Under the pieces are notes generated by a model. The model made no database searches. It saw only the letters and a list, made by a program, of their open reading frames with translations, and was not told where the DNA came from. The translations under genes were made by a program, and so were the position numbers. Positions 1 through 64,000 of a DNA stretch of 64,000 bases are shown in pieces. Origin of the DNA: Phycisphaerae bacterium. Lineage in GTDB: Bacteria > Planctomycetota > Phycisphaerae > Phycisphaerales > SM1A02. The stretch is from positions 1-64,000 of the forward strand of contig PAHO01000014.1 of the NCBI GenBank assembly GCA_002705085.1. Direction: 5' to 3'. The first letter of the stretch is position 1, and every line of letters starts with the position of its first letter.

Positions 1-288
1 GGCGACGGCCATGGCTTCGTACATCTCCATCTGGAATCCGATGTTGGCCTCTTTGGTCAAGACACCCAAGATCAAACCCAACGCAGCGAGGACTGCACGA
101 AGAATGGCCCACCAACGCAACTGTGCGACCGCGCGACGGCTGGCCGTGAAAGCATCAGGCTGGATCGTTTGGATCAAGCCAAAAACCCCACAGCACAGGC
201 CAGTGATGGCGTGGAGCAAAATCAACGACCCCGTGACACGCGGCGGCGGCTGGAGATCATTGGGGTTGAGGTTGGACTCGAGGGTCAT
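1..288 (-). CDS. Membrane protein of unknown function, truncated by window edge
   Basis: An open frame starts at an ATG (286-288) 12 nt downstream of the pheS stop and runs off the left edge, so only the first 96 residues are visible. The N-terminal ~18 residues are hydrophilic. Two hydrophobic segments follow, about residues 19-37 (SLILLHAITGLCCGVFGLI) and 61-80 (WAILRAVLAALGLILGVL), which looks like a small integral membrane protein. The spacing suggests co-transcription with pheS. I do not recognise the family. Confidence 0.6.
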   Translation of the reverse strand, partial: MTLESNLNPNDLQPPPRVTGSLILLHAITGLCCGVFGLIQTIQPDAFTASRRAVAQLRWWAILRAVLAALGLILGVLTKEANIGFQMEMYEAMAVA

Positions 289-299
289 GAGGGGTCCCC

Positions 300-1298
300 T
301 TAGAACTGATCCAAGAAGCGGGCGTCGTTTTCATACATCCAGCGGATGTCCGCAATGCCGTAACGGCGCATCGCAATCCGTTCGACCCCAAGGCCAAAAG
401 CAAATCCGGTGTAGCGTTCGGGGTCGATGGCTACGGCTTCAAGCACGGCGGGATCCACCATGCCACACCCACCGATTTCCATCCACTGCGTCTTGCCTTT
501 GACCGTGATCTTCATGTCCACCTCGGCCGAAGGTTCGGTGAACGGAAAGAAGGAGGGACGCATACGGGCTTCGGCTTCCGGACCGAACATCGCCCGAGCG
601 AATTGCATCAGGGAAGTCTTGAGATCCACCATGGAAACGCCCTCATCAATACAGAGACCTTCGACTTGATGGAACATCGAATAATGCGTGGCGTCGTGGG
701 TATCTGGCCGGTACACCCGACCCGCAGCAACGATGCGCAGCGGCGGCTTGTGGGCCTCCATGGTTCGAATCTGCACCGTTGAAGTCTGGGTTCGGAGCAA
801 ACGGGTGACGTCGTCCTCGCTCCCCCCCATGTAGAAATTGTCGACCGGATCGCGAGCGGGGTGATCGGCCGGGATATTCAGGGCATTGAAATTGTGCCAC
901 TCATCCTCGACCTCAGGACCATGGGCCACTTCAAAGCCCATTCGACCAAAGACATCCAGAATGGCATCCACGGTGGTGGAGATAGGATGGCGCCGTCCAC
1001 GAGCCGGAGGAAGGCCTGGCTCGGTGGGATCCAAGAGGGCAGATGGTGAGCTTGCTTGTTCAAGGCTGGCTTTGCGCTCCTGAAAGGCGCCCTCAAGACG
1101 CTGCTTGACTTCATTGGCTCGCTGGCCAGCCAAGGGCTTTTGTTCCTTGGGGACATCTTTCATCATCCCCATAACGCTCTTGAGCGCGCCCTTGGACCCC
1201 AGATGCTCCACCCGCCAAGCTTCAAGGCCCGCGGCATCATGGATGGCCGACAACGAGGCCAAGGCTGAAGATTCAAGATCTGCAAGCGCTTCAATCAT
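300..1298 (-). CDS. pheS: Phenylalanyl-tRNA synthetase alpha subunit
   Basis: 332 residues, normal for PheS. It charges tRNA-Phe in an (alpha-beta)2 complex with PheT. The N-terminal ~90 residues are the coiled-coil arm. The class II catalytic core follows, with the C-terminal motif 3 FGLGVERIAMRRYG near the end. The ATG at 1298 is chosen because MIEALADLES fits the family N-terminus; upstream codons read through a terminator. No Shine-Dalgarno is seen, but a TACACT hexamer lies 7 nt upstream. pheT is not adjacent: it lies near 56 kb on the other strand. Confidence 0.97.
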   Translation of the reverse strand: MIEALADLESSALASLSAIHDAAGLEAWRVEHLGSKGALKSVMGMMKDVPKEQKPLAGQRANEVKQRLEGAFQERKASLEQASSPSALLDPTEPGLPPARGRRHPISTTVDAILDVFGRMGFEVAHGPEVEDEWHNFNALNIPADHPARDPVDNFYMGGSEDDVTRLLRTQTSTVQIRTMEAHKPPLRIVAAGRVYRPDTHDATHYSMFHQVEGLCIDEGVSMVDLKTSLMQFARAMFGPEAEARMRPSFFPFTEPSAEVDMKITVKGKTQWMEIGGCGMVDPAVLEAVAIDPERYTGFAFGLGVERIAMRRYGIADIRWMYENDARFLDQF

Positions 1299-1305
1299 GT
1301 TGCTC

Positions 1306-1311
1306 AGTGTA
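1306..1311 (-). promoter_or_regulatory. Candidate -10 element of pheS
   Basis: TACACT on the minus strand, 7 nt before the pheS ATG, after the rplQ terminator. A start site 6-7 nt downstream would coincide with the ATG and give a leaderless mRNA. No convincing -35 box is visible. Confidence 0.45.
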
Positions 1312-1351
1312 TCTGAACGGCACAGAGGTTCGATGGATCGAATCAAAGCCG

Positions 1352-1387
1352 AAAAAAAGTTCGCCCCGCACACTGCGGGGCGAACTT
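1352..1387 (-). terminator. Rho-independent terminator after rplQ
   Basis: A perfect 14-bp stem (minus strand AAGTTCGCCCCGCA / TGCGGGGCGAACTT) with a 3-nt loop is followed by a run of seven T on the minus strand. It lies 27 bp past the rplQ stop and separates the ribosomal unit from pheS. Confidence 0.92.
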
Positions 1388-1414
1388 GATTGACTTGGAT
1401 ATCAGACCGAGTGA

Positions 1415-2140
1415 TCAGTCTTCTGAGGCCGCATCGTCGGCGGCGTCATCAGCAGCGGATTCCTCAGGAGCCGAAGATTCTTCGGAAGCTTCCACTTCTT
1501 CAGCCGGAGCGTCTTCGGCAGGAGCTTCGGATGCTTCTTCTTCAGCCACCGCCGCCCCGCCCCAGCCGGCAGCGAGTTTGGCGGCAAACTCAGCCCGCTT
1601 GGAGGCCTTGGATCGGCGAGGGCTTTCGCTGCCGCCAATCTGGGGGCCATCTTCGCGGCCAACGAGTTGCAAGATCACCACGTCAGCGGCATCACCCAGC
1701 CGTCGCTCACCGGTCCGGACGATCCGGGTGTAGCCACCTTCTCGTCCTTCGAACATGGGGGCGACCACACTCATGATGTGCTCGACCAGACGGGGCGCTT
1801 TGACCACTTCGCCTTGATCATCGAACTGGATGTCTTCGGCCCGAGGCAAGTTGAACCAAGGGTTCGAAAGCTTGCGGGATTCGGGGACGTTCTCATCCGC
1901 AACCCACACGTGGATCCAACGGTCGCGGCCAAACTTGGCCTCAAGTTGGCGGCGGGCATGCAAGCTGCCTTGTCGGGCCGTGGTGATGATCCGCTCCACG
2001 AATGGTTGCACCGCCTTGGCCTTGGGCATGGTGGTGCGAATTTCACCGTGCTCAAAAAGGCCAGCGGCGAGGTTTCGCAGAAGGGCGCGGCGGTGTTCGC
2101 TTTTGCGTCCGAGGGTGTAACCGTAGATGCGATGTCGCAT
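1415..2140 (-). CDS. rplQ: 50S ribosomal protein L17 with acidic C-terminal tail
   Basis: 241 residues against ~120-130 for typical L17. The N-terminus MRHRIYGYTLGRKSEHR and the following core are canonical. L17 lines the exit-tunnel side of the large subunit. From about residue 170 the protein becomes an Ala/Glu/Asp/Ser-rich extension ending in DDAADDAASED. The ATG at 2140 fits the conserved N-terminus. It is the last gene of the ribosomal unit, 71 bp after rpoA, as in the usual alpha operon. Confidence 0.96.
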   Translation of the reverse strand: MRHRIYGYTLGRKSEHRRALLRNLAAGLFEHGEIRTTMPKAKAVQPFVERIITTARQGSLHARRQLEAKFGRDRWIHVWVADENVPESRKLSNPWFNLPRAEDIQFDDQGEVVKAPRLVEHIMSVVAPMFEGREGGYTRIVRTGERRLGDAADVVILQLVGREDGPQIGGSESPRRSKASKRAEFAAKLAAGWGGAAVAEEEASEAPAEDAPAEEVEASEESSAPEESAADDAADDAASED

Positions 2141-2211
2141 AAGAAAGCTCCAGTCAAAAAGACGTTGCGGCTGGTGTCCCAGCCACAACGCGATAGGTCA
2201 GGAAAGAACGA

Positions 2212-3291
2212 TCAGGCGTCGTCCTCCAGGTCGTCCGAAGAGAAGGACACAGCGCCTTCTTCATCGGCCGGCACATCATCGTCGTCGGTGGGCAGAACCA
2301 GACCAGTGGATGGGTACATCCCCAATTCCAGCCCCATTTCCTCAAGACGACGCTTCACTTCACGCAGGGAGGTGCGGCCGAAGGCACGCATGCCCAGAAG
2401 TTCTTCTTCGGTCAAAGACACAAGGTCTCGTGCGGTCTTGACGCCACCAGATTCCAGACAATTGCTGGCCCGAACGGAGAAGTCCATTTCACCAATGGTC
2501 AAATCCAATTTTCGGGTCAACTCATCGTCAACCGAGGCCGCGGCAACCGCCTCAGTGGAGACTTGCTCGCTGCCCAATTCTTCGTATTGCACGAATGGAT
2601 TGAGGTGCTTGCGAAGGACTTTGGCCGATTCCACCAGAGCAATCTCGGGGGCCAAACTGGGCTTGGTCCACACATCAAGGACCAAACGCTCGTAGTTGGT
2701 GCGTTGGCCAAGACGGGTGTTTTCAACGCGATATCGAACCCGCTCAACCGGGCTGAAGGCAGCATCCACCGGGATATCCCCGATTTGCATGTCTTCTTCG
2801 GCGGTGTTGGCCCAAGTTTCAGAAGCAGGTCGGTAGCCACGACCACGCTCAACCACCATTTCCATGGTGAATTCGATTTCGTCGGTCAAGGTGGCCAAGA
2901 GATGGTCTTTGTTGACCACTTCCACGTTGGCGTCGGACTGGACAAGCTCCCCGGTCACATCACCGGGGCCGCTGACGCTGACCCGGATCGTGCGAGGCTC
3001 GTCGCCTTCCATCGCCAAGACAAGGCCCTTGACGTTCAGCACGATGTCAGAGACATCTTCCATCACCCCAGGCAGGGTGGTGAATTCGTGTTCGGCACCC
3101 TTTACCCGGATGCGCGTCACCGCGGCGCCTTCAACGCTGGACAACAAGATCCGGCGGAGTGAGTTCCCCACGGTGGTTCCGAAGCCGCGTTCAAACGGCT
3201 CCACAGAAAAACGGCAGAACGTTTCCGTTCGGCTGGAGGCCTCGGGGATGACCCGGGCCGGGAGTTCGAGTCCACGCCACTTGAGGTGCAT
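2212..3291 (-). CDS. rpoA: RNA polymerase alpha subunit
   Basis: About 359 residues. The N-terminal domain carries the assembly region (VGNSLRRILLSS) that dimerises and nucleates beta/beta'. The C-terminal domain begins near residue 255 with ASNCLESGGVKTARDLVSLT and ends with helix-hairpin-helix-like RTSLREVKRRLEEMGLELG. An acidic tail (TDDDDVPADEE, then DDLEDDA) follows. The start is ATG 3291; an in-frame GTG lies 6 nt upstream. rpsD, which normally precedes rpoA, is missing. Confidence 0.97.
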   Translation of the reverse strand: MHLKWRGLELPARVIPEASSRTETFCRFSVEPFERGFGTTVGNSLRRILLSSVEGAAVTRIRVKGAEHEFTTLPGVMEDVSDIVLNVKGLVLAMEGDEPRTIRVSVSGPGDVTGELVQSDANVEVVNKDHLLATLTDEIEFTMEMVVERGRGYRPASETWANTAEEDMQIGDIPVDAAFSPVERVRYRVENTRLGQRTNYERLVLDVWTKPSLAPEIALVESAKVLRKHLNPFVQYEELGSEQVSTEAVAAASVDDELTRKLDLTIGEMDFSVRASNCLESGGVKTARDLVSLTEEELLGMRAFGRTSLREVKRRLEEMGLELGMYPSTGLVLPTDDDDVPADEEGAVSFSSDDLEDDA

Positions 3292-3413
3292 GGTCACATC
3301 ACTTTCTTTCGGCGTCCCAAAAAGGGTGGTGATTCTTCTCTGGGTTGCGGCCCCCCATCACGCCGAGGATGGGGCAACCTTCTTTCGCCAGAAAAGAGAC
3401 GAATGGTTCAGGA

Positions 3414-3785
3414 TCAGACGCGTCGTTGCTTGGGCGGACGACAACCGTTGTGAGGCACTGGGGTGTGGTCTTCAATGGCAATCACGCTGAGGCCATTGGC
3501 TTCAAAAGCGGTGATGGAAGATTCACGGCCAGCACCAGCGCCACGAACGTGCACTTCAATCTCACGCATACCCATACGGCGGGCCTTGGCGACACACTTC
3601 TCAACCGCACGCGAAGCGGCGAACGGGGTGGCCTTTCGAGCCCCTTTGAAGCCCACGGTTCCCGCGGAGTCCCAGCAAAGGGTTTCTCCGTTGGGATCGG
3701 TGATGGTGATGATGGTGTTGTTGAACGTGGCCTTCACGTGGCCAATGCCACGGGGAACGTTGCGACGGATGTTTTTCTTACTCAT
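3414..3785 (-). CDS. rpsK: 30S ribosomal protein S11
   Basis: 123 residues. It contains the S11 signature [18 protein letters not shown] and ends with the basic tail [12 protein letters not shown]11 binds 16S rRNA in the platform with S6/S18 and contacts the Shine-Dalgarno helix. It follows rpsM by about 100 bp, and the next gene is rpoA rather than rpsD. Confidence 0.97.
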
Positions 3786-3886
3786 GGTCTATTCCTTCGC
3801 TGCTGACGGTTCCCACTGCACTCACTGGCGAGCCCGGGAACCTCACGAAATGGAGGAGAGAATCAAAAAGGAATCTCAACTCCGCT

Positions 3887-4264
3887 TTACTTACCGACGG
3901 CCTTCTTACCGGCAACCGTCTTCTTCTTACCCTTCCGGGTCCGTGCGTTGGTCTTGGAGGATTGTCCGCGGACGGGCAGACCCTTCTTGTGACGGTCACC
4001 ACGCCAGCAGTTGATGTCACGTAGACGCTGGATGCTTTGAGCCACTTGGCGACGCAAGGCACCTTCGACCACCAGCTCATCATCGATCAGCGAAGCGATG
4101 TTGGTCACTTCGTCGTCGGTGAGTTCGTTCGCTCGACGGTCAGGGTCGACCCCGGTACGCGACAGGATGTCGGCGGCAACCTTGGGACCAATACCGTGGA
4201 CGTACTGGAGGGAGAACAAAATCTTTTTGCGGTCGGGAATATCGACGCCAGCAATACGGGGCAT
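3887..4264 (-). CDS. rpsM: 30S ribosomal protein S13
   Basis: 125 residues, normal length. It begins MPRIAGVDIP, so ATG 4264 is the start. The helix-two-turn-helix element VHGIGPKVAADIL and the basic C-terminal tail TNARTRKGKKKTV, which reaches toward P-site tRNA, are present. It lies 17 bp downstream of rpmJ, the standard order. Confidence 0.97.
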   Translation of the reverse strand: MPRIAGVDIPDRKKILFSLQYVHGIGPKVAADILSRTGVDPDRRANELTDDEVTNIASLIDDELVVEGALRRQVAQSIQRLRDINCWRGDRHKKGLPVRGQSSKTNARTRKGKKKTVAGKKAVGK

Positions 4265-4281
4265 GCTTCGGTGCCTTTCGA

Positions 4282-4398
4282 TTAGCCCTGACGGGCCTTG
4301 AGACGGGGGTTTCGCTTGTTGATGAGGAATCGCTTGCCACGTCGAACGACGATCTGGCAATCCTTGGTTGAACGCTTGATGCTGCTGCGAACCTTCAT
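4282..4398 (-). CDS. rpmJ: 50S ribosomal protein L36, zinc-free form
   Basis: 38 residues, [20 protein letters not shown] and onward, ending LKARQG; length and ends match L36. The usual zinc ligands (three Cys and one His, CxxC...C...H) are mostly gone: only one Cys (residue 14) remains, while the other positions are Thr, Asn/Lys and Leu. It therefore looks like a C-minus L36. It lies between infA and rpsM in the usual order. Confidence 0.95.
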
Positions 4399-4416
4399 GG
4401 TTTGCTCCGATGCCGC

Positions 4417-4632
4417 TTAGCGGCGGTAGGTAATGCGACCCTTGGTCATGTCGTACGGGCTGATCTCAACCGAGACCTTGTCGCCAGGAAGAATACGAAT
4501 GAAGAACTTTCGCATCTTTCCGGAAACATAGGCCAGGAGTTCCTGACCGTTCTCGAGACGAACTTTGAATCGTGCATCAGGCAAGGCCTCCACGACTTCC
4601 GCTTCGAGTTCGATCTTTTCTTCCTTGGCCAT
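4417..4632 (-). CDS. infA: Translation initiation factor IF-1
   Basis: 71 residues, the standard length. It is an OB-fold protein that binds the A site of the 30S subunit during initiation. The sequence carries [20 protein letters not shown] and ends GRITYRR, both typical. It follows secY by 67 bp with adk and map missing, and is followed by rpmJ. Confidence 0.97.
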
Positions 4633-4699
4633 TCAATCCTTTCGATCTGGAACGCCCCATCGTCACCGATACAAGGCGTTGGGTCAAGCCCGAAGGCAC

Positions 4700-6118
4700 T
4701 CAGCCGCGTCCGGAACGGATGCGAGCTGCCCGCCCTCCCTCGCCGGAATCGAGGAATCCGGTCTGGTTTCTCATGAGCAGTGCGGCCTCGATGCGCTGGA
4801 CGAGGTCCAGGCCCACACTGACAACGATCAGAAGCCCGGTTCCGCCAAGGAACTGGGAAACAAGCATGGGAACCCCCATTTGGGAGGCAACCACCGTAGG
4901 GATCAGGGCAATGATGGCCAAGAAGCCTGCCCCGACATACGTGATTCGCTCCACCACCGTCTCGAGATATTCCGCAGTGCGCGGGCCAGGACGGAGACCG
5001 GGGATAAAGGAACCATGGTCGCGAAGTTGTTCGCTCATCTCTTCGGGAGAGAAGACCACGGTGGTCCAAAAGTAGCTGAAGAAGTAAATCAAGCCGATTT
5101 GAATCAACACGTAGGGATACGAACCCATCTGCAAGTTCGCATTCAAGAACGTGAGGGCGGTCCGTGTCCACTCGGGCCAGCCGGGAGAAGCGGCGGCGTA
5201 CTGAGCCAACGAACCAAGGGCGACGGTTGGGATGATCATCAAAGATGATGCAAAAATGATGGGCATCACACCCGCATGGTTGACCCGCAGTGGCAGGTAG
5301 TGTCGACCGCTGGCTGATGCCGCTGATCCGGCACGAGCATGACGAGCTTGTTGAATGGGCAACCGGCGCTGGGCCACCGTGATCAAAACCGCACCAGCGA
5401 CCACGCTCACGAAAGACATCAGCAAGAAGGCCACGCCGACTGGACCAATGACCGAATCGTCTTGGGCCGACAGGCTGAATTTGCTGATGACCCAGAAGAT
5501 GGCATCAGGCATTCGAGAAATGATGCCGGCGGTCAAGATCAGCGAGACACCGTTTCCGATGCCGTACTTGTCGATCTGCTCACCAAGCCACATCAAGAAC
5601 ACACTGCCCGCGGTGATGCCAGTAAGTCCGGCCACCATAAAGAAGAACCGACCGGTGGGATCGGACTCCAAAATCGGGTCGACCATGCCCTGGCCGCGGA
5701 TGTAGTTCAGCCACATGAAGCCCTGAACCATGCACATGCCCACACCGGCGTATCGGGTCCATTCTTGTAGCTTTTGGGCCCCCGATGGATCCTTCTTCAT
5801 TTCCTTGAAGGAAGGAATCATCGACTGCAAGAGCTGGAAGACAATCGAGGCGGTGATGTAGGGCATGATGCCCAAGCCAAAGATGGTGGATTGGCCGAAG
5901 TCGCCGCCAGAGAAGACCGAGGCGTACTCAAGAATCCGGCCAAAGCCACTCGCGGAGGCCTCCGAAGCTTTGGTTGCGGCGTCAACAAGCATCTCCTGAT
6001 CCACGCCGGGAAGCGGGATGAAGAAGCCGATCCGATACAGCACCAAAGCACCGAGGGTGAACATCACCCGGGTGCGAAGGTCGCTGATTCGGAACACATT
6101 GACAACAGCTTGCAGCAT
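4700..6118 (-). CDS. secY: Protein translocase subunit SecY
   Basis: 472 residues with about ten hydrophobic segments, the channel of the Sec translocon in the inner membrane. Recognisable elements are the N-terminal RISDLRTRVMFTLGALVLYRIG, the plug region after PLPGVD, the cytoplasmic loop QRRLPIQQARHAR before TM6, and TM7 after HAGVMPIIFASSL. It lies 11 bp downstream of rplO, as in the spc operon. Confidence 0.97.
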   Translation of the reverse strand: MLQAVVNVFRISDLRTRVMFTLGALVLYRIGFFIPLPGVDQEMLVDAATKASEASASGFGRILEYASVFSGGDFGQSTIFGLGIMPYITASIVFQLLQSMIPSFKEMKKDPSGAQKLQEWTRYAGVGMCMVQGFMWLNYIRGQGMVDPILESDPTGRFFFMVAGLTGITAGSVFLMWLGEQIDKYGIGNGVSLILTAGIISRMPDAIFWVISKFSLSAQDDSVIGPVGVAFLLMSFVSVVAGAVLITVAQRRLPIQQARHARAGSAASASGRHYLPLRVNHAGVMPIIFASSLMIIPTVALGSLAQYAAASPGWPEWTRTALTFLNANLQMGSYPYVLIQIGLIYFFSYFWTTVVFSPEEMSEQLRDHGSFIPGLRPGPRTAEYLETVVERITYVGAGFLAIIALIPTVVASQMGVPMLVSQFLGGTGLLIVVSVGLDLVQRIEAALLMRNQTGFLDSGEGGRAARIRSGRG

Positions 6119-6129
6119 GCGAATCTCTC

Positions 6130-6642
6130 TTAGCCTTCCGAGGACTTGGCTTCAGCCTTCTTGGCGGCCGCTGCAGCGCGGGTCCACTTGACCTTGGCGT
6201 TGGAGACACAAGTACCGCCAGCTGCTTCGATCTTGGATTTGGCCGAAGCCGAGAACATCTGGGCGGTTACCGAGAGTTTCTTGTTGATCTCGCCTTGACC
6301 CAAAATCTTGACGGGCTTCTTGGCCGAACGGATGAGGCCCTTCTCGGCCAACACTTCAGCGTTGACTTCGGCGCCATCTTCAAACCGAGAACACAGCACG
6401 TGCACATTGACGACTTGGTAGTCGGTGCGGAAGGCAGCATTGGTAAAGCCACGCTTGGGCAAGCGACGCACGAGGGGCATTTGCCCACCTTCGAAGTAAA
6501 CCTTGTCACCGTGACCTGCACGGGAACCAGCACCCTTGTGGCCTCGACCACTGGTTTTTCCCAAACCGCTGGCACGACCTCGACCCACACGCTTTCGCTT
6601 CTTGTGAGCACCGACCTTCTCGGTAATTTCATGAATCATCAT
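6130..6642 (-). CDS. rplO: 50S ribosomal protein L15
   Basis: 170 residues. The Gly/Arg/Lys-rich N-terminal extension (KRVGRGRASGLGKTSGRGHK) enters the 23S rRNA core and is diagnostic. The C-terminus has an extra Ala/Lys/Glu-rich stretch. Two ATGs are tandem at the start; the upstream one is used here. rpmD (L30), usually between rpsE and rplO, is absent. Confidence 0.96.
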   Translation of the reverse strand: MMIHEITEKVGAHKKRKRVGRGRASGLGKTSGRGHKGAGSRAGHGDKVYFEGGQMPLVRRLPKRGFTNAAFRTDYQVVNVHVLCSRFEDGAEVNAEVLAEKGLIRSAKKPVKILGQGEINKKLSVTAQMFSASAKSKIEAAGGTCVSNAKVKWTRAAAAAKKAEAKSSEG

Positions 6643-6664
6643 GGCAAAGATCCTTCACTCGTCC

Positions 6665-7273
6665 TCAGGACGCGGTGGCCTCATTGGCCGCAGCCTCAGC
6701 GGGAGCTTCGGCGGTTTCAGCGTCGGCATCGCCTTCGGTGGAGACCGGAGCAGGCTTGTCCAACTTCTGTTGAATTTCGGTGTCAGAGTGACCGAGGGTT
6801 CGGCCACGGGCCGCTTCGATCTCTTCGCGGCTCTTGAGTTGCTCAAGGCCGTCGAACACCGCTTTGACGATGTTCAACGTGTTGGTGGAACCGTGACACT
6901 TGGTCATGCAGTCACGAATACCGAGCATTTCCAATGGGGCACGAACAGCAGCTCCCGCCACAACCCCAGTACCTGGAGATGCGGGCAGCAACAAAACCTT
7001 GCAAGCACCAAAGCGACCTTCCACGGCGTGGGGGATGGTCGAACCCGTCGTGGGGTACTTCCGCAACTTGCGCTTGGCTTCACGCTGGCTCTTTTCAATG
7101 GCTTGGGGAACCTGACCAGACTTCTGGTGGCCCAAACCAATGCTGCCCTGCCGGTCCCCCACCACGACCAAAGCCGCAAAGGAGAAACGACGGCCACCTT
7201 TGACAGTGGCGCTGGTGCGCATGATGGAGACCGTGGTGGACTCGATACCGGATTCGTCAAGACGTTCAGACAT
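6665..7273 (-). CDS. rpsE: 30S ribosomal protein S5
   Basis: 202 residues against ~165. The double-stranded RNA-binding-like S5 N-domain (VKGGRRFSFAALVVVGDRQG) and C-domain (TKCHGSTNTLNIVKAVFDGL) are intact. The last ~30 residues form an Ala/Glu-rich tail (DADAETAEAPAEAAANEA). S5 is involved in accuracy and mRNA helicase activity at the entry channel. It lies between rplR and rplO in spc order. Confidence 0.97.
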   Translation of the reverse strand: MSERLDESGIESTTVSIMRTSATVKGGRRFSFAALVVVGDRQGSIGLGHQKSGQVPQAIEKSQREAKRKLRKYPTTGSTIPHAVEGRFGACKVLLLPASPGTGVVAGAAVRAPLEMLGIRDCMTKCHGSTNTLNIVKAVFDGLEQLKSREEIEAARGRTLGHSDTEIQQKLDKPAPVSTEGDADAETAEAPAEAAANEATAS

Positions 7274-7288
7274 TGGCCGGTGCTCCGA

Positions 7289-7651
7289 TCAGAACTGCAG
7301 GCCGCCCTCGCGGGCGCCTTCGGCAACGGCCTTCACACGGCCGTGGAACAGGAAGCCGCCACGGTCGAAGACCACAGCGGAGACGCCAGCTTCTTTGGCG
7401 CGGTCGGCAAGCCGACGGCCCACTTCAGAAGCGGCAGAGACGTTTCCACCAACTGCACGGTCGAGACCCTTCTCGACAGTAGAGGCGGCGGCGAGAGTAC
7501 GCCCGGTGAGGTCGTCGACGACCTGGGCGTAGATGTGTTTGCTGCTGCGGAACACCGCGAGGCGAGGCCGAGCGGCGCTGCCGCGGATGCGACGCTGGAG
7601 ACCGCGACGGCGACGGTCGCGACTGTGCTTTCGGAGCTTGATGCGATCCAT
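7289..7651 (-). CDS. rplR: 50S ribosomal protein L18
   Basis: 120 residues, normal length, with a basic N-terminus ([20 protein letters not shown]) and the conserved [18 protein letters not shown]. It binds 5S rRNA with L5 and L25. It lies 17 bp from rplF and 15 bp from rpsE. Confidence 0.97.
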
Positions 7652-7668
7652 GAGAAGCTTCCTTGGGC

Positions 7669-8223
7669 TCAGCCCATTGACTTGCCAACCTTGCGGATGA
7701 CGAACTCGTCGACGTAACGGATGCCTTTGCCTTTGTAAGGCTCAGGCGGACGCTTGGAACGAACCACGGCGGCGAACTGCCCCACCTGCTCCTTGTCGGG
7801 GCCGGTGATGCTGACAAATTCGCCATCCACTTTGAACTCCACGCCTTCGGGGGCTTGAAGGTCAACGGGGTGGCAGTACCCAACATTCAAACGCAAAGTC
7901 TTGCCTTGGGCCTGGGCATTCCAACCCACCCCAATGACTTGCAATTTCTTTTCGTAGCCATCAACCACACCCTGAACCATGCATGCGATTCGAGCGCGAG
8001 TGGTGCCCCAAAGAGCCTTGTCACGACCCGAATCTCGACGATCTTCGGGGATAGAGCAGACCACTTGGTTGTCGGCCTCGGCGTAATTCACACTCACATC
8101 AGCGTGGTGCACGAACTCGAGTTTGCCCTTGGGCCCTTCCACCTTGACGGTGTTGGAGCCCGCGTCAACCGCAACTTTGACGTTGCCGGGGACGGGGACT
8201 GGTTTGGTTCCAATACGACTCAT
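7669..8223 (-). CDS. rplF: 50S ribosomal protein L6
   Basis: 184 residues beginning [17 protein letters not shown], so ATG 8223 is the start. It has two L6 domains. The C-terminal signature [19 protein letters not shown] is complete. L6 sits near the GTPase-associated centre. It lies in spc order between rpsH and rplR. Confidence 0.97.
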
Positions 8224-8245
8224 CGTGGGTTCCTCGACGTTCGGA

Positions 8246-8644
8246 TTACTGGACGATGGCGACGAGCTCTCCACCGACCTTCTGCTCGCGGCAGATTCGA
8301 TCAGAGAGCACACCACGACTGGTGGAGACGATGCAGATGCCCAGACCAGCCAAAGGACGTGGCAGATCAGAAGCACCGCGGTAAACGCGACGACCTGGAC
8401 GGGAGACGCGATCGATACGGGTGATGATGGGCTCGCCACGGCTGCCGTAGCGGAGCGAGATGTCGATCAAGCCCTGGCGGCCATCTTCGACAACGTCGTA
8501 AGAATCGATGTAACCCTCGTCACGCAAGACGTCACAAACCCCGCGGTTGAGCTTGTTGTTCAAGCAGCGAACCTTGGGAGCACGGTTGCGGACCGCGTTG
8601 CGTACGCGGGTGAGGAGATCGGATGTGGTGTCTTGTTGGGACAT
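8246..8644 (-). CDS. rpsH: 30S ribosomal protein S8
   Basis: 132 residues, normal length. The N-terminus DLLTRVRNAVRNRAP and the C-terminal STSRGVLSDRICREQKVGGE are canonical. S8 binds 16S rRNA helix 21 and in E. coli autoregulates the spc operon; whether it does here is not known. Confidence 0.97.
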   Translation of the reverse strand: MSQQDTTSDLLTRVRNAVRNRAPKVRCLNNKLNRGVCDVLRDEGYIDSYDVVEDGRQGLIDISLRYGSRGEPIITRIDRVSRPGRRVYRGASDLPRPLAGLGICIVSTSRGVLSDRICREQKVGGELVAIVQ

Positions 8645-8662
8645 ATCAATAAGCTCCGGAGA

Positions 8663-8848
8663 TCACCAACTGGCCTTGCGCATGCCAGGGATCATGCCCT
8701 TGAGGGCGAGTTCCCGGAGGACAATGCGGCTGACGCCAAACTTGCGATAGACCCCTCGAGCCCGACCGGTGATTTGACACCGACTTTGGCGACGGGAGGA
8801 GAACTTGGGAGGTTTGTTCATTCGGGCAAAGACGCGTTTGCTGGCCAT
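8663..8848 (-). CDS. rpsN: 30S ribosomal protein S14, short type without zinc ligands
   Basis: 61 residues, the length of the short zinc-binding S14 type, ending [11 protein letters not shown]. In that type two CxxC pairs bind zinc. Here the first pair reads CQIT and the second SRIV, so only one of four cysteines remains. The start is ATG 8848, giving [16 protein letters not shown]. It lies between rplE and rpsH. It should occupy the same site on the 30S head without a zinc ion. Confidence 0.95.
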
Positions 8849-8885
8849 GGGCATTCCTTTCCGGCGGGGCCGGATCAGCGGTTTC

Positions 8886-9488
8886 TTACTTCTTGCTGGA
8901 TTCCGGCTTGGCGAAGGGGAAGCCGAGTTCACTGAGCACGAAATGGCTCAGCTCGGGGTTAGAACGGGCAAACACAATGTTGATGTGCATGCCGTGAATA
9001 AAGGACGATTTGGTCATGTCCACTTCTGGAAACACTGCCTGTTCGGTCAAGCCGAAGGAGTACGAACCAGACGCGTCAAAGGACTTGGGGGAAACCCCAC
9101 GGAAGTCTTTGATACGGGGCATGGCGAGGTTCATGAGTCGATCCAAGAAGGACCACATGCGGTAACGACGCATGGTGACCATGAATGCGGAAGGTGCACC
9201 TTCACGAACCTTAAAGTTCGAGACGGACTTCTTGGCTTTGATCATGATGGGCTTTTGGCCGGAAATCACAGTCAAGGTGTCGGTGATGACTTCAGCGTGG
9301 TCTTGCTTGAGCTTTTGGTTCTCCAGCAAACGACCCACCCCGACGTTGACCACGGCTTTGACGATCCGTGGCTGGGACAGGGGATTGGCGAGGCCCTTCT
9401 CAGAAGCGAGTTTGGGGGCCACGTTCTCTTCGAACATCTGTTGCAGACGTGCGATTGGTGCGGCTTGGGTTGCGGTGGCTTCACTCAT
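8886..9488 (-). CDS. rplE: 50S ribosomal protein L5
   Basis: 200 residues. It carries the L5 elements [20 protein letters not shown]-like [20 protein letters not shown], and [14 protein letters not shown]. It binds 5S rRNA and contacts the 30S head. It lies 11 bp downstream of rplX. Confidence 0.97.
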
Positions 9489-9499
9489 GGGGAGGATCC

Positions 9500-9832
9500 T
9501 CAGTCACGGGCCTTCTTGAGTTCGTGCAGCACCGAGCCATCGCGGGCGGCGAGACGGACTTTGCTGCCGTCGTCCCGAGACTCAAACCGGACGCGGCTGG
9601 GTTTGCCGTCGACCACGGGGCTGACATTTGAGATATGGATGGGCGCTTCAGCACGGATCGAGCCACCCTGAGGGTTCTGCTGCGAACGTGGAATACGCTT
9701 GTTCCGAACATTGACACCGGAGACCACAACACGGTCCTCATCGGGGAGGACGCGAATGACTTCACCGACAGAGCCCTTGGCGCTGCCAGCAGTCACGATC
9801 ACGGTGTCACCCTTCACGATATGGCGTGGCAT
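9500..9832 (-). CDS. rplX: 50S ribosomal protein L24
   Basis: 110 residues. The KOW motif (KGDTVIVTAGSAKGSVGEV) lies at the N-terminus, followed by the EDRVVVSGVNVRNK segment typical of L24. The ATG at 9832 overlaps the rplN stop as TGATG, which supports translational coupling and fixes the start. Confidence 0.96.
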   Translation of the reverse strand: MPRHIVKGDTVIVTAGSAKGSVGEVIRVLPDEDRVVVSGVNVRNKRIPRSQQNPQGGSIRAEAPIHISNVSPVVDGKPSRVRFESRDDGSKVRLAARDGSVLHELKKARD

Positions 9833-10218
9833 CAGACCACCTCCGAAGCGAGGGACACGATCTTCATGTAATCCTTGAAGCGAAGCTCCCGAGCCACGGC
9901 ACCGAAGATCCGGGTGCCGACGGGGTTGCCATCTGCTTTCACGAGAACGCACGCATTCGAGTCGAAGCGGACGTATGAGCCATCATCACGACGCACGGGG
10001 TACTTGGAGCGGACCACAACTGCGGTGACCAAATCCCCGGACTTGACGTCAGAATTGGGAAGGCACTTCTTGACCGTGCACTTGATGCGATCGCCCACAC
10101 CTGCAGTCTTGCGTGTTGAACGAGCGCGGGCGGTAGAGCCCCCGTACACACCAATCACCATGACCACACGAGCGCCTGAGTTGTCGGCCACTTCGAGCCG
10201 GGATTCATTTTGGATCAT
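9832..10218 (-). CDS. rplN: 50S ribosomal protein L14
   Basis: 128 residues beginning [20 protein letters not shown], diagnostic of L14. Its C-terminus [13 protein letters not shown] is also standard. It lies at the subunit interface next to L19. It is coupled to rplX by TGATG and lies 4 bp after rpsQ. Confidence 0.97.
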
Positions 10219-10222
10219 GGCA

Positions 10223-10495
10223 TCAGGCCTTTCGCATCACGCGCACAAGCGCCCAGGTCTTGGTCTTGGAAATGGGGCGGCATTCGGCCACCTCAACGGT
10301 GTCACCCAAACGAGATTCGTTCTCCGCATCGTGGACCTGGAGGACGGTGCGTCGTCGAACGTACTTGCCGTACTTCGGGTGACGAACAGCCCACTGGACC
10401 ACCACCTTGCGGGTCTTGTCACGAGCATCGCTTTCGACGATGCCGACCCGACGCGGGGACTTCTCGGGAATCAGAACAGTGTTTTGCTTACCCAA
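10223..10495 (-). CDS. rpsQ: 30S ribosomal protein S17 (TTG start)
   Basis: 90 residues with the OB-fold core [20 protein letters not shown] and the following [10 protein letters not shown]. The only plausible start is a TTG at 10495, preceded by GAGGAG at 7-nt spacing, which decides the start. It lies between rpmC and rplN. Confidence 0.95.
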
Positions 10496-10506
10496 TGATC
10501 AGCTCC

Positions 10507-10716
10507 TCACTCGGTCTCGGCCAGGGGACGGGCCCGACGGACAGTACGCTCGGTTTCGACGCGAGCGAGATCACGGCGTGTCTGCCGTACCACACTGGTG
10601 TCTTCAATTTTTGCGGTGGCCTTTTGGCTCCGCATTTCAAAAAGTTTGCGCCGGAGGCTGTCAGCCTCCAACTTCAATTGCTCGTCATCCAGACGTCGGA
10701 TATCACTCATCAACAT
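10507..10716 (-). CDS. rpmC: 50S ribosomal protein L29
   Basis: 69 residues, helical hairpin type: IRRLDDEQLKLEADSLRRKL followed by LFEMRSQKATAKIEDTSVV. It sits at the tunnel exit near L23. ATG 10716 has an AGGA 8 nt upstream; a second in-frame ATG is two codons downstream. Confidence 0.95.
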   Translation of the reverse strand: MLMSDIRRLDDEQLKLEADSLRRKLFEMRSQKATAKIEDTSVVRQTRRDLARVETERTVRRARPLAETE

Positions 10717-10731
10717 CTCATACGTCCTTTC

Positions 10732-11151
10732 TTACGGTTCCAACCGGCGACCGACGAAGCGGCAACGCACGGGCATCTTGGCGGCCATTCGAGCCATCGC
10801 TTGCTTGGCGAGACTCTCTTCGACACCTTTGAGTTCAAAAAGAATGGTGCCGGGCAGCACACGGGCGGCCCAGAAATCGGTCTCCGCTTTACCTTTACCC
10901 ATCCGGGTTTCCAAAGGCTTCTTGGAGATTGGCTTGTCGGGGAAGATCCGAATGAAGATCTGACCTTGACGCTTCAAAAAGTGCTGGCAGGCAATACGGG
11001 CAGATTCGATCTGACGGGCGGAGACCCAGTGGGTGTCCAACGATTGCAGACCGAATTCTCCGAAGGCGACATAGTTGCCGCGGGTGGCGTTCCCGCGCAT
11101 GACACCCCGCATTTGCTTGCGGAACTTCAGTCGCTTTGGCATACGTGGCAT
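10732..11151 (-). CDS. rplP: 50S ribosomal protein L16
   Basis: 139 residues. It starts MPRMPKRLKFRKQMRGVMRG, close to the L16 consensus. The segments RIFPDKPISKKPLETRMGKG and FWAARVLPGTILFEL are diagnostic. It is needed for the A-site region of the 50S subunit and lies in S10-operon order. Confidence 0.97.
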   Translation of the reverse strand: MPRMPKRLKFRKQMRGVMRGNATRGNYVAFGEFGLQSLDTHWVSARQIESARIACQHFLKRQGQIFIRIFPDKPISKKPLETRMGKGKAETDFWAARVLPGTILFELKGVEESLAKQAMARMAAKMPVRCRFVGRRLEP

Positions 11152-11179
11152 GGCTTTGCTCCTGTCCTATTCCGTTCGC

Positions 11180-11881
11180 TCAGCGACGGCCCCGGGCACG
11201 CGCCCGGCCACCGGCAGCACTTGACTCGATTTCATCCACGCCGTCTTCGAACATGCCCTTGTAGATCCACACCTTGATTCCGAGCACGCCGTACGTGGTA
11301 CGGCAGTGGATCGAGGCGTAGTCAACATTGGCCTGCAAAGTGGACAACGGAATGGATCCCAAACGGGTGGCGAACACCCGAGACATTTCGGCACCACCGA
11401 GACGACCGGATACACGAATCCGGACCCCCTTGGCACCATTTTGCATGGCTCCCTCGCAACGCTGCTTCAGCAAGCGACGGTAATTCGCACGCTTCTTGAG
11501 CTGCTCGGAGATGGACTCAGCGAGCAACCATGCGTTGCAGTCAGGGTTGCGAATTTCGACAATCTTCACGGCGACTTTCCGACCAGTGATGGCCTGGAGA
11601 TCACGCTGAAGCTTTTCGATTTCGACACCCTTTGGCCCAATGACCAAACCAGGACGGGCCGTCTTCAAGAGGACGGTCAGTTCCTCACGGGTGCGCTCGA
11701 TCACGATGTCCGCAACCGCTGCAAAAGGAGGGGTCCGGTTCAGTCGTCGATCGAGGAACTTCCGAATCTTGTAGTCCTCAACCAAGAGCTCAGCAAAGAG
11801 CGCCTTGGGGGCGTACCAACGAGACTTGTGGGTCTCGGTGATGCCAACACGGAATCCGAAGGGATGGGTCTTCTGTCCCAT
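11180..11881 (-). CDS. rpsC: 30S ribosomal protein S3
   Basis: 233 residues. The N-terminus MGQKTHPFGFRVGITETHKS, the KH domain with PGLVIGPKGVEIEKLQRDL, and the C-domain ending GVLGIKVWIYKG are all present. The tail is short and basic (GGRARARGRR). It lies at the mRNA entry site. It is separated from rplV by only 3 bp. Confidence 0.97.
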   Translation of the reverse strand: MGQKTHPFGFRVGITETHKSRWYAPKALFAELLVEDYKIRKFLDRRLNRTPPFAAVADIVIERTREELTVLLKTARPGLVIGPKGVEIEKLQRDLQAITGRKVAVKIVEIRNPDCNAWLLAESISEQLKKRANYRRLLKQRCEGAMQNGAKGVRIRVSGRLGGAEMSRVFATRLGSIPLSTLQANVDYASIHCRTTYGVLGIKVWIYKGMFEDGVDEIESSAAGGRARARGRR

Positions 11882-11884
11882 GGA

Positions 11885-12238
11885 TCAGGCCTCCTCAACC
11901 GGAACAGTGACCGGCTCGGCAAGCACGAGATGCAAATGACTCGTGCGCTTTTTAATGGGGTGGGCGCGACCGCGATCCTTGGGGTGGATGCGCTTCATGG
12001 TCGGGCCTTCGTCAACGCGGACCTCAAACACTTCCAAGCGGGATGAATCTGCATCCTGCTCTTCGGCGTTTGCCATCGCACTTTTGAGAACACTCTTGTA
12101 ATACCACGCAGCACGCTGCGGGCTGAATTCGAGGGCCACAAGGGCCTCGGCGGCATTCATACCGCGAATCATGTCAGCCACCAAACGGGCTTTACGCGGC
12201 GCGATACGGGCATTTCGATGGGTCGCTCGGAAGCTCAT
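11885..12238 (-). CDS. rplV: 50S ribosomal protein L22
   Basis: 117 residues. The opening ATHRNARIAPRKARLVADMI and the beta-hairpin loop segment MKRIHPKDRGRAHPIKKRTS, which lines the exit tunnel, are standard. It lies between rpsS and rpsC. Confidence 0.97.
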   Translation of the reverse strand: MSFRATHRNARIAPRKARLVADMIRGMNAAEALVALEFSPQRAAWYYKSVLKSAMANAEEQDADSSRLEVFEVRVDEGPTMKRIHPKDRGRAHPIKKRTSHLHLVLAEPVTVPVEEA

Positions 12239-12261
12239 AGTGGATCAACCTCTCAGCACGA

Positions 12262-12543
12262 TCAACGTGCCTTCAGGCCCTCCTTCTTGTTGGTGTGGCC
12301 GCGGAACGTGCGGGTGTGTGCGAACTCGCCGAGTTTGTGCCCCACCATGTCTTCGGTGACGTAAACATCGATGAACGAACGGCCATTGTGCACCTGGAAG
12401 GTGCGACCAATGAATTCCGGCACAATCGTGCAGGCTCGCGCCCAAGTTTTGATGGGCTTGTTTTCGCCAGCAGTCTCCTGCTTCTCCACCTTGAGGTAGA
12501 GCTTGTAGTCGACATGTGGGCCTTTTTTCAGAGAACGACTCAT
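12262..12543 (-). CDS. rpsS: 30S ribosomal protein S19
   Basis: 93 residues beginning [20 protein letters not shown], with [20 protein letters not shown] and the C-terminal [15 protein letters not shown]. It forms the head of the 30S subunit with S13. It lies 13 bp after rplB. Confidence 0.97.
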
Positions 12544-12555
12544 GATGCTTGTACC

Positions 12556-13413
12556 TCAGACCTTCAACTGGCCGTAACGCTTGCTCTTTCGACGACGAAG
12601 GATCCGGGCATCGGTCCACTTGCCCTTGATCCGTGTACGGCCACCTTTGGACTTGGTGCCAGAACGGGAGACCGGTTCGCGGCCACCCTTGGAACGACCT
12701 TCACCCCCACCCAGTGGGTGAGCATCGTGGTCCATCGCAACACCACGAACCTTGGGGCGACGTCCGAGCCAACGAGACCGGCCGGCCTTACCAAGGACCA
12801 CGTGCTGGTGATCAGAATTGCCGACTTCACCGATGGTGCCCCGGCACTCAACCGAGACCTGGCGAATTTCACCCGATGGCAAAACCAAGGTGGCCCAACG
12901 GCCTTCCCGGTTCGTCAATCGAGCGCCGGAACCAGCCGAGCGACAGAGTTTGCCCCCACGACGAGGTTCAAATTCGATGTTGTGCACCGTCATGCCCAGA
13001 GGAACAAACTTCAAAGGCATGGTGCAGCCAACCTCTGGTTCAATCGCTTCCATCGAACTGCGAACCACCATGTCAACCTTGAGATCCTTCGGAGCCAAGA
13101 TGTATCGGCGGACGCCATCGGCGTACTCGATGAGGGCAATGTGGCAGGTGCGGTTGGGGTCGTATTCAATCGTCTTGACTACGGCATCAATGCCGTCCTT
13201 GCGACGATTGAAATCGATCTTGCGATAAAGGCGCTTGTGTCCGCCACCGCGACCACGACAGGTGATCACACCCTGGTGGTTGCGACCGCCAGTTTTGGGC
13301 AGGGCGGTGACAAGGCTCTTCTCTGGACGCCCGGTGTAGGTGACCTCTTCGTGGAGGTTCACCGACGCGTTGCGGCGGCCGTTGGTAACCGGTTTGTAGA
13401 CGCGAATGGCCAT
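12556..13413 (-). CDS. rplB: 50S ribosomal protein L2
   Basis: 285 residues, with RGRGGGHKRLYRKIDFNRRK in the N-domain and the catalytic-core loop GVAMDHDAHPLGGGEGRSK near the C-terminus. That loop holds the conserved histidine near the peptidyl-transferase centre. It is in standard S10 order between rplW and rpsS. Confidence 0.98.
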   Translation of the reverse strand: MAIRVYKPVTNGRRNASVNLHEEVTYTGRPEKSLVTALPKTGGRNHQGVITCRGRGGGHKRLYRKIDFNRRKDGIDAVVKTIEYDPNRTCHIALIEYADGVRRYILAPKDLKVDMVVRSSMEAIEPEVGCTMPLKFVPLGMTVHNIEFEPRRGGKLCRSAGSGARLTNREGRWATLVLPSGEIRQVSVECRGTIGEVGNSDHQHVVLGKAGRSRWLGRRPKVRGVAMDHDAHPLGGGEGRSKGGREPVSRSGTKSKGGRTRIKGKWTDARILRRRKSKRYGQLKV

Positions 13414-13427
13414 GGGACTTCTCCGGC

Positions 13428-13706
13428 TCAGAAGAGCTCGATGGACTCCTCGGGATGAACGGTGACGATGGCCCGCTTCATCACACCCTGACGGAAGTGA
13501 CCGTAGCGGTTGCGACGCATTTCGCCTTTTCTATTTTGCGTGGTGACGCGAAGTACACGCACGCCATAGATGGCTTCCACTGCGGCTTTGATGGCGGGCT
13601 TGTCGGCTTTGGGATCAACCTCAAACGCGTAAGCGTTTTGGGTCTCAATGGTCTTGGTGGCCTTTTCGGTCACCAGAGGACGACGAAGGACTTGTTCGTG
13701 TTGCAT
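13428..13706 (-). CDS. rplW: 50S ribosomal protein L23
   Basis: 92 residues with RPLVTEKATKTIETQNAYAF and AIYGVRVLRVTTQNRKGE. It docks SRP and trigger factor at the tunnel exit. ATG 13706 is chosen because GGAGG lies 7 nt upstream and the ATG overlaps the rplD stop; an in-frame GTG one codon upstream is too close to the ribosome binding site. Confidence 0.95.
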   Translation of the reverse strand: MQHEQVLRRPLVTEKATKTIETQNAYAFEVDPKADKPAIKAAVEAIYGVRVLRVTTQNRKGEMRRNRYGHFRQGVMKRAIVTVHPEESIELF

Positions 13707-14371
13707 CACACAGCCTCCTTGGCGGTGCCGAGCGCGAGCTCAGAAGCACGACCGTCGAGGAATGCTTCGAGCGTGGCCTTGCTGATGACCACAAAGCGGT
13801 GGTTCAGCAATTCGAAGGCATTCATTTGGTCGATGCGAACGGTGTCGACCGAATCGCAGTTGCGGGCGGAGCGACGGGCGTTCTCTTCGCTTGGGGCCAA
13901 GGCCACCAAACAGGTTCGGTTGATGCCAACCGACTCCAGCATTTGCTTGAACTCAGCCGTCTTGGGGGCCGCAAAGTCAAGCGAATCGATCACTTTGACT
14001 TCGTTGTCCACCAACTTGGCCAGCAGGGCATTGCGGTTGGCCAACTGCCGCATCTTCTTGGGCATGGATTGGCGGAAATCTTCCCGCGTGCGGGTTTTGG
14101 CGAAGGCCACACCACCACCCTTGCGAATGACGGTACGGGCGGCACCCATACGGGCATTGCCAGAACCTTTTTGCTTGTAAATCTTGCGGGTGGAGCCTTC
14201 CACCATGCCACGGCTCTTGGTTCGAGCCGAGCCTTGGCGGGTGTTCGCGTGGAACATCACGAAGGCCTGCTTGAGCAGCGCTGGACGCACTTCCCCACCG
14301 AGGGAAGATTCATCCACGGGCATGGTGCCCACTTGCGTTCCGGATTGGTCGTAGATCGAGAGATCCATCAT
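13706..14371 (-). CDS. rplD: 50S ribosomal protein L4
   Basis: 221 residues. The extended loop KQKGSGNARMGAARTVIRKG, which reaches the tunnel constriction, is present, as is the C-terminal Rossmann-like half. Two tandem ATGs start the gene. It lies after a 155-bp gap from rplC and overlaps the rplW start. In E. coli L4 represses the S10 operon. Confidence 0.96.
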   Translation of the reverse strand: MMDLSIYDQSGTQVGTMPVDESSLGGEVRPALLKQAFVMFHANTRQGSARTKSRGMVEGSTRKIYKQKGSGNARMGAARTVIRKGGGVAFAKTRTREDFRQSMPKKMRQLANRNALLAKLVDNEVKVIDSLDFAAPKTAEFKQMLESVGINRTCLVALAPSEENARRSARNCDSVDTVRIDQMNAFELLNHRFVVISKATLEAFLDGRASELALGTAKEAV

Positions 14372-14526
14372 TGATTCCTTGCCTTGGCGAGCGATGTTGC
14401 TCGCGGTGCCTCGTTCTCCCAGGTCCGTTTGCCGCGGGCGGCGTGGTTGGGCAGAAGTTGACTTAGGTCCTTTGCTGACTTGTCGTGGTGGGGCGGTTCC
14501 GAGACCGGCCTACCTCACCGACCGGA

Positions 14527-15213
14527 TCATCCGGCCTTGACGGCTGCCTGCTTTCTCCGGTTAAGACGAACGGCCTCACGCACGGTCACAATGCCGCGGT
14601 TGGGGCCAGGGACAGTGCCCTTGACAATAAGAAGGCCGCGCTCGGCATCCACCGAGATCACGTCCAAGTTTCGAGTGGTGGTGGTGAATCCACCAAGGCG
14701 ACGGGCCATCCGCTTGCCTTTTTTGACGCCGCCAGAGTTACCAGCTTCCGAACCATGACCACCGATGGAACCCGGTGAACGGTGCTTCCGCTCCACGCCG
14801 TGCGACGCCTCTTTGCCTTTGAAGCCCCACGCCTTCATGCCGCCCTGGAAGCCCTTACCTTTGCTGGAGCTGGTGACATCGACGAATTTCACATCGGCGA
14901 ACACATCAGCCAGGACGGTTTGGCCCAACTCATACTCGGAAGCGGCTGCATCGTCATCAAGACGCAACTCTTTGTGGAGACGCTTGGGGGCGGTTTGGGC
15001 TTTCGCATCATGACCAATCAAGGGCATGGTGGAAAGACGAGGACGCACATCCTCAAAACCAAACTGGACAGCCGCATAGCCATCAGACTCAGAAGTCTTG
15101 ACTTGGGTCACCACGCAAGGACCAACTTGCAGCACCGTGACAGGAATATTCTTTCCGTCTTCGGTGTAGTAGCGGGTCATGCCAACTTTTCTGCCGAGAA
15201 TAAAGGGGGGCAT
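14527..15213 (-). CDS. rplC: 50S ribosomal protein L3
   Basis: 228 residues. ILGRKVGMTRYYTEDGKNIP opens the protein, and the 3-D loop region (KGFQGGMKAWGFKGKEASHG, then HRSPGSIG) approaches the peptidyl-transferase centre. It lies second in the unit, after rpsJ. Confidence 0.97.
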   Translation of the reverse strand: MPPFILGRKVGMTRYYTEDGKNIPVTVLQVGPCVVTQVKTSESDGYAAVQFGFEDVRPRLSTMPLIGHDAKAQTAPKRLHKELRLDDDAAASEYELGQTVLADVFADVKFVDVTSSSKGKGFQGGMKAWGFKGKEASHGVERKHRSPGSIGGHGSEAGNSGGVKKGKRMARRLGGFTTTTRNLDVISVDAERGLLIVKGTVPGPNRGIVTVREAVRLNRRKQAAVKAG

Positions 15214-15301
15214 CAGTTGCTCCAGAAGGCTTGAGGAAGGTCAGGGATCGGGAAGAACGAGTCTTTGGGTTGATGTGACCGGGACAGAAACTGATCTTGG
15301 C

Positions 15302-15610
15302 TTAGGCCTTGATCTTGACGAAGACACCAGCAGGAACAACCAAGCGGTTCAACGCTTCGATGGTTCGTGCATTGGCATCGTTGATATCGATGATGCGCTT
15401 GTGGGTTCGGATCTCGAATTGCTCACGTGACTTCTTGTTCACAAAGGTCGAGCGGTTCACCGTGTAGATCTCACGGCGGGTGGGCAAGGGCACGGGACCA
15501 GCCACTTTGGCACCGGTGCGCTTGGCGTGGTCAACGATCTCACGCGAGGACACATCGAGGGCCTGGTGGTCGTAGGCTTCGAGACGGATTCGGATAGTTG
15601 GGGCGCTCAC
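15302..15610 (-). CDS. rpsJ: 30S ribosomal protein S10 (GTG start)
   Basis: 102 residues with [20 protein letters not shown] and [20 protein letters not shown], diagnostic of S10/NusE, which also takes part in antitermination. It begins with GTG at 15610. It is the first gene of the 27-gene unit. The str-operon genes (rpsL, rpsG, fusA, tuf) are not upstream; the next gene is divergent. Confidence 0.97.
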
Positions 15611-15820
15611 GCGGAAGTGCTCCGAAGTCCAAACACACAGTTGAGCGTGTGTTCAACCAACAAGCTTGGCAGGACGCAGGGGCGAAGACGCCCCGCCGAC
15701 GATGGATCGGGAACTCCCGATATCCCTGCCTGCCGAAGCCGGCCCGTCGGTGGGAGATGGTCACACGACCATCACCTGCACTCCAAACTCGTCCCCCGCA
15801 AAAGCACGGGGGAAAGGACA
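15611..15820 (-). promoter_or_regulatory. Structured 5' leader of the ribosomal unit
   Basis: About 200 nt of transcribed leader between the promoter and rpsJ. Successive inverted repeats on the minus strand are: 15793-15812 (CCCCCG/CGGGGG), 15756-15773 (GATGGTC/GACCATC, loop GTGT), 15706-15721 (ATCGGG/CCCGAT) and 15679-15694 (GGGGCG/CGCCCC). None is followed by a T run, so they are not simple terminators. A role in autoregulation by a ribosomal protein is inference. Confidence 0.55.
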
Positions 15821-15848
15821 AGTGTACCACGACCCACCGCATTGTCAA
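15821..15848 (-). promoter_or_regulatory. Sigma70-type promoter of the ribosomal unit
   Basis: The -35 TTGACA is at 15843-15848 and the -10 TACACT at 15821-15826 (minus strand), with a 16-bp spacer and an upstream TG (extended -10). It is the best -35/-10 match in the window. Expected start is near 15814. Confidence 0.8.
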
Positions 15849-15884
15849 CGCGTCCCCCCTGTTCTGAGAGTTAGGATGGCCCAG

Positions 15885-17297
15885 ATGCACTGGCCTTCCC
15901 TCATCCTTGCTGGCTTGCTCTCGGGACTGAACACCTCAGATGGAGTCCCAATCTCCTCCGAGGTGCCAACCCCGCCCCCCGCTGCTCGGCGGGTCCTGAT
16001 TCCAACGTGGGAACTCGTGGTCCCGGTGCTCCAAAACTCCACCCCTATTTTGGAGCAAAATGGCCCTGACAGCGTCGTTTTGATGACTGAAATCAGCGAA
16101 TCCCCCCGATGGATGGGGACAATCAGGGTGGTTCAACTCAACGCCCAAACCTTTGCCACGGCCACGCAGTCGTTCATTGAGAGCTACGGAACGTCCGAGA
16201 AAAACAAGGGGCACGCCTTTTTTGTTGATTCCGACCGCTCCATTGATGGGCCTCTGGGCGCGACCCGAGCGGTATGGGCGCTCAGCGCCAGTCCCTCCGC
16301 ACAATGGGAATCACTCAAAGATGCCATGGTCGGTCTGATCTTTGTCCCCTTTGGTGAAGGGGCATGCATCTTGGGCGAGTTCAGGCTCGCCGCGGCACTT
16401 GGTGATGCCAAGCGCGCCGAATGTGAAAGCATCATGCTCGGGTGCACGGGCCCCACCCCCGAATCGCTGGCTCTCGAACGAACCCAGCAGTTGCAAGAGG
16501 GAGGCCGAGTGCTCAATGCCGCTCGGGGGAAGCTTGCTGATTTTGCCCACCGCCCAAGGTGGTACCGACACTTCCGTCGTGGAGAAAGCGGATCCCAACA
16601 GGACCTCGGGGTGACCGTCACCTGGGCTTTCTACGGGCCACCACCCAGCAGTCTCGAAACAGAGACCGAACGAAAGGGGCTCCACGTCCATCAACAGACG
16701 TTGACGGGACTCGGGACACGTGAGGCCTATTCCGAGCACTTCGATGGCTGGGTGCAAGACGATCTGGGCTTGGAAACATTTGGCTTGAACTGGACCAAAG
16801 GAGAATCGGTTTGGAAATCCGACGGATCAGCTTCCGGCCTGTTTGAGCGAACCTCCACCAATACGGAATACATCTTGAGCGCCGGCGATTTCAAAACCGC
16901 AACCAGACACAACCGGGTCTACAACGGTCTGCCAGAGTCAACGCTCCCGATGTCATTACGCATGCTGACTGGCCAGCTCTTGAACAATGCCCCAAAAACA
17001 GGCCAAAGCATCCGCTGGTACGCCCCCATCTTGTCCTCCGAAGACGTGGGCATGACGACCCGAAGAGATCGAGTGGAACCGTACGAACAAGGAACTCGTG
17101 TGACATGGACGCCCCGACAGGGCGAACCAGCAACCGTGGATGAATTCGATGCCAATGGCGTACTTCAAAGACGGATTTTTCCAGATGGATCCGAGATGAT
17201 TCGCACCGAATACGTCGATCTCGTGCAAGCTTGGCGATTGGCCGGTCTGCCCACCGAACTGCTTCAAGAAGGAAAGGCGCGCTACGCCAACCCCTGA
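15885..17297 (+). CDS. Secreted protein of unknown function
   Basis: About 470 residues. A short hydrophobic N-terminus (WPSLILAGLLSGL) reads as a signal peptide, followed by a Pro-rich linker and a soluble region without membrane segments, so it is probably exported. ATG 15885 is preferred because a TAGGAT -10-like hexamer ends 7 nt upstream; an in-frame ATG at 15876 overlaps that hexamer. The C-terminus contains DEFDANGVLQRRIFPDGSEM, a pattern seen in cell-surface proteins with DUF-type beta repeats. I do not recognise a family. It is divergent from the ribosomal unit. Confidence 0.75.
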   Translation: MHWPSLILAGLLSGLNTSDGVPISSEVPTPPPAARRVLIPTWELVVPVLQNSTPILEQNGPDSVVLMTEISESPRWMGTIRVVQLNAQTFATATQSFIESYGTSEKNKGHAFFVDSDRSIDGPLGATRAVWALSASPSAQWESLKDAMVGLIFVPFGEGACILGEFRLAAALGDAKRAECESIMLGCTGPTPESLALERTQQLQEGGRVLNAARGKLADFAHRPRWYRHFRRGESGSQQDLGVTVTWAFYGPPPSSLETETERKGLHVHQQTLTGLGTREAYSEHFDGWVQDDLGLETFGLNWTKGESVWKSDGSASGLFERTSTNTEYILSAGDFKTATRHNRVYNGLPESTLPMSLRMLTGQLLNNAPKTGQSIRWYAPILSSEDVGMTTRRDRVEPYEQGTRVTWTPRQGEPATVDEFDANGVLQRRIFPDGSEMIRTEYVDLVQAWRLAGLPTELLQEGKARYANP

Positions 17298-17309
17298 TCG
17301 ATGGCCCAG

Positions 17310-17624
17310 TTAATCCAAGCGGTTCGCCGCTTTGGCATCCATCAAATTTTGGCGAGCTTCTCGGGCACGGCGTAAAGATCGCTCCACTGCACCCACGTTT
17401 GCACCTCGAAGCGTGTTGAGTTCGGCATGCATCGCTCGAAAGAGAATCTGGCGCTGGGCACTCAACCTCGGTGCAGCCGTGATGGCTTCCACAAACACTC
17501 TCTTGGTGGGGCCAGGGCCTGAACCCTCCGAAGGTTCTGGATCGTGCCATCGGCGATGGGCTTCGGCCGTCAACCATGCGGCACGGTCCGCCAATCTGTT
17601 CAGCTCGTTGGATGCACACGCCAC
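17310..17624 (-). CDS. Hypothetical small Arg/Ala-rich protein
   Basis: 104 residues from a GTG at 17624, overlapping the end of the YhaM-like gene by 25 bp in another frame. It is rich in Arg and Ala with predicted helices (VERSLRRAREARQNLMDAKA near the C-terminus) and has no signal peptide. Its position, strand and lack of an overlapping alternative suggest it is the last gene of the lysS unit, but no family is recognised. Confidence 0.45.
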   Translation of the reverse strand: MACASNELNRLADRAAWLTAEAHRRWHDPEPSEGSGPGPTKRVFVEAITAAPRLSAQRQILFRAMHAELNTLRGANVGAVERSLRRAREARQNLMDAKAANRLD

Positions 17625-18607
17625 AATCGAGTCTCCAGCGACCAGACACGATCGGTGAAGGCAGATCCCTCTCGGTCACGATCGGCCAACGTCAGAGACA
17701 ACGTGGTCTGCGCATCGAGATTGTCCAACATGGCCACAAAGATGGCTTCCGGGGTTGAAGGCCGCTTCGCCGCGCCGTGCTCTGGAAGGTTGTGATGGGA
17801 CAACAAAATGTGCTGCAACGCCAACACGGTGTGCTTGGGGAGGAACTCTACGTTCTCGGGCTGCGCAATCCTGACTCGGGCCGCCATCAATTCCAGACGC
17901 GTCGCGCCGGCCGCCAAGTGCCCAATCAAGTTGCCTTCGGCGGTGTACTCGAATCCTTTTTCCCAAGTCAACTCGGTGGTCTTGTCAAGATCGTGGATAA
18001 ACAGCCCCAGCAGAACAACATCACGTGACAACTGTGGATACAGAGGCAACATCTGGTCGGCCAACTTCAACAACGTCGAGGTGTGCTCCAGCAACCCGCC
18101 AATCCAAGCGTGGTGCAGAGCGGTTGCAGCAGGCGCGGTACGAAAGTTTGACATCAACGCGGCATCGGAGAGGTACGCGTCGGCCAAGGCCTTCACTCCC
18201 GGATGCTCGATGGTTCCCAACAGATCAACGACGTCTTGGAACATTCCGTCGATCGAATGGGTCGTAGAAGGCAGCAGGTTCTTCAACTCCTCAGGACCGA
18301 CGTGCACCGGCTCCATCTGGTCGATTTGGCATTTGATCTGTAACGCATCGTTGAAGTTTTCGGTGGCGCCAGAAATCTGAACAAAACCTGTTTCGGAGAG
18401 CCGGGACAGTGCTTGTTCCGCTTTTCGGGGATCTTCTCCCACATCCCAGCAGCGGAGCGAGGCCTCACCGGTCGCATCCCGCAGGATGGCTTTGAGATAC
18501 GGCTTGCCCGCTCGCGTCGCTCCAATCTGCGGGTTTTGCAAGGCATAGATGCCACTGAACCAAGCTCCCGGCTTGAGGTCTGCGATTTTTTCGTGCCCTT
18601 GCTGCAT
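17600..18607 (-). CDS. YhaM-like OB-fold/HD-domain 3'-5' exoribonuclease
   Basis: 335 residues. Residues ~10-95 form an OB-type nucleic-acid-binding fold (GKPYLKAILRDATGEASLRC). Residues ~130-320 form an HD domain: HH 165-166, the GLLEHT histidine at 175, and HD 205-206 (GLFIHDLDKT) are the metal ligands. This architecture is that of the YhaM/CBF1 nucleases, which trim RNA or ssDNA 3' ends. It lies 3 bp after the transglutaminase-like gene, in one unit with lysS. Confidence 0.85.
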   Translation of the reverse strand: MQQGHEKIADLKPGAWFSGIYALQNPQIGATRAGKPYLKAILRDATGEASLRCWDVGEDPRKAEQALSRLSETGFVQISGATENFNDALQIKCQIDQMEPVHVGPEELKNLLPSTTHSIDGMFQDVVDLLGTIEHPGVKALADAYLSDAALMSNFRTAPAATALHHAWIGGLLEHTSTLLKLADQMLPLYPQLSRDVVLLGLFIHDLDKTTELTWEKGFEYTAEGNLIGHLAAGATRLELMAARVRIAQPENVEFLPKHTVLALQHILLSHHNLPEHGAAKRPSTPEAIFVAMLDNLDAQTTLSLTLADRDREGSAFTDRVWSLETRLWRVHPTS

Positions 18608-18610
18608 GGG

Positions 18611-20080
18611 TCAGGATCCTTCTTCCCGAATGGTGATGTCCAAGTCTCCCATCAACTGAAGGAGACCCGCGATGTCGCGGTCCATGGTGGCGCCGTCCAA
18701 CGGGGTTGTGGCGGTCAACAAATGCGCGGCATCGTACGCACGTGGCAATGTGGCATCGAGATCAATCCAGACGCCATCAACCAATGCCTGGCTCCACATG
18801 TGCCAACCAAAAGCATGTGGTGCGCCTTGATAGCCCTCCACATAAACCAAGCCCGTCGCCCCCCGTGCAGGAATGCCTGCTGACCGCAGCATCGCCACCA
18901 ACAACACCGCGTGCTCCGAGCAATCGCCGGCCTTCGATTTTGCGGTCTCAGTCGCACTGGCGAAGCCGGTACTCAGACCTTTGTTGCTGATGTGCATGGC
19001 CACCGCCGAGCGAAGTCGTTCTGCTTGGTGACGAGTGGGTGCACTTTCGAGCCCACGAAGGGCTTGCGTGGTCAATTTTGAGACGGTCTCATCGGCCGCA
19101 TCCGCCAGAGCACTGGGACTTCGATACCGGGGATCGGACCGTTCGGCATCCGTGGCGGGCACTGGTTGGTCCAAGTCCACTTTGATCAGGATCTCACCCT
19201 CACCCACACGTTCGCTGCGCTGGGCACCGGCTGATGGAAGGTCTTCCAAGACGCCATCTTTCGCACGAACCCGCATTTCGAGGGTGCGGGAGGTTCGAGC
19301 ATTCGGGATGGGCTTCTGAAGTTTGACGAACAAACTGACCAGCAACTCAGGAACGTTCTCGCTGGCCATCCGGGCGGTTGCTTCATCCGTCAACTCCACC
19401 CGCATTTCCCCGAAAGGAAGCATATTGACTTGCCGCAAGAGCACCCCATCGGTGGCCACCAAATCTTCACCCACCGAACCGGGCATGGCGCTGGTGGTGG
19501 ATTTCCAACGGGTGGCCGGAATGGCCCGACCTCCTCGGTCGAATGTGGTTTCGTCCACGAGCGTCCGGGTCAACTCCACAGGCTCTGGTCCTTGGTCCGG
19601 AAGGACGGTGGACCAGCGGATGGTCTTGGCGCCCGAAGCGGCTCGGGCCAAGAAAAACCGTTCGGCCGCCACCGGCGAAAGCCAATCCTGATTGCTTGGA
19701 GGGATCTCACGCTTGTTGGTCCGACCAAGTTGGCTTGAAACTTCCTGGATGACACCGTTGCCCAGAAAAGTCCAAGTGGTGGTGATGGCGGTCCCAGCCA
19801 ATTTTTGTATGGATTCTGCACGAATGGGCTTGCCGTTGGCATCTTCAACAAATCGGCTGGTGACCTCCATGGCAACGCTTTGGGCCCCACGCCGAATCTC
19901 AATCTTGCTTTCTTGTTTGGTCTGCCAACCCTCAGGCACTTGGCTCCGAGTCTCGTGAAGCCAGCCGCTCCGGGCACCGGCGATGCTGATGGCGTACCAA
20001 AGATCCCGTTCCTGCTCGGCGATGACACTCGAGGTCAACGCCAGGGCCACGAGATTGAACATCATGATCATTCGTCGCAT
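18611..20080 (-). CDS. Exported transglutaminase-like cysteine protein
   Basis: 489 residues. The N-terminus (MRRMIMMFNLVALALTSSVIA) is a signal peptide. The long middle part is beta-rich with no recognised motif. The C-terminal ~110 residues hold a transglutaminase core: Cys387 in GDCSEHAVLLVAMLRSAGIP, His427 in WHMW and Asp442 in IDLDAT. Such proteins act as periplasmic peptidases or crosslinkers; the substrate cannot be told. The start overlaps the lysS stop by 13 bp. Confidence 0.85.
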   Translation of the reverse strand: MRRMIMMFNLVALALTSSVIAEQERDLWYAISIAGARSGWLHETRSQVPEGWQTKQESKIEIRRGAQSVAMEVTSRFVEDANGKPIRAESIQKLAGTAITTTWTFLGNGVIQEVSSQLGRTNKREIPPSNQDWLSPVAAERFFLARAASGAKTIRWSTVLPDQGPEPVELTRTLVDETTFDRGGRAIPATRWKSTTSAMPGSVGEDLVATDGVLLRQVNMLPFGEMRVELTDEATARMASENVPELLVSLFVKLQKPIPNARTSRTLEMRVRAKDGVLEDLPSAGAQRSERVGEGEILIKVDLDQPVPATDAERSDPRYRSPSALADAADETVSKLTTQALRGLESAPTRHQAERLRSAVAMHISNKGLSTGFASATETAKSKAGDCSEHAVLLVAMLRSAGIPARGATGLVYVEGYQGAPHAFGWHMWSQALVDGVWIDLDATLPRAYDAAHLLTATTPLDGATMDRDIAGLLQLMGDLDITIREEGS

Positions 20081-21618
20081 GGATTCTCCTCAGAGGCAGA
20101 CTCAGGACGCAGCAGTGGGAAGTAGATGACGTCGCGAATCGACGTTGCGTTCACCAAAAGCATGACCACCCGATCGATCCCGATGCCGAGCCCACCGGTG
20201 GGTGGCATTCCGGTTTCTAGGGCATCGAGGAACGATTCATCCAGCGTACGTTCCTTGGCCATTTCGTCGTCCATCCCCCCGAGTTGCTCTTCAAAGCGGC
20301 GACGCTGTTCCAAGGGATCATTGAGTTCGGTGTAGGCCGTGCCGAGTTCCATCCCCCCAGCAAAGAGGTCCCAGCGGCCGCAATATTCGGGGCGATCGGC
20401 ATACGAGCGGGTCAACGGGCTGATCACGCTGGGATAATCGAACACGAAGGTCGGACGGCTGGGATCGAACGTGGGTTCCACCCGTTCCTCAAACAGCGCG
20501 TTGGCCAAAACCCACCCATCGGCAGTCGCCGCGTTCTCCACCAGACCTTGGGCCGCTTGACGAACTTTTGCCTCATCCGATGGATCAAACCCAAGCACCT
20601 TGGTGAAGGTGTCACGCCAATCCAAACGCACAAAGGGTGAAGACCAGTCAATCTCGATCTCGCCGAACGGGCGAACGGCGGTCCCCCCCGACAGTTCTTC
20701 CGCCACTTCTCGGCAGATCGATTCGGTGAGGTCAGCCATGCCGTGGTGGTCGCTGAACGCCTCATACACCTCCATGGCCGTGAACTCGGGGTTGTGGCTG
20801 CGGTCGACGCCTTCGTTGCGGAAGTTGCGATTGATTTCGTAGACCTTGGGCAAGCCACCCACGATCAACTTCTTGAGATACAGCTCGGGGGCAATCCTCA
20901 AAAAGAGCGGCATTCCTAACGCGTTGTGGTGGGTGGTGAATGGACGCGCGGCCGCTCCACCAGGCACCGGATGCATCATCGGCGTTTCGACTTCAAGGAA
21001 TCCCCGGGCATCCATCCGCCGACGTATAGAGGAGATGATTTGACTGCGGGCCGTAAACGTCTGCAGGACTTCCGGGTTGGTGAACAAATCAACGTGCCGC
21101 CGACGGGCCCGGAGTTCTGGATCCTGCAGGCCGTGCCATTTTTCTGGAGGTGGCTGAAGGCTTTTGCTGGCCAACTCGAAGCGATCGGCCCACACACAAA
21201 TCTCACCCTTCCGCGTTCGCCCCATGCGGCCACCGGCCACAATGACATCGCCATAATCCAATTTTCGGGCCAAGCGGAACGAGTTCGTGTCCAAGTCACC
21301 CTTCGAACAACTGATCTGGAGATCACCGGTGGCATCACGAATAACCAAGAAGGCCAACTTCCCCATCTCTCGATGCTGCACGCATCGGCCGGCCACCAAC
21401 ACTTGGGGCCTCGGGTCATCAATGGATTCTTCTGCGTCCTCAGCCGCTCGCCAAGCATCGTCGGCGGCCTCGTCAAACATCGCCCGAGCTTCCGCCAAGG
21501 GGATCAGTCCATCGGTCCGCTGACCGTATCCATCGATCTCAAGTTCGTTACGCCAACGGCGCAGCTTGTCGAGTCGGGCTTTGAAGAGTTCATCTGGCTT
21601 TGGGGCTGCATCAGACAT
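20068..21618 (-). CDS. lysS: Lysyl-tRNA synthetase, class II
   Basis: 516 residues. The N-terminal OB-fold anticodon-binding domain (~60-180) is followed by the class II core: motif 1 RRRMDARGFLEVETPMM, motif 2 NRNFRNEGVDRSHNPEF and motif 3 GLGIGIDRVVMLL. It charges tRNA-Lys in the cytoplasm. A TACCAT hexamer lies 8 nt before the ATG. The transglutaminase-like and YhaM-like genes follow tightly. Confidence 0.97.
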   Translation of the reverse strand: MSDAAPKPDELFKARLDKLRRWRNELEIDGYGQRTDGLIPLAEARAMFDEAADDAWRAAEDAEESIDDPRPQVLVAGRCVQHREMGKLAFLVIRDATGDLQISCSKGDLDTNSFRLARKLDYGDVIVAGGRMGRTRKGEICVWADRFELASKSLQPPPEKWHGLQDPELRARRRHVDLFTNPEVLQTFTARSQIISSIRRRMDARGFLEVETPMMHPVPGGAAARPFTTHHNALGMPLFLRIAPELYLKKLIVGGLPKVYEINRNFRNEGVDRSHNPEFTAMEVYEAFSDHHGMADLTESICREVAEELSGGTAVRPFGEIEIDWSSPFVRLDWRDTFTKVLGFDPSDEAKVRQAAQGLVENAATADGWVLANALFEERVEPTFDPSRPTFVFDYPSVISPLTRSYADRPEYCGRWDLFAGGMELGTAYTELNDPLEQRRRFEEQLGGMDDEMAKERTLDESFLDALETGMPPTGGLGIGIDRVVMLLVNATSIRDVIYFPLLRPESASEENPCDE

Positions 21619-21626
21619 CGTGGCGG

Positions 21627-21632
21627 ATGGTA
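21627..21632 (-). promoter_or_regulatory. Candidate -10 element of lysS
   Basis: TACCAT on the minus strand, 8 nt before the lysS ATG, which implies a leaderless or near-leaderless transcript. No good -35 box is seen. An AGGAGG just upstream of it is too far from the ATG (about 15 nt) to act as a normal ribosome binding site. Confidence 0.4.
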
Positions 21633-21664
21633 GCCTCCTGTGCGCATTGACTCGGAGGTTTCAC

Positions 21665-22762
21665 ATGGGTCCACGCAGAATTGGAGTTCTCACCGGTGGT
21701 GGCGATTGTCCGGGACTCAACGCCGTGATCCGGGCGGTGGTCAAGACCGCCACCCTTGGGCATGGGATTGAGACCATTGGCATTTTGGACGGCTACCAAG
21801 GGCTGGTGGAAGATCGAGTGGTACCTCTGGACCGAGATTCGGTCTCCGGCATTTTGGATCAAGGGGGCACGATTCTTGGGACGAACAACCGGGCCGCCCC
21901 GGCTCGGTATCCGGATGGCACCGATGCCGACGGGAAGCCTCGCATCGTCGATGCCACCGATCGGTGCCTGGCCACAGCCCAGAAGCATGGACTTGAAGCG
22001 CTGGTCGTGATCGGAGGCGATGGCACCATGAGTTGCTCAGCGCCCATCGCCGAGGCCGGACTGCCCGTTATTGGTGTCCCCAAGACCATCGACAACGATC
22101 TTGTGGGCACCGATCTCACCTTTGGATTCACCACCGCCGCCAGCACCGCCACCGAATCGCTGGACCGCCTGCACACCACGGCCGAGAGCCACCACCGCGT
22201 CATTGTGTGTGAGTTGATGGGGAGGAATGCGGGGTGGCTTACGCTGGAATCTGGGGTGGCTTCCGGAGCCGATGTCATCTTGCTCCCCGAACTGCCGTTC
22301 CAACCCGATGTGGTGTGTGATTTTGTCCAATCCAGACGTGCGGGGGGACGCGGTTTTTCCATCGTGGCGTGTGCGGAAGGAGCAAGGATCGCGGGTCAAG
22401 ATGCCGTGGTGGCTCGGCATGTGCAGGGTTCACCAGATCCCATCAGGCTCGGAGGGATTGGCGCGGTGGTTGCCGATTTGGTGGAACGAGAAACGGGCAT
22501 TGAAACCCGAACCACCGTGCTGGGCCATGTGCAACGAGGCGGCGCACCAGTCGCGGCGGACCGGGTGCTCGCGACCCAGTTCGGTCATGCGGCCGTCGAA
22601 TTCCTTCTCCAAGGCGCAGAGAACCAAGTCGTGGTGCTCCGAAATGGCACGATTGAGCACATCGACCTCATGGAGGTCACGGGCAAGCAGCGGCTGGTCC
22701 CTACCGATCACCCACTCATTCGCGCGGCCCAGTCGATTGGAACGTGCTTCGGGGTGCACTGA
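21665..22762 (+). CDS. 6-phosphofructokinase (GGDG type)
   Basis: 365 residues. It phosphorylates fructose-6-phosphate at C1 in glycolysis. The N-terminal LTGGGDCPGLNAVIR binds the phosphodonor, VIGGDGTMS has Gly at the position that discriminates ATP from PPi, and VPKTIDNDL carries the catalytic Asp. Gly in GGDG combined with Lys in PKTIDND is the signature seen in group III enzymes, so the donor (ATP or PPi) is not settled by sequence. ATG 21665 has GGAGG 6 nt upstream. It converges on a second phosphofructokinase gene. Confidence 0.93.
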   Translation: MGPRRIGVLTGGGDCPGLNAVIRAVVKTATLGHGIETIGILDGYQGLVEDRVVPLDRDSVSGILDQGGTILGTNNRAAPARYPDGTDADGKPRIVDATDRCLATAQKHGLEALVVIGGDGTMSCSAPIAEAGLPVIGVPKTIDNDLVGTDLTFGFTTAASTATESLDRLHTTAESHHRVIVCELMGRNAGWLTLESGVASGADVILLPELPFQPDVVCDFVQSRRAGGRGFSIVACAEGARIAGQDAVVARHVQGSPDPIRLGGIGAVVADLVERETGIETRTTVLGHVQRGGAPVAADRVLATQFGHAAVEFLLQGAENQVVVLRNGTIEHIDLMEVTGKQRLVPTDHPLIRAAQSIGTCFGVH

Positions 22763-22780
22763 GCCCCCGGAGCGAGAGCC

Positions 22781-24052
22781 TTAAACGGGAAGGGTCAACG
22801 GTGGCCGTTCCGAACCAACCAAGGGCTCAAAACGTGCTCGGAATGCGGCCACGTCCATACCAGCCAAGTCGGCGTACTGCTTGATGGTGTCGTCCGACGC
22901 AAAATCGTCTTTGCGAAGACGGATCATGTACCGACGGGCGATGGCATAGGTCGTGGAATCCACATCCACACGCCGCACCCGCATGCGGCCGGTGTTCGCA
23001 TCCAACATGTCCAAAAGGGCAAGAGGAACAAACCGACCACCTTGCATCGTGACCAGTGCCCCACCGCCACCGTCAAGGAGGTACTTCGCCGCGGCGTACC
23101 CAAGGTCTCGGGTGTATTCCGCATCGAATGGGATGGGATCGATGCAGCGCAACTCGTATCCGATGTCCTTGGACACAAAGGTGATGTCATGCCCAAGTTC
23201 GGCCAGACGTTCACGAACGGCACTTCGCAAGCCTTCGCCCACGTTGATCTCCGCGATCCGCATGTGGCCGTGATCATCACGTTCCACTTTGCCCAAACCG
23301 TGCAAGTCGCGCTCATCGAGGTCCAAGACCACACCCTCAGCAACCACGGCCACGCCGTCGTTGCGTCCTTCGGCGAGTCGCTTGAGCACGGATCCCACGA
23401 TGGTGTCCACCAACTGGTCCAAGCGGAAAGGACGCTGATCGAACTCTTCCGGAACCAATGTCAAGGTGGCCCCAGCGGCCTTACCGATACCCAGCGCCAA
23501 GTGACCTGCACTTCGGCCCATCGCAATGGCGATGTACCAACGACCGGTGGTGCGGGCATCGGTCATCAAACTTTGAATGATTTCGACACCGTGGTGGCGG
23601 GCCGTTTGGTAGCCAAAAGTGCAAATTTCGGGGGGGAGATCAAGGTCGTTGTCAATGGTTTTTGGAACGTGGGCCACGCGGATACTTCCACCCGCTGTTT
23701 GTTGCACATTCACTGCACTGAACGAGGTGTCATCTCCACCGATGGTGATGAGTTTGTCAATACCCTTTGCCTTCAGGGTGTCAACAACACGCTGCAAGTC
23801 TTCGGGGTCCTTGGTGGGGTTGGCCCGACTGGTCCCTAGGACGGAACCGCCACGGAAGTGAAGACGGCTGACATCGGCGATGTCCATAGGCTCCAAGGCA
23901 TCAAGATCACCCTTCATCACCCGAGAGAAACCATCACGGATCCCGTAGACCTCGGTCCCCGCCAAGCGGGCACGAATCACCGCCGCGGCAATGACACCAT
24001 TGATACCAGGGGCAGGACCACCACCAACAACAATCGCAAGAGCTCCGGACAC
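22781..24052 (-). CDS. Pyrophosphate-dependent 6-phosphofructokinase (GGDD type)
   Basis: 423 residues from a GTG at 24052, chosen because the sequence from there (VVGGGPAPGINGVI) is the phosphodonor-binding N-terminus. ITIGGDDTSFSA has Asp after GGD and PKTIDNDLDLP has Lys, the pair associated with PPi use. MGRSAGHLALGIG is the substrate-binding MGR motif. It would work reversibly in glycolysis and gluconeogenesis. It ends 18 bp from the convergent paralogue and has its own promoter. Confidence 0.93.
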   Translation of the reverse strand: MSGALAIVVGGGPAPGINGVIAAAVIRARLAGTEVYGIRDGFSRVMKGDLDALEPMDIADVSRLHFRGGSVLGTSRANPTKDPEDLQRVVDTLKAKGIDKLITIGGDDTSFSAVNVQQTAGGSIRVAHVPKTIDNDLDLPPEICTFGYQTARHHGVEIIQSLMTDARTTGRWYIAIAMGRSAGHLALGIGKAAGATLTLVPEEFDQRPFRLDQLVDTIVGSVLKRLAEGRNDGVAVVAEGVVLDLDERDLHGLGKVERDDHGHMRIAEINVGEGLRSAVRERLAELGHDITFVSKDIGYELRCIDPIPFDAEYTRDLGYAAAKYLLDGGGGALVTMQGGRFVPLALLDMLDANTGRMRVRRVDVDSTTYAIARRYMIRLRKDDFASDDTIKQYADLAGMDVAAFRARFEPLVGSERPPLTLPV

Positions 24053-24081
24053 GGAAAACCGCCTTTCGAATTCGGGGCGAC

Positions 24082-24110
24082 AGTCTACCGCGGGTGCGGT
24101 TCACGTCCAA
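24082..24110 (-). promoter_or_regulatory. Promoter of the PPi-type phosphofructokinase
   Basis: On the minus strand TTGGAC (24105-24110) and TAGACT (24082-24087) are separated by 17 bp. The start would fall near 24075, about 23 nt before the GTG. Confidence 0.65.
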
Positions 24111-24188
24111 AGTCATGAAAGCAGAACGTGCAATCTTCGGGCACTTGTCGCAAGCCGATCCCTTTGCGTCGTAGTCTGTCGATCAGAA

Positions 24189-25157
24189 ATGGCTGGTGTG
24201 CTTCCCCAATCGATTCCGCAGGTTGCGATCTTGTCTCCAAACTGGCTTGGGGATGTGGCCTTGGCTCTTCCAAGTCTGCAGAGCCTTCTTCTGGCCAGAC
24301 CCGAGACCACCTTCCATGTGCTCACCCGTCCTCCTTTCGGAGAGGTGCTGGATCTCCTCAATGCCTCACGCTTGGAACACCATGAATGTGCCCCAAACAA
24401 TGCTCAACGCCGTCAGGTCTTGCGAAGCATCAACCCGGACGCCGTCATCCTGTTCGCCGGCAGCTTTCGCAGCGCTTGGATCGCCCGAGGGCTAGGAAAC
24501 ATTCGGATCGGGACCAGAAGCGAAGGGCGTGGGTGGTTGTTGACCCACCCCGTACCGCGAGGCACCAGCCGCCCCCGGCCCACCTCGGAGCACTACGCCG
24601 ACCTGATCGAAGTTGCGGTCGGAGTGCGCCCCCCGCCCCCCCAAGAGGTGATTCCTCCAGCACGCACCATCCAACGCTCGGACATCGTGTTGGTGCCCGG
24701 GGCCAGCCGAAGCAAAAAAAGATGGCCCGAATCACGCTTCGTTGAGTTGGGAAAGAAACTCCAGGAGATCGGTCATGCCATCGTGCTCTTGGGCGCTCCA
24801 ACCGAAAAAACTCTCCTCCATGCGATCTCCGAACACATTCCCCAGTCGAGAGTGATCTGCGAATCCAATCTTCAGCCCGCACTGGCCGCCATTCAACGTG
24901 CTGCCGTGGTGGTGGGCAACGACACCGGCCCCCGACACCTTGCCACATTGTTCGGAACCCCTTGCGTCACCCTCTTTGGTCCGACCGATGCTCGATGGGC
25001 CCCGCCCACCCAACACGAACATGCCGTACGTGCCCAGCCTTTTGCCCCGGGATCATTGATTGCAGATGACCAGCCGAATGTCTTCGCCATGGAACGCATT
25101 CCCACCGGGGACGTGCTCCACACCGTACGAAAAATTCTGTGCGAATTTCAGGATTAG
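24189..25157 (+). CDS. Glycosyltransferase family 9 (heptosyltransferase-like)
   Basis: 322 residues. GT9 enzymes add heptose to the LPS inner core. Both Rossmann-like halves are visible: N-terminal SPNWLGDVALALPSLQSLL and C-terminal VLVPGASRSKKRWPESRFVE, VVVGNDTGPRHLATLFGTP and LFGPTDARWAPP, which match the WaaF/WaaC pattern. Start ATG 24189 precedes the conserved N-terminus; a TAGTCT hexamer lies 11 nt upstream. The acceptor is unknown. The 3' end overlaps the convergent neighbour by 4 bp. Confidence 0.9.
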   Translation: MAGVLPQSIPQVAILSPNWLGDVALALPSLQSLLLARPETTFHVLTRPPFGEVLDLLNASRLEHHECAPNNAQRRQVLRSINPDAVILFAGSFRSAWIARGLGNIRIGTRSEGRGWLLTHPVPRGTSRPRPTSEHYADLIEVAVGVRPPPPQEVIPPARTIQRSDIVLVPGASRSKKRWPESRFVELGKKLQEIGHAIVLLGAPTEKTLLHAISEHIPQSRVICESNLQPALAAIQRAAVVVGNDTGPRHLATLFGTPCVTLFGPTDARWAPPTQHEHAVRAQPFAPGSLIADDQPNVFAMERIPTGDVLHTVRKILCEFQD

Positions 25158-26341
25158 CGAAGTTGCAAAGGCACTTTGGCCACTGCGGAACGGCGTGCTT
25201 GTTCGGCCCATTGTTGAACCAAGCGCTGGGCCGCGACAAAATCAAGCACGGCCGCTTCCCCCACGACCCGACCATCTGCAGCCATGGGTGGCAACCGCAA
25301 CACTTGAAAAGCCCCCCCCGCCCGGTCGACCAGTGATGCCATGGCTTCCGGCGCATCCTCGGCATCAACCTGCAGCAAGTGGGTGATCCCAAAAGACGCC
25401 AATGCATCTTGGGGAGCGATGGGCTCCAGCATGCTCTCAGCCATCAAATCTGCCGGCACGCGACAGAAAAATGCCGCCACGGCTTCGCCCTCGCGCGGAG
25501 AACGCTCGGGTCGTGGTTGCACCGAAGCCGGACGCTGCGGACGGGGGTACGCCTGCAATCCGGGGGGCGGCCAACCTTCAGGTGCTTGGGCCGAAGCCGT
25601 TGCCGACCGTTCAAACCAAGAGGATCCGGGTCGCGGCGCCACAAACCAGACCATCGACACCACCAACAACAGCAAACAGCCACCAATCACAACCTGCCGC
25701 ACTGGCTTTGCCATTTGCCGACGGGGTTCGGGCAAACCGGGAGGGCCCAGAAGGACCGGACGTGCCGCCATGCCACTGGGGTCAAATCGGGGTGGTTCAG
25801 GGATTTCACCACGATGCTGAAGGGCGGCCCGATCGGCCCGCATGCCGTCCACCAGGTCGCGAAGCTCAGCATCAGCGTCGAGATCACGCGAAAGACGGAC
25901 TCGGTCGGCTTCTTCGAGACGAGATTCCACCCAACCCAACAACTGACCGAGTTGTCCACGACCTACCCCCGGGTCATCCTCACCAAGCAAGCCCAGGCGG
26001 GCTCGCCAACGCAACGCACGGACGTCCTGCAAGGTGGTGTTCAGCGCCCCGGCGATCACAGTGTCTTCCAAATCACCCAGATCACAGAGGACCAATGCGG
26101 CACGTTCTCGAGGGGCCAAACGGTGGACCGGCAAGGCCGCATCTGGAGAAGCACCCGGGAGAGAATCCACCAGTGCGGCGAACGCCGCGGCCGATTCTTC
26201 GGCTTCAGAAGCCGAAAGGGCAGCGCGGAGCCCCCCATCCAACCGAGCCTCTGCGTGCCGAGGGTCAAGAGCCAGCGCGCACTCCCAGAGCTTCGACTGA
26301 AGTCGGTTGAGTCGCGGTCCGGATGGGCGCTGGCGTACCAT
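25154..26341 (-). CDS. Membrane protein resembling a sigma-region-4/anti-sigma fusion
   Basis: 395 residues. Around residues 75-118 the sequence APRERAALVLCDLGDLEDTV, with the following ALRWRARLG, resembles ECF sigma region 4. Around 136-172 ESRLEEADRVRLSRDLDADA and ELRDLVDGMRADRAAL resembles the N-terminal domain of membrane anti-sigma factors. One transmembrane segment follows at ~215-235 (VVIGGCLLLLVVSMVWFVAP), then a Pro-rich periplasmic part. No sigma region 2 is visible, so it is probably not an active sigma factor. ATG 26341 is taken; a GTG lies 6 nt upstream. It diverges from purB with only 10 bp between the two ATGs. Confidence 0.7.
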   Translation of the reverse strand: MVRQRPSGPRLNRLQSKLWECALALDPRHAEARLDGGLRAALSASEAEESAAAFAALVDSLPGASPDAALPVHRLAPRERAALVLCDLGDLEDTVIAGALNTTLQDVRALRWRARLGLLGEDDPGVGRGQLGQLLGWVESRLEEADRVRLSRDLDADAELRDLVDGMRADRAALQHRGEIPEPPRFDPSGMAARPVLLGPPGLPEPRRQMAKPVRQVVIGGCLLLLVVSMVWFVAPRPGSSWFERSATASAQAPEGWPPPGLQAYPRPQRPASVQPRPERSPREGEAVAAFFCRVPADLMAESMLEPIAPQDALASFGITHLLQVDAEDAPEAMASLVDRAGGAFQVLRLPPMAADGRVVGEAAVLDFVAAQRLVQQWAEQARRSAVAKVPLQLR

Positions 26342-26358
26342 CAGCACAACGATGGTAC
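26335..26358. repeat. Inverted repeat holding both divergent starts and -10 hexamers
   Basis: GTACCAT-N10-ATGGTAC. Read on the plus strand, TACCAT (26336-26341) is a -10-like element 10 nt before the purB ATG. Read on the minus strand the mirror TACCAT (26352-26357) lies 10 nt before the other ATG. Each -10 candidate overlaps the opposite gene's start codon. Confidence 0.6.
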
Positions 26359-27794
26359 TCCCCCAAGACGAATGGCAGAGTCCACTGGCAAGCCGCTACG
26401 CCTCAGTGGAAATGCGAACCCTCTTTTCTGATCGAAACCGCATCGGACTGTGGCGTCGATTGTGGCTGGCCTTGGCCGAATCAGAGCACGAACTTGGCCT
26501 CCCAATCACCTCCGAGCAACTTGAGGAACTGAAAGCCACCCTCGATGACATCGATTTTGAGAAGGCCGCGGCCTATGAGGCGGAATTGCGGCACGATGTC
26601 ATGGCCCACGTGCATGCGTGGGGCGATGTGGCCCCCACGGCTCGGCCGATCCTGCACCTTGGTGCCACCAGCCAGTATTTAAATTGCAACGCCGAGGCCA
26701 TCATGCTCAGGGATGGCTTGGATCAGATCGCAGGGGCGCTGGCTGCGGTCATTGACGCCTTGGGCACGTTCGCGCAAACCCACCGCGCGGTGCCCACCTT
26801 GGGATCGACCCATTTCCAAACCGCCCAACCCACCACGGTGGGCAAGCGGGCCAGTGTGTGGTGCTGGGACTTGTGCTTGGCCCTCGAAGAAGTGGAACGC
26901 CAACGTGACGGGATTCGACTTCGTGGGGTCAAAGGGACCACTGGGACCCAGGCCTCGTTCTTGGCATTGTTCGACGGTGACCACGACAAGGTGGACCAAC
27001 TTGAAGGGTTGGTGGCAGAACGCATGGGGTTCAGCGCTGATCAGTTGCACCCCGTGACCGGCCAAACGTACCCCCGCTTGGTGGACGCCAAAGTCCTTGG
27101 GGCACTGGGCATCGTCGCTTCCGCCAGCCACAAGTGGGCCACCGATGTCCGCCTGCTCGCGGGTCGAGCCGAAATTGAGGAGCCGGTGGCCAAGAAACAA
27201 ATTGGGTCGTCGGCCATGCCCTACAAACGCAATCCCATGCGTTGCGAAAGAGCTTGTGGCCTGGCCCGATTTGTGATGAATTTGGTGCCAAACACGTACC
27301 AGACCGCCGCCACCCAATGGCTCGAACGCACACTTGACGATTCCGCCAATCGACGACTCACCTTGGCAGAAGCTTTCTTGGCCACCGATGCCACCCTGGG
27401 CATTCTCCGCAACGTGGCCCAAGGGCTGATCGCCAACCCTGCCGTATGCCGCACCAACCTCATGCGTGAGATGCCCTTCCTGGCCACCGAAGCGTTGTTG
27501 ATGGCCGCCGTTCGTCATGGGGCGGATCGGCAAACCACCCATGAAACCATCCGAGCCCACAGCCGTGCGGTCCAGGCTGAGCTCCGCGAAGGCGCTGCCA
27601 CCAACGATCTGTTGGATCGTCTTCGCACTGAACCGGCCTTTGCCGGCGTCAGCATGGAGGAAGCATTGGATCCTGAGCAGCACATCGGGAGGGCTCCGGA
27701 GCAAGTCGACCGCTTTATTGTCCAGTATTTGGCCCCGATTCGGGATCGATATGCGTCATATATCGACAAGAGCGCTGCGGATCTCGCCATATAA
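26352..27794 (+). CDS. purB: Adenylosuccinate lyase
   Basis: 480 residues. It cleaves SAICAR and adenylosuccinate to release fumarate in purine synthesis. The superfamily signature GSSAMPYKRNP is present with the catalytic Ser in that loop; HDVMAHVHAW and the GATSQY-like LGATSQYLN segment hold other active-site residues. The start MVLPQDEWQSPLASRYAS fits the family. The transcript should be leaderless or have a leader of only a few nt. Confidence 0.96.
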   Translation: MVLPQDEWQSPLASRYASVEMRTLFSDRNRIGLWRRLWLALAESEHELGLPITSEQLEELKATLDDIDFEKAAAYEAELRHDVMAHVHAWGDVAPTARPILHLGATSQYLNCNAEAIMLRDGLDQIAGALAAVIDALGTFAQTHRAVPTLGSTHFQTAQPTTVGKRASVWCWDLCLALEEVERQRDGIRLRGVKGTTGTQASFLALFDGDHDKVDQLEGLVAERMGFSADQLHPVTGQTYPRLVDAKVLGALGIVASASHKWATDVRLLAGRAEIEEPVAKKQIGSSAMPYKRNPMRCERACGLARFVMNLVPNTYQTAATQWLERTLDDSANRRLTLAEAFLATDATLGILRNVAQGLIANPAVCRTNLMREMPFLATEALLMAAVRHGADRQTTHETIRAHSRAVQAELREGAATNDLLDRLRTEPAFAGVSMEEALDPEQHIGRAPEQVDRFIVQYLAPIRDRYASYIDKSAADLAI

Positions 27795-27908
27795 CGAAAA
27801 AAAGCCTGTAGTGGGCCAAAAAGACCGTTTCTTCCCGGCAAACCCTTCGGCGATGCGGCACAATGTCGCATGGAATGGGCCCTGACGGCCCTCAAAAGGA
27901 GAACCACT

Positions 27909-28085
27909 ATGGAGTCCTACGACAATCTTCGACGTCTTGTGGAATCGGTTGATGAAGACATCAACAAGGCCAAGGGTGGCAACAAAGCCGCTGGCACCCG
28001 CGTCCGCAAGGTCATGCAGGAAATCAAGGCTGCAGCCCAAGAGATTCGGGCCCAGATGCTTGAAATTCGTTCCGAAGACAACTGA
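27909..28085 (+). CDS. Hc1-like histone H1 family nucleoprotein
   Basis: 58 residues: MESYDNLRRLVESVDEDINK, then KAKGGNKAAGTRVRKVMQEI, ending RAQMLEIRSEDN. This matches the N-terminal helical domain of the chlamydial Hc1 histone-like family, without the long Lys-rich tail. It probably binds DNA or dimerises and may act in nucleoid organisation. AAAGGAG lies 7 nt before the ATG, one of the strongest ribosome binding sites in the window, which suggests high expression. It is a single-gene unit ending in a strong hairpin. Confidence 0.85.
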   Translation: MESYDNLRRLVESVDEDINKAKGGNKAAGTRVRKVMQEIKAAAQEIRAQMLEIRSEDN

Positions 28086-28125
28086 TCTTTGATCAACCTT
28101 CTTTCGGAAGGCAAACAAACGTTTG

Positions 28126-28156
28126 GAAGGCCGCCCCATGGGCGGCCTTCTTGCTT
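28126..28156 (+). terminator. Terminator after the histone-like gene
   Basis: A perfect 11-bp stem (GAAGGCCGCCC / GGGCGGCCTTC) with a 3-nt loop at 28126-28150, followed by TTGCTTTC. The T tract is imperfect. It lies 40 bp past the stop codon. Confidence 0.8.
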
Positions 28157-28160
28157 TCGG

Positions 28161-28166
28161 TACCGT
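28161..28166 (+). promoter_or_regulatory. Candidate -10 element of the FabZ-like gene
   Basis: TACCGT directly after the preceding terminator and 9 nt before the ATG at 28176. No ribosome binding site is visible between them. Confidence 0.4.
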
Positions 28167-28175
28167 ACCCCCCAT

Positions 28176-28649
28176 ATGGCACTTGAACCTGTCTTACCGC
28201 TCGATCGCATCGATCCCAATGCCTGCCTGCATGACGCCAAGGCCATTGATGCCCTCATTCCCCACCGGGGGCCCATCCGCCAAGTTGATCGCATTGTCTT
28301 TGCCCAGACGCCACTGCTGATTGCTGGCGTCAAAGAGGTCCGAGATGACGAGTTCTGGTGCGATGGTCACATCCCAGGCCGCCCTGTTATGCCAGGAGTG
28401 CTCCAACTTGAAGCTGGTGCCCAACTGGCTTCCATCTTGGACACGCTGTGCCATGGGCCCGATCGATTCATGGGCTTGGTGCGTATCGATGAAGCATCCT
28501 TCCGAGGCTCGGTCGAGCCTGGCGATCAACTCCTGCTGCTTGGCTCCCGACTCAAGCCTGCCCACAAGAGACGCTTTGTGTGCCACTGCCAAGGACTGGT
28601 CCGCGGCAATATTGTCTTTGACGCGCAAATCACTGGCTTCACCATTTAA
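28176..28649 (+). CDS. FabZ-like 3-hydroxyacyl-ACP dehydratase
   Basis: 157 residues with a hot-dog fold signature: LIPHRGPIRQVDRI in the N-half and GHIPGRPVMPGVLQLEAGAQ with the catalytic His and Glu. This is the FabZ/FabA dehydratase pattern of fatty acid synthesis. It may be a paralogue, since no other fab gene is nearby. manA follows 9 bp downstream in what looks like a short unit. Confidence 0.88.
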   Translation: MALEPVLPLDRIDPNACLHDAKAIDALIPHRGPIRQVDRIVFAQTPLLIAGVKEVRDDEFWCDGHIPGRPVMPGVLQLEAGAQLASILDTLCHGPDRFMGLVRIDEASFRGSVEPGDQLLLLGSRLKPAHKRRFVCHCQGLVRGNIVFDAQITGFTI

Positions 28650-28658
28650 AACAGCACC

Positions 28659-29645
28659 ATGAGCTTGCTTCCCTTCCGATGCCATCCCTTGCTCAAGCCC
28701 CGAGTCTGGGGTGGGCAGAAGCTGTTGGGGTGGGGAAAATCACTGCCCGAATCGGACCCAAGGCTTTGGGGAGAGTCTTGGGAACTCGCCGACCTGCCTG
28801 AAGACATCCATGACGGTCGCAGCATCATTCGTGACGGTCCTCTGGCAGGTCAAACCTTCCGGGACGCCATGGATCAACATCCCCAAATGCTGATGGGTGA
28901 TCTGCCTCGAAGTCCCCATGGTGGTTTCCCTTTGCTGGTGAAACTTCTTGATGCCCAACGAAATCTTTCCGTTCAGGTGCATCCCACCGCCGAATTCGCC
29001 GCCAACCATCCAGGGGCCTACAAAAAGGACGAAGCTTGGCTGATCCTTGACGCGGAGCCAGACAGCACCCTGTACACCGGCTTGGCGGAGGGAGTGACCC
29101 CAGCCGAACTGCATGCCGCCGCCCAACGCGGGCAAGACCTCGAACCACTCTTGCATGCGGTTCCCGCAGTCCCAGGGACTTGTCATGTGCTGCCCAGTGG
29201 GACCTGTCACGCTTTGGGTGGAGGCATCATGGTCGCCGAATTCCAAACCCCAAGCGACACGACCTACCGCATCTGGGACTGGGGACGTGAGGGTCGTGAG
29301 ATGCATCTTGACCAAGCCTTGGCCTGCATGTCCCCGGGGCGAGCCGCTGCCCCCCAGACAACCCCAGCCAATGCCGACGGGCTGGACATCAGTATCGTGG
29401 CCCACACTCCGGCATTTGTCCTTCGGACCCTCCGAACGTCTGACCAGCGCATCCTGCGATGCCCCCCTTCCGACCGGCCCGAAATTTGGCTGCTCCTCGA
29501 AGGTGAAATGCAATGCGAATCGATGTCTTGGAAGAAGGGTGATACGGTCTTCTTCCCCGCCGTCCGAGATGTCCAGATCGAGGTTACGGCCGGATCCCGC
29601 TGGGTCCACTGCCATATTCCATTTGGACAAGAACGTCTTGCGTGA
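28659..29645 (+). CDS. manA: Mannose-6-phosphate isomerase, class I
   Basis: 328 residues. It interconverts mannose-6-P and fructose-6-P with zinc. Zinc ligands are seen in LSVQVHP (Gln and His), KKDEAWLIL (Glu) and GTCHALGGG (His). VWGGQKLLGWGKSLP and TPSDTTYRIWDWGR match the short Bacillus-type ManA. It could feed GDP-mannose for the polysaccharide genes elsewhere in the window. It lies 9 bp after the FabZ-like gene. Confidence 0.95.
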   Translation: MSLLPFRCHPLLKPRVWGGQKLLGWGKSLPESDPRLWGESWELADLPEDIHDGRSIIRDGPLAGQTFRDAMDQHPQMLMGDLPRSPHGGFPLLVKLLDAQRNLSVQVHPTAEFAANHPGAYKKDEAWLILDAEPDSTLYTGLAEGVTPAELHAAAQRGQDLEPLLHAVPAVPGTCHVLPSGTCHALGGGIMVAEFQTPSDTTYRIWDWGREGREMHLDQALACMSPGRAAAPQTTPANADGLDISIVAHTPAFVLRTLRTSDQRILRCPPSDRPEIWLLLEGEMQCESMSWKKGDTVFFPAVRDVQIEVTAGSRWVHCHIPFGQERLA

Positions 29646-29733
29646 GGGAATACCAGATCCCCTGAAACCGTCTTTCCAGCATGGTGATCATGTTGCCCGA
29701 AGGCCACTTTCAGAATCCACACTCCGCCGCATC

Positions 29734-30231
29734 ATGCAGGAGCAAGGCCCACGACTCTTGGCGTTGGCCCGAGGTGTGGTCCGGGACACCCACATTGCTG
29801 AAGACATCGTTCAGGAGAGCTTTGTGAAACTCTGGCGACAACCTCCTGAAGCACAGGCCGCCATCGCCTCTTGGCTTCGCACCACCGTGGTGCGAGCATC
29901 AATCGATCGGCTGCGCAAACGACAAGCCAAGCCCAGTGAAACCCTGAACCCTTCGGCACCAGAATCCCCCCCCGTTGCTGATGCCCAAGAGCAAGCGAGA
30001 CGTATCGAAGATGCCATGGCCCGCTTGGATCCAGAAAAGCGGGCGGTGCTGCTCTTGAGGGCCCGGGACCAACTGCCCTATGAAGCCATTGCCGCGGCAC
30101 TGGATATCCCACTGGGCACCGTGATGAGTCGGCTGGCTCGAGCACGAAAAGCATTGCTTCATGAACTCGCTCAAACCGAGACCGCCTCGGAAGGAAGTCC
30201 AATTCCCTTTCCCCGGAGAAGCACCCCATGA
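29734..30231 (+). CDS. ECF sigma factor
   Basis: About 165 residues. Region 2 (GVVRDTHIAEDIVQESFVKL) and region 4 (ALDIPLGTVMSRLARARKAL) with a short linker define an ECF sigma factor. The N-terminus is uncertain: ATG 29734 gives a slightly short region 2, and no better upstream ATG or GTG is in frame. It overlaps the next gene by ATGA. The partner zinc-finger anti-sigma factor follows. Confidence 0.9.
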   Translation: MQEQGPRLLALARGVVRDTHIAEDIVQESFVKLWRQPPEAQAAIASWLRTTVVRASIDRLRKRQAKPSETLNPSAPESPPVADAQEQARRIEDAMARLDPEKRAVLLLRARDQLPYEAIAAALDIPLGTVMSRLARARKALLHELAQTETASEGSPIPFPRRSTP

Positions 30232-30881
30232 TGATGGACTGCGCGACGTTTGAATCACACCAAGACGCCTTCCTGGACGGACGACTGCCAGCAGAAGAAG
30301 CAGGACTCGTGGAACGACATCTGGCCGCTTGCCCAAAATGCCAAGCCGCCATCGACCATCTGCTCGCCGCCGAAGCTCACCTGCGCGATCAACCCGAGCC
30401 AGAATGGACCGAAGAACTCACCCAATCCGTTTTGGATCAGACCACCGCACCACTCGCACGTCAAACTTGGCCATGGCAAATGGCCACTGCCGCCGGCTGG
30501 CTTTTGGCCATTGGTCTGGGCTTAGCCCTGCTCCGTTCCGCCCCCTCTTCAGCCCCGACCGTCCAAGGGGTTGCGTACTACCAACCAGCACCGTGGATGA
30601 AATCCACGCTCGGCCCCCACCGTGAAGTTGAAGCGCCGCCCCCCGTCGTGGAAATCTTGCAGCACCTTCGCACGGGTCAGGCCCCTTCTCCACGCCTGCT
30701 CGAAGCGATTGCCAGCGAGCGACAAAGATCGTTTGGTGAAAAGCGAATCATGCTCTTGGAAGCAGAAGCAGCTTGTGCGCATCTCCTCCAGCCCACCGCC
30801 AAAGATCTAGAGACGCTGTTTCCGGAACTCGAAAGACGGCTGGAAGCTCTCATCCAGCGTCAAAGATCTCCAGATGCATGA
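30228..30881 (+). CDS. Zinc-finger anti-sigma factor, membrane bound
   Basis: 217 residues. Residues ~1-55 form a zf-HC2 anti-sigma domain with the HxxxCxxC motif HLAACPKC that would clamp the upstream sigma factor. One transmembrane segment (~85-103, AAGWLLAIGLGLALL) follows and then a ~110-residue extracytoplasmic part with helical repeats. The ATG overlaps the sigma stop codon, as is usual for such pairs. The signal sensed is unknown. Confidence 0.88.
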   Translation: MMMDCATFESHQDAFLDGRLPAEEAGLVERHLAACPKCQAAIDHLLAAEAHLRDQPEPEWTEELTQSVLDQTTAPLARQTWPWQMATAAGWLLAIGLGLALLRSAPSSAPTVQGVAYYQPAPWMKSTLGPHREVEAPPPVVEILQHLRTGQAPSPRLLEAIASERQRSFGEKRIMLLEAEAACAHLLQPTAKDLETLFPELERRLEALIQRQRSPDA

Positions 30882-30932
30882 GGTCACTGAGGTCCGAGAA
30901 CCAGAGACTTCCCGTGCCCCACCTCTGGCTCG

Positions 30933-30938
30933 TACCAT
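30933..30938 (+). promoter_or_regulatory. Candidate -10 element before the small gene at 30945
   Basis: TACCAT, 6 nt before the GTG at 30945, which would give a leaderless transcript. No clear -35 box. Confidence 0.4.
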
Positions 30939-30944
30939 ACGCGT

Positions 30945-31205
30945 GTGAGTTCAATCAACGGACTGCCTTCGATTCTTCCGCCGCAGCCTTCGGCGACCCG
31001 AACCGCCCCACTGCGCTTGGAAGAGCCCAGTTCTGTTGACACACCCGCGGCCCGGATTGCACCAAGCCAACCCATCGATCCCTTGGTGGCGGGACGACTC
31101 GCCCCCGGCGCTCGGCTGACGCTGCGTCCCAACGTTGCACAAATTCAAGCAACCTATGGAGCCGCAACCCAAGCCCCCAACCCCGGCCCTGAGACCATCG
31201 CGTGA
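30945..31205 (+). CDS. Small Pro-rich protein of unknown function
   Basis: 86 residues from a GTG. It is rich in Pro, Ala and Arg, with no signal peptide or membrane segment. The middle reads IDPLVAGRLAPGARLTLRPN. The stop overlaps the eda GTG start (GTGA), so it is likely translated together with eda. I recognise no family. Confidence 0.55.
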   Translation: MSSINGLPSILPPQPSATRTAPLRLEEPSSVDTPAARIAPSQPIDPLVAGRLAPGARLTLRPNVAQIQATYGAATQAPNPGPETIA

Positions 31206-31828
31206 ATCGAGATTCGTTCGTCGCCGCTTTTGCGGCCGCCCGAGCAAGCGCCATCTTGCGCACCCCCCATGGAAATCTCGCGGCTCCCGCGATGGAAGCA
31301 GCCGTCGATGCCGGTTTTCAAGTGGTGGAATTCACCCTGACCATCCCTAGCGCGCTCGACTTGGTCCGGACATTTGCCAAACGGGATGGATTGCTGGTGA
31401 GTGTGGGAACTGTGTTGACGCCGGAAGATGCCCACGCCGCGATTGATGCCGGGGCCTCTTGCCTGGTGTCCCCAGTCCTGGGAACCGCAGTTGGTGAAGT
31501 CGCAGCCGAACGAGATGTGGCTTGGATGCCCGGTATCGCGACCCCAACCGAAGCGTATGCCGCTCATCAAGCGGGCGCGCCCCTTCAAAAAATATTCCCA
31601 ATGCCCGGCATTGGAGCCGCCTGGGTCAAAGCCATTCGTGGCCCCATGCCTTTTCTCAACTTGGTTCCCACCCACGGTGTCCACGAGAACAATGCGGCTT
31701 CATTCCTGAAAGCTGGAGCTCATGCGGTGGGCTTTGTGCAGTCGGTGTTTGATCCCAACGATATTGCTGAACGACGCTGGAACAAGATCAAAGAAAGGGC
31801 TGAAAGAGCCTTGGCATCGGTGAACTGA
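31202..31828 (+). CDS. eda: 2-dehydro-3-deoxy-phosphogluconate aldolase
   Basis: 208 residues, normal for KDPG/KHG aldolase. The Schiff-base Lys lies in LQKIFPM, the catalytic Glu in VVEFTLT, and VGTVLTPEDAHAAIDAGASC is the phosphate-binding strand. It splits KDPG into pyruvate and glyceraldehyde-3-P. Start GTG overlaps the small upstream gene. No edd is nearby. Confidence 0.93.
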   Translation: MNRDSFVAAFAAARASAILRTPHGNLAAPAMEAAVDAGFQVVEFTLTIPSALDLVRTFAKRDGLLVSVGTVLTPEDAHAAIDAGASCLVSPVLGTAVGEVAAERDVAWMPGIATPTEAYAAHQAGAPLQKIFPMPGIGAAWVKAIRGPMPFLNLVPTHGVHENNAASFLKAGAHAVGFVQSVFDPNDIAERRWNKIKERAERALASVN

Positions 31829-31851
31829 GCCAACGAACAGCAGCCATCGAA

Positions 31852-33384
31852 TCAATAACTCTTGGACCACACCACCCGCTGCGGGCTGGGCTCACCGCTG
31901 AATGGGCAAGTCCCCGGTCCATCCGCCAAATCTTCCAACGGAATACAACGGATCGTGACCCCCAACTCATCGTTGATGCGCTGCTCAACTTCCTCTGATC
32001 CATTCCAGTGGGTCAGGGCAAAGCCGCCATGGATTGGCGTTGGCGTCCCCTCCTTGTGCGGGGGTGGGGTGAAGAAGGCCCGGAAGCTTTCTTCGTCGTC
32101 AATCACTTTGGTGTGCTCATCACGGAATGCTTTGGCTTTGGCCAAAAGACCGGATTGGATATCAGAAAGCATCTCCGGCAGTCCGGCAATGAATTCATCA
32201 CGCGGCAAAGACGCTTTGTCTTTGTGACCACGATCGCGTCGGCCGACAAAAACCGTACCCGCCTCCATGTCCCGCTCCCCCACTTCAACCCGGACGGGGA
32301 TTCCCTTTTTGATCCACCCCCACACTTTGTCACCACCCCGGATGTCACGATCATCAATTTCGACTTCGATGGCCCGTCCCATGAACGTGCGCTGACGGAG
32401 CTCTTCAGCAATCTTCTGGCAGTGGGCCAATACCGCTTTCGGATCTTTGGCTTTCATGGTGATGGGGAGCAGCACCACATGGGCGGGAGCCAACGCCGGG
32501 GGAAGCACCAAACCGTCATCGTCCGCGTGCGTCATGATCAACCCGCCCACCAAGCGAGTCGAGACGCCCCAGCTGGTGGTCCAGGCATGCCGTCGTTCGC
32601 CTTGCTCATCAATGAACATGATGTCTTGGGCCTTGGAGAACGTCTGCCCTAAGAAGTGGCTGGTTCCGGCCTGCAATGCCTTCCGATCTTGCATCATGGC
32701 CTCAATGCAGACCGTGTCGACCGCGCCAGGGAACCGTTCACCTGCACTTTTGTGTCCGGTCATCACCGGCATCGCCATGACGTCCTCCGCGAAGCGGGCG
32801 TACACCTCGAGCATTTTCATGGTCTCTTCGCGTGCTTCCTCTTCGGTCGCATGCACGGTGTGACCTTCTTGCCAGAGAAATTCCGCGGTTCGCAAAAACA
32901 GTCGCGTACGCAACTCCCAACGCACCACGTTCGCCCACTGGTTGATCAACAAGGGCAGATCGCGATAGCTCTCGACCCACTTGCTGAACATGGCCCCAAT
33001 GATGGTCTCACTGGTCGGACGGACGATCAGAGGTTCATCCAGCTCGCCCGCCGGCTTCAGGCCGCCCTCGCCGTCATCTTCCAAACGGTGGTGGGTGACC
33101 ACCGCACACTCTTTGGCAAAGCCGTCCACGTGCTCTGCCTCTTTTTCGAGGAAGCTCTTGGGAATGAACAGCGGGAAATACGCGTTGCGATGACCGGTTT
33201 CTTTGAAGCGCCGATCTAAATCACGCTGGATGTTTTCCCAGATGGCATACCCCCACGGCTTGATCACCATGCAGCCCCGCACCGGCGATGACTCGGCCAA
33301 ATCAGCGGCCTTCACAACCTGCTGGTACCACTCGGGGTAGTTCTCGCTTCGGATGGGTTCAATCGCCGTTTTGGGCTTGCTCAT
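31852..33384 (-). CDS. proS: Prolyl-tRNA synthetase, archaeal/eukaryotic type
   Basis: 510 residues, so without the ~180-residue editing insertion of the E. coli type. Class II motifs include the N-terminal RGCMVIKPWGYAIWENIQ, VRPTSETIIGAMFSKWVESY and FLWQEGHTVHATEEEAREET, all typical of type 3 ProRS. The C-terminal domain ends in Tyr, as in that type. ATG 33384 gives MSKPKTAIEPIRSENYPEWY. It is separated from dnaK by a terminator. Confidence 0.95.
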   Translation of the reverse strand: MSKPKTAIEPIRSENYPEWYQQVVKAADLAESSPVRGCMVIKPWGYAIWENIQRDLDRRFKETGHRNAYFPLFIPKSFLEKEAEHVDGFAKECAVVTHHRLEDDGEGGLKPAGELDEPLIVRPTSETIIGAMFSKWVESYRDLPLLINQWANVVRWELRTRLFLRTAEFLWQEGHTVHATEEEAREETMKMLEVYARFAEDVMAMPVMTGHKSAGERFPGAVDTVCIEAMMQDRKALQAGTSHFLGQTFSKAQDIMFIDEQGERRHAWTTSWGVSTRLVGGLIMTHADDDGLVLPPALAPAHVVLLPITMKAKDPKAVLAHCQKIAEELRQRTFMGRAIEVEIDDRDIRGGDKVWGWIKKGIPVRVEVGERDMEAGTVFVGRRDRGHKDKASLPRDEFIAGLPEMLSDIQSGLLAKAKAFRDEHTKVIDDEESFRAFFTPPPHKEGTPTPIHGGFALTHWNGSEEVEQRINDELGVTIRCIPLEDLADGPGTCPFSGEPSPQRVVWSKSY

Positions 33385-33431
33385 GGAATGTTCTATTGTC
33401 GGGTTTTGTGGCCAGAAGAGCAAGACGCCAC

Positions 33432-33457
33432 AAAAAACGCCCCCCAAATGGGAGGCG
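33432..33457 (-). terminator. Terminator after dnaK
   Basis: On the minus strand an 8-bp stem CGCCTCCC/GGGGGGCG (one G-T pair) with loop ATTT, followed by six T. It lies between the dnaK stop and the proS start. Confidence 0.85.
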
Positions 33458-33485
33458 CTTGTGGGGCTGTGCAGAAGGCTGGGGT

Positions 33486-35387
33486 TTACTTCCCGTCCTT
33501 GACCTCATACTCCGCGTCGATGACATCGTCGTCACCGTCGGAGTCAGGAGATGCCTCGCTCTCTGGCTTGGCTTCAGCCGTCTTGGCTGCTTCATAGGCA
33601 GCTTTTCCGAGTTCCATGGACTCTGACTCAAGCTTCTTCATGGCCTCTTCGATGGCAGGCTTGTCGTCACCAGACAAGCATCCCTCAACCTCGGCCACCG
33701 CGGCCTCAATCTTGGCTTTCACCTCTTCGCCGACTTTCTCGCCGTGCTCTTCAAGGGCTTGCTTGGTCTGGAACACCATTTGTTCGGCCCGATTCTTGAC
33801 GTCCACCAACTCACGGCGCTCTTTGTCGGTCGAAGCATTGGCTTCCGCTTCGGTCTTCATCCGCTCGATCTCTTCCTCAGAAAGTCCGCCTGAATTGTCG
33901 ATTCGAATGTCCGCGCTCTTGCCGGTGGTCTTTTCGGTCGCGGTTACCTGCAAGATGCCGTTGGCGTCGATGTTGAATTCAACCTCAATCTGAGGCGTGC
34001 CCATAGGAGCCGGCGGGATCCCGCCCAAATCAAACCGACCCAGCGAACGGTTGTCGGCCGCGAATTCCCGCTCACCCTGCAAAATATGAATGGTGACCGA
34101 CGGTTGGTTGTCGGCGGCCGTAGTGAACGTTTCTTTGCGAGAGGTCGGAATGGTGGTGTTCCGCTCAATGAGTTTGGTGGTGATGCCACCCTTGGTCTCA
34201 ACCCCCAAGGAAAGCGGGGTGACATCAAGTAGGAGCACGTCTTTCACATCCCCGCCCAAGACACCGCCCTGAATAGCGGCACCAATGGCCACCACCTCAT
34301 CGGGGTTGATGGACTTGTCGAGTTCGGCTTTGCCAAACACTTCCTTGGCCACCTCTTGGACTTGAGGAATCCGAGTGGAGCCCCCCACCATGACCACTTC
34401 GTCCACGCTCGAGCCGTCGAGCTTGGCATCGGCCAGTGCTTGACGGCAGGGGCCAGCAAGCCGTTCAAACAAGCTCGCCGCCAACTGTTCAAACTTGGAT
34501 CGACTGATGGACTGCTGAAGGTGCAATGGGCCACGATCGGGAGTCGCAGTGATAAAGGGCAAGTTCACCGAGGTTTCCGACATCGTGGAAAGTTCATGCT
34601 TCGCCTTTTCCGCAGCTTCTTTCAATCGCTGCAGGGCCATGGGGTCCTGGCGGAGGTCAATGGATGACTCTTTCTTGAACTCGTCAGCGATGTGGTCAAT
34701 CAGCACTTGATCAAAATCATCACCGCCCAAGTGTCCATCACCGTTGGAGGCCAACACCTCGAACACGCCGTCGCCAACATCAAGAATGGAGACATCAAAC
34801 GTGCCACCACCCAAGTCAAAGACCGCGATGCGAGCGTTCGTCTTTTTATCCAGCCCGTAGGCCAAGGCCGCCGCGGTGGGCTCGTTGATGATTCGCTCCA
34901 CCTTCAGACCAGCAATCTCCCCGGCATCTTTGGTGGCCTGCCGCTGGGAGTCATTGAAATAGGCCGGGACCGTGATCACCGCTCGGTCTACTTTTTCACC
35001 CAGATAATCCTCGGCGGTCTTCTTGAGCTCCCCCAAGACCATCGCACTGACTTCCTGGGGGGTGTAATCCTTGTCCCGAACATGCACGCTGACGAATTCG
35101 GCGGCAGACCCTTTCACCTCGTAGGGCACCTGCTTCTCTTCCCCGGTGACCTCTTCCGCTCGCCGGCCCATAAAGCGTTTGATGGAGTAGACGGTGTGCT
35201 TGGGGTTGGTGACTTGTTGGTGCCGTGCGGCTTGACCAATCAGTCGCTCGCCTTTTTCAGTGAATCCAACCACCGATGGGGTCGTACGGTTGCCACTTGC
35301 GTTGATGATGACTTTGGGCTGGTCACCTTCCATGACCGACACCACAGAGTTGGTTGTTCCGAGGTCGATACCAATGATCTTTGACAT
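33486..35387 (-). CDS. dnaK: Molecular chaperone DnaK (Hsp70)
   Basis: 633 residues. The ATPase domain starts with [19 protein letters not shown] and includes [20 protein letters not shown] and [14 protein letters not shown]. The linker [16 protein letters not shown] and the substrate domain follow, then an Asp/Glu-rich tail. ATG 35387 has AAGGAG 9 nt upstream. No CIRCE repeat is seen, and neither grpE nor dnaJ is adjacent. Confidence 0.98.
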
Positions 35388-35536
35388 TCGAGGGGTCTCC
35401 TTGAGGTCCAAAGGTTCAAGTGCAACCCTCATGCCAGACTCTGAAGGCCCTTTTGCGGCCAAAAGACCGCCGGGAACCGAAGAATGGTGACAAAACGTGC
35501 CAATCCGGCAGACTGGAGCCGCCCCGGGCGGCCTCG

Positions 35537-35542
35537 TAGGAT
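35537..35542 (+). promoter_or_regulatory. Candidate -10 element of the dus gene
   Basis: TAGGAT, 6 nt before the ATG at 35549. No Shine-Dalgarno lies between them. Confidence 0.4.
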
Positions 35543-35548
35543 GGCAGC

Positions 35549-36607
35549 ATGGCTGGAATTGCCGCCGGACGCCCCCCACTGCAGATTGGCTCCTTTCGCC
35601 CTCCCACCCGGGTGTTTCTCGCCCCAATGGCAGGTTTCACAGATCTTCCCTTCCGACGTCTGGTCCGCGAGTGCGGCGGGTGCGGCTTGGCCACAACCGA
35701 CCTGCTGAACTGTCGCTCCGTCCTTGCGGGTCATCCCACCGCCCTTCGACTGGCCGAGACCAATGACGCAGACAGCCCCGTAGGCATGCAGCTGTACGGC
35801 AACGACACCGATCCTTTGCCCGAAGCGGCCGATTGGGCAGTCGGCCGAGGCATCGATGTTCTGGACATCAACATGGGCTGCCCCGTCGACAAAGTGTGCA
35901 AAAAAAATGGTGGTTCCTTGTTGCTGTGCGACCCCGAACGCACCGTGCGGCTGGTCGAACGGATTCTGGCCGTCGTACGGGGTCGAGTTCCGGTCACGGC
36001 CAAATTGCGTTTGGGCTGGGACGATGATCAACTCACTGGCCCCAGATTGGCCCAGATGCTGGAATCGGTGGGCATCGCCGCCATCGCCATCCATGGCCGT
36101 ACCACCGAAATGAAATTTCGCGGTCAGGTTCGATTGGAAGGCATCGGTCAGGTGGTAGAAGCGGTTCGGAACATCCCCGTGCTGGGAAATGGCGACATCA
36201 ATTCTCCGAAAGATGCCGAACACATGATGCGGACCACCGGGTGCGATGGTGTCATGCTGGCCCGGGCAGCCACCCGCCAGCCCTGGCTGTTGTCAAGGAT
36301 CCACCAACTCTTGGAACATGGTGAAGACCCAGGCGAACTGGACCACCATGGCATGCTGAGAGTCATCCGCCGCCACGTGGAGTTGTGCCGGGAACACTGC
36401 GAAGAACGTCGTTCGCTCCATGTTCTGCGCAGCCGAATCTCTCGGTACGCACGGAGCCTTGGGCATGTCAAGCCGCTGAAAGAAGCATTCCGACTCGCCG
36501 AGCACACCGACGAAATGCTGGTGGCCATCAACGAGTGGCTGGAGCGACCGGCACCTCGGCGTCGGGATCAGCAATCGCAATCTTTGGCGTGTCCGTCGCA
36601 ACCATAA
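35549..36607 (+). CDS. tRNA-dihydrouridine synthase
   Basis: 352 residues. The FMN-dependent TIM barrel has [20 protein letters not shown] at the N-terminus, catalytic Cys111 in [11 protein letters not shown] and [17 protein letters not shown] in the C-half of the barrel; the helical C-domain follows. It reduces uridines in the tRNA D-loop and is DusB-like. Its last ~80 bp overlap a small gene on the other strand. It is divergent from dnaK. Confidence 0.95.
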
Positions 36608-36698
36608 GTCGGGCCCACAACAACAATCCCAAGACCAAAGCCGTACCGGCATGAGGCGCATGCCGCCAATTTTGGAAATGACGTCGCATCCGAACCAT
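36528..36698 (-). CDS. Small single-span membrane protein
   Basis: 56 residues: a basic N-terminus (MVRMRRHFQNWRHAPHAG), one hydrophobic segment ([16 protein letters not shown]) and a Pro/Ala-rich end. Its ATG overlaps the preceding gene's stop as TGATG, which argues for real, coupled translation, but the 3' half lies antisense to the dus C-terminus. Confidence 0.4.
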   Translation of the reverse strand: MVRMRRHFQNWRHAPHAGTALVLGLLLWARLMVATDTPKIAIADPDAEVPVAPATR

Positions 36699-37096
36699 CA
36701 TGGTTGATTCTCCGAGTGGATTCGCCAAGGCGAACCATTGGTTTGGAACTCAGCGAGACCGCCCCGAATCAACCGGGTAGAAAACGCCCGAACGTCCGTT
36801 TGAATTCGAATGCGTTCAGCGGTTCGGTCGCACTTCACCAGATCCAGGGTGCCAAAGTCGGTATCACATTCGAGTGACCAGATTTCGGGGAGCCCTAGGG
36901 GCTTCAACAACAAATCACCATCGGATTCTTGCCACACCCGTTCAATAGGACCAAGCTTGTGATGCAGTTCCGCGTGAAGAGGGGGCGCACCGGCGTGATC
37001 AGGGAGAGCAACGATCCCAACCGTAAACAAAGATCCCCCGACGGCCAAAAAGAGGGCCACGGCGGATTCAGTGATGCCTCGGCGATGAGTGGACAA
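36698..37096 (-). CDS. Small membrane-anchored protein of unknown function
   Basis: 132 residues from a TTG at 37096 with AAGGA about 8 nt upstream. One N-terminal hydrophobic segment (AVALFLAVGGSLFTVGIVAL) acts as a membrane anchor. The remainder is soluble, with ECDTDFGTLDLVKCD and a short C-terminal domain. It lies 190 bp downstream of the PilZ gene on the same strand. No family is recognised. Confidence 0.55.
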   Translation of the reverse strand: MSTHRRGITESAVALFLAVGGSLFTVGIVALPDHAGAPPLHAELHHKLGPIERVWQESDGDLLLKPLGLPEIWSLECDTDFGTLDLVKCDRTAERIRIQTDVRAFSTRLIRGGLAEFQTNGSPWRIHSENQP

Positions 37097-37287
37097 TGGT
37101 GCGTTCCTTGTGGAGACGCGCCGCCCGCGAATTCAGCGACCACTGCGGTCAGCCTCAGGAATCCGCGGGCGTGCGCTCCTTCCCATGCACCTTGCTGATC
37201 GGCCGAAGCGGGGTTCCACTTCTGGCTGATCCTGAGTAGAGCTGGTGCAGGCTGCTTAAGCCGACCAACCCCACCCAATTCGTTCGT

Positions 37288-37659
37288 TTATGCGGCTGAC
37301 AGAGCCGCGTCGAGTTCAAATCCCAAGCGATATTGCTGGTCACCAATTTGCTCACACCGCACCACTCGGCCCCGGCGAGCGAACATGTCAAACCCAGAAA
37401 AGCCCAAGGTCACGGTGGCACCAAGCGGGAGAGGCTGGGACGAGAAAGCCCCGAGGCCATGATCAGAACGGTCCGCCAGGGTCAGGGCATGGGTCACCCC
37501 AAAATGCTCAGGATCAAGCAAAAATGCGGTTGCACTCCCCAGAGCGTGATGCCGGGACTCCCGTCTTTGCTCAAATTGGAGCGAATCGCCCCTCGGAGCA
37601 GATCGCTCTGGCTGGGTAAATTCGATTTCTGCAGCAGGTCGGTAATTCAAGTCGGCCAT
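37288..37659 (-). CDS. PilZ domain protein, probable c-di-GMP receptor
   Basis: 123 residues. Both c-di-GMP-binding elements are visible: the RxxxR motif as RRESR and the D/NxSxxG motif as DRSDHG, with GRVVRCEQIGDQQYRLGFEL closing the barrel. ATG 37659 is preceded by GGAGG at 6 nt. As a stand-alone PilZ domain it likely acts as an adaptor; its position 1.2 kb from the polysaccharide operon suggests, but does not show, a link to exopolysaccharide control. Confidence 0.85.
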   Translation of the reverse strand: MADLNYRPAAEIEFTQPERSAPRGDSLQFEQRRESRHHALGSATAFLLDPEHFGVTHALTLADRSDHGLGAFSSQPLPLGATVTLGFSGFDMFARRGRVVRCEQIGDQQYRLGFELDAALSAA

Positions 37660-37766
37660 GGGAAACCTCCAAAAGCCCCATCGGCAAGCCCAGAGGCCAA
37701 CTGAATCGGAAGTTTCGCTTTGTGGGGAAGAATCCACCCCCGATCATGCCGATGATGGCATCACAG

Positions 37767-38849
37767 ATGGAACGATCCGCAGGAAACTACTCCGCTGGCC
37801 CCTCTCGCCTCCCCGACCGTGTTCGGTCCCTGGTGGCGGAGGATGTGTTGGAACTGGATGGCTCGGGTATCGGCTGCCTTGAGCACTCCCACCGGGGCAA
37901 GGCTTTTGACCGAGTGATCGCCCAAACCGAGACACTGGCCCGAAGCGTATTGAACGTCCCATCTGATTATTCAGTGCTGTTCCTGCAAGGCGGAGCCACC
38001 CAGCAGTTTGGCTTGATCCCCATGAACTTTTCGGGACAGACCCCATCTGCACAGACCAACACTGGAGTGTGGACCACCAAGGCCATCCGAGTTGCAGAAC
38101 AGTTTGGCCCCATCAACATTGTTTTCGACGGCTCCCAATCGCAATTCCGCACCTTGCCAAAGCCTAAAGATCTGCAGATCCCTGCGAATGCGTCCTTCCT
38201 TCACACCTGCGCCAACAACACTGTGATGGGAACGCAGTGGAAGGAACTTCCTCGGGCACCTGAAGGAGTCCCCCACATCTGTGACATGAGCAGTGAAATT
38301 GGCAGCCGAGTGTTGGATTGGGACACACTTGACATGGTGTACGCCGGCTGTCAGAAAAATTTAGGCGTCGCCGGCACGGTCCTGGCCATCATCAAGGATG
38401 ACCTTCTTTCTCAAAGCAACGGACCAAGCCCATTCAACTACCAAGAGCACGCTTCGGCTGGTTCACGACTGAACACGCCTCCGACGTTTGGCATTGTGGT
38501 GCTGCGTCGAATGCTGGAATGGATTCAAGAGCAGGGCGGGGTGCAAAGCATGGCACGGCGAGCCCAACAGCGTGCAGAACTGCTGTACAAAGCCATCGAG
38601 TCAACCAAGGGGTACTGGCAAGCTCATGCTTCAACCGAATGCCGAAGCCACATGAACATCACATGGCACGGACCATCGCCGGAAGCTGAATTGGAGTTTC
38701 TCGACCGGGCCGATCAACTTGGATTTTCAGGCCTCAAAGGACACCGGTCGGTTGGCGGCCTTAGGGCGTCGGTGTATAACGCGGCGGATGATGAGGCGTG
38801 CACAAAATTGGCGGAGTTGATTCAATCCAGCCCACTCGATTCCAAATAA
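37767..38849 (+). CDS. serC: Phosphoserine aminotransferase
   Basis: About 360 residues. It converts 3-phosphohydroxypyruvate and glutamate to phosphoserine with PLP. NYSAGPSRLPDRV matches the N-terminal (N/F)xSGPA motif, LFLQGGATQQFGLIPMN binds the cofactor phosphate, and the Schiff-base Lys is in YAGCQKNLGVAG. The exact start is uncertain: ATG 37767 aligns best, with in-frame ATGs at 37746-37758. Its 3' end overlaps the phosphatase gene by 28 bp. Confidence 0.93.
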   Translation: MERSAGNYSAGPSRLPDRVRSLVAEDVLELDGSGIGCLEHSHRGKAFDRVIAQTETLARSVLNVPSDYSVLFLQGGATQQFGLIPMNFSGQTPSAQTNTGVWTTKAIRVAEQFGPINIVFDGSQSQFRTLPKPKDLQIPANASFLHTCANNTVMGTQWKELPRAPEGVPHICDMSSEIGSRVLDWDTLDMVYAGCQKNLGVAGTVLAIIKDDLLSQSNGPSPFNYQEHASAGSRLNTPPTFGIVVLRRMLEWIQEQGGVQSMARRAQQRAELLYKAIESTKGYWQAHASTECRSHMNITWHGPSPEAELEFLDRADQLGFSGLKGHRSVGGLRASVYNAADDEACTKLAELIQSSPLDSK

Positions 38850-39289
38850 TCAAGCAAGGCCAAGGTCGCAGCGTCAACCAAATCCAAAACCAAATCAAAA
38901 GCCTCTCCCCCGTCGTAATAGGGGTCAGGAACTTCGGTCCTTGAAGTCTCGGGATGAAATTCCAACAAACATCGGACACGATCGGCGTCGACCCAGGACA
39001 ACTCAGTCACGTCCCGCAGATTGTCTTGATCCATCACCACGATCAAGTCGGCGTTGGCATCGGATGGGGCAATCTGTCTGGCTTGTGAATTGATTTGAAT
39101 ACCACGGGCCTGAGAGGCCGATCTCATTCGGGCATCAGCCGGCTCGCCAGCATGCCAGCCTCCGGTGCCCGCAGAATCAATACGAAAGGAATGGTCCAGG
39201 CCACGTTCCCGAACGTGATGGCGAAAGTAAGCCTCCGCCGCCGGAGAGCGACAGATGTTTCCCAAACACACAAAAAGGATATTTGGCAT
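38822..39289 (-). CDS. Low-molecular-weight protein tyrosine phosphatase
   Basis: 155 residues. The P-loop CLGNICRS (Cys-X5-Arg-Ser) at the N-terminus and the acid residue in VPDPYYDG are complete, so it should be active. In capsule operons such Wzb/Etp-type enzymes dephosphorylate the BY-kinase Wzc. It is the last gene of the operon that starts at 51865, and its start codon overlaps the previous stop by TGATG. Confidence 0.93.
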   Translation of the reverse strand: MPNILFVCLGNICRSPAAEAYFRHHVRERGLDHSFRIDSAGTGGWHAGEPADARMRSASQARGIQINSQARQIAPSDANADLIVVMDQDNLRDVTELSWVDADRVRCLLEFHPETSRTEVPDPYYDGGEAFDLVLDLVDAATLALLDYLESSGLD

Positions 39290-40527
39290 CAGTCAACCGG
39301 TTGGGAAAAAGCGCGACGTCGGGCCACTTTGATGGCATAAGTCACAATCGAGCAGAAGACCACCAGTGCCCCGGCGTAGACAACTCGACCCCGCAGCTCG
39401 GTCGAAACATCAAGCCAGGCCAACATCACACCCAAGGTGGCGAAAAAAGCAGCGATGGCGTACAGCGTGAAGACCGCGGGCTTGACGCCGCCCAGTGCCC
39501 GCTTCAACTGGTGATGGATGTGGTCAGAGTCCGGGTCGCTCATACGTTTCCCGGACAACCTCCTACGAACGATCGCCATGAATGTGTCCAAGATCGGCAC
39601 CGTGAACACCATCAGTCCCGCCAAGACCACATGGGTTTGCCCACGGTCGCCCAGCATGAGAATGATGGAAACCACCAGATAGCCCAACATCAAACTGCCC
39701 GCGTCGCCAAGGAAGATGTTCGCGGGATTGAAATTGTGAGGCAGGAAACCAAGGATCGCGCCAAGTCCAACGACAGCAAGGACAATCCTGGCGACCGCCA
39801 GAGACTGCGGTGCTTCCACGGAGTCACCACCCACTTCGGGGAGCAACATCATGCCGATCAAGGTCAAGCCCACCAGAGCGATCCCGGTGACCCCAGACAG
39901 CAAACCATCCAGGCCATCGATCAAATTGGCGGCATTGCAACCCCCAAGTACCATGACCGCGACCAGACCCGTACCAATGATGTTGTACACGTGGGAACTT
40001 AAAACCCAGTCCACCCCTGGGAAAAAGAACAGTTGGGTATCGCCGGCACCCAGCAAAGGACTCAATACACCTGCAGCCACCTGAACACCAACATTCTCAA
40101 CTGCTAATGCTGCGGCAGCCATCATCTGACCGGCAATTTTGAGTCTCGGATCCCAACCAAACATGTCATCACCGACCCCGGTAATGAAAATCACAATCAA
40201 GCCAAAGACCACCGAAATGGGAACTGGACGGTACTGGTCAAGGGGTGCCTCAACGAATGCCGCGGAAAGAACACCTGCCATGATGCCGATGAACACCGCG
40301 AGGCCCCCCAAATAGGCAATGGGCTCATTATGAATTTTTCGGCCACCGGGCTGGTCGACCACCCCCAAAGCAATGGCGAGCTTGCGAACCAACGGCGTGA
40401 CCAAAAGGGTCATGATGAAGGCCACAAAAAAGGATGGGGCAAACGCATTCAACAATTCAATGATGTCGACTGGGTCAACGGTGCCGGCAATGCCCTGATC
40501 TTCGATCGTAGGTTCAACTTGATTCAC
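39289..40527 (-). CDS. WecA/TagO-like undecaprenyl-phosphate glycosyl-1-phosphate transferase
   Basis: 412 residues with about 11 membrane segments. Signatures of the polyprenyl-phosphate HexNAc-1-P transferase family are DQPGGRKIHNEPIAYLGG, NLIDGLDGLLSGVTG (catalytic Asp), NPANIFLGDAGSLMLGY and the HIHHQL loop. It probably primes polysaccharide synthesis by loading the first sugar phosphate on undecaprenyl phosphate. It is coupled to both neighbours (ATGA, TGATG). Confidence 0.92.
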   Translation of the reverse strand: MNQVEPTIEDQGIAGTVDPVDIIELLNAFAPSFFVAFIMTLLVTPLVRKLAIALGVVDQPGGRKIHNEPIAYLGGLAVFIGIMAGVLSAAFVEAPLDQYRPVPISVVFGLIVIFITGVGDDMFGWDPRLKIAGQMMAAAALAVENVGVQVAAGVLSPLLGAGDTQLFFFPGVDWVLSSHVYNIIGTGLVAVMVLGGCNAANLIDGLDGLLSGVTGIALVGLTLIGMMLLPEVGGDSVEAPQSLAVARIVLAVVGLGAILGFLPHNFNPANIFLGDAGSLMLGYLVVSIILMLGDRGQTHVVLAGLMVFTVPILDTFMAIVRRRLSGKRMSDPDSDHIHHQLKRALGGVKPAVFTLYAIAAFFATLGVMLAWLDVSTELRGRVVYAGALVVFCSIVTYAIKVARRRAFSQPVD

Positions 40528-41489
40528 AATCTGGCCTCCGTGCGAATGGCTTCAGCGAGATCCCGGATCGTCTCAGCGAGGGGACGTGTGGGTGGCAAGG
40601 AAGCCAATGTACGGACTCGAGTGAGATCCGGAATTCGCTCCTGAAGATCTTGAAAGCCATGACCCCATACCTCGTCGTATGGCGTGACTTTGATCGATGA
40701 CTTTGATTCAAGGACGTCACGGACCAATTCAGCCAACTCCAAAATAGAGATTGGTTGATCGTGGCCAAGATTCACCGGCATCCCACGGGCCTCAACCGTG
40801 CGGAGGAGCTGGGGAAGAGCACCAACCACGTCTCGAACATCGGCAAAGCATCGTTTTTGGCGTCCATCACCGTGAACTTCAATCGTGGATCCGTCCAAGG
40901 CCGCTCGCACAAATCTCGGCAGGACCATGCCCCACTCGCCACGTTGCCTCGGGCCAACGGTATTGAAGAATCGGATCACAACCGAGGGCAACTGTTGTTC
41001 AAGAGCAAAGGCCAAGTGCTCATCAACCGCTTTACTGTGTGCATAGGACCAACGCGCGACGGTGGTTGGTCCGTAGACCGAATCATCGGTTTCACGGAAA
41101 GGCCGTCCCTGTCCCACTCCATACACCTCGCTGGTGCTGGCCAGAACGGTCGGGGTTGAAGACTTCGCCAAGAACCGAAGCAAACCAGCGGTCTCAACCA
41201 CATTGTTGATGATGGTTCCGAATGGGTCTTCGACAACTTTTCGCACGCCAACTGAGGCAGCGAGGTGATACGCCTCATGAAAGGACTCAACTGGTTCATT
41301 GGCCAGCCACTGATCGACCGTGGCTGGAACCAGTTCTACGTCAGGATGGTCAGGGACTTGATGCTGCAGACCTGTGGAGAGATCGTCAACAACAAGGATC
41401 GAATGACCTTGGTCCAACAGGTGCTCGACGAGATGGGATCCAATGAATCCAGCACCTCCGGTGACAAGGACTCGGGACACGTTGCTCAA
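40524..41489 (-). CDS. NAD-dependent nucleotide-sugar epimerase/dehydratase
   Basis: 321 residues, extended SDR. The Rossmann motif GGAGFIGSHLVEHL at the N-terminus and catalytic YAHSK (YxxxK) are present. RFFNTVGPRQRGEWGMVLPR and the C-terminal half resemble UDP-glucuronate decarboxylase and GDP-mannose/UDP-glucose epimerase-type enzymes. The exact sugar cannot be told. It lies between the Wzc-like and WecA-like genes, so it likely supplies a sugar for the polymer. Confidence 0.9.
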   Translation of the reverse strand: MSNVSRVLVTGGAGFIGSHLVEHLLDQGHSILVVDDLSTGLQHQVPDHPDVELVPATVDQWLANEPVESFHEAYHLAASVGVRKVVEDPFGTIINNVVETAGLLRFLAKSSTPTVLASTSEVYGVGQGRPFRETDDSVYGPTTVARWSYAHSKAVDEHLAFALEQQLPSVVIRFFNTVGPRQRGEWGMVLPRFVRAALDGSTIEVHGDGRQKRCFADVRDVVGALPQLLRTVEARGMPVNLGHDQPISILELAELVRDVLESKSSIKVTPYDEVWGHGFQDLQERIPDLTRVRTLASLPPTRPLAETIRDLAEAIRTEARL

Positions 41490-43663
41490 GCCACCTCTGA
41501 ATAGTCCCGCATGATGCGGAAATTCTTCTTGAAGTATCCACCGGACTCGGTGCGGGCTTGGTTGAGAATCACGCCGAAGACGTCGGTGCCAGCTTGCTTG
41601 ACCGCGTTGGCGAGGCGAATCAGAAGACCTCGGTCATCATGTCCGGCACGTACCACCAAAACCGCGCCATCAGCTTTGGATGCGATAGTTACAGCGTCAC
41701 CCGCCGCCAAGGCAGGCGGTGCGTCAAACAGAACCAAATCCCACTGTTCACGAGCATGGCTGAGCAGCTCCTCCATCATGGGAGAACCAAGCCGATCGAC
41801 CACCCTCGAGCTCTCGGTACCCGCGCCCACCAAATCGAAGCCCGCTTCAGTTCGGATGGCAACACTCGAAAGGTCGCCGGCTCCCCCCAGCACATCACCC
41901 AAACCACTCACGCCATCAGCCAGACCAAGTTGCTGCGCTAGGCCGGGGCGACGGAAGTCTCCATCAACCACCAAAACCTTCCGCCCCGCCGCGGCGGCCG
42001 AGGCCGCGATGTTCAAAACAGTTCCGGTGCATCCGGTGTCGGGAGAACACGGGAAGAAGACGACCACTCGGCGTTCGGTAGGAGCACATTTACGAGCCAA
42101 TTGGGTCCAAGTCTGCCGCAGAGACTCCGCGACCACACTCTGGCCAAATTCCAATACCGCCGACTCAAAAACAGTGCAGCCATCGGGATCTTCCTCAAGA
42201 TGAGGAACGACTCCAAGCGTGCGCAACCCAGGAACCAAGGAAAGATCCTTAACACCGTTGATTCTCTGATCAGTAAATTCACGCAAGAACACGATTGCCG
42301 CCACCAGTCCGGTGACCAGAAGGAAGCCAGCGGGAATCACCAACTCAGGCTTTGGGAACGCCTTTTCTCGAGGAAGCGTCGCGGTTCGCGCGAGTGAGAC
42401 CAGCCGAGCGTCGTCGCGTGACCGAAACAGCTTCAAATCGCGAACAAGTTGATCTTCACCATCGCGTTTGCGCTCGAGGTAATCCCGTCGATTTTTAATG
42501 TTCTCAATTCGGCTGAGGTCCGCAGCCTGAGATTGCAGTGATTGAACCTTCTCGGCATATTCATCTTGCAAAGACTGGGTGGCCGCTTGCGTCTGCTCAA
42601 GTATCCGCATCGATTGACGAATATCAGCCCGCAAGTTTCGAAGCACAATCTCTTCACGACGCTCATTCAACGCCGCTTCCGCGGAGTCGAGTCTCTGCTC
42701 AGCCCTCTGAATGATGGGGCTGTATGGGTCCAAGTACTGCAACCGCAAAAAGCTCAAATCCCTTTTTGCCGATTCCACCGTCTGAACATGAATCGATACC
42801 GATGGGTCGACTTCGGCCGTCCGAATATCATCTTCGTCATAGGACAAAGTGCCATCCAACTTCTGCTGTGACTGGGCCACTTGGGTTTGCAAACTTTCCG
42901 CGGCTTGACGATTGGTGTAGATCCGATCCGTCAACTGCTGGGCAGCAATCAGCTCCGGGCTGTAACGCGGGTCCTCCAACGAGGAGACCCCATTGGCGGT
43001 AATGAAGTTTTCCAATTCACCACTGATGTCATCAATCTCGCGCTTCGTGTCAGCAAACTCCGTGCTAAAAAGCCGGTCAATTGATTTCGCTCGGCTCTCT
43101 TCTAAACTCTGGGTGCTTTCGAGATAAGCATCCGAAAGAGCGGCCACGATGGCCTGCGCATCTTCACGGGTTGCGGTAGCAAAGCTGATCCGGAATAGTG
43201 CCGTCTTTGGGACCGGGGATCGGACCAAATCCTCTTCGAGTTCATCAACGGCCTCTTCGATCCGAGGCCCGTCCTCATCAACGTACTGGCTGGTAAACCA
43301 CTCTGATCTTTGAACCGCACGAGTGCGAACAGCCGCTTTGAGCACTTCACGATCCATCAATCTCGACAATTCGGTGTTTGCTCGTCGTTCGATATCATCG
43401 TCATCCAACTCTTTGGCCGCACCAATTTCGGTAGCGTCCTGAAGGCCGGAACGAATTTCAAACAAGGCTTCGGAACGGTATGCGGGGAAGAAGATCGACA
43501 GAGCGACATAGGAAACGCCACCGACGCCTACACCAAGAAGTCCTGAGAAGACCAGCAGAAGCAAATGCTTCCTGAGGATGCGAATCGGATCGACAGAAAC
43601 GCCCGCTTCTCCCGAAGAAGGTGCGGCAAGCAGTTCCTCAGACCTTTGTTCTGTCGATTGCAT
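41486..43663 (-). CDS. Wzc-like polysaccharide co-polymerase with degenerate BY-kinase domain
   Basis: 725 residues. Wzz-type chain-length domain with TM1 near residues 33-57 (HLLLLVFSGLLGVGVGGVSY), a long periplasmic coiled coil, and TM2 near 455-475. The cytoplasmic P-loop domain (~510-725) has Walker A' VLVVDGDFRRP (Asp567) and Walker B LVLFDAPP (Asp647). The Walker A loop reads SPDTGCTGT, with Cys545 where the BY-kinase Lys should be. The tail has two Tyr (710, 721), not a Tyr cluster. It likely still controls polymer length and export, but kinase activity is doubtful. Confidence 0.9.
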   Translation of the reverse strand: MQSTEQRSEELLAAPSSGEAGVSVDPIRILRKHLLLLVFSGLLGVGVGGVSYVALSIFFPAYRSEALFEIRSGLQDATEIGAAKELDDDDIERRANTELSRLMDREVLKAAVRTRAVQRSEWFTSQYVDEDGPRIEEAVDELEEDLVRSPVPKTALFRISFATATREDAQAIVAALSDAYLESTQSLEESRAKSIDRLFSTEFADTKREIDDISGELENFITANGVSSLEDPRYSPELIAAQQLTDRIYTNRQAAESLQTQVAQSQQKLDGTLSYDEDDIRTAEVDPSVSIHVQTVESAKRDLSFLRLQYLDPYSPIIQRAEQRLDSAEAALNERREEIVLRNLRADIRQSMRILEQTQAATQSLQDEYAEKVQSLQSQAADLSRIENIKNRRDYLERKRDGEDQLVRDLKLFRSRDDARLVSLARTATLPREKAFPKPELVIPAGFLLVTGLVAAIVFLREFTDQRINGVKDLSLVPGLRTLGVVPHLEEDPDGCTVFESAVLEFGQSVVAESLRQTWTQLARKCAPTERRVVVFFPCSPDTGCTGTVLNIAASAAAAGRKVLVVDGDFRRPGLAQQLGLADGVSGLGDVLGGAGDLSSVAIRTEAGFDLVGAGTESSRVVDRLGSPMMEELLSHAREQWDLVLFDAPPALAAGDAVTIASKADGAVLVVRAGHDDRGLLIRLANAVKQAGTDVFGVILNQARTESGGYFKKNFRIMRDYSEVA

Positions 43664-43702
43664 ACTTGTCTCCTATCGGCCCAATGGGGCAATGGACTCG
43701 CA

Positions 43703-46700
43703 TTACGGGGCCAAAATTGACTCCACTTCCTCGACCAGCGCCTCAAAATCATCTCCTTGAGCGTCATCACGCGCCTTGGCATCTGACAATGCCAATCGTG
43801 CCCGATCTAGGTCACCGGATCGAGCTAAGGCAAGGGCATAACGAGCTTGAGTTCCGGCCCCACCCCCCCGACGCACCGATTGGGCGAGAGACTTGATGGC
43901 TGATTCCGCATCCCCCAGCGCCAACTGGACGGTTCCCAGGGTGTCCAAGATCTGAGGATTCACCGGGTTTGCCGCAACCGCGGCCTGGGCCAATGGAAGG
44001 GCCCGCTCATGCTCACCAAGCTTGTCGGAGAGGACATAGGCAATGTTGTTGGTGGTAAGTGGCTGCTCAGGATCCAAAGAGAGACTCTTCTCCCATGCGG
44101 AAATCGCTTCATTCGGAAGATCAGCAGCAATCGCGATGTTGCCCGCCACGAGCCAGACTTCAGCCGCTTCATCTTCGTCGGCTTCGGTGGCCATCACAGC
44201 GCTTTTCTTCGCATCGGCAACCGCCCCCGAGTAATCCTTGAGGTTCAGTTTCACCCTCGCAATGCCGTTCAACAGCGGCCAAGAAACAACTCCGCCGTTG
44301 GCCTCTTCCGCGAATCGCTTGACATCATCAAGTCGATCATCGCCAAAGTACGCAATGAGCTGAACGGGGAATCGAGAAAGGATGAGTTGGGGCGCCCCGT
44401 TGGCAATTTGACGCTGGTACGCAGAAAAACATTCACGCAACACCGAACGAGACTCCTGCTCACGCCCGATGTTCAACAACGCGGTAGCCCGCAACGACAA
44501 CAGGTCGGGATTGTCTTGAACCCACGCTTTCTCCTTGGCCGTCTGCTGCACCACCAACCTCCAGTCGGGATTGGGCACGGAAACTTCTGCCGCCATGCGT
44601 CGGGCAAACGTCACGTCTCTTGGATCCTGATCAAAAGCGGTCCGGAAATAGTCCCGAGCAGTGATTTCCTCACCTTGAATACCCATCAAGAGTTCCCCGG
44701 CACGGGCGTACCACTGTGCACTGATCTTGCCCGGGGGCAAAGCTCGCCCGCCATCACCGGCAATCGCGGCCGCGGACACTCGATCTCCAAGCGTTAGATA
44801 CTCGCGAAGAATGCGCAAACGCAGTTTGCTGTTTGTGGGATCTTCCTCGAGTTGAGCCGCCAGCGTTCGGATGCCTTCTAGGACATCACCTCCCGCGTTC
44901 AAGAGGGTGAACCTCCCTTCGGCAACGGCCGGCGCTTGTGGCGCGAGAGCTTCGGCTTCTGTTAAAGCCCTTGACGCAGAATCATAAGCCTCCTTATCAC
45001 CGGTTCGACGGAATCGTTCGGTGTAGATCGAAGCCTCAAGAAGACGCGGACCAATATCGCGCGGCAAAAACTGTTTGGCAGTGGACAACTCTTGAAGGGC
45101 AGATCTCTCCTCGACAGATCCATCCTCATTGCTGGTGAACTTCTCCGAGGCATACGCCACATAAATCATGGATTGGATCAACGCCCGGGCCGCCGTGTCT
45201 CGATCGTCCTCAGGCGCCGGGAGTTGATCAAAGATCGTTTGCGCTTCAGAAGCACGACCCGACCGCGCGAGACATTCACTGTACTGCTCAAAGAAAGCAT
45301 GCCGGGGAATGTCTGTCGCCGTCAATCCAGGACCAGAAGGGTCGGGACGGAAGACGCTAACGAACTGAACTTCTCCTTCGTCCGGCAATTTGGTGATCAA
45401 CGACTCATACTGATCTGCAGCATCCGAGAATTGATTTTGGCTCATGCAGATCGAAGCGGCCGCAAACGCGGATGAAATCGTATCCACACCATCCAGCACT
45501 TCGACTGCCGCAGTGGCTTGACCAAGGTCAGCGTACAACTGGGCCAACATGAGGTTGGCCAATAAGGATGAATCATCATCTTCGGCCAATTCCACCCTCT
45601 CCCGCAAAGCCGCGACCGCCGACTGCGGACGTCCCTGCTGCCTGAAGATTTCGGCACGGTAAGCCGTGATCAAGAGAGGGTTAAATTCAGAGTCAACCGA
45701 CTGAAGAGCCTCCTCAAGCAGTGCATCAGACTGTTCCCACCAAGCCTGACGGTTGGACTCGATCAACGAGGCCTGGCGATCCGCCGGGAGTTGGCTGAAT
45801 CGATTTTGGTCGTAAGAAAAGTCTGGACTCAGGAGTCGAATACTTTCTACGGTGGGCTCGGAGACGCCAAGCAAGAGGGCCAACTCAACAACGTTGCGAA
45901 TATCCTCCGGAGCCGAGGCATAGCGAGATGATCGCGCTTGCAAGACTTCAACAAGACCACCACTTTCCAGAGCAAGGTTCAGCCAAGCTTCTCTCAATGC
46001 CATATTTGCTGGCGACATTCGTGAAGCTGACTGGTAGACCTCTTTCGCCTGTTGACTCTTGCCCAACTGAACCAACAATGCCCCATATCCTTGCGCGATG
46101 GTGATGCTGTTGGGCTGAATTTCCCAAGCCTCGACGTAGTGTCTTTCAGCATTCACGTAATCACCAAGTTGAGCCTCTGTCTGAGCCAATTGCGCCAACA
46201 AACGACCGTCTTTTGGGAGATCTTCGGAGGCAGCCAAGAAGGCGTCTCGAGCGACGGACCATTCGCCCTTCGCCACCGCCAATCTGCCCCGATATGTACG
46301 ACCGGATGCCTGATCCATATCCAAACTCTCGGCGATTCGTGCTGCTTCGCCCGCGGCAGGCCAGTCTTGGGCACGCAAAGCCCGGGTAAAAACGTATTCC
46401 ACCCAATCCGGAGCTTGGGAGTATTGCTGGTCCGCCTCAACTTCACGCTGATTGATCTCATCTTCAATGCGGGCAACCAGTTCCAAATCACCAATTCGGG
46501 CAGCCGTTGCTTTGAGTGTTGCGAGATCCCGCAAAATGGCCACCGCGGTGGTCCCAGGATCAATCCCGCGGTCATCCGAATGGAACAAGACGATGGCTTC
46601 AATCGGGTCAGAAACGCTGGTCGCGACCTGAAGTTCGCGTATGGCAACCTCAGCTTTCGGATTGGAAGGCTCAAAGTCATCAAGAATTTCGAGGGCGAGG

Positions 46701-48634
46701 GATTTCTGATCCTCGGCAATCAGCATGCGCACATACGAAACGGTTACGCCAAGCTCTTGGGGCTCCCGATCGTAAATTGCTTTCATCTCGCGAAGTGCAT
46801 CCTCACGTTCACCGGCGTCATACCGTTTCAGCAATGCCTGGACCTCGATTGCCAGTGGTGAACTTGTACTTCGGCCCGCCAGTGCGTTTTGAGCCATTTC
46901 AATGGCTTGCGATGACCCCTCGGAGTCGATGCCCGCATCCAACATGGCCTGCCCCAGCAAAATCACTTGCTCCCACTCCCGACTCAGCACCAAAATCTGC
47001 AATTTGTTTCGCAGCAACGTTGGCTCGTTGGGAACAGATTCCAATGCTTCGTCCAGCTGAGTAAGTGCCAAGCCCAACTGGTCCAGTTCTCGGTTCACTT
47101 GAACTGAATACAACAGCAGTCGAATATCGGTTGGAGCCCCAGCGAGACTCTTTCTCTGCAGAACATCATCCAGCAACTTGGCGGCCGTCCGAAGACTCCG
47201 CTCGCCGCCCTCGGCATACGCTCGCTTCGCTTGAATTTCAAGCAAGACAAGGTTGTTCTCGGGGTTAGGGACTAAAGCAAGCGCTTCCTCATAGATCTCA
47301 TCAATGGCGGCGATGGCACTTTCACGTTCGAGTTGGCCACGCACCAGCTGATCCATAGTCAACCCTGTACGAATGCCGTACATGGACAACCTAAGGTCAT
47401 CGAAGCTGCCCGCGTAGAGGCCAACCTGAGGCCGAGGTCTCTGGCCAAACGCTTCAGACAACTTGAGGGCAAGCGCCCGATCCTCTTCATCCGCACTTTG
47501 GCTCAGTAACTGAACCCGACGGTGCTCCACGACATAATCGGAGTAGGCCGTCTTCTGAAGTTCTGCTAAAGCAGATGCATACCGGGAAAAAAGATCTGGC
47601 TCACTAAGTTTTTCCAAGGCAGTGAAGCAACCCGTGACATCAAAAATCTCAACCATTCGCGACAATTCTTTAAGCGCAATGTCACGAAGTGGGCCATCTT
47701 CCACTGCCACCTCGGGGACAATTTCAAGCACCCGCTTGTTGTTCAACGCATGGGCAGCTTCAAGTCGACTGACAATCCACAATGCCCGGGCATGACCCAC
47801 CGAATCTTCTGGGAGGGGTCGCACGAACTCGTCGCCCACCAAGGCTCTTGCCTGCCCCAATAGAGAGCCCTCAGATCCCGGAGGTGGCAGGTCAATCCTT
47901 GAACTCTGATCGAACAACCTCCGCAGGGTTTGTGCATACTCAAGGATGAAGCTTCGATCATTGTCCAACACGGCATCTTCCAGGCGAATGGTGTAACCGC
48001 GCAAGGCGATACCGAAATCAATGACCTCAGGGTTGTCATCCAAGCGCCGCTGCAAAAGATCGAAGGCCTCTTCGCGATCACGGTCGCGCAACTCGGCCCA
48101 GCGGATTCGATTCAAACGGCTGGCCGCAATCCATCGATCCGAAAAGGCCTCATTTTCCAAACTGCGAACACCAGCAGCATCCGCCGTATCTTCCACCATC
48201 TCCATCAAAGACGCCGAACGGACATCCATTGCATCGGCATAGACGGCACGCACAAGAATCCTTGATCGCTCGGGGAGGTCGGGATGGTTTTCGGCCCCCC
48301 ATTTCAGCGAACCAATCCAAGCGTTGTAAAAGTCATTTGCTTCCACCGTGGAGTTTGGGGAAGTCAACAGAATGACCCGCTTGAGAGAGGTCAGGTATTT
48401 CAGATCCCGAGGCTCCTTGCCCAAGGCTCGCCCATAATTTCGCCGTGCCTCCCGGTAATTGTCAGCCTGCTCAAACTCAACAGCTTTCGCATAAATCGAA
48501 GAGGCGCTGCGTAGAACCAAGAAGTAATACGCGCCGCCAAGGCCGCCAACCAGAGCCATGCCCAATATTGAGAGCACCAACAGTAATTTGACATTGAGCG
48601 CGCCAATTCGGCTTGGGGAAGAATTCTGTCGCAT
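43703..48634 (-). CDS. Giant TPR repeat protein of the exosortase/polysaccharide operon
   Basis: 1643 residues. One membrane segment near residues 15-38 (LLLVLSILGMALVGGLGGAY) anchors the protein, and almost all the rest is built of TPR-type helical pairs, for example NSITIAQGYGALLVQLGKSQ and NPQILDTLGTVQLALGDAES. In exosortase loci, large TPR proteins (PrsT-like) are thought to scaffold polysaccharide assembly in the periplasm. The C-terminus keeps the most canonical TPRs. The start at 48634 overlaps the EpsI gene stop. Confidence 0.9.
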   Translation of the reverse strand: MRQNSSPSRIGALNVKLLLVLSILGMALVGGLGGAYYFLVLRSASSIYAKAVEFEQADNYREARRNYGRALGKEPRDLKYLTSLKRVILLTSPNSTVEANDFYNAWIGSLKWGAENHPDLPERSRILVRAVYADAMDVRSASLMEMVEDTADAAGVRSLENEAFSDRWIAASRLNRIRWAELRDRDREEAFDLLQRRLDDNPEVIDFGIALRGYTIRLEDAVLDNDRSFILEYAQTLRRLFDQSSRIDLPPPGSEGSLLGQARALVGDEFVRPLPEDSVGHARALWIVSRLEAAHALNNKRVLEIVPEVAVEDGPLRDIALKELSRMVEIFDVTGCFTALEKLSEPDLFSRYASALAELQKTAYSDYVVEHRRVQLLSQSADEEDRALALKLSEAFGQRPRPQVGLYAGSFDDLRLSMYGIRTGLTMDQLVRGQLERESAIAAIDEIYEEALALVPNPENNLVLLEIQAKRAYAEGGERSLRTAAKLLDDVLQRKSLAGAPTDIRLLLYSVQVNRELDQLGLALTQLDEALESVPNEPTLLRNKLQILVLSREWEQVILLGQAMLDAGIDSEGSSQAIEMAQNALAGRSTSSPLAIEVQALLKRYDAGEREDALREMKAIYDREPQELGVTVSYVRMLIAEDQKSLALEILDDFEPSNPKAEVAIRELQVATSVSDPIEAIVLFHSDDRGIDPGTTAVAILRDLATLKATAARIGDLELVARIEDEINQREVEADQQYSQAPDWVEYVFTRALRAQDWPAAGEAARIAESLDMDQASGRTYRGRLAVAKGEWSVARDAFLAASEDLPKDGRLLAQLAQTEAQLGDYVNAERHYVEAWEIQPNSITIAQGYGALLVQLGKSQQAKEVYQSASRMSPANMALREAWLNLALESGGLVEVLQARSSRYASAPEDIRNVVELALLLGVSEPTVESIRLLSPDFSYDQNRFSQLPADRQASLIESNRQAWWEQSDALLEEALQSVDSEFNPLLITAYRAEIFRQQGRPQSAVAALRERVELAEDDDSSLLANLMLAQLYADLGQATAAVEVLDGVDTISSAFAAASICMSQNQFSDAADQYESLITKLPDEGEVQFVSVFRPDPSGPGLTATDIPRHAFFEQYSECLARSGRASEAQTIFDQLPAPEDDRDTAARALIQSMIYVAYASEKFTSNEDGSVEERSALQELSTAKQFLPRDIGPRLLEASIYTERFRRTGDKEAYDSASRALTEAEALAPQAPAVAEGRFTLLNAGGDVLEGIRTLAAQLEEDPTNSKLRLRILREYLTLGDRVSAAAIAGDGGRALPPGKISAQWYARAGELLMGIQGEEITARDYFRTAFDQDPRDVTFARRMAAEVSVPNPDWRLVVQQTAKEKAWVQDNPDLLSLRATALLNIGREQESRSVLRECFSAYQRQIANGAPQLILSRFPVQLIAYFGDDRLDDVKRFAEEANGGVVSWPLLNGIARVKLNLKDYSGAVADAKKSAVMATEADEDEAAEVWLVAGNIAIAADLPNEAISAWEKSLSLDPEQPLTTNNIAYVLSDKLGEHERALPLAQAAVAANPVNPQILDTLGTVQLALGDAESAIKSLAQSVRRGGGAGTQARYALALARSGDLDRARLALSDAKARDDAQGDDFEALVEEVESILAP

Positions 48635-49452
48635 TAGGAAGACTCCAAGTCAGCGGAAAGTGATCGCCAATCTGGCAAACTCCGCATCAAATGAGGCAAA
48701 AGAAGTTCGAGGAATTCTCGACTTGCATCAACAAAATCTGAACGATCTTGGCGACGCTTGAGTTGGGTTACCAATTGGACCTTGCAGTAATAGGCCATCT
48801 TTTGCGAGGGATCAAAAGCAAGTCTTTTGACGGACTCTGGGGTGGCGGCGAACTTGCCATTGGCCACAAAAAAGTACCCCCCCCAAAGCACGGTGCCCGG
48901 CTGGTCCGATCGCACAAAACTGCTCGTCCGCAAAGCCAAATCACTGGTCGGCACGAAGACTTCTGCAACACGACCCGTCAACGGATCTTCGATACCAACT
49001 TCAAACCAAAGATCATCAATTTTCTTCCAGCCTGATTGTTGGATCCCTAAGGGCAAATTTTCAGGAAGTTGCTCCAGATCAAAGCCCCCAGTTGCCACCA
49101 GGCAACGGTCGGGGACATGCGGAACCGCATCAATCATCCCGGTGTAATACGCCAAATGAAGTTGTAAAAACCGGCCATCCGCATGTTCGTACGATCGGGT
49201 GAGAAACTGATCGGTACCGAGTTCCTCAATGAATTCTGCGGACAACCTTTGGTCATCACCAACGGCTTCCCATGAGCCAAGACTTCGGGGCACATCGGCC
49301 AAACCACGCTGAAGCGGGACAGGCTCCTTTTTGAGGTGGATGTTCAACGCATCCATGGCGAAGCCCATTCCCACCCGAGAAAGTCCAATAAGCACCACCA
49401 CGACCAGCATGGCCCGACGTTGCGAGGGATGCAAAGTGAATCGAAGATTCAT
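48634..49452 (-). CDS. Exosortase-associated EpsI family protein
   Basis: 272 residues. One N-terminal membrane segment (AMLVVVVLIGLSRVGMGFAM) precedes the extracytoplasmic EpsI domain. HLAYYTGMIDAVPHVPDRCL, with the conserved Cys, and GGYFFVANGKFAATPESVKR are typical of the planctomycete form. EpsI accompanies exosortases in polysaccharide loci; its biochemical job is not established. Its start overlaps the exosortase stop by 4 bp. Confidence 0.9.
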   Translation of the reverse strand: MNLRFTLHPSQRRAMLVVVVLIGLSRVGMGFAMDALNIHLKKEPVPLQRGLADVPRSLGSWEAVGDDQRLSAEFIEELGTDQFLTRSYEHADGRFLQLHLAYYTGMIDAVPHVPDRCLVATGGFDLEQLPENLPLGIQQSGWKKIDDLWFEVGIEDPLTGRVAEVFVPTSDLALRTSSFVRSDQPGTVLWGGYFFVANGKFAATPESVKRLAFDPSQKMAYYCKVQLVTQLKRRQDRSDFVDASREFLELLLPHLMRSLPDWRSLSADLESS

Positions 49453-50387
49453 GAAACGCCCCCCGGAACAAAATCATCCTCAGATTGTTCAATCACCAGA
49501 CGCTTCAGTATCTCAGACACACCAAGGAAAAGCATCCATGCCGGCACCAAGAGGAAGACACCAACCATCGTGTGCACTTCGCCAGTGCCTAGGTCTGGAT
49601 CGATGAGACTCAACAATCCAAGTACCAACACGCGGACGATGTTGACAACCAAGGCAACTGGGAAGGCAGAGGCAATTAAGAAGATTCTTTGCCACCATCG
49701 CCGAAAGGAAGCAAAAGCCATGGTGGTCCCAATGGCCAAGAACGCCATCAACATGCGCATCCCACTGCAAGCCTCTGCCACGTTCAAAGGGATAACCGTG
49801 GATGACATGTCATCGTTCATTACGTAGATGCGAATCACGTTGCCTTCAAGCTCAGCATCAAGGGTGGCCAACACCAACAACAAGTGGGCCCCAAATGCTG
49901 TGATTGCTTGCATGGGGTGAGTGACGTAGGACATCAATCGTTCGGAAATGGTTTGGCCAAAGACGAGCAAAAACAGCATTGGAAAAATCAGATGTCGAAT
50001 GGCCCTTGGGCCCAACAACAACATCCCCAATCCACCCAAGCTGCACACCACTCCGAAGCCACGAAGATTGTGATGGTGTAATACTGAGGGACCAAAAACA
50101 CACATCGCGTACCACATCAACCCAAAGGCCAAAGGCAACAGCCCCCACCAGCAAATACGAGCACCCGCAGACTCAATCTGTGGCCATGCCCGCCTCAGGA
50201 ACCACCCTGCGATCAGAGGAGCAACCAAGGTGTGCCCCCAGTCATCTGTCTCCTGGAAGGCCCACTGGAACTGGCGGAAAAGAAAATCCCAGTAATACGC
50301 CACAAATGAAACGAGCAGCAAACCAACCACCACAGCATCCCCAACCAATGGGGAGGAGGGTTTGGGTTGGTCAGAAGTGGCTTTCAT
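49449..50387 (-). CDS. Exosortase (transmembrane cysteine transpeptidase)
   Basis: 312 residues with about eight membrane segments. The catalytic triad is readable: Cys207 in VAEACSGMRML, Arg252 in VVNIVRVLV and His272 in TGEVHTMVG. These enzymes cut PEP-CTERM-type C-terminal signals and attach proteins to the envelope or polysaccharide. No gene in this window encodes an obvious PEP-CTERM substrate. It lies between the Wza-like and EpsI genes. Confidence 0.93.
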   Translation of the reverse strand: MKATSDQPKPSSPLVGDAVVVGLLLVSFVAYYWDFLFRQFQWAFQETDDWGHTLVAPLIAGWFLRRAWPQIESAGARICWWGLLPLAFGLMWYAMCVFGPSVLHHHNLRGFGVVCSLGGLGMLLLGPRAIRHLIFPMLFLLVFGQTISERLMSYVTHPMQAITAFGAHLLLVLATLDAELEGNVIRIYVMNDDMSSTVIPLNVAEACSGMRMLMAFLAIGTTMAFASFRRWWQRIFLIASAFPVALVVNIVRVLVLGLLSLIDPDLGTGEVHTMVGVFLLVPAWMLFLGVSEILKRLVIEQSEDDFVPGGVS

Positions 50388-50476
50388 GGATCAGGAGACC
50401 GCCATTTAGGAGCGTACGCTCATGAATCGGCAAGGGTTTCCCTCAAATCCAGCCCGAATGCGGAAGCAAGAGACAT

Positions 50477-51865
50477 TTATCGAGGACCAGCAAAGGGTGG
50501 TGCGCCAAAAACGTCATTCCCGAAGTTCCGATCCAATCGGAGACTGAAGCCGTAATTTGTTCGAAAACCCTCACGAAGGATGAACATTGGACGATTCCAA
50601 AAACCTGTCCCCACAATGATCTGATCGCTGGGACGGAGCACCACATCAGGCTCTGTCCCATTTCGAATGCCCGCGAGGTCGAGGCGAATAATGGCTTCCC
50701 GATCTTGACCAACGATGCGACGCAAGTCGACTTTGTCGGGTTCAGCTAAGGGTCCAAGTCCTCCCGCCGAAGTAATGGCACGAGAGAGGGTGAAATAGGG
50801 CTCATTGACCGGAATACCGTACGGACCAGGCCGGGCGATCTCGCCGTCAATGTAGACGTTGCCATCGCCAACCCGCTCAACCAAGATGGAGTCTCCCGGG
50901 CGGATCACGATGTCCAGATTGCTGTCCCCTCGACGGAGCTGTTGCAAGGGAATGCGAAGGACTCGATCAATGAACACGGGGGCATCGCCCTCGCCCATTT
51001 CAGACCAATCGTCTGCCCCTCCCCGCTTTTGCCATGTCCCGGAAGCCACATCCCATAGCCAAGGAGATTCGGGGAGGCCTTCTGGTTCTTGAACTTCAGG
51101 AAGGCCACCGTCCATCAATGCATCGACATCAATAAACGTATCTTCGCTTGCCCCAATCGATGCCCCTGAACTTCCCTCGAGTCGATCCAACAGACCATCC
51201 AAATCCAAGGGAGACTGACTGTCATCAATCTCTGGAGTCTCAAGTGGCCCCTCCAATCGAACGCGACGGCGTACGACTGCATATTGCGCGGTGTCCAGAA
51301 TCCCCCCCGCTTGGCTCAGGGCTTCGAGAAGACGAAGATCAGACCGCAACAGTGGATACACATTGGGCTGCGAGATGAACCCGTTGATGGTGAATCGGAA
51401 GCCAGTGCGCTGCACCAAAGCGGCATCGACCTGTGGCGCGCCCATCAGTCGACCGTAAGCTGATCGAATCGATGGGCTCAATTCCTCGGGAAGCAACCCT
51501 TCAACCTTGACCAACCCAATTTCGGGGAGTTGAACAAAGCCAGACTGATCAACCACACGATCAACGGTGACCGGCTGGCCAGGCTGATAGACATCAAAGG
51601 CGGTGACCGTGATCACATCACCGGGAACGATGCGGTAGGCGCTGAAATCATTTTCGAGGAGATCTTCTCGAGTGGGCGTCTCGCCGACGATCTGCTCCCC
51701 GACCTCGATGGCATTGATCCTCCTCAGGATGGGCAGAGTTGTGGGCTGATGCTCCCATCGCCCAGTCACCGTCGGATCGACAAACGAATCGGTCTGGCAG
51801 CCAGCTGCAAGAGACAGGGCCAATCCCATCCAAATCGCTGATTTCGTCGTAAGTCGGAAAAACAC
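50477..51865 (-). CDS. Wza-like polysaccharide export outer-membrane lipoprotein
   Basis: 462 residues from a GTG. The lipobox LSLAAGC indicates a lipoprotein. A poly_export domain (YRIVPGDVITVTAFDVYQPG) and SLBB-type segments (FTINGFISQPNVYPL and VYIDGEIARPGPYGIP) follow. An acidic insert of ~100 residues lies between the SLBB segments. It forms the outer-membrane channel for the polymer and is the first gene of the operon. GATAAT lies 5 nt before the GTG. Confidence 0.92.
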   Translation of the reverse strand: MFFRLTTKSAIWMGLALSLAAGCQTDSFVDPTVTGRWEHQPTTLPILRRINAIEVGEQIVGETPTREDLLENDFSAYRIVPGDVITVTAFDVYQPGQPVTVDRVVDQSGFVQLPEIGLVKVEGLLPEELSPSIRSAYGRLMGAPQVDAALVQRTGFRFTINGFISQPNVYPLLRSDLRLLEALSQAGGILDTAQYAVVRRRVRLEGPLETPEIDDSQSPLDLDGLLDRLEGSSGASIGASEDTFIDVDALMDGGLPEVQEPEGLPESPWLWDVASGTWQKRGGADDWSEMGEGDAPVFIDRVLRIPLQQLRRGDSNLDIVIRPGDSILVERVGDGNVYIDGEIARPGPYGIPVNEPYFTLSRAITSAGGLGPLAEPDKVDLRRIVGQDREAIIRLDLAGIRNGTEPDVVLRPSDQIIVGTGFWNRPMFILREGFRTNYGFSLRLDRNFGNDVFGAPPFAGPR

Positions 51866-51870
51866 AGACC

Positions 51871-51876
51871 ATTATC
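51871..51876 (-). promoter_or_regulatory. Candidate -10 element of the polysaccharide/exosortase operon
   Basis: GATAAT on the minus strand, 5 nt before the GTG of the Wza-like gene. A TTGGTG about 19 bp upstream could be a poorly spaced -35. Confidence 0.4.
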
Positions 51877-51913
51877 GGGCGGCCAGCACCCGCTTCACCA
51901 AGATTTGTGGGGG

Positions 51914-51919
51914 TAAGAT
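51914..51919 (+). promoter_or_regulatory. Candidate -10 element of lipA
   Basis: TAAGAT, 9 nt before the lipA GTG at 51929, in the 63-bp gap shared with the divergent polysaccharide operon. Confidence 0.45.
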
Positions 51920-51928
51920 GTCCCTGCT

Positions 51929-53011
51929 GTGAGCGAATCCGCCCAAGATCGAACATTGGCCCGTCACCCCAGACCCCTTGGCGGAGATACCGCCAAAGAT
52001 CGACGAGGCGTCCAGGTCCCTCTGAGCGGCATGGTGCTCAACAACAACGAGCCCCAACAACTGCATTTAGGCCGAAAGCCAGACTGGCTTCGAGCCCGAG
52101 TGCCTGGGGGGCCAGGGTACGAGCGTCTTCGTGAAATCGTGGATACCCACGGCCTGCATACGGTCTGCAAAGAAGCCGCCTGCCCAAACATGGGGGAATG
52201 CTGGAATCGCGGGACCGCAACCATCATGATTCTGGGTGATACCTGCACTCGTGCCTGCGGATTCTGCAATGTGAAAACCGGCCGCCCCGCCGAAGTCGAC
52301 AAAGATGAACCCCGCCGGGTCGCCGAGTCCATCGCTCTGATGGGGCTGGGCCATGTGGTCATCACCTGTGTCGATCGGGATGATTTGCCCGACGGCGGGG
52401 CCGAAATATGGGCCGAAACGATCGAACGAGTGCATGAAGCGTGCCCCAATACGAGTGTCGAATGCCTCATTGGTGACCACCAAGGGCACCATGATGAACT
52501 CGACACCATCATCGCTGCAAAACCCGAGATCTTGAGCCACAACATGGAAACGGTCCGCCGCATGCATCCCGCCGTACGTCCGCAGGCCCGCTATGACAGA
52601 TCGATCGATGTGCTACAGCACATCCAGGAATCAGGACTGGTCACCAAAACCGGGATCATGGTTGGCATTGGCGAACGGGACGAAGAAGTCTTTGAGTTGA
52701 TGCAGGACCTTCGTGACGCGGCCGACATCCATATTTTGACCATTGGTCAATACCTGCAACCCACCCGAAACCATTTGCCAATTGACCGCTGGGTCACTCC
52801 TGAGGCATTTGACCAGTACCGAGAACGCGGACTGAACCTCGGCTTCTCGGTGGTCGAATCAGGGCCGCTGGTTCGATCGAGTTACCACGCCGAAGAACAA
52901 GCCGCCAAACTTTCCCCGTCCCAGCGTGCGGTCAAAGAAGGCATGGAACGATTGCTTGGGCAAGCCAAGAGCGACAAGCCGAACTCCTCAGCGAAAAGTC
53001 CTGAACAATAA
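51929..53011 (+). CDS. lipA: Lipoyl synthase
   Basis: Up to 360 residues. It is a radical-SAM enzyme that inserts two sulfurs into octanoyl groups on lipoyl domains. The auxiliary cluster motif CKEAACPNMGEC, the radical-SAM motif CTRACGFCNV and the C-terminal RSSYHA serine ligand are all present. GTG 51929 fits the upstream -10 hexamer; an in-frame ATG at 52031 (MVLNNNEPQQ) would give 326 residues, nearer the usual size. lipB is not adjacent. Confidence 0.95.
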   Translation: MSESAQDRTLARHPRPLGGDTAKDRRGVQVPLSGMVLNNNEPQQLHLGRKPDWLRARVPGGPGYERLREIVDTHGLHTVCKEAACPNMGECWNRGTATIMILGDTCTRACGFCNVKTGRPAEVDKDEPRRVAESIALMGLGHVVITCVDRDDLPDGGAEIWAETIERVHEACPNTSVECLIGDHQGHHDELDTIIAAKPEILSHNMETVRRMHPAVRPQARYDRSIDVLQHIQESGLVTKTGIMVGIGERDEEVFELMQDLRDAADIHILTIGQYLQPTRNHLPIDRWVTPEAFDQYRERGLNLGFSVVESGPLVRSSYHAEEQAAKLSPSQRAVKEGMERLLGQAKSDKPNSSAKSPEQ

Positions 53012-53071
53012 ATTGAGCCTCGGCAGTCATCTGGCTTTCGCAAGCTCTGGGGCATGCCGTTGAGATGTCAT

Positions 53072-53105
53072 AAAAAAGTTCCCGGAACCAACGGTCCGGG
53101 AACTT
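53072..53105 (-). terminator. Terminator after rplT
   Basis: A perfect 11-bp stem (AAGTTCCCGGA/TCCGGGAACTT) with an 8-nt loop. On the minus strand it is followed by a T run (AACTTTTTTA), so it ends the rpmI-rplT transcript. It lies between the convergent lipA and rplT genes. Confidence 0.9.
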
Positions 53106-53132
53106 CAAGATGAATCAAATGTCACCAGAAAA

Positions 53133-53507
53133 TCAGGCGTTTGCCGCAGGGGCCGTGGTTGCGGCCTCTGATTTTTCCACCAACAGATCGAAGGTGGCGG
53201 GGTCATGGATGGCGATCTCACTGAGCATCTTGCGGTTGAGCAAAATGCCAGCGTGCATAAGGCCATTCATAAATCGGCTGTAACGCGTTCCTCGCATCCG
53301 GCAGGCTGCCGTAATACGGGTGATCCACAACCGTCGCATGTTGCGGCGACGTTGCCGGCGGTCACGCCAGGCGTACGCACCAGCACGGGTCAATGTGATC
53401 TTGGCTTGTTGCTTGTGACGGCTTCTGGTTCCCCAGTAACCGCGGGCGGCACGGAGAATTCGTTTTCGGGCTTTGGTGCGAGCGGCACCTTTGGCAGCAC
53501 GTGGCAT
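53133..53507 (-). CDS. rplT: 50S ribosomal protein L20
   Basis: 124 residues beginning MPRAAKGAARTKARKRILRA, with GYWGTRSRHKQQAKITLTRA and the globular end GTRYSRFMNGLMHAGILLNR. It is an early 23S rRNA assembly protein and, in E. coli, the repressor of the infC-rpmI-rplT mRNA. ATG 53507 is chosen from the conserved N-terminus. It follows rpmI by 141 bp. Confidence 0.97.
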   Translation of the reverse strand: MPRAAKGAARTKARKRILRAARGYWGTRSRHKQQAKITLTRAGAYAWRDRRQRRRNMRRLWITRITAACRMRGTRYSRFMNGLMHAGILLNRKMLSEIAIHDPATFDLLVEKSEAATTAPAANA

Positions 53508-53648
53508 GTCGAACATTCCTTCTGAAGGACGGGGGTTCAACGCGTGAACACTTGACCCGATCGACGATCACCCAGAGGAGCAAAAGGCTTCAGGCAGGGC
53601 GATCGGAACCCGAAGCGGAACGTATTCGGCCAAAAGCCGAAAGAACAA

Positions 53649-53870
53649 TCAGACGTTTGCGGCACCGGCACGGACCGAGCGGAACAGCATTCGGCCCACC
53701 CGGCGCATTTCACAGCTCTTGAAATAAGCCGGGACTCGGTAGCTGCGAAGCAACTTCCCAGACTTGTGGCTTCGCTGCTTGCGGGTGAACGCACGATGGA
53801 ATTTCACGCGGCCGGTGCCGGTGAATCGGATGCGCTTGAGAAGGCCTTTGTTGGGTTTACGACCGTGCAT
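53649..53870 (-). CDS. rpmI: 50S ribosomal protein L35
   Basis: 73 residues: GLLKRIRFTGTGRVKFHRAF, then RSHKSGKLLRSYRVPAYFKS, ending RRVGRMLFRSVRAGAANV. This is a basic L35 with a diverged N-terminus and a ~10-residue C-terminal extension. An AGGA lies 8 nt before ATG 53870. infC, normally just upstream, is missing. Confidence 0.9.
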   Translation of the reverse strand: MHGRKPNKGLLKRIRFTGTGRVKFHRAFTRKQRSHKSGKLLRSYRVPAYFKSCEMRRVGRMLFRSVRAGAANV

Positions 53871-53914
53871 TGGCAAATTCCTGAAGTTCTCCCCCGAATA
53901 TTGGGGAAAGGACA

Positions 53915-53943
53915 ATCCTACCAACACCCAAGGCTGGACGCAA
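53915..53943 (-). promoter_or_regulatory. Promoter of rpmI-rplT
   Basis: On the minus strand TTGCGT (53938-53943) and TAGGAT (53915-53920) are separated by 17 bp. The ~38-nt leader contains a small hairpin (CCCC/GGGG around AATATTC) before the rpmI ATG. Confidence 0.6.
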
Positions 53944-53969
53944 CGGCAGAACCGAAGGCCGAAGGATGC

Positions 53970-54890
53970 TCAACGGGCCAGAAAAACGTCCTGAGGATCA
54001 ATCAATGCGAATTTCGGCAAGCTGGTGTGGCCCCGAGGCACCCAAACGGCATCCACCCGCCCCTTGTTGATCCAGACCGGCCGGCGGGCGGAACGGACCG
54101 AGAGATCGGCCAACAACAAATGGGAGCATCGACCAGAATGCGAAAGGGCACCACTCATAGGACCCGGGGCGGGGACCCCCAGCATGCTGGCAACTTGGAG
54201 AGGATTGGGATCACCCACGATGGGCCGTTGTGGATCGAAGCGATCCACCCGGATCCGGCCCGGTCCCACCTGCACGGAATAGAACGAGATGCCCGACTTC
54301 TCTCCTCGGCAGCAGGGACAATTCACCCTTTGGTGTGGGCAGTAGCCGTCATCGACAAACTGACGCACGGTGGCAAGGGAAGGCACCACGTCCCAATTCG
54401 ACGCGGGAACTTCTCGACGATGATCACTGGCAAACGACTCGACCGCCGTACCGAGCGCGCGGATGTTGGCACCACACAATTCGTCTCGACTGTGCAACTT
54501 GGCCCCCCGACCGAGGGCCAATACGATTGAAGTGGCCAAGAGCAAACTCGCAGCCACTCCAAAAAGATCTGGCAATCGGAATTGGAACCCGCCGCTACCA
54601 GCACCATCAACTGCTGGCGAAAATGCTGGCGAAGTGCCTTTGGACGCCGCGGCTCTTGGTGTGCTTTTGATACGAGCCAGCGTGGCGTGCACCAAAACAT
54701 CCTCGGCGGGCGGAGTGGCACGAAGGGCTTCGAGCGGATCAAGTCGAGCCATCAACTGCTCGGCCTCATCGGATTCAGGTTGCCATCCCGAATTCACCAG
54801 TTCATCCAGACCAGGGACGTCCTGACAGTCCTCAGGTAGAGAGAACAAATCACGCTCGTCGTCAGAGGGTTTCCGCGGCGTTTCACTCAT
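53970..54890 (-). CDS. Membrane protein paired with ECF sigma factor, probable anti-sigma factor
   Basis: 306 residues. The N-terminal ~110 residues are acidic and cytoplasmic, with no HxxxCxxC zinc motif. One membrane segment (~118-137, FGVAASLLLATSIVLALG) follows. The outer part has CGANIRALGTAVESFASDH, a prepilin-like pattern common in planctomycete secreted proteins, and a Cys cluster CPHQRVNCPCC. The ATG overlaps the sigma stop by ATGA, the main reason for calling it an anti-sigma factor. Confidence 0.7.
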   Translation of the reverse strand: MSETPRKPSDDERDLFSLPEDCQDVPGLDELVNSGWQPESDEAEQLMARLDPLEALRATPPAEDVLVHATLARIKSTPRAAASKGTSPAFSPAVDGAGSGGFQFRLPDLFGVAASLLLATSIVLALGRGAKLHSRDELCGANIRALGTAVESFASDHRREVPASNWDVVPSLATVRQFVDDGYCPHQRVNCPCCRGEKSGISFYSVQVGPGRIRVDRFDPQRPIVGDPNPLQVASMLGVPAPGPMSGALSHSGRCSHLLLADLSVRSARRPVWINKGRVDAVWVPRGHTSLPKFALIDPQDVFLAR

Positions 54891-55495
54891 TGCTCTGGCT
54901 CCTCCCCCCAAAGCTCTCCAAAGGCTCGGACCGCACCGTGCAGGCGACTTTTTACGGTGCCCACGGGGATGTTCAGAATATCCGCCACTTGGGCGTAGGA
55001 CATCCGCTGAAAATAGGTCAGTAACAAGATTTCTCGCTGGGCATCACCCAGTCGATCGACCACCGCCCGAACCCGGTTTGTTTGTTCCGCGCCTTGCAGT
55101 GGGCCTTGGGGATCATTGCCATTGGCCGGCATCAAATCAACCATGGCGACTGCATCATCTGATCCACCAACTGGCGTGTCCAAAGAAACGCTGGGCCGGC
55201 GACGCAACCAACGCCGAGCATCCCGAGCTTTGTTGGTGGCAATGGTGTACAGCCAAGGCTTCAACCGCCGGTCAACATCAAAGCTGGCTGCAGACAGGTG
55301 GATCTGGAGGAAGGTCTCCTGAAAAACATCTTCGGCCAATGCTCGGGAACCCGTAAATCGCACCAAGTAACCGAAGAGTTCATCCCGATACCGACGGATC
55401 AATTCATCGATTGCGCCAGCTTGACCATCAACGTGGTGTTTCACCAAACGTTCATCAGATTCGGTTTGAAGATCAATGGACACGGGATGTGCCAT
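54887..55495 (-). CDS. ECF sigma factor
   Basis: About 202 residues. Region 2 (YLVRFTGSRALAEDVFQETF, then LKPWLYTIATNKARDARRWL) and region 4 (DILNIPVGTVKSRLHGAVRA) are clear, separated by a linker of ~50 residues. ATG 55495 gives MAHPVSIDLQTESDERLVKH; an in-frame ATG at 55555 and a GTG at 55573 are alternatives. The gene overlaps the downstream membrane protein, a usual sigma/anti-sigma arrangement. Confidence 0.92.
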   Translation of the reverse strand: MAHPVSIDLQTESDERLVKHHVDGQAGAIDELIRRYRDELFGYLVRFTGSRALAEDVFQETFLQIHLSAASFDVDRRLKPWLYTIATNKARDARRWLRRRPSVSLDTPVGGSDDAVAMVDLMPANGNDPQGPLQGAEQTNRVRAVVDRLGDAQREILLLTYFQRMSYAQVADILNIPVGTVKSRLHGAVRAFGELWGEEPEQ

Positions 55496-55591
55496 GCTAT
55501 CGGTCAAACCGAGGGTGCTGCCAAAGGCAGGCAGGTGAAGCGCGAAGCCCGTCATAGGGTTGCTACGTTCCACATTCGGAAGGAGTTCAAC

Positions 55592-56074
55592 TCAATCTGA
55601 GGGGCGTCCCTGTCGCCAAATGGCCCAAGGGTCACCCTCCCAGGCATACCGAGCATTGGGCAATTCAGCTCCCCCGCCCTGTCCAGTGCATCGCTCGCAA
55701 AACTGCAAGAGTTCTGCAGCTTGGCTCTGAGGCAGTCGATGGGACCAACGACGGCCGTTGGCCGCCAAATCCACCTGAACCATGCCCGTAGGGCACGGCG
55801 TGGCCAAAACCACACTCTCGGGGGGCGCTCCCAGCCCAAGCGTTGCAATCTGAGCTTCCAGAGACAACTGATCTTGTTTCGAAAGCCGCCGAACACAAGG
55901 AATGGGCCCCGGATCGGTGGTCTGACCAACCCGGCCAAAGCCATCAAAGCCATACCGAAGGGTGATTGGATCTTGGGGAATGGTGATCACGCAGGCCAAG
56001 CCGGGAGAAACCACCGAGGATCGACAACTCGCCAAAAGGACCCCGATCAACAAAATGCAGCATCGAGCAGACAC
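55592..56074 (-). CDS. Small lipoprotein of unknown function
   Basis: 160 residues from a GTG. The N-terminus CCILLIGVLLASC ends in a lipobox (LLASC), so the mature protein should be lipid-anchored. The rest has a few cysteines (CPTG, CERC) and no recognised fold. A TACAAT hexamer lies 6 nt before the GTG. It is divergent from pheT. Confidence 0.75.
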   Translation of the reverse strand: MSARCCILLIGVLLASCRSSVVSPGLACVITIPQDPITLRYGFDGFGRVGQTTDPGPIPCVRRLSKQDQLSLEAQIATLGLGAPPESVVLATPCPTGMVQVDLAANGRRWSHRLPQSQAAELLQFCERCTGQGGGAELPNARYAWEGDPWAIWRQGRPSD

Positions 56075-56080
56075 GCCTCG

Positions 56081-56086
56081 ATTGTA
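56081..56086 (-). promoter_or_regulatory. Candidate -10 element of the small lipoprotein gene
   Basis: TACAAT on the minus strand, 6 nt before the GTG at 56074. This implies a leaderless transcript. Confidence 0.45.
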
Positions 56087-56091
56087 CGGGT

Positions 56092-56121
56092 TTGGCCGAA
56101 AGGCCCCCTCCCGGATACTCT
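56092..56121 (+). promoter_or_regulatory. Candidate promoter of pheT
   Basis: TTGGCC (56092-56097) and TACTCT (56116-56121) are separated by 18 bp. The -10 ends 9 nt before the ATG, so the leader would be about 3 nt. Confidence 0.5.
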
Positions 56122-56130
56122 CGACAATCT

Positions 56131-58152
56131 ATGGACGCCTCTCTCCGATGGATCAATGCCCTCTTGGACCGCCCAGTGGAGTGTGAGGAGGCTGCAGACC
56201 TCCTGACGCGGGCGGGCTTCCCGGTCGAACACACTGAACCCGTGAGCACCCGAATGGGAGAAGACATCCGGTTGGACGTGGAGACCACCTCCAACCGTGG
56301 CGATTGCAACGCCCACTTGGGCCTCGCTCGAGAAGTGGTTGCTTTAACCGACCGGCAGCTCAAAGATCCAACCCAACTTGAACCAGCTGATCCCGTCGGT
56401 TCGTCAGAGGCTGGTGTGGTGGTGGAGAACCAGGCCCCCGAAGATTGTTTGATTTACCACGCTCGCATCGTTCGTGGTGTCAAGGTGGGACCGTCTCCAG
56501 ATTGGCTTGCTGCTCATTTGGAAGCTCGCGGAGATGTTCCACGCAACAACATCGTTGATGCCACCAACTATGTCCTTCACGAACTTGGACACCCCGTTCA
56601 TGCTTTTGATTTGGACAAACTGCAAGGCGGACGAATCGAGATCAGGTATGCCCAGAGCGGGGAAAAGATGCTTCCCCTTGGCGCAGAGGCCAAAGAAATC
56701 GAACTGTCGACCGAAGATCTCGTCATCGCTGATGGAGCGCAGCCGGTGGCTCTGGCGGGAGTCAAAGGTGGCGCAGCCTCAAGCGTGGATGAAAACACCA
56801 CAGATCTTTTGCTGGAGACCGCAACCTTTACCCCGAGTGCCGTCCGAAGATCCAGTCGGCGGCATGGCATCGCGAGCGACTCTTCCTACCGATTTGAACG
56901 CCAAGTGCCCGATCGACAGGTCCCCATCGCCGCCGAACGCCTGCTTCAGTTGATTCTTTCGGTTGCCGGTGGAGAAGCAGCGCCGCCGACCATGGTTGGC
57001 ACCATTGCTCCGGCGCCGAAAATGACTTTGCGGTTCGCCCGACTCAAGACCATCCTTGGCATTGACATCCCCGCACAAAGAGTGGTCGAAATCCTAGACG
57101 CCCTCGGCTTGCAACCTGTTCATGAAGGCGACACCGTTTCTTGTACCGCCCCCATTGGTCGAGCGGACCTGAACCGTGAAATTGACTTGATTGAAGAAGT
57201 GGCCCGCATTCATGGTTTGGAATCACTTCCGATTGAAGATGCCGCGACCATCAGAATCAGACCCGCGCAGTCCACGGAAATTGCTCGCCGCATGGTCCGC
57301 GACATGCTGGTCGGCTTCGGCGCGTACGAAACCGTCTCACACACCTTGGTCTCAGAAGCGGCAGCCAAGCGATTCTTGGATCAAGGGCACCGCGGTCTTC
57401 GGGTGGATGACGAGCGGGCCGGCGGAACGCCCATCCTTCGCCCCTCGCTGATCGACACCTTGACCACCATCGCCGGAAGGAATCTTGATGCTTCTGGTCG
57501 GAGAGCCGCGCTGTTTGAAGTCGCGGCGGTCTTCCATGAACATGAGGGAGGACACGAAGAGAGAACCGCGACGGCCCTCTTGATGCCATGTCAGGATGAA
57601 ACTTCTTTGCAACCCATCCGCGGCTGCATCGATCGGATCGTGAACATGCTCACTGGTGAAACGCCAACCGCGGCCCCCGCCGAACGCATTTGGTCCGCGC
57701 CCGGAGCAGATCTCCAGTGGCAAGGCCTTCCCATTGGCCACCTGGGGTTGTTGGCACCGGAGATTGTGGACGCCCATGGTCTTGAAGGAGAATGGGCGGC
57801 TTGTGAGCTCTTCTTGGAACCTCTTCTTTCTCATTGGCCACCAGAAATCTCGGTGACACCACCTCCCGCCTTCCCCGCGATTGAACGCGACCTTTCATTG
57901 GTCTTGTCTGATGATGTTCAGTGGCACGCCATCTCATCGCTCATCAAGAACCTCGAACTGCCCGCCTTTGATTCGGTCGAATACGTGGGTGTCTTCCGCG
58001 GGAAACAAGTCACAGCTGGACGCAAAAGTTTGACCCTTCGCCTTCGATTCCGAGCGGAGGATCGGACCCTGACGCATGAAGAAGTGGATGCCCCGGTCAC
58101 CCAAGTGGTCGAGGCCTGCGCAAACCAATTTGGCGCGGAACTCCGACAATGA
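56131..58152 (+). CDS. pheT: Phenylalanyl-tRNA synthetase beta subunit, short form
   Basis: 673 residues against ~790-800 for typical PheT. Domain B1 starts the protein, then runs directly into RLDVETTSNRGDCNAHLGLA, so the ~110-residue EMAP-II-like tRNA-binding domain normally inserted here is absent. B3/B4 (VDATNYVLHELGHPVHAFD), B5 and the degenerate class II core follow. The FDX-ACB anticodon domain (~580-673, PPAFPAIERDLSLVL) closes the protein. It is far from pheS. The downstream gene overlaps by 4 bp. Confidence 0.95.
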   Translation: MDASLRWINALLDRPVECEEAADLLTRAGFPVEHTEPVSTRMGEDIRLDVETTSNRGDCNAHLGLAREVVALTDRQLKDPTQLEPADPVGSSEAGVVVENQAPEDCLIYHARIVRGVKVGPSPDWLAAHLEARGDVPRNNIVDATNYVLHELGHPVHAFDLDKLQGGRIEIRYAQSGEKMLPLGAEAKEIELSTEDLVIADGAQPVALAGVKGGAASSVDENTTDLLLETATFTPSAVRRSSRRHGIASDSSYRFERQVPDRQVPIAAERLLQLILSVAGGEAAPPTMVGTIAPAPKMTLRFARLKTILGIDIPAQRVVEILDALGLQPVHEGDTVSCTAPIGRADLNREIDLIEEVARIHGLESLPIEDAATIRIRPAQSTEIARRMVRDMLVGFGAYETVSHTLVSEAAAKRFLDQGHRGLRVDDERAGGTPILRPSLIDTLTTIAGRNLDASGRRAALFEVAAVFHEHEGGHEERTATALLMPCQDETSLQPIRGCIDRIVNMLTGETPTAAPAERIWSAPGADLQWQGLPIGHLGLLAPEIVDAHGLEGEWAACELFLEPLLSHWPPEISVTPPPAFPAIERDLSLVLSDDVQWHAISSLIKNLELPAFDSVEYVGVFRGKQVTAGRKSLTLRLRFRAEDRTLTHEEVDAPVTQVVEACANQFGAELRQ

Positions 58153-58721
58153 GCGACTTCCGACACGAGAGTCTGAACCATTTTCTTGAGGCATTGGCAG
58201 AACGCTCCCCCGCTCCCGGTGGTGGCGCATCGGCGGGGGTGACTGTGGCCTTGGCAGCAGCCCAAGCGGAGATGGTGGTGGCGTGGACCAAACCAGAACA
58301 ACCAGAAACCATCACGTTCTTGCAGCAGGTCCGAGGTGAAGCTCTCGAACTGGCCGTGCGGGACGCTGATGCTTACCGCCGCTGGAGCGAATTGCAAAAA
58401 GACCGGGCAACCGACGATCCCGAATTGCAATCGGCCACCGAGGACATCATGGCTATTCCCGCTGCCCTGGCAACGCTATCCCTCACACTTCTCCGAGAGT
58501 GCGTGCGCTTGGCGCCAAAAACGAACCCTCGGCTTGGGTCTGATCTTGGCATCGCGGGCGCTCTGGCCGCCGCGGGCGTTCCATCGGCAGGCTGGAACAC
58601 CAAAGCCAACCTGCACTTGGTGAAGCCCGAGGAGCAAGATGTCATTCAACAGGCCTTGGCTGAGCAAGAAGCCGAAGCGAAGTCGCTCCTCGACGAACTG
58701 AATGCTTTCCTCTTGGGCTGA
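58149..58721 (+). CDS. Formiminotransferase-cyclodeaminase-like folate enzyme
   Basis: 190 residues, all helical. ERSPAPGGGASAGVTVALAA near the N-terminus is the family signature (cyclodeaminase half of FTCD; FchA methenyl-THF cyclohydrolases). It probably acts on formimino- or methenyl-tetrahydrofolate. The ATG overlaps the pheT stop by ATGA, so the two are co-translated. No histidine-degradation gene is near. Confidence 0.85.
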   Translation: MSDFRHESLNHFLEALAERSPAPGGGASAGVTVALAAAQAEMVVAWTKPEQPETITFLQQVRGEALELAVRDADAYRRWSELQKDRATDDPELQSATEDIMAIPAALATLSLTLLRECVRLAPKTNPRLGSDLGIAGALAAAGVPSAGWNTKANLHLVKPEEQDVIQQALAEQEAEAKSLLDELNAFLLG

Positions 58722-58759
58722 TTGAACCAACAGTTCCCGACCAACCGATACAAAGCCTG

Positions 58760-58936
58760 ATGGCTGCGCCCAAAAAATTTCTCATGGTGGTCTATCGCTG
58801 TTGCAACACCTACGGCCGGTTGACTCGCAACCCATCCAACACGGCCTACGAAGGTCGATGCCCGAAATGTGGCGCAAAAACCAGAGCGATCATCGGAGCC
58901 GAAGGCACCAATCGGAAGATTTTTCAAGCCGGTTGA
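58760..58936 (+). CDS. Small zinc-ribbon protein
   Basis: 58 residues: VVYRCCNTYGRLTRNP, then EGRCPKCGAKTRAIIGAEGT, ending RKIFQAG. Two Cys pairs (CC at 14-15 and CPKC at 34-37) form a zinc-ribbon-like unit. I recall similar tiny proteins from other Planctomycetes genomes, but no function is known to me. It lies 38 bp after the cyclodeaminase gene and could be the last gene of the pheT unit. Confidence 0.7.
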   Translation: MAAPKKFLMVVYRCCNTYGRLTRNPSNTAYEGRCPKCGAKTRAIIGAEGTNRKIFQAG

Positions 58937-58940
58937 CGGC

Positions 58941-59870
58941 TTAATCTTCTGGAGCGTTCTGAGCCACCATTTCCCGGAAAGTCTTGGTGAATTTCTGGGT
59001 GATTGGCCCCACCTTCCCATTGCCAATGACTCGGTCACCGATCTTGGAGGCACCGATCACTTCGGCCGCGGTCCCGGTCAGGAAGATCTCGTCCGCGTCG
59101 TAGAGGTCTTCAAGGCGAAGGGTTCGCTCCAGCACCGACACGTTGCAGGCTGGGGCAACCGTGTCGATCACGAACTGTCGAGTGATGCCCAACAAAAAGC
59201 CTGCGTCTGGAGCCGGCGTGGAAATGACACCGTCTTTGACCACAAAGATGTTGTCCCCCGTTCCTTCAGCCACCTCGCCTCTCGTATTCAGCATGATGGC
59301 CTCGTACAGACCTTGGCGCAGGGCTTCACATTTGGCGAGGATGTTGTTGAGGTAATTCAGACTCTTCACGGACGGGTCCAAGCATTCAACGGGGATGCGA
59401 GGCCGCTCGGCCACGATGACTTTCATCCCATCGCGGTACATCTCCTCGGGATACAAGCGGATGCTGTCGGCGATGCAAATCACCCCTGGCTCGGGGCAAC
59501 TGAACGGATTGAGACCCAACGTCCCTTCGCCTCGGGACAAAATCAGACGGATGTAGCCATCCTGAAGATTGTTGGCGGCCACGGTCTGGCGAGTGAGATC
59601 CTCGATCTCATCGATGCTCAACTTTGGATCCAGGTGGATGCGCTCGGCCGACTCCATCAAACGAACCAGATGGGAGCGGAGTTTGAAGATCCTTCCGTTG
59701 TAAATCCGGATGCCCTCAAAGACCCCGTCGCCGTAGAGGAAGCCATGATCAAAGACACTCACCTTGGCTTCTGACTGAGGAATCAACGTCCCGTTGATCC
59801 AAATCAGTCGCTGGTCGGTGGTGGAACCAGAATCGGGAGATGAGGCGGTAGCGGCGGAAGATTGAACCAT
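58941..59870 (-). CDS. ilvE: Branched-chain amino acid aminotransferase
   Basis: 309 residues, PLP fold type IV. SVFDHGFLYGDGVFEGIRIY near the N-terminus, the Schiff-base Lys in DPSVKSLNYLNNILAK and EVAEGTGDNIFVVKDG are diagnostic. It catalyses the last step of Leu/Ile/Val synthesis. ATG 59870 is chosen from the family N-terminus, and a TACACT hexamer lies 9 nt upstream. It converges on the zinc-ribbon gene. Confidence 0.95.
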   Translation of the reverse strand: MVQSSAATASSPDSGSTTDQRLIWINGTLIPQSEAKVSVFDHGFLYGDGVFEGIRIYNGRIFKLRSHLVRLMESAERIHLDPKLSIDEIEDLTRQTVAANNLQDGYIRLILSRGEGTLGLNPFSCPEPGVICIADSIRLYPEEMYRDGMKVIVAERPRIPVECLDPSVKSLNYLNNILAKCEALRQGLYEAIMLNTRGEVAEGTGDNIFVVKDGVISTPAPDAGFLLGITRQFVIDTVAPACNVSVLERTLRLEDLYDADEIFLTGTAAEVIGASKIGDRVIGNGKVGPITQKFTKTFREMVAQNAPED

Positions 59871-59879
59871 CACCCAAAA

Positions 59880-59885
59880 AGTGTA
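59880..59885 (-). promoter_or_regulatory. Candidate -10 element of ilvE
   Basis: TACACT on the minus strand, 9 nt before the ilvE ATG, with no Shine-Dalgarno between. It is identical to the pheS and rpsJ -10 hexamers. Confidence 0.45.
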
Positions 59886-59949
59886 GTCATTCACGACATC
59901 CCCCACCGTGACGTCGTGATTCTGGGGCCCAAACAGCCGATAGAAGAAC

Positions 59950-61857
59950 GTGACCCTCCTTTTTTGCATCCTTGTGGGCCTCGTTGATGGCCATGCCTTC
60001 GACTTGGCGGAAAATCGCTGCTTTGAGACTGCTTTGACGGATCCCACCGTGAGAGCGGATTGGCCGGCTTACATCACCAGCGAGGACGCAAACGGAACCC
60101 GCCTCTTACGCGTGCAAGCCAACTCTGGGGCGGTGGCCTTTCGACTCGACGGCCCCCAAGGGGCCACACCAGGCCCAGCCACCCTGCGCATCCAAGCGCA
60201 AGTCACCAACCTCGGTGGAGACCAGATCATGCTGGTCGCCCTTCGGGGAGAGACCCAAGTCACACACCTCGTGACCGAAGACGGCGACCATGAGATCAAC
60301 TTGCCGATTCCGGAAGGGGCCACGCCTCCATCGCTGTGGTGCAAAATCCTGCGTCAACATTTGGGAGAAGAAGTGACACCACGGACCCCGGTGCCCAACC
60401 CAAGACTTCGACTCGATCTGAGGTCGGTTCAAGTTTGGCCCCGTCGTGAGCTTCGCATCGTGAAGGATCACTCTGCCGTGGTGGCCCCCAACCAAGAACT
60501 TGTGTTGACATTGGAAGGAATCGATCCCGAAGGCGAACCGGTGGTGGTCACTGAAGTGTTGCCCAGTGGGGAGATGATGGAAGAAACCCTCACCGACGTG
60601 CTGCCCCGGCTGCAGATTGTCCGGACCTTCGAAGGACTTGGTCGATACCAATTGCACGTCCAACAAGGGGAGTTGGAAGCGGCTCAGAATGTGTGCATCG
60701 TGCCATCCGAGCCTTTGGTCAACACTCGCATTGCGTTCTTCGCCCCCCCCGCCTTTTTTGGCGACTTGCATCGATTCTCAACGACTCCACCGGTTGGCTC
60801 TCCGGTCAGCCGACCCATGACTTCAGCCAAACGAGTGGTCATTGAACGGGACCCCACCCAAATTGTGGACCGATCGACTCTGGTGGCCAACCTTGAGTTG
60901 GAACCGTCATTGGGCTTTGCGCCTGAATCTTTAAGTGACGATGAGTTCCGAAGAGCAGGCTTGCACCTTTTCACCAACCTTCGAAATGTCGTTTTGGCCC
61001 CCAACGGAGCGGACTCTGGACCTGATGCGGCCCGATGGCACACCTTGAGCAAACTGTCGAGGGCCACCGTGCAAGCCGAAGGACAACTCCCTGGCTCTGG
61101 CGTCAGGCAGCTGTTCCGGCAAGATGGGGCGTTGTATATCTGGGTCGACCGACCTGAATTCTCCTTTGTGCTCCCAGTGACCGAAGCAAGCCATCGCAGA
61201 AACGCTGATGGACATGTGGAAGCCACGGGGTTGGCTTCGGGGAACATCGAATCGGGAGTTCGCAACCTCATCGTCGGGCCCTTGCGAGAACCTGAAGTGC
61301 TGGTGCTTCGACAACTTGACTTTGCCCGACCGGTCCAACTGACCCGAAACCAAGAAGTCAGCGCGAATCTCCACATCCCCAACCCCAGAGATGTGATTTG
61401 GAAAGGAAAACTCCAAGCCAATCGATCGGGGCCACTGCGACTCCGACTGAGCAAAACCTCGCTGGAATTGCTCCCTGGACAGGAAGTCAATCTTCCCGTC
61501 AACGTCGAATGGCCCGGATCTTTCGTCAAACACGGGCGGCATCCCGTCGACTTGGAGATTCAAGAATCAACGGGGGGCACCATTACCGCCACCCTCGAAG
61601 TGGAAGTGGCGTTCCCCGGATTGAAAGTCGAGTTGGTCTCGGATGCACGCTTGGTCATGATGGCTTCTCAGCCACTCGACACCCAACTCACTTGGTGGAA
61701 CCAAGACACCAAACTCAAGCGGGAAGAACGTCAACGTCTCCGAGAGGGCCAGAGCATTGAACGGGTGGTGCCCGCGGAAGCAACGCACGTGGATGTGGTG
61801 TCAGGCATCCGCACCATCCGTTACGACCTTCAAGGCATGCGTGACGGTGGCTTCTGA
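59950..61857 (+). CDS. Large secreted protein of unknown function
   Basis: 635 residues from a GTG. A short signal peptide (TLLFCILVGLVDGHA) precedes a soluble, beta-rich protein with no membrane segment. The middle (VLTLEGIDPEGEPVVVTEVL) and the end (LRLRLSKTSLELLPGQEVNLPVNVEW) read like Ig-like/CARDB domains. I recognise no enzyme motif. It is divergent from ilvE and its 3' end overlaps a convergent gene by 28 bp. Confidence 0.75.
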   Translation: MTLLFCILVGLVDGHAFDLAENRCFETALTDPTVRADWPAYITSEDANGTRLLRVQANSGAVAFRLDGPQGATPGPATLRIQAQVTNLGGDQIMLVALRGETQVTHLVTEDGDHEINLPIPEGATPPSLWCKILRQHLGEEVTPRTPVPNPRLRLDLRSVQVWPRRELRIVKDHSAVVAPNQELVLTLEGIDPEGEPVVVTEVLPSGEMMEETLTDVLPRLQIVRTFEGLGRYQLHVQQGELEAAQNVCIVPSEPLVNTRIAFFAPPAFFGDLHRFSTTPPVGSPVSRPMTSAKRVVIERDPTQIVDRSTLVANLELEPSLGFAPESLSDDEFRRAGLHLFTNLRNVVLAPNGADSGPDAARWHTLSKLSRATVQAEGQLPGSGVRQLFRQDGALYIWVDRPEFSFVLPVTEASHRRNADGHVEATGLASGNIESGVRNLIVGPLREPEVLVLRQLDFARPVQLTRNQEVSANLHIPNPRDVIWKGKLQANRSGPLRLRLSKTSLELLPGQEVNLPVNVEWPGSFVKHGRHPVDLEIQESTGGTITATLEVEVAFPGLKVELVSDARLVMMASQPLDTQLTWWNQDTKLKREERQRLREGQSIERVVPAEATHVDVVSGIRTIRYDLQGMRDGGF

Positions 61858-62399
61858 CCCAAGAGGGTGCGCCAGAGCACATCGGTGACTTGCCAGCCAT
61901 TCGATTCCTCGCGCAATTCGATTCGCCAAGTGGTTGCTATGGGTCGACCTTCGTCCACTACCCGAACCTTCAATTCCACATGCACTCGATCTGAACGAAG
62001 CGTGGCCCCCTCGATCCTCAAAATCGTCCAAGAGGAAAATCGGTATCGAGCAGCCCGAGCGATTTGACGATCCAATGTGGCGAAATCTTGACGAGGTGAT
62101 TGCTCATCCCCAACGGCCCACCCTGCGTCGGGGTGCAATCGGGCACGGGCCGCCTCGATTTGGCCTTGGCAAACCTCTGCCACCAAACCTTCAACCACAG
62201 GAATCGCTCGCTCAGCAGGGGTTTCAACCAAACTGGCCGCAAGCCACACCCCGCAAGCCAAACCAAGACACCCCACCCCCGCATGACGAGGTCGGCTGAA
62301 GCCTTCACGCAATGCAAACCCCAACATGGCGAATCCCAAGAGCATCAAGGGGATTGCAACGGGATATGGATTGGCCATCAAAGCGTCAAATTCGACCAT
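61830..62399 (-). CDS. Membrane-anchored protein with NTF2-like C-terminal region
   Basis: About 189 residues. Two hydrophobic segments near the N-terminus (VAIPLMLLGFAMLGFALREG and VGCLGLACGVWLAASLV) are followed by ~120 residues resembling SnoaL/NTF2-like folds (VVEGLVAEVCQGQIEAARAR onward, ending NGWQVTDVLWRTLL). ATG 62399 is preferred since TAGGAT lies 7 nt upstream; ATG 62408 overlaps that hexamer. Its function is unknown. Confidence 0.65.
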   Translation of the reverse strand: MVEFDALMANPYPVAIPLMLLGFAMLGFALREGFSRPRHAGVGCLGLACGVWLAASLVETPAERAIPVVEGLVAEVCQGQIEAARARLHPDAGWAVGDEQSPRQDFATLDRQIARAARYRFSSWTILRIEGATLRSDRVHVELKVRVVDEGRPIATTWRIELREESNGWQVTDVLWRTLLGQKPPSRMP

Positions 62400-62437
62400 T
62401 GGATCCATCCTAAATCCTTTTCAGTCCCCCGCGGCGC

Positions 62438-62443
62438 TACTAT
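62438..62443 (+). promoter_or_regulatory. Candidate -10 element of the Lon N-domain gene
   Basis: TACTAT, 6 nt before the GTG at 62450, which would make the mRNA leaderless. Confidence 0.45.
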
Positions 62444-62449
62444 GTTCGT

Positions 62450-63145
62450 GTGGAAACATCGATCCAATGCGATTTCCGTAGGGAGTTTCCGATCTTCCCG
62501 CTTCGTCAAACGGTGATGTTCCCTCACAGTGTGGTCCCTCTTCACATTTTTGAGCCGAGATATCGGCAAATGTTGGACGACGCTCTGGACCGAGTAGGAC
62601 AGTTGGTGACGGCCACCACCCATCCCGATGCCGAAGCAGAGCAACCAGATGAACCATCTCCGTTGCTTCCCGTGGGGTGCATCGGACAAATTGTGGATCA
62701 CGAACGATTGCCCGACGGGAGATACAACATTCTTCTTCAGGGGCTGTGCCGGGTTGAGATCGAAGAACTCAATGAAGCGACGGAGGATCGACTCTATCGC
62801 TTGGGACGACTTCGACCCCTGGTTGATTCAGAAGCCAATGAACATGATCGGCCCGAGGCCCGAGATTTGATCCGCATTGCACTCCAGGGACCCGGGGTAG
62901 GCACCATGTCGATGGCCGATGACTTGGAAAAGTTGCTCGATCGCGAAGAAGCACCCCTGGACGCCATTGTGGATCTCTTGGCCCACCCCCTGCTGCGAGA
63001 AGCTCGAGATCGAAGCGAATACTTGTCGCTCTCCGCACTTCCGGAAAGGATGGCCATGTTGCTCCGGACCATGCGACACATCAATGCGGGCGCCCGCCAA
63101 CTCATGGAAGATCAGAATGTTGATCCTCCAGAATCGGAAAATTGA
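62450..63145 (+). CDS. Stand-alone Lon N-terminal (substrate-binding) domain protein
   Basis: 231 residues from a GTG. FPIFPLRQTVMFPHSVVPLH and IFEPRYRQMLDDAL are the opening of the Lon N-domain; CIGQIVDHERLPDGRYNILL is its second strand set, and the C-terminal third is helical. There is no AAA+ or Ser-Lys protease domain. Such proteins may bind unfolded substrates, but the role is not established. The 3' end overlaps sixA by 34 bp. Confidence 0.9.
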   Translation: METSIQCDFRREFPIFPLRQTVMFPHSVVPLHIFEPRYRQMLDDALDRVGQLVTATTHPDAEAEQPDEPSPLLPVGCIGQIVDHERLPDGRYNILLQGLCRVEIEELNEATEDRLYRLGRLRPLVDSEANEHDRPEARDLIRIALQGPGVGTMSMADDLEKLLDREEAPLDAIVDLLAHPLLREARDRSEYLSLSALPERMAMLLRTMRHINAGARQLMEDQNVDPPESEN

Positions 63146-63585
63146 TGCACGGCACACGGGGCTTCTACTCCCGCAAGCAACCAATCTTCGACGGCCCAGG
63201 TCAATTGAAACCCTGAGGCGGGAGACAAAGGGCCGCTCTGGGGAGCATGCTTCCACAACAGTTCCGAAAGCCCGGGATTGTGAGCAACCATGAGGACATG
63301 CTTGACCCGAGGCAAGGTCTGGGTCACACGGTGAAGTTGCTCGGAGGAGGCGAGATACAACCCAGACATGGACGACACGGGCCCAAGGCCCAAAAGCTCA
63401 GCCGTGGCATGAGCCCGGACCGCATCAGAACTCAAAATGAGATCTGGAGCAACTCCGAGGGACCGAATCTGAATCCCCAACCGTGCCGCGGCCGCACGGC
63501 CACTCGTGGTCAGCGGCCGAACGCGGTCGTTTGGCCCAGATGCGGCTTCCGCATGTCTGATGTACGTGCAACGCAGGTTTGAAAT
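63112..63585 (-). CDS. sixA: SixA-like phosphohistidine phosphatase with apparent ATT start
   Basis: 157 residues if started at an ATT (63583-63585), matching the ~160 of SixA. The N-terminus then reads SNLRCTYIRHAEAASG, with the catalytic RHxE motif of the histidine phosphatase family; VLMVAHNPGLSELLW holds the second His. No ATG, GTG or TTG lies in frame between the upstream stop and the RH motif; AAGGA sits 7 nt before the ATT. The first ordinary start would be a TTG at 63480, which would remove the active site. Confidence 0.75.
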   Translation of the reverse strand: MSNLRCTYIRHAEAASGPNDRVRPLTTSGRAAAARLGIQIRSLGVAPDLILSSDAVRAHATAELLGLGPVSSMSGLYLASSEQLHRVTQTLPRVKHVLMVAHNPGLSELLWKHAPQSGPLSPASGFQLTWAVEDWLLAGVEAPCAVHQFSDSGGSTF

Positions 63586-63786
63586 GATGGAATCCTTTCT
63601 TCACGCCAACAAAAAGATGGCCTGCTGACAAGGCGCCCCACCGGCCGAACAGCAGGACCAGAACCGTGAACCCGAATTCGGCACCACACTGATCGAGTCT
63701 GGATCAACCATCGGGGAACAAAGCCTTCTCCCAAAGGGCCTGTACATCTAACGATGGATGCAAGGATGCTTGGAGACCTCAGCACT

Positions 63787-64000
63787 TCATGAAGCGTTCG
63801 GGCATTGGGCATGAAACCTTCGTAAGCCGTCCGCCTCGAGCAAGAATGGTCCGAAAGGCACAATCGCCGCGATCATGCCCCGCACAGCGAGGCGGACGGG
63901 CAATTTTCGCATGACAACAGCCAGCAAGAACATCAGCCACAGACCCGCAAAGAGCACGCCATGCACCCACCCAACGTAAGTCACTGCCATGGGGTAACCA
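63787..64000 (-). CDS. DUF3817 family membrane protein, truncated by window edge
   Basis: The visible C-terminal ~71 residues (VTYVGWVHGVLFAGLWLMFL, then AAIVPFGPFLLEADGL) match the end of the DUF3817 family of small integral membrane proteins. The reading frame continues without a stop to position 64000, so the start lies outside. The function is unknown. About 200 bp downstream to sixA show nothing that I can identify. Confidence 0.7.
   Translation of the reverse strand, partial: GYPMAVTYVGWVHGVLFAGLWLMFLLAVVMRKLPVRLAVRGMIAAIVPFGPFLLEADGLRRFHAQCPNAS

Follow-up and report, generated by a model that had tools for sequence, protein, structure and literature searches.

The XrtA/EpsH locus for PEP-CTERM protein sorting and exopolysaccharide (EPS) production (Haft et al., 2006; PMC1569441) combines an exosortase with conserved Cys, Arg and His residues, an adjacent or fused EpsI, a PrsT-like TPR lipoprotein and exporter and chain-length genes with many small secreted proteins that carry a C-terminal tag, and exosortase genes are found among EPS genes in other phyla as well (PMC1569441). 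In the Wzc/Wzb/Wza system of Escherichia coli group 1, a Wza exporter is accompanied by a single-chain PCP-2a with a BY-kinase fold and by a low-molecular-weight (LMW) phosphatase gene, and mutation of K540 in Wzc abolishes phosphorylation (PMC8285477). BY pseudokinases, that is kinase folds on or partnering a co-polymerase without the residues for phosphorylation, have precedents in EcpK of Myxococcus, in HfsB of Caulobacter and among the fused PCP-2 cases listed by Cuthbertson et al. (cited in PMC12004946). The open-licence papers found on planctomycete exosortases do not describe the locus analysed here, an exosortase/EPS operon that is conserved across the Phycisphaerae, with a probable pseudokinase in one order and an added phosphatase in one clade.

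Exporter, exosortase, EpsI, PrsT-like protein, co-polymerase and phosphatase stand side by side in the window, by which we mean the whole 64,000-nucleotide stretch of DNA analysed, on contig C28 of a marine Phycisphaerae MAG (assembly of 1.98 Mb in 53 contigs, 90% complete). Eight minus-strand open reading frames extend from 51865 to 38822, all of them present where a preliminary description had placed them and with names that agree with the Pfam and NCBIfam identities of the products. In the direction of transcription (coordinates refer to the minus strand unless indicated), a Wza-like outer-membrane polysaccharide exporter with Poly_export and SLBB domains and a lipobox-like LAAGC (50477..51865) is followed by an exosortase of the 8TM_EpsH family (312 aa; 49449..50387), EpsI (DUF3485) with one N-terminal TM segment (48634..49452), a giant PrsT-like TPR protein of 1,643 aa with an N-terminal TM anchor (43703..48634; TPR in Pfam), a Wzc-like polysaccharide co-polymerase (41486..43663), an NAD-dependent sugar epimerase/dehydratase (40524..41489; Epimerase in Pfam), a WecA-like polyprenyl-phosphate sugar-1-phosphate transferase (39289..40527; Glycos_transf_4 in Pfam) and a LMW protein-tyrosine phosphatase (38822..39289; LMWPc in Pfam). 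As had been described, most neighbours overlap by 1–4 bp, namely at five of the seven junctions, with short gaps at the remaining two (+89, −4, −1, +39, −4, −4 and −1 bp in transcription order). The cluster is flanked by the opposite-strand genes lipA (51929–53011, plus strand) and serC (37722–38849, plus strand), the latter overlapping the end of the phosphatase gene by 28 bp. A promoter scan returned fewer sigma-70-like sites than were present in shuffles. The eight genes plausibly form one transcript. Purifying selection is strong on all genes of the cluster, the kinase domain included.

The exosortase, a single copy in the genome, lies above the family cut-offs of TIGR02602 (114 bits, cut-off 105.55) and PF09721 (Exosortase_EpsH; 146.5 bits, cut-off 25.7). 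Its Cys/Arg/His triad (span 49572..49769), the conservation of which the preliminary description had singled out as critical, consists of C207 (49767–49769), R252 (49632–49634) and H272 (49572–49574) and is invariant in 59 of 59 sequences; a sequence search gave no convincing solved relative. EpsI (DUF3485/EpsI in Pfam, 40 bits) possesses eight residues invariant in a 34-sequence alignment, K42, Y102, Y103, D108, P111, H112, P114 and C117, and within its motif DxVPHxPxxC (D108–C117; 49102..49131) D, P, H, P and C are invariant throughout the 34 sequences. The core YYxxxxDxVPHxPxxC is equally seen to be invariant together with Lys42 and Lys224. The pattern of invariant residues suggests an active site with a putative catalytic Cys-His site. 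The AF2 model of EpsI is good (pLDDT 92.2); a Foldseek search returned nothing below E 0.001, the best VIA-align hit (MOG1, Z 7.5) is at a level common for unrelated models, and no solved fold stands out.

The locus departs from the XrtA/EpsH system in several aspects. The exosortase remains below the cut-off of the XrtA subtype model TIGR03109 (106.6 bits, cut-off 208) and the TPR protein below that of the PrsT model TIGR02917 (91.5 versus 312.2 bits), and no PrsK histidine kinase over cut-off was found in the 90% complete genome (best 74.6 bits versus 300). Matches to PrsT, EpsI and the chain-length/kinase families are all under their NCBIfam cut-offs. Furthermore, the PrsT-like protein is TM-anchored and 1,643 aa long whereas it is a lipoprotein in the XrtA system, the tag reads PAPG and not PEP, a WecA-like gene is included in the cluster and the gene order is fixed across the Phycisphaerae.

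The distribution of the locus reaches through the class. The exosortase of the window finds a match in 290 of the 298 class genomes. The loci compared number 139, 59 around the best exosortase in relatives and 80 named loci found from six closer exosortase sequences; the two sets are not fully independent, as some named loci come from assemblies already included under a different handle. Wza, exosortase and Wzc are encoded on one strand in 122 of the 139; in 15 of the other 17 the fetched stretch contains no Wzc, mostly since it ends early. Where contigs are long enough, the order Wza-Xrt-EpsI-PrsT-Wzc recurs in the class, which excludes a chance arrangement and answers the call of the preliminary description for a comparison of operon order across Phycisphaerae: the core order is conserved. 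Around this core, EpsI is encoded either on its own or as a fusion with the exosortase (about 40 long open reading frames among the loci), the TPR protein measures about 1,430–1,760 aa where detected complete, the tail genes for epimerase, WecA-like transferase and phosphatase vary between loci, and lipA adjoins divergently in 55 of 139. The closest named relatives by exosortase identity are the Phycisphaerae MAGs MED-G178 (86%) and MED835 (79%). Two entries, L143 and L207, are titled Pirellulaceae and Chitinophaga pinensis and nevertheless hold the Phycisphaerae locus, with the L143 exosortase 87% identical to that of the window; their titles or bins are probably wrong.

The preliminary description had found no PEP-CTERM-type substrate in the window and proposed a genome-wide search for proteins with C-terminal sorting signals; both the absence and the location elsewhere hold. 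TIGR02595 matches 13 proteins in the genome, 12 of which on reading end in genuine C-terminal tags. From TIGR02595-found tags a lineage profile, A1, was built; it contains its own source sequences, which makes E-values in this genome optimistic, and detects here 13 strong and three weak proteins, ending like VPAPGALALLGLAGLGRRRR, none of them on C28. The tag consensus is (V/I)PAPGALALLGLAGLGRRRR; motif, hydrophobic stretch and basic end of a cognate tag are all present, and the spacing from PxP to the basic run is 12–14 residues in this genome and 13–14 in almost every relative sampled. Two relatives have a tagged substrate gene upstream of the operon near lipA (L068:1463-2281; L074:1043-1957). 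A1 finds matches in 52 of the order's 61 genomes, with up to 44 per genome, and G066, the only genome of the order in which no exosortase was detected, is also without an A1 match, which argues for the reading as an EPS-sorting system. Five genomes of the order (G060, G143, G149, G205 and G217) possess the exosortase without an A1 match at the threshold used, the profile being tuned to the genome of the window.

Equally, polymerase, flippase and further glycosyltransferases had been reported as absent from the window, and no Wzx, Wzy_C or Glycos_transf_1 match is indeed present on C28. Elsewhere in the genome there are eight Glycos_transf_1 proteins, a second WecA-like gene on contig C43 and Wzy_C proteins on C37 and C43, the one on C37 having its best NCBIfam match, far short of the cut-off, in the exosortase-A-associated O-glycosylation ligase family. 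On C43 the second WecA-like gene immediately precedes that of a Wzy_C-like membrane protein of 636 aa (L135, G000:C43:1-15000, 4551–7597). A locus on C22 (L136, G000:C22:56000-72000, 911–10372) encodes CysD and CysN/C-like sulfate activation, a glycosyltransferase, two sulfotransferases and two unassigned multi-TM proteins, and is possibly a sulfated-polysaccharide locus and a source of the missing EPS steps. Together with the Glycos_transf_1 proteins, the genes on C22, C37 and C43 could supply most of these steps. The search for Wzx and Wzy advised by the preliminary description thus succeeded in part: Wzy- or ligase-like genes and glycosyltransferases were recovered, and a clear flippase was not, with no match to PF01943 in the genome. 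One partial match to PF13440 that passes the cut-off, close to where contig C8 ends, and a weakly SpoVB-like 568-aa multi-TM protein on C22 are tentative flippase candidates. Overall, genome-wide searches support a cluster for exosortase, EPS priming and EPS export with the other steps and the substrates encoded elsewhere.

The Wzc-like protein (AAA_31 in Pfam, 28.9 bits) is assigned by NCBIfam eps_transp_fam (101.9 bits, below cut-off) and by PDB matches to VpsO, BceF and Wzc; a BY-kinase fold joined to a periplasmic co-polymerase domain with two TM segments corresponds to a Wzc-type PCP-2a. Its P-loop PDTGCTG (42023..42043) aligns to PGEGKTT of VpsO and carries Cys545 (42029–42031) at the position of the catalytic Walker-A lysine. 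The order's 101 rows have T here in 61 cases, A in 18, V in 11, C in 5, S in 5 and G in 1, with K or R in none, whereas the 18 rows from other members of the class show K in 11, R in 6 and T in 1. An alignment error was rejected on the invariance of P541 and G544 in the order; equally invariant there are Thr/Ser at 546, Arg571, Asp647, Glu513 and Arg516. The P-loop Gly and Thr/Ser, the A' Arg and the Walker B Asp are conserved despite the loss, and the order alignment contains no order-specific Lys in place of the lost one. On a tree of 119 rows (113 different), calculated with the P-loop columns left out, K/R has to change twice, once on the branch separating the order (SH-aLRT 100) and once, by its state, at L101; a single loss for the order as a whole is thereby inferred. 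L101 is the row outside the order with Thr, the six other substituted outside rows having Arg, and its loss is apparently independent. Compared with two close relatives, in both of which the Cys is retained, omega of the kinase domain is about 0.04, with dS near saturation. The AF2 model (mean pLDDT 85) resembles BY-kinase domains with TMt 0.82–0.93 and has a helical C-terminus, as reported for EcpK. Within the C-terminal GGY...Y tail (41501..41542), Tyr721 is present in 119 of 119 rows; most tails of the order contain 2–3 Tyr and form no Tyr-rich cluster. No BY-kinase in the genome reaches the family cut-off, and of three weaker matches one reads as ParA-like and another as Mrp-like.

The phosphatase itself looks intact, with the CX5R(S/T) signature as CLGNICRS (39245..39268) and the DP general-acid loop as DPYYDG, both kept in two close relatives. 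A homologue is present in 44 of 50 genomes searched. Considering strong matches only (E below 1e-25, duplicates removed, positions compared with the exosortase), the closest homologue sits next to the locus in 10 of 34 genomes and away from it in the other 24, so that linkage characterises a clade and the phosphatase is a clade-specific addition, a facultative tail gene. A relation of linkage to a Tyr-richer Wzc tail was considered and dropped, as tails in linked loci show no such trend. The tyrosine phosphatase of its own that the preliminary description gave to the operon is not supported as a defining trait, as the gene is linked in a sub-clade only and its presumed partner kinase is devoid of the Walker-A lysine throughout the order.

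We regard it as probable that the locus represents the Phycisphaerae form of the exosortase/PEP-CTERM/EPS system, with the Wzc kinase domain a pseudokinase in the order. The PrsT, EpsI and chain-length/kinase matches under their cut-offs, the five exosortase-bearing genomes of the order without an A1 match and the lack of a clear flippase weigh against it. For the kinase domain alone, a BY pseudokinase is most likely the economical reading, as the Walker-A lysine is absent in the order while the fold is kept; the conserved Walker B, A' Arg and terminal Tyr count against it, as a pure scaffold need not keep them. As in EcpK and HfsB, the kinase fold would work without phosphorylation, although here the Walker-A lysine alone is consistently lost in the order, Walker B (unlike in EcpK) and the terminal Tyr remain, and the fold is part of an exosortase operon across the whole order. 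Canonical Wzc/Wzb regulation, with a lysine-independently active kinase whose terminal Tyr is cycled against the adjacent phosphatase, would account for this retained tyrosine in every row, for the conserved nucleotide-site residues, for purifying selection on the domain and for the intact phosphatase active site. We consider it unlikely in the face of a Lys missing without order-specific substitute in every row of the order, of the effect of the K540 mutation on Wzc (PMC8285477), of a tail that has 2–3 Tyr and is helical in the model, and of a phosphatase unlinked in most relatives; the locus differs from E. coli Wzc/Wzb/Wza in the absent lysine, the tail that is not Tyr-rich and the linkage restricted to a sub-clade. 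That the domain belongs to a lysine-free BY-kinase class fixed at the base of the order, phosphorylating the terminal Tyr by a different chemistry that the operon phosphatase reverses, is quite unlikely too. In view of the lost catalytic Lys, the domain might also be decaying after loss of function, its present state being meaningless, a very improbable explanation that is disfavoured by strong purifying selection and the retained fold, with motifs that have stayed conserved across the 101 rows since a single old loss.

At the level of the whole locus, EPS export and protein sorting might be mere neighbours that share locus and regulation and work independently. No known polymer-to-protein joining enzyme was identified in the cluster, most glycosyltransferases and the Wzy-like genes are encoded away from it, and five exosortase-positive genomes of the order lack a tag match at the threshold used, all of which fits such independence. 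Yet the class preserves the interleaved arrangement Wza-Xrt-EpsI-PrsT-Wzc, which in the window includes overlaps between neighbouring genes, and exosortases occur among EPS genes in other phyla (PMC1569441), so that independent operation seems improbable. In the preferred reading, an EPS-sorting system with a pseudokinase, the WecA-like enzyme would prime a lipid-linked repeat unit, glycosyltransferases, flippase and polymerase from other loci would complete it, and the Wzc-like protein would control polymerisation and couple it to the Wza-like exporter. Its pseudokinase domain may steer the co-polymerase by binding and not by phosphorylation; it retains its fold, its terminal Tyr and the nucleotide site apart from the lysine. 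Alongside this pathway, at least 13 secreted proteins with the PAPG-helix-RRRR tag would be processed by the single exosortase together with EpsI and the membrane-anchored TPR protein.

The function of exosortases and their link to polysaccharide export are poorly tested, and this class-wide locus, here accompanied by a single exosortase and a small and uniform set of substrates, offers a clean place for such tests. Equally, the order-wide loss of the lysine amid conserved surroundings provides a natural parallel to the Wzc K540M laboratory mutant, which makes testable the need of phosphorylation for co-polymerase cycling and the role of a phosphatase beside a presumed dead kinase.
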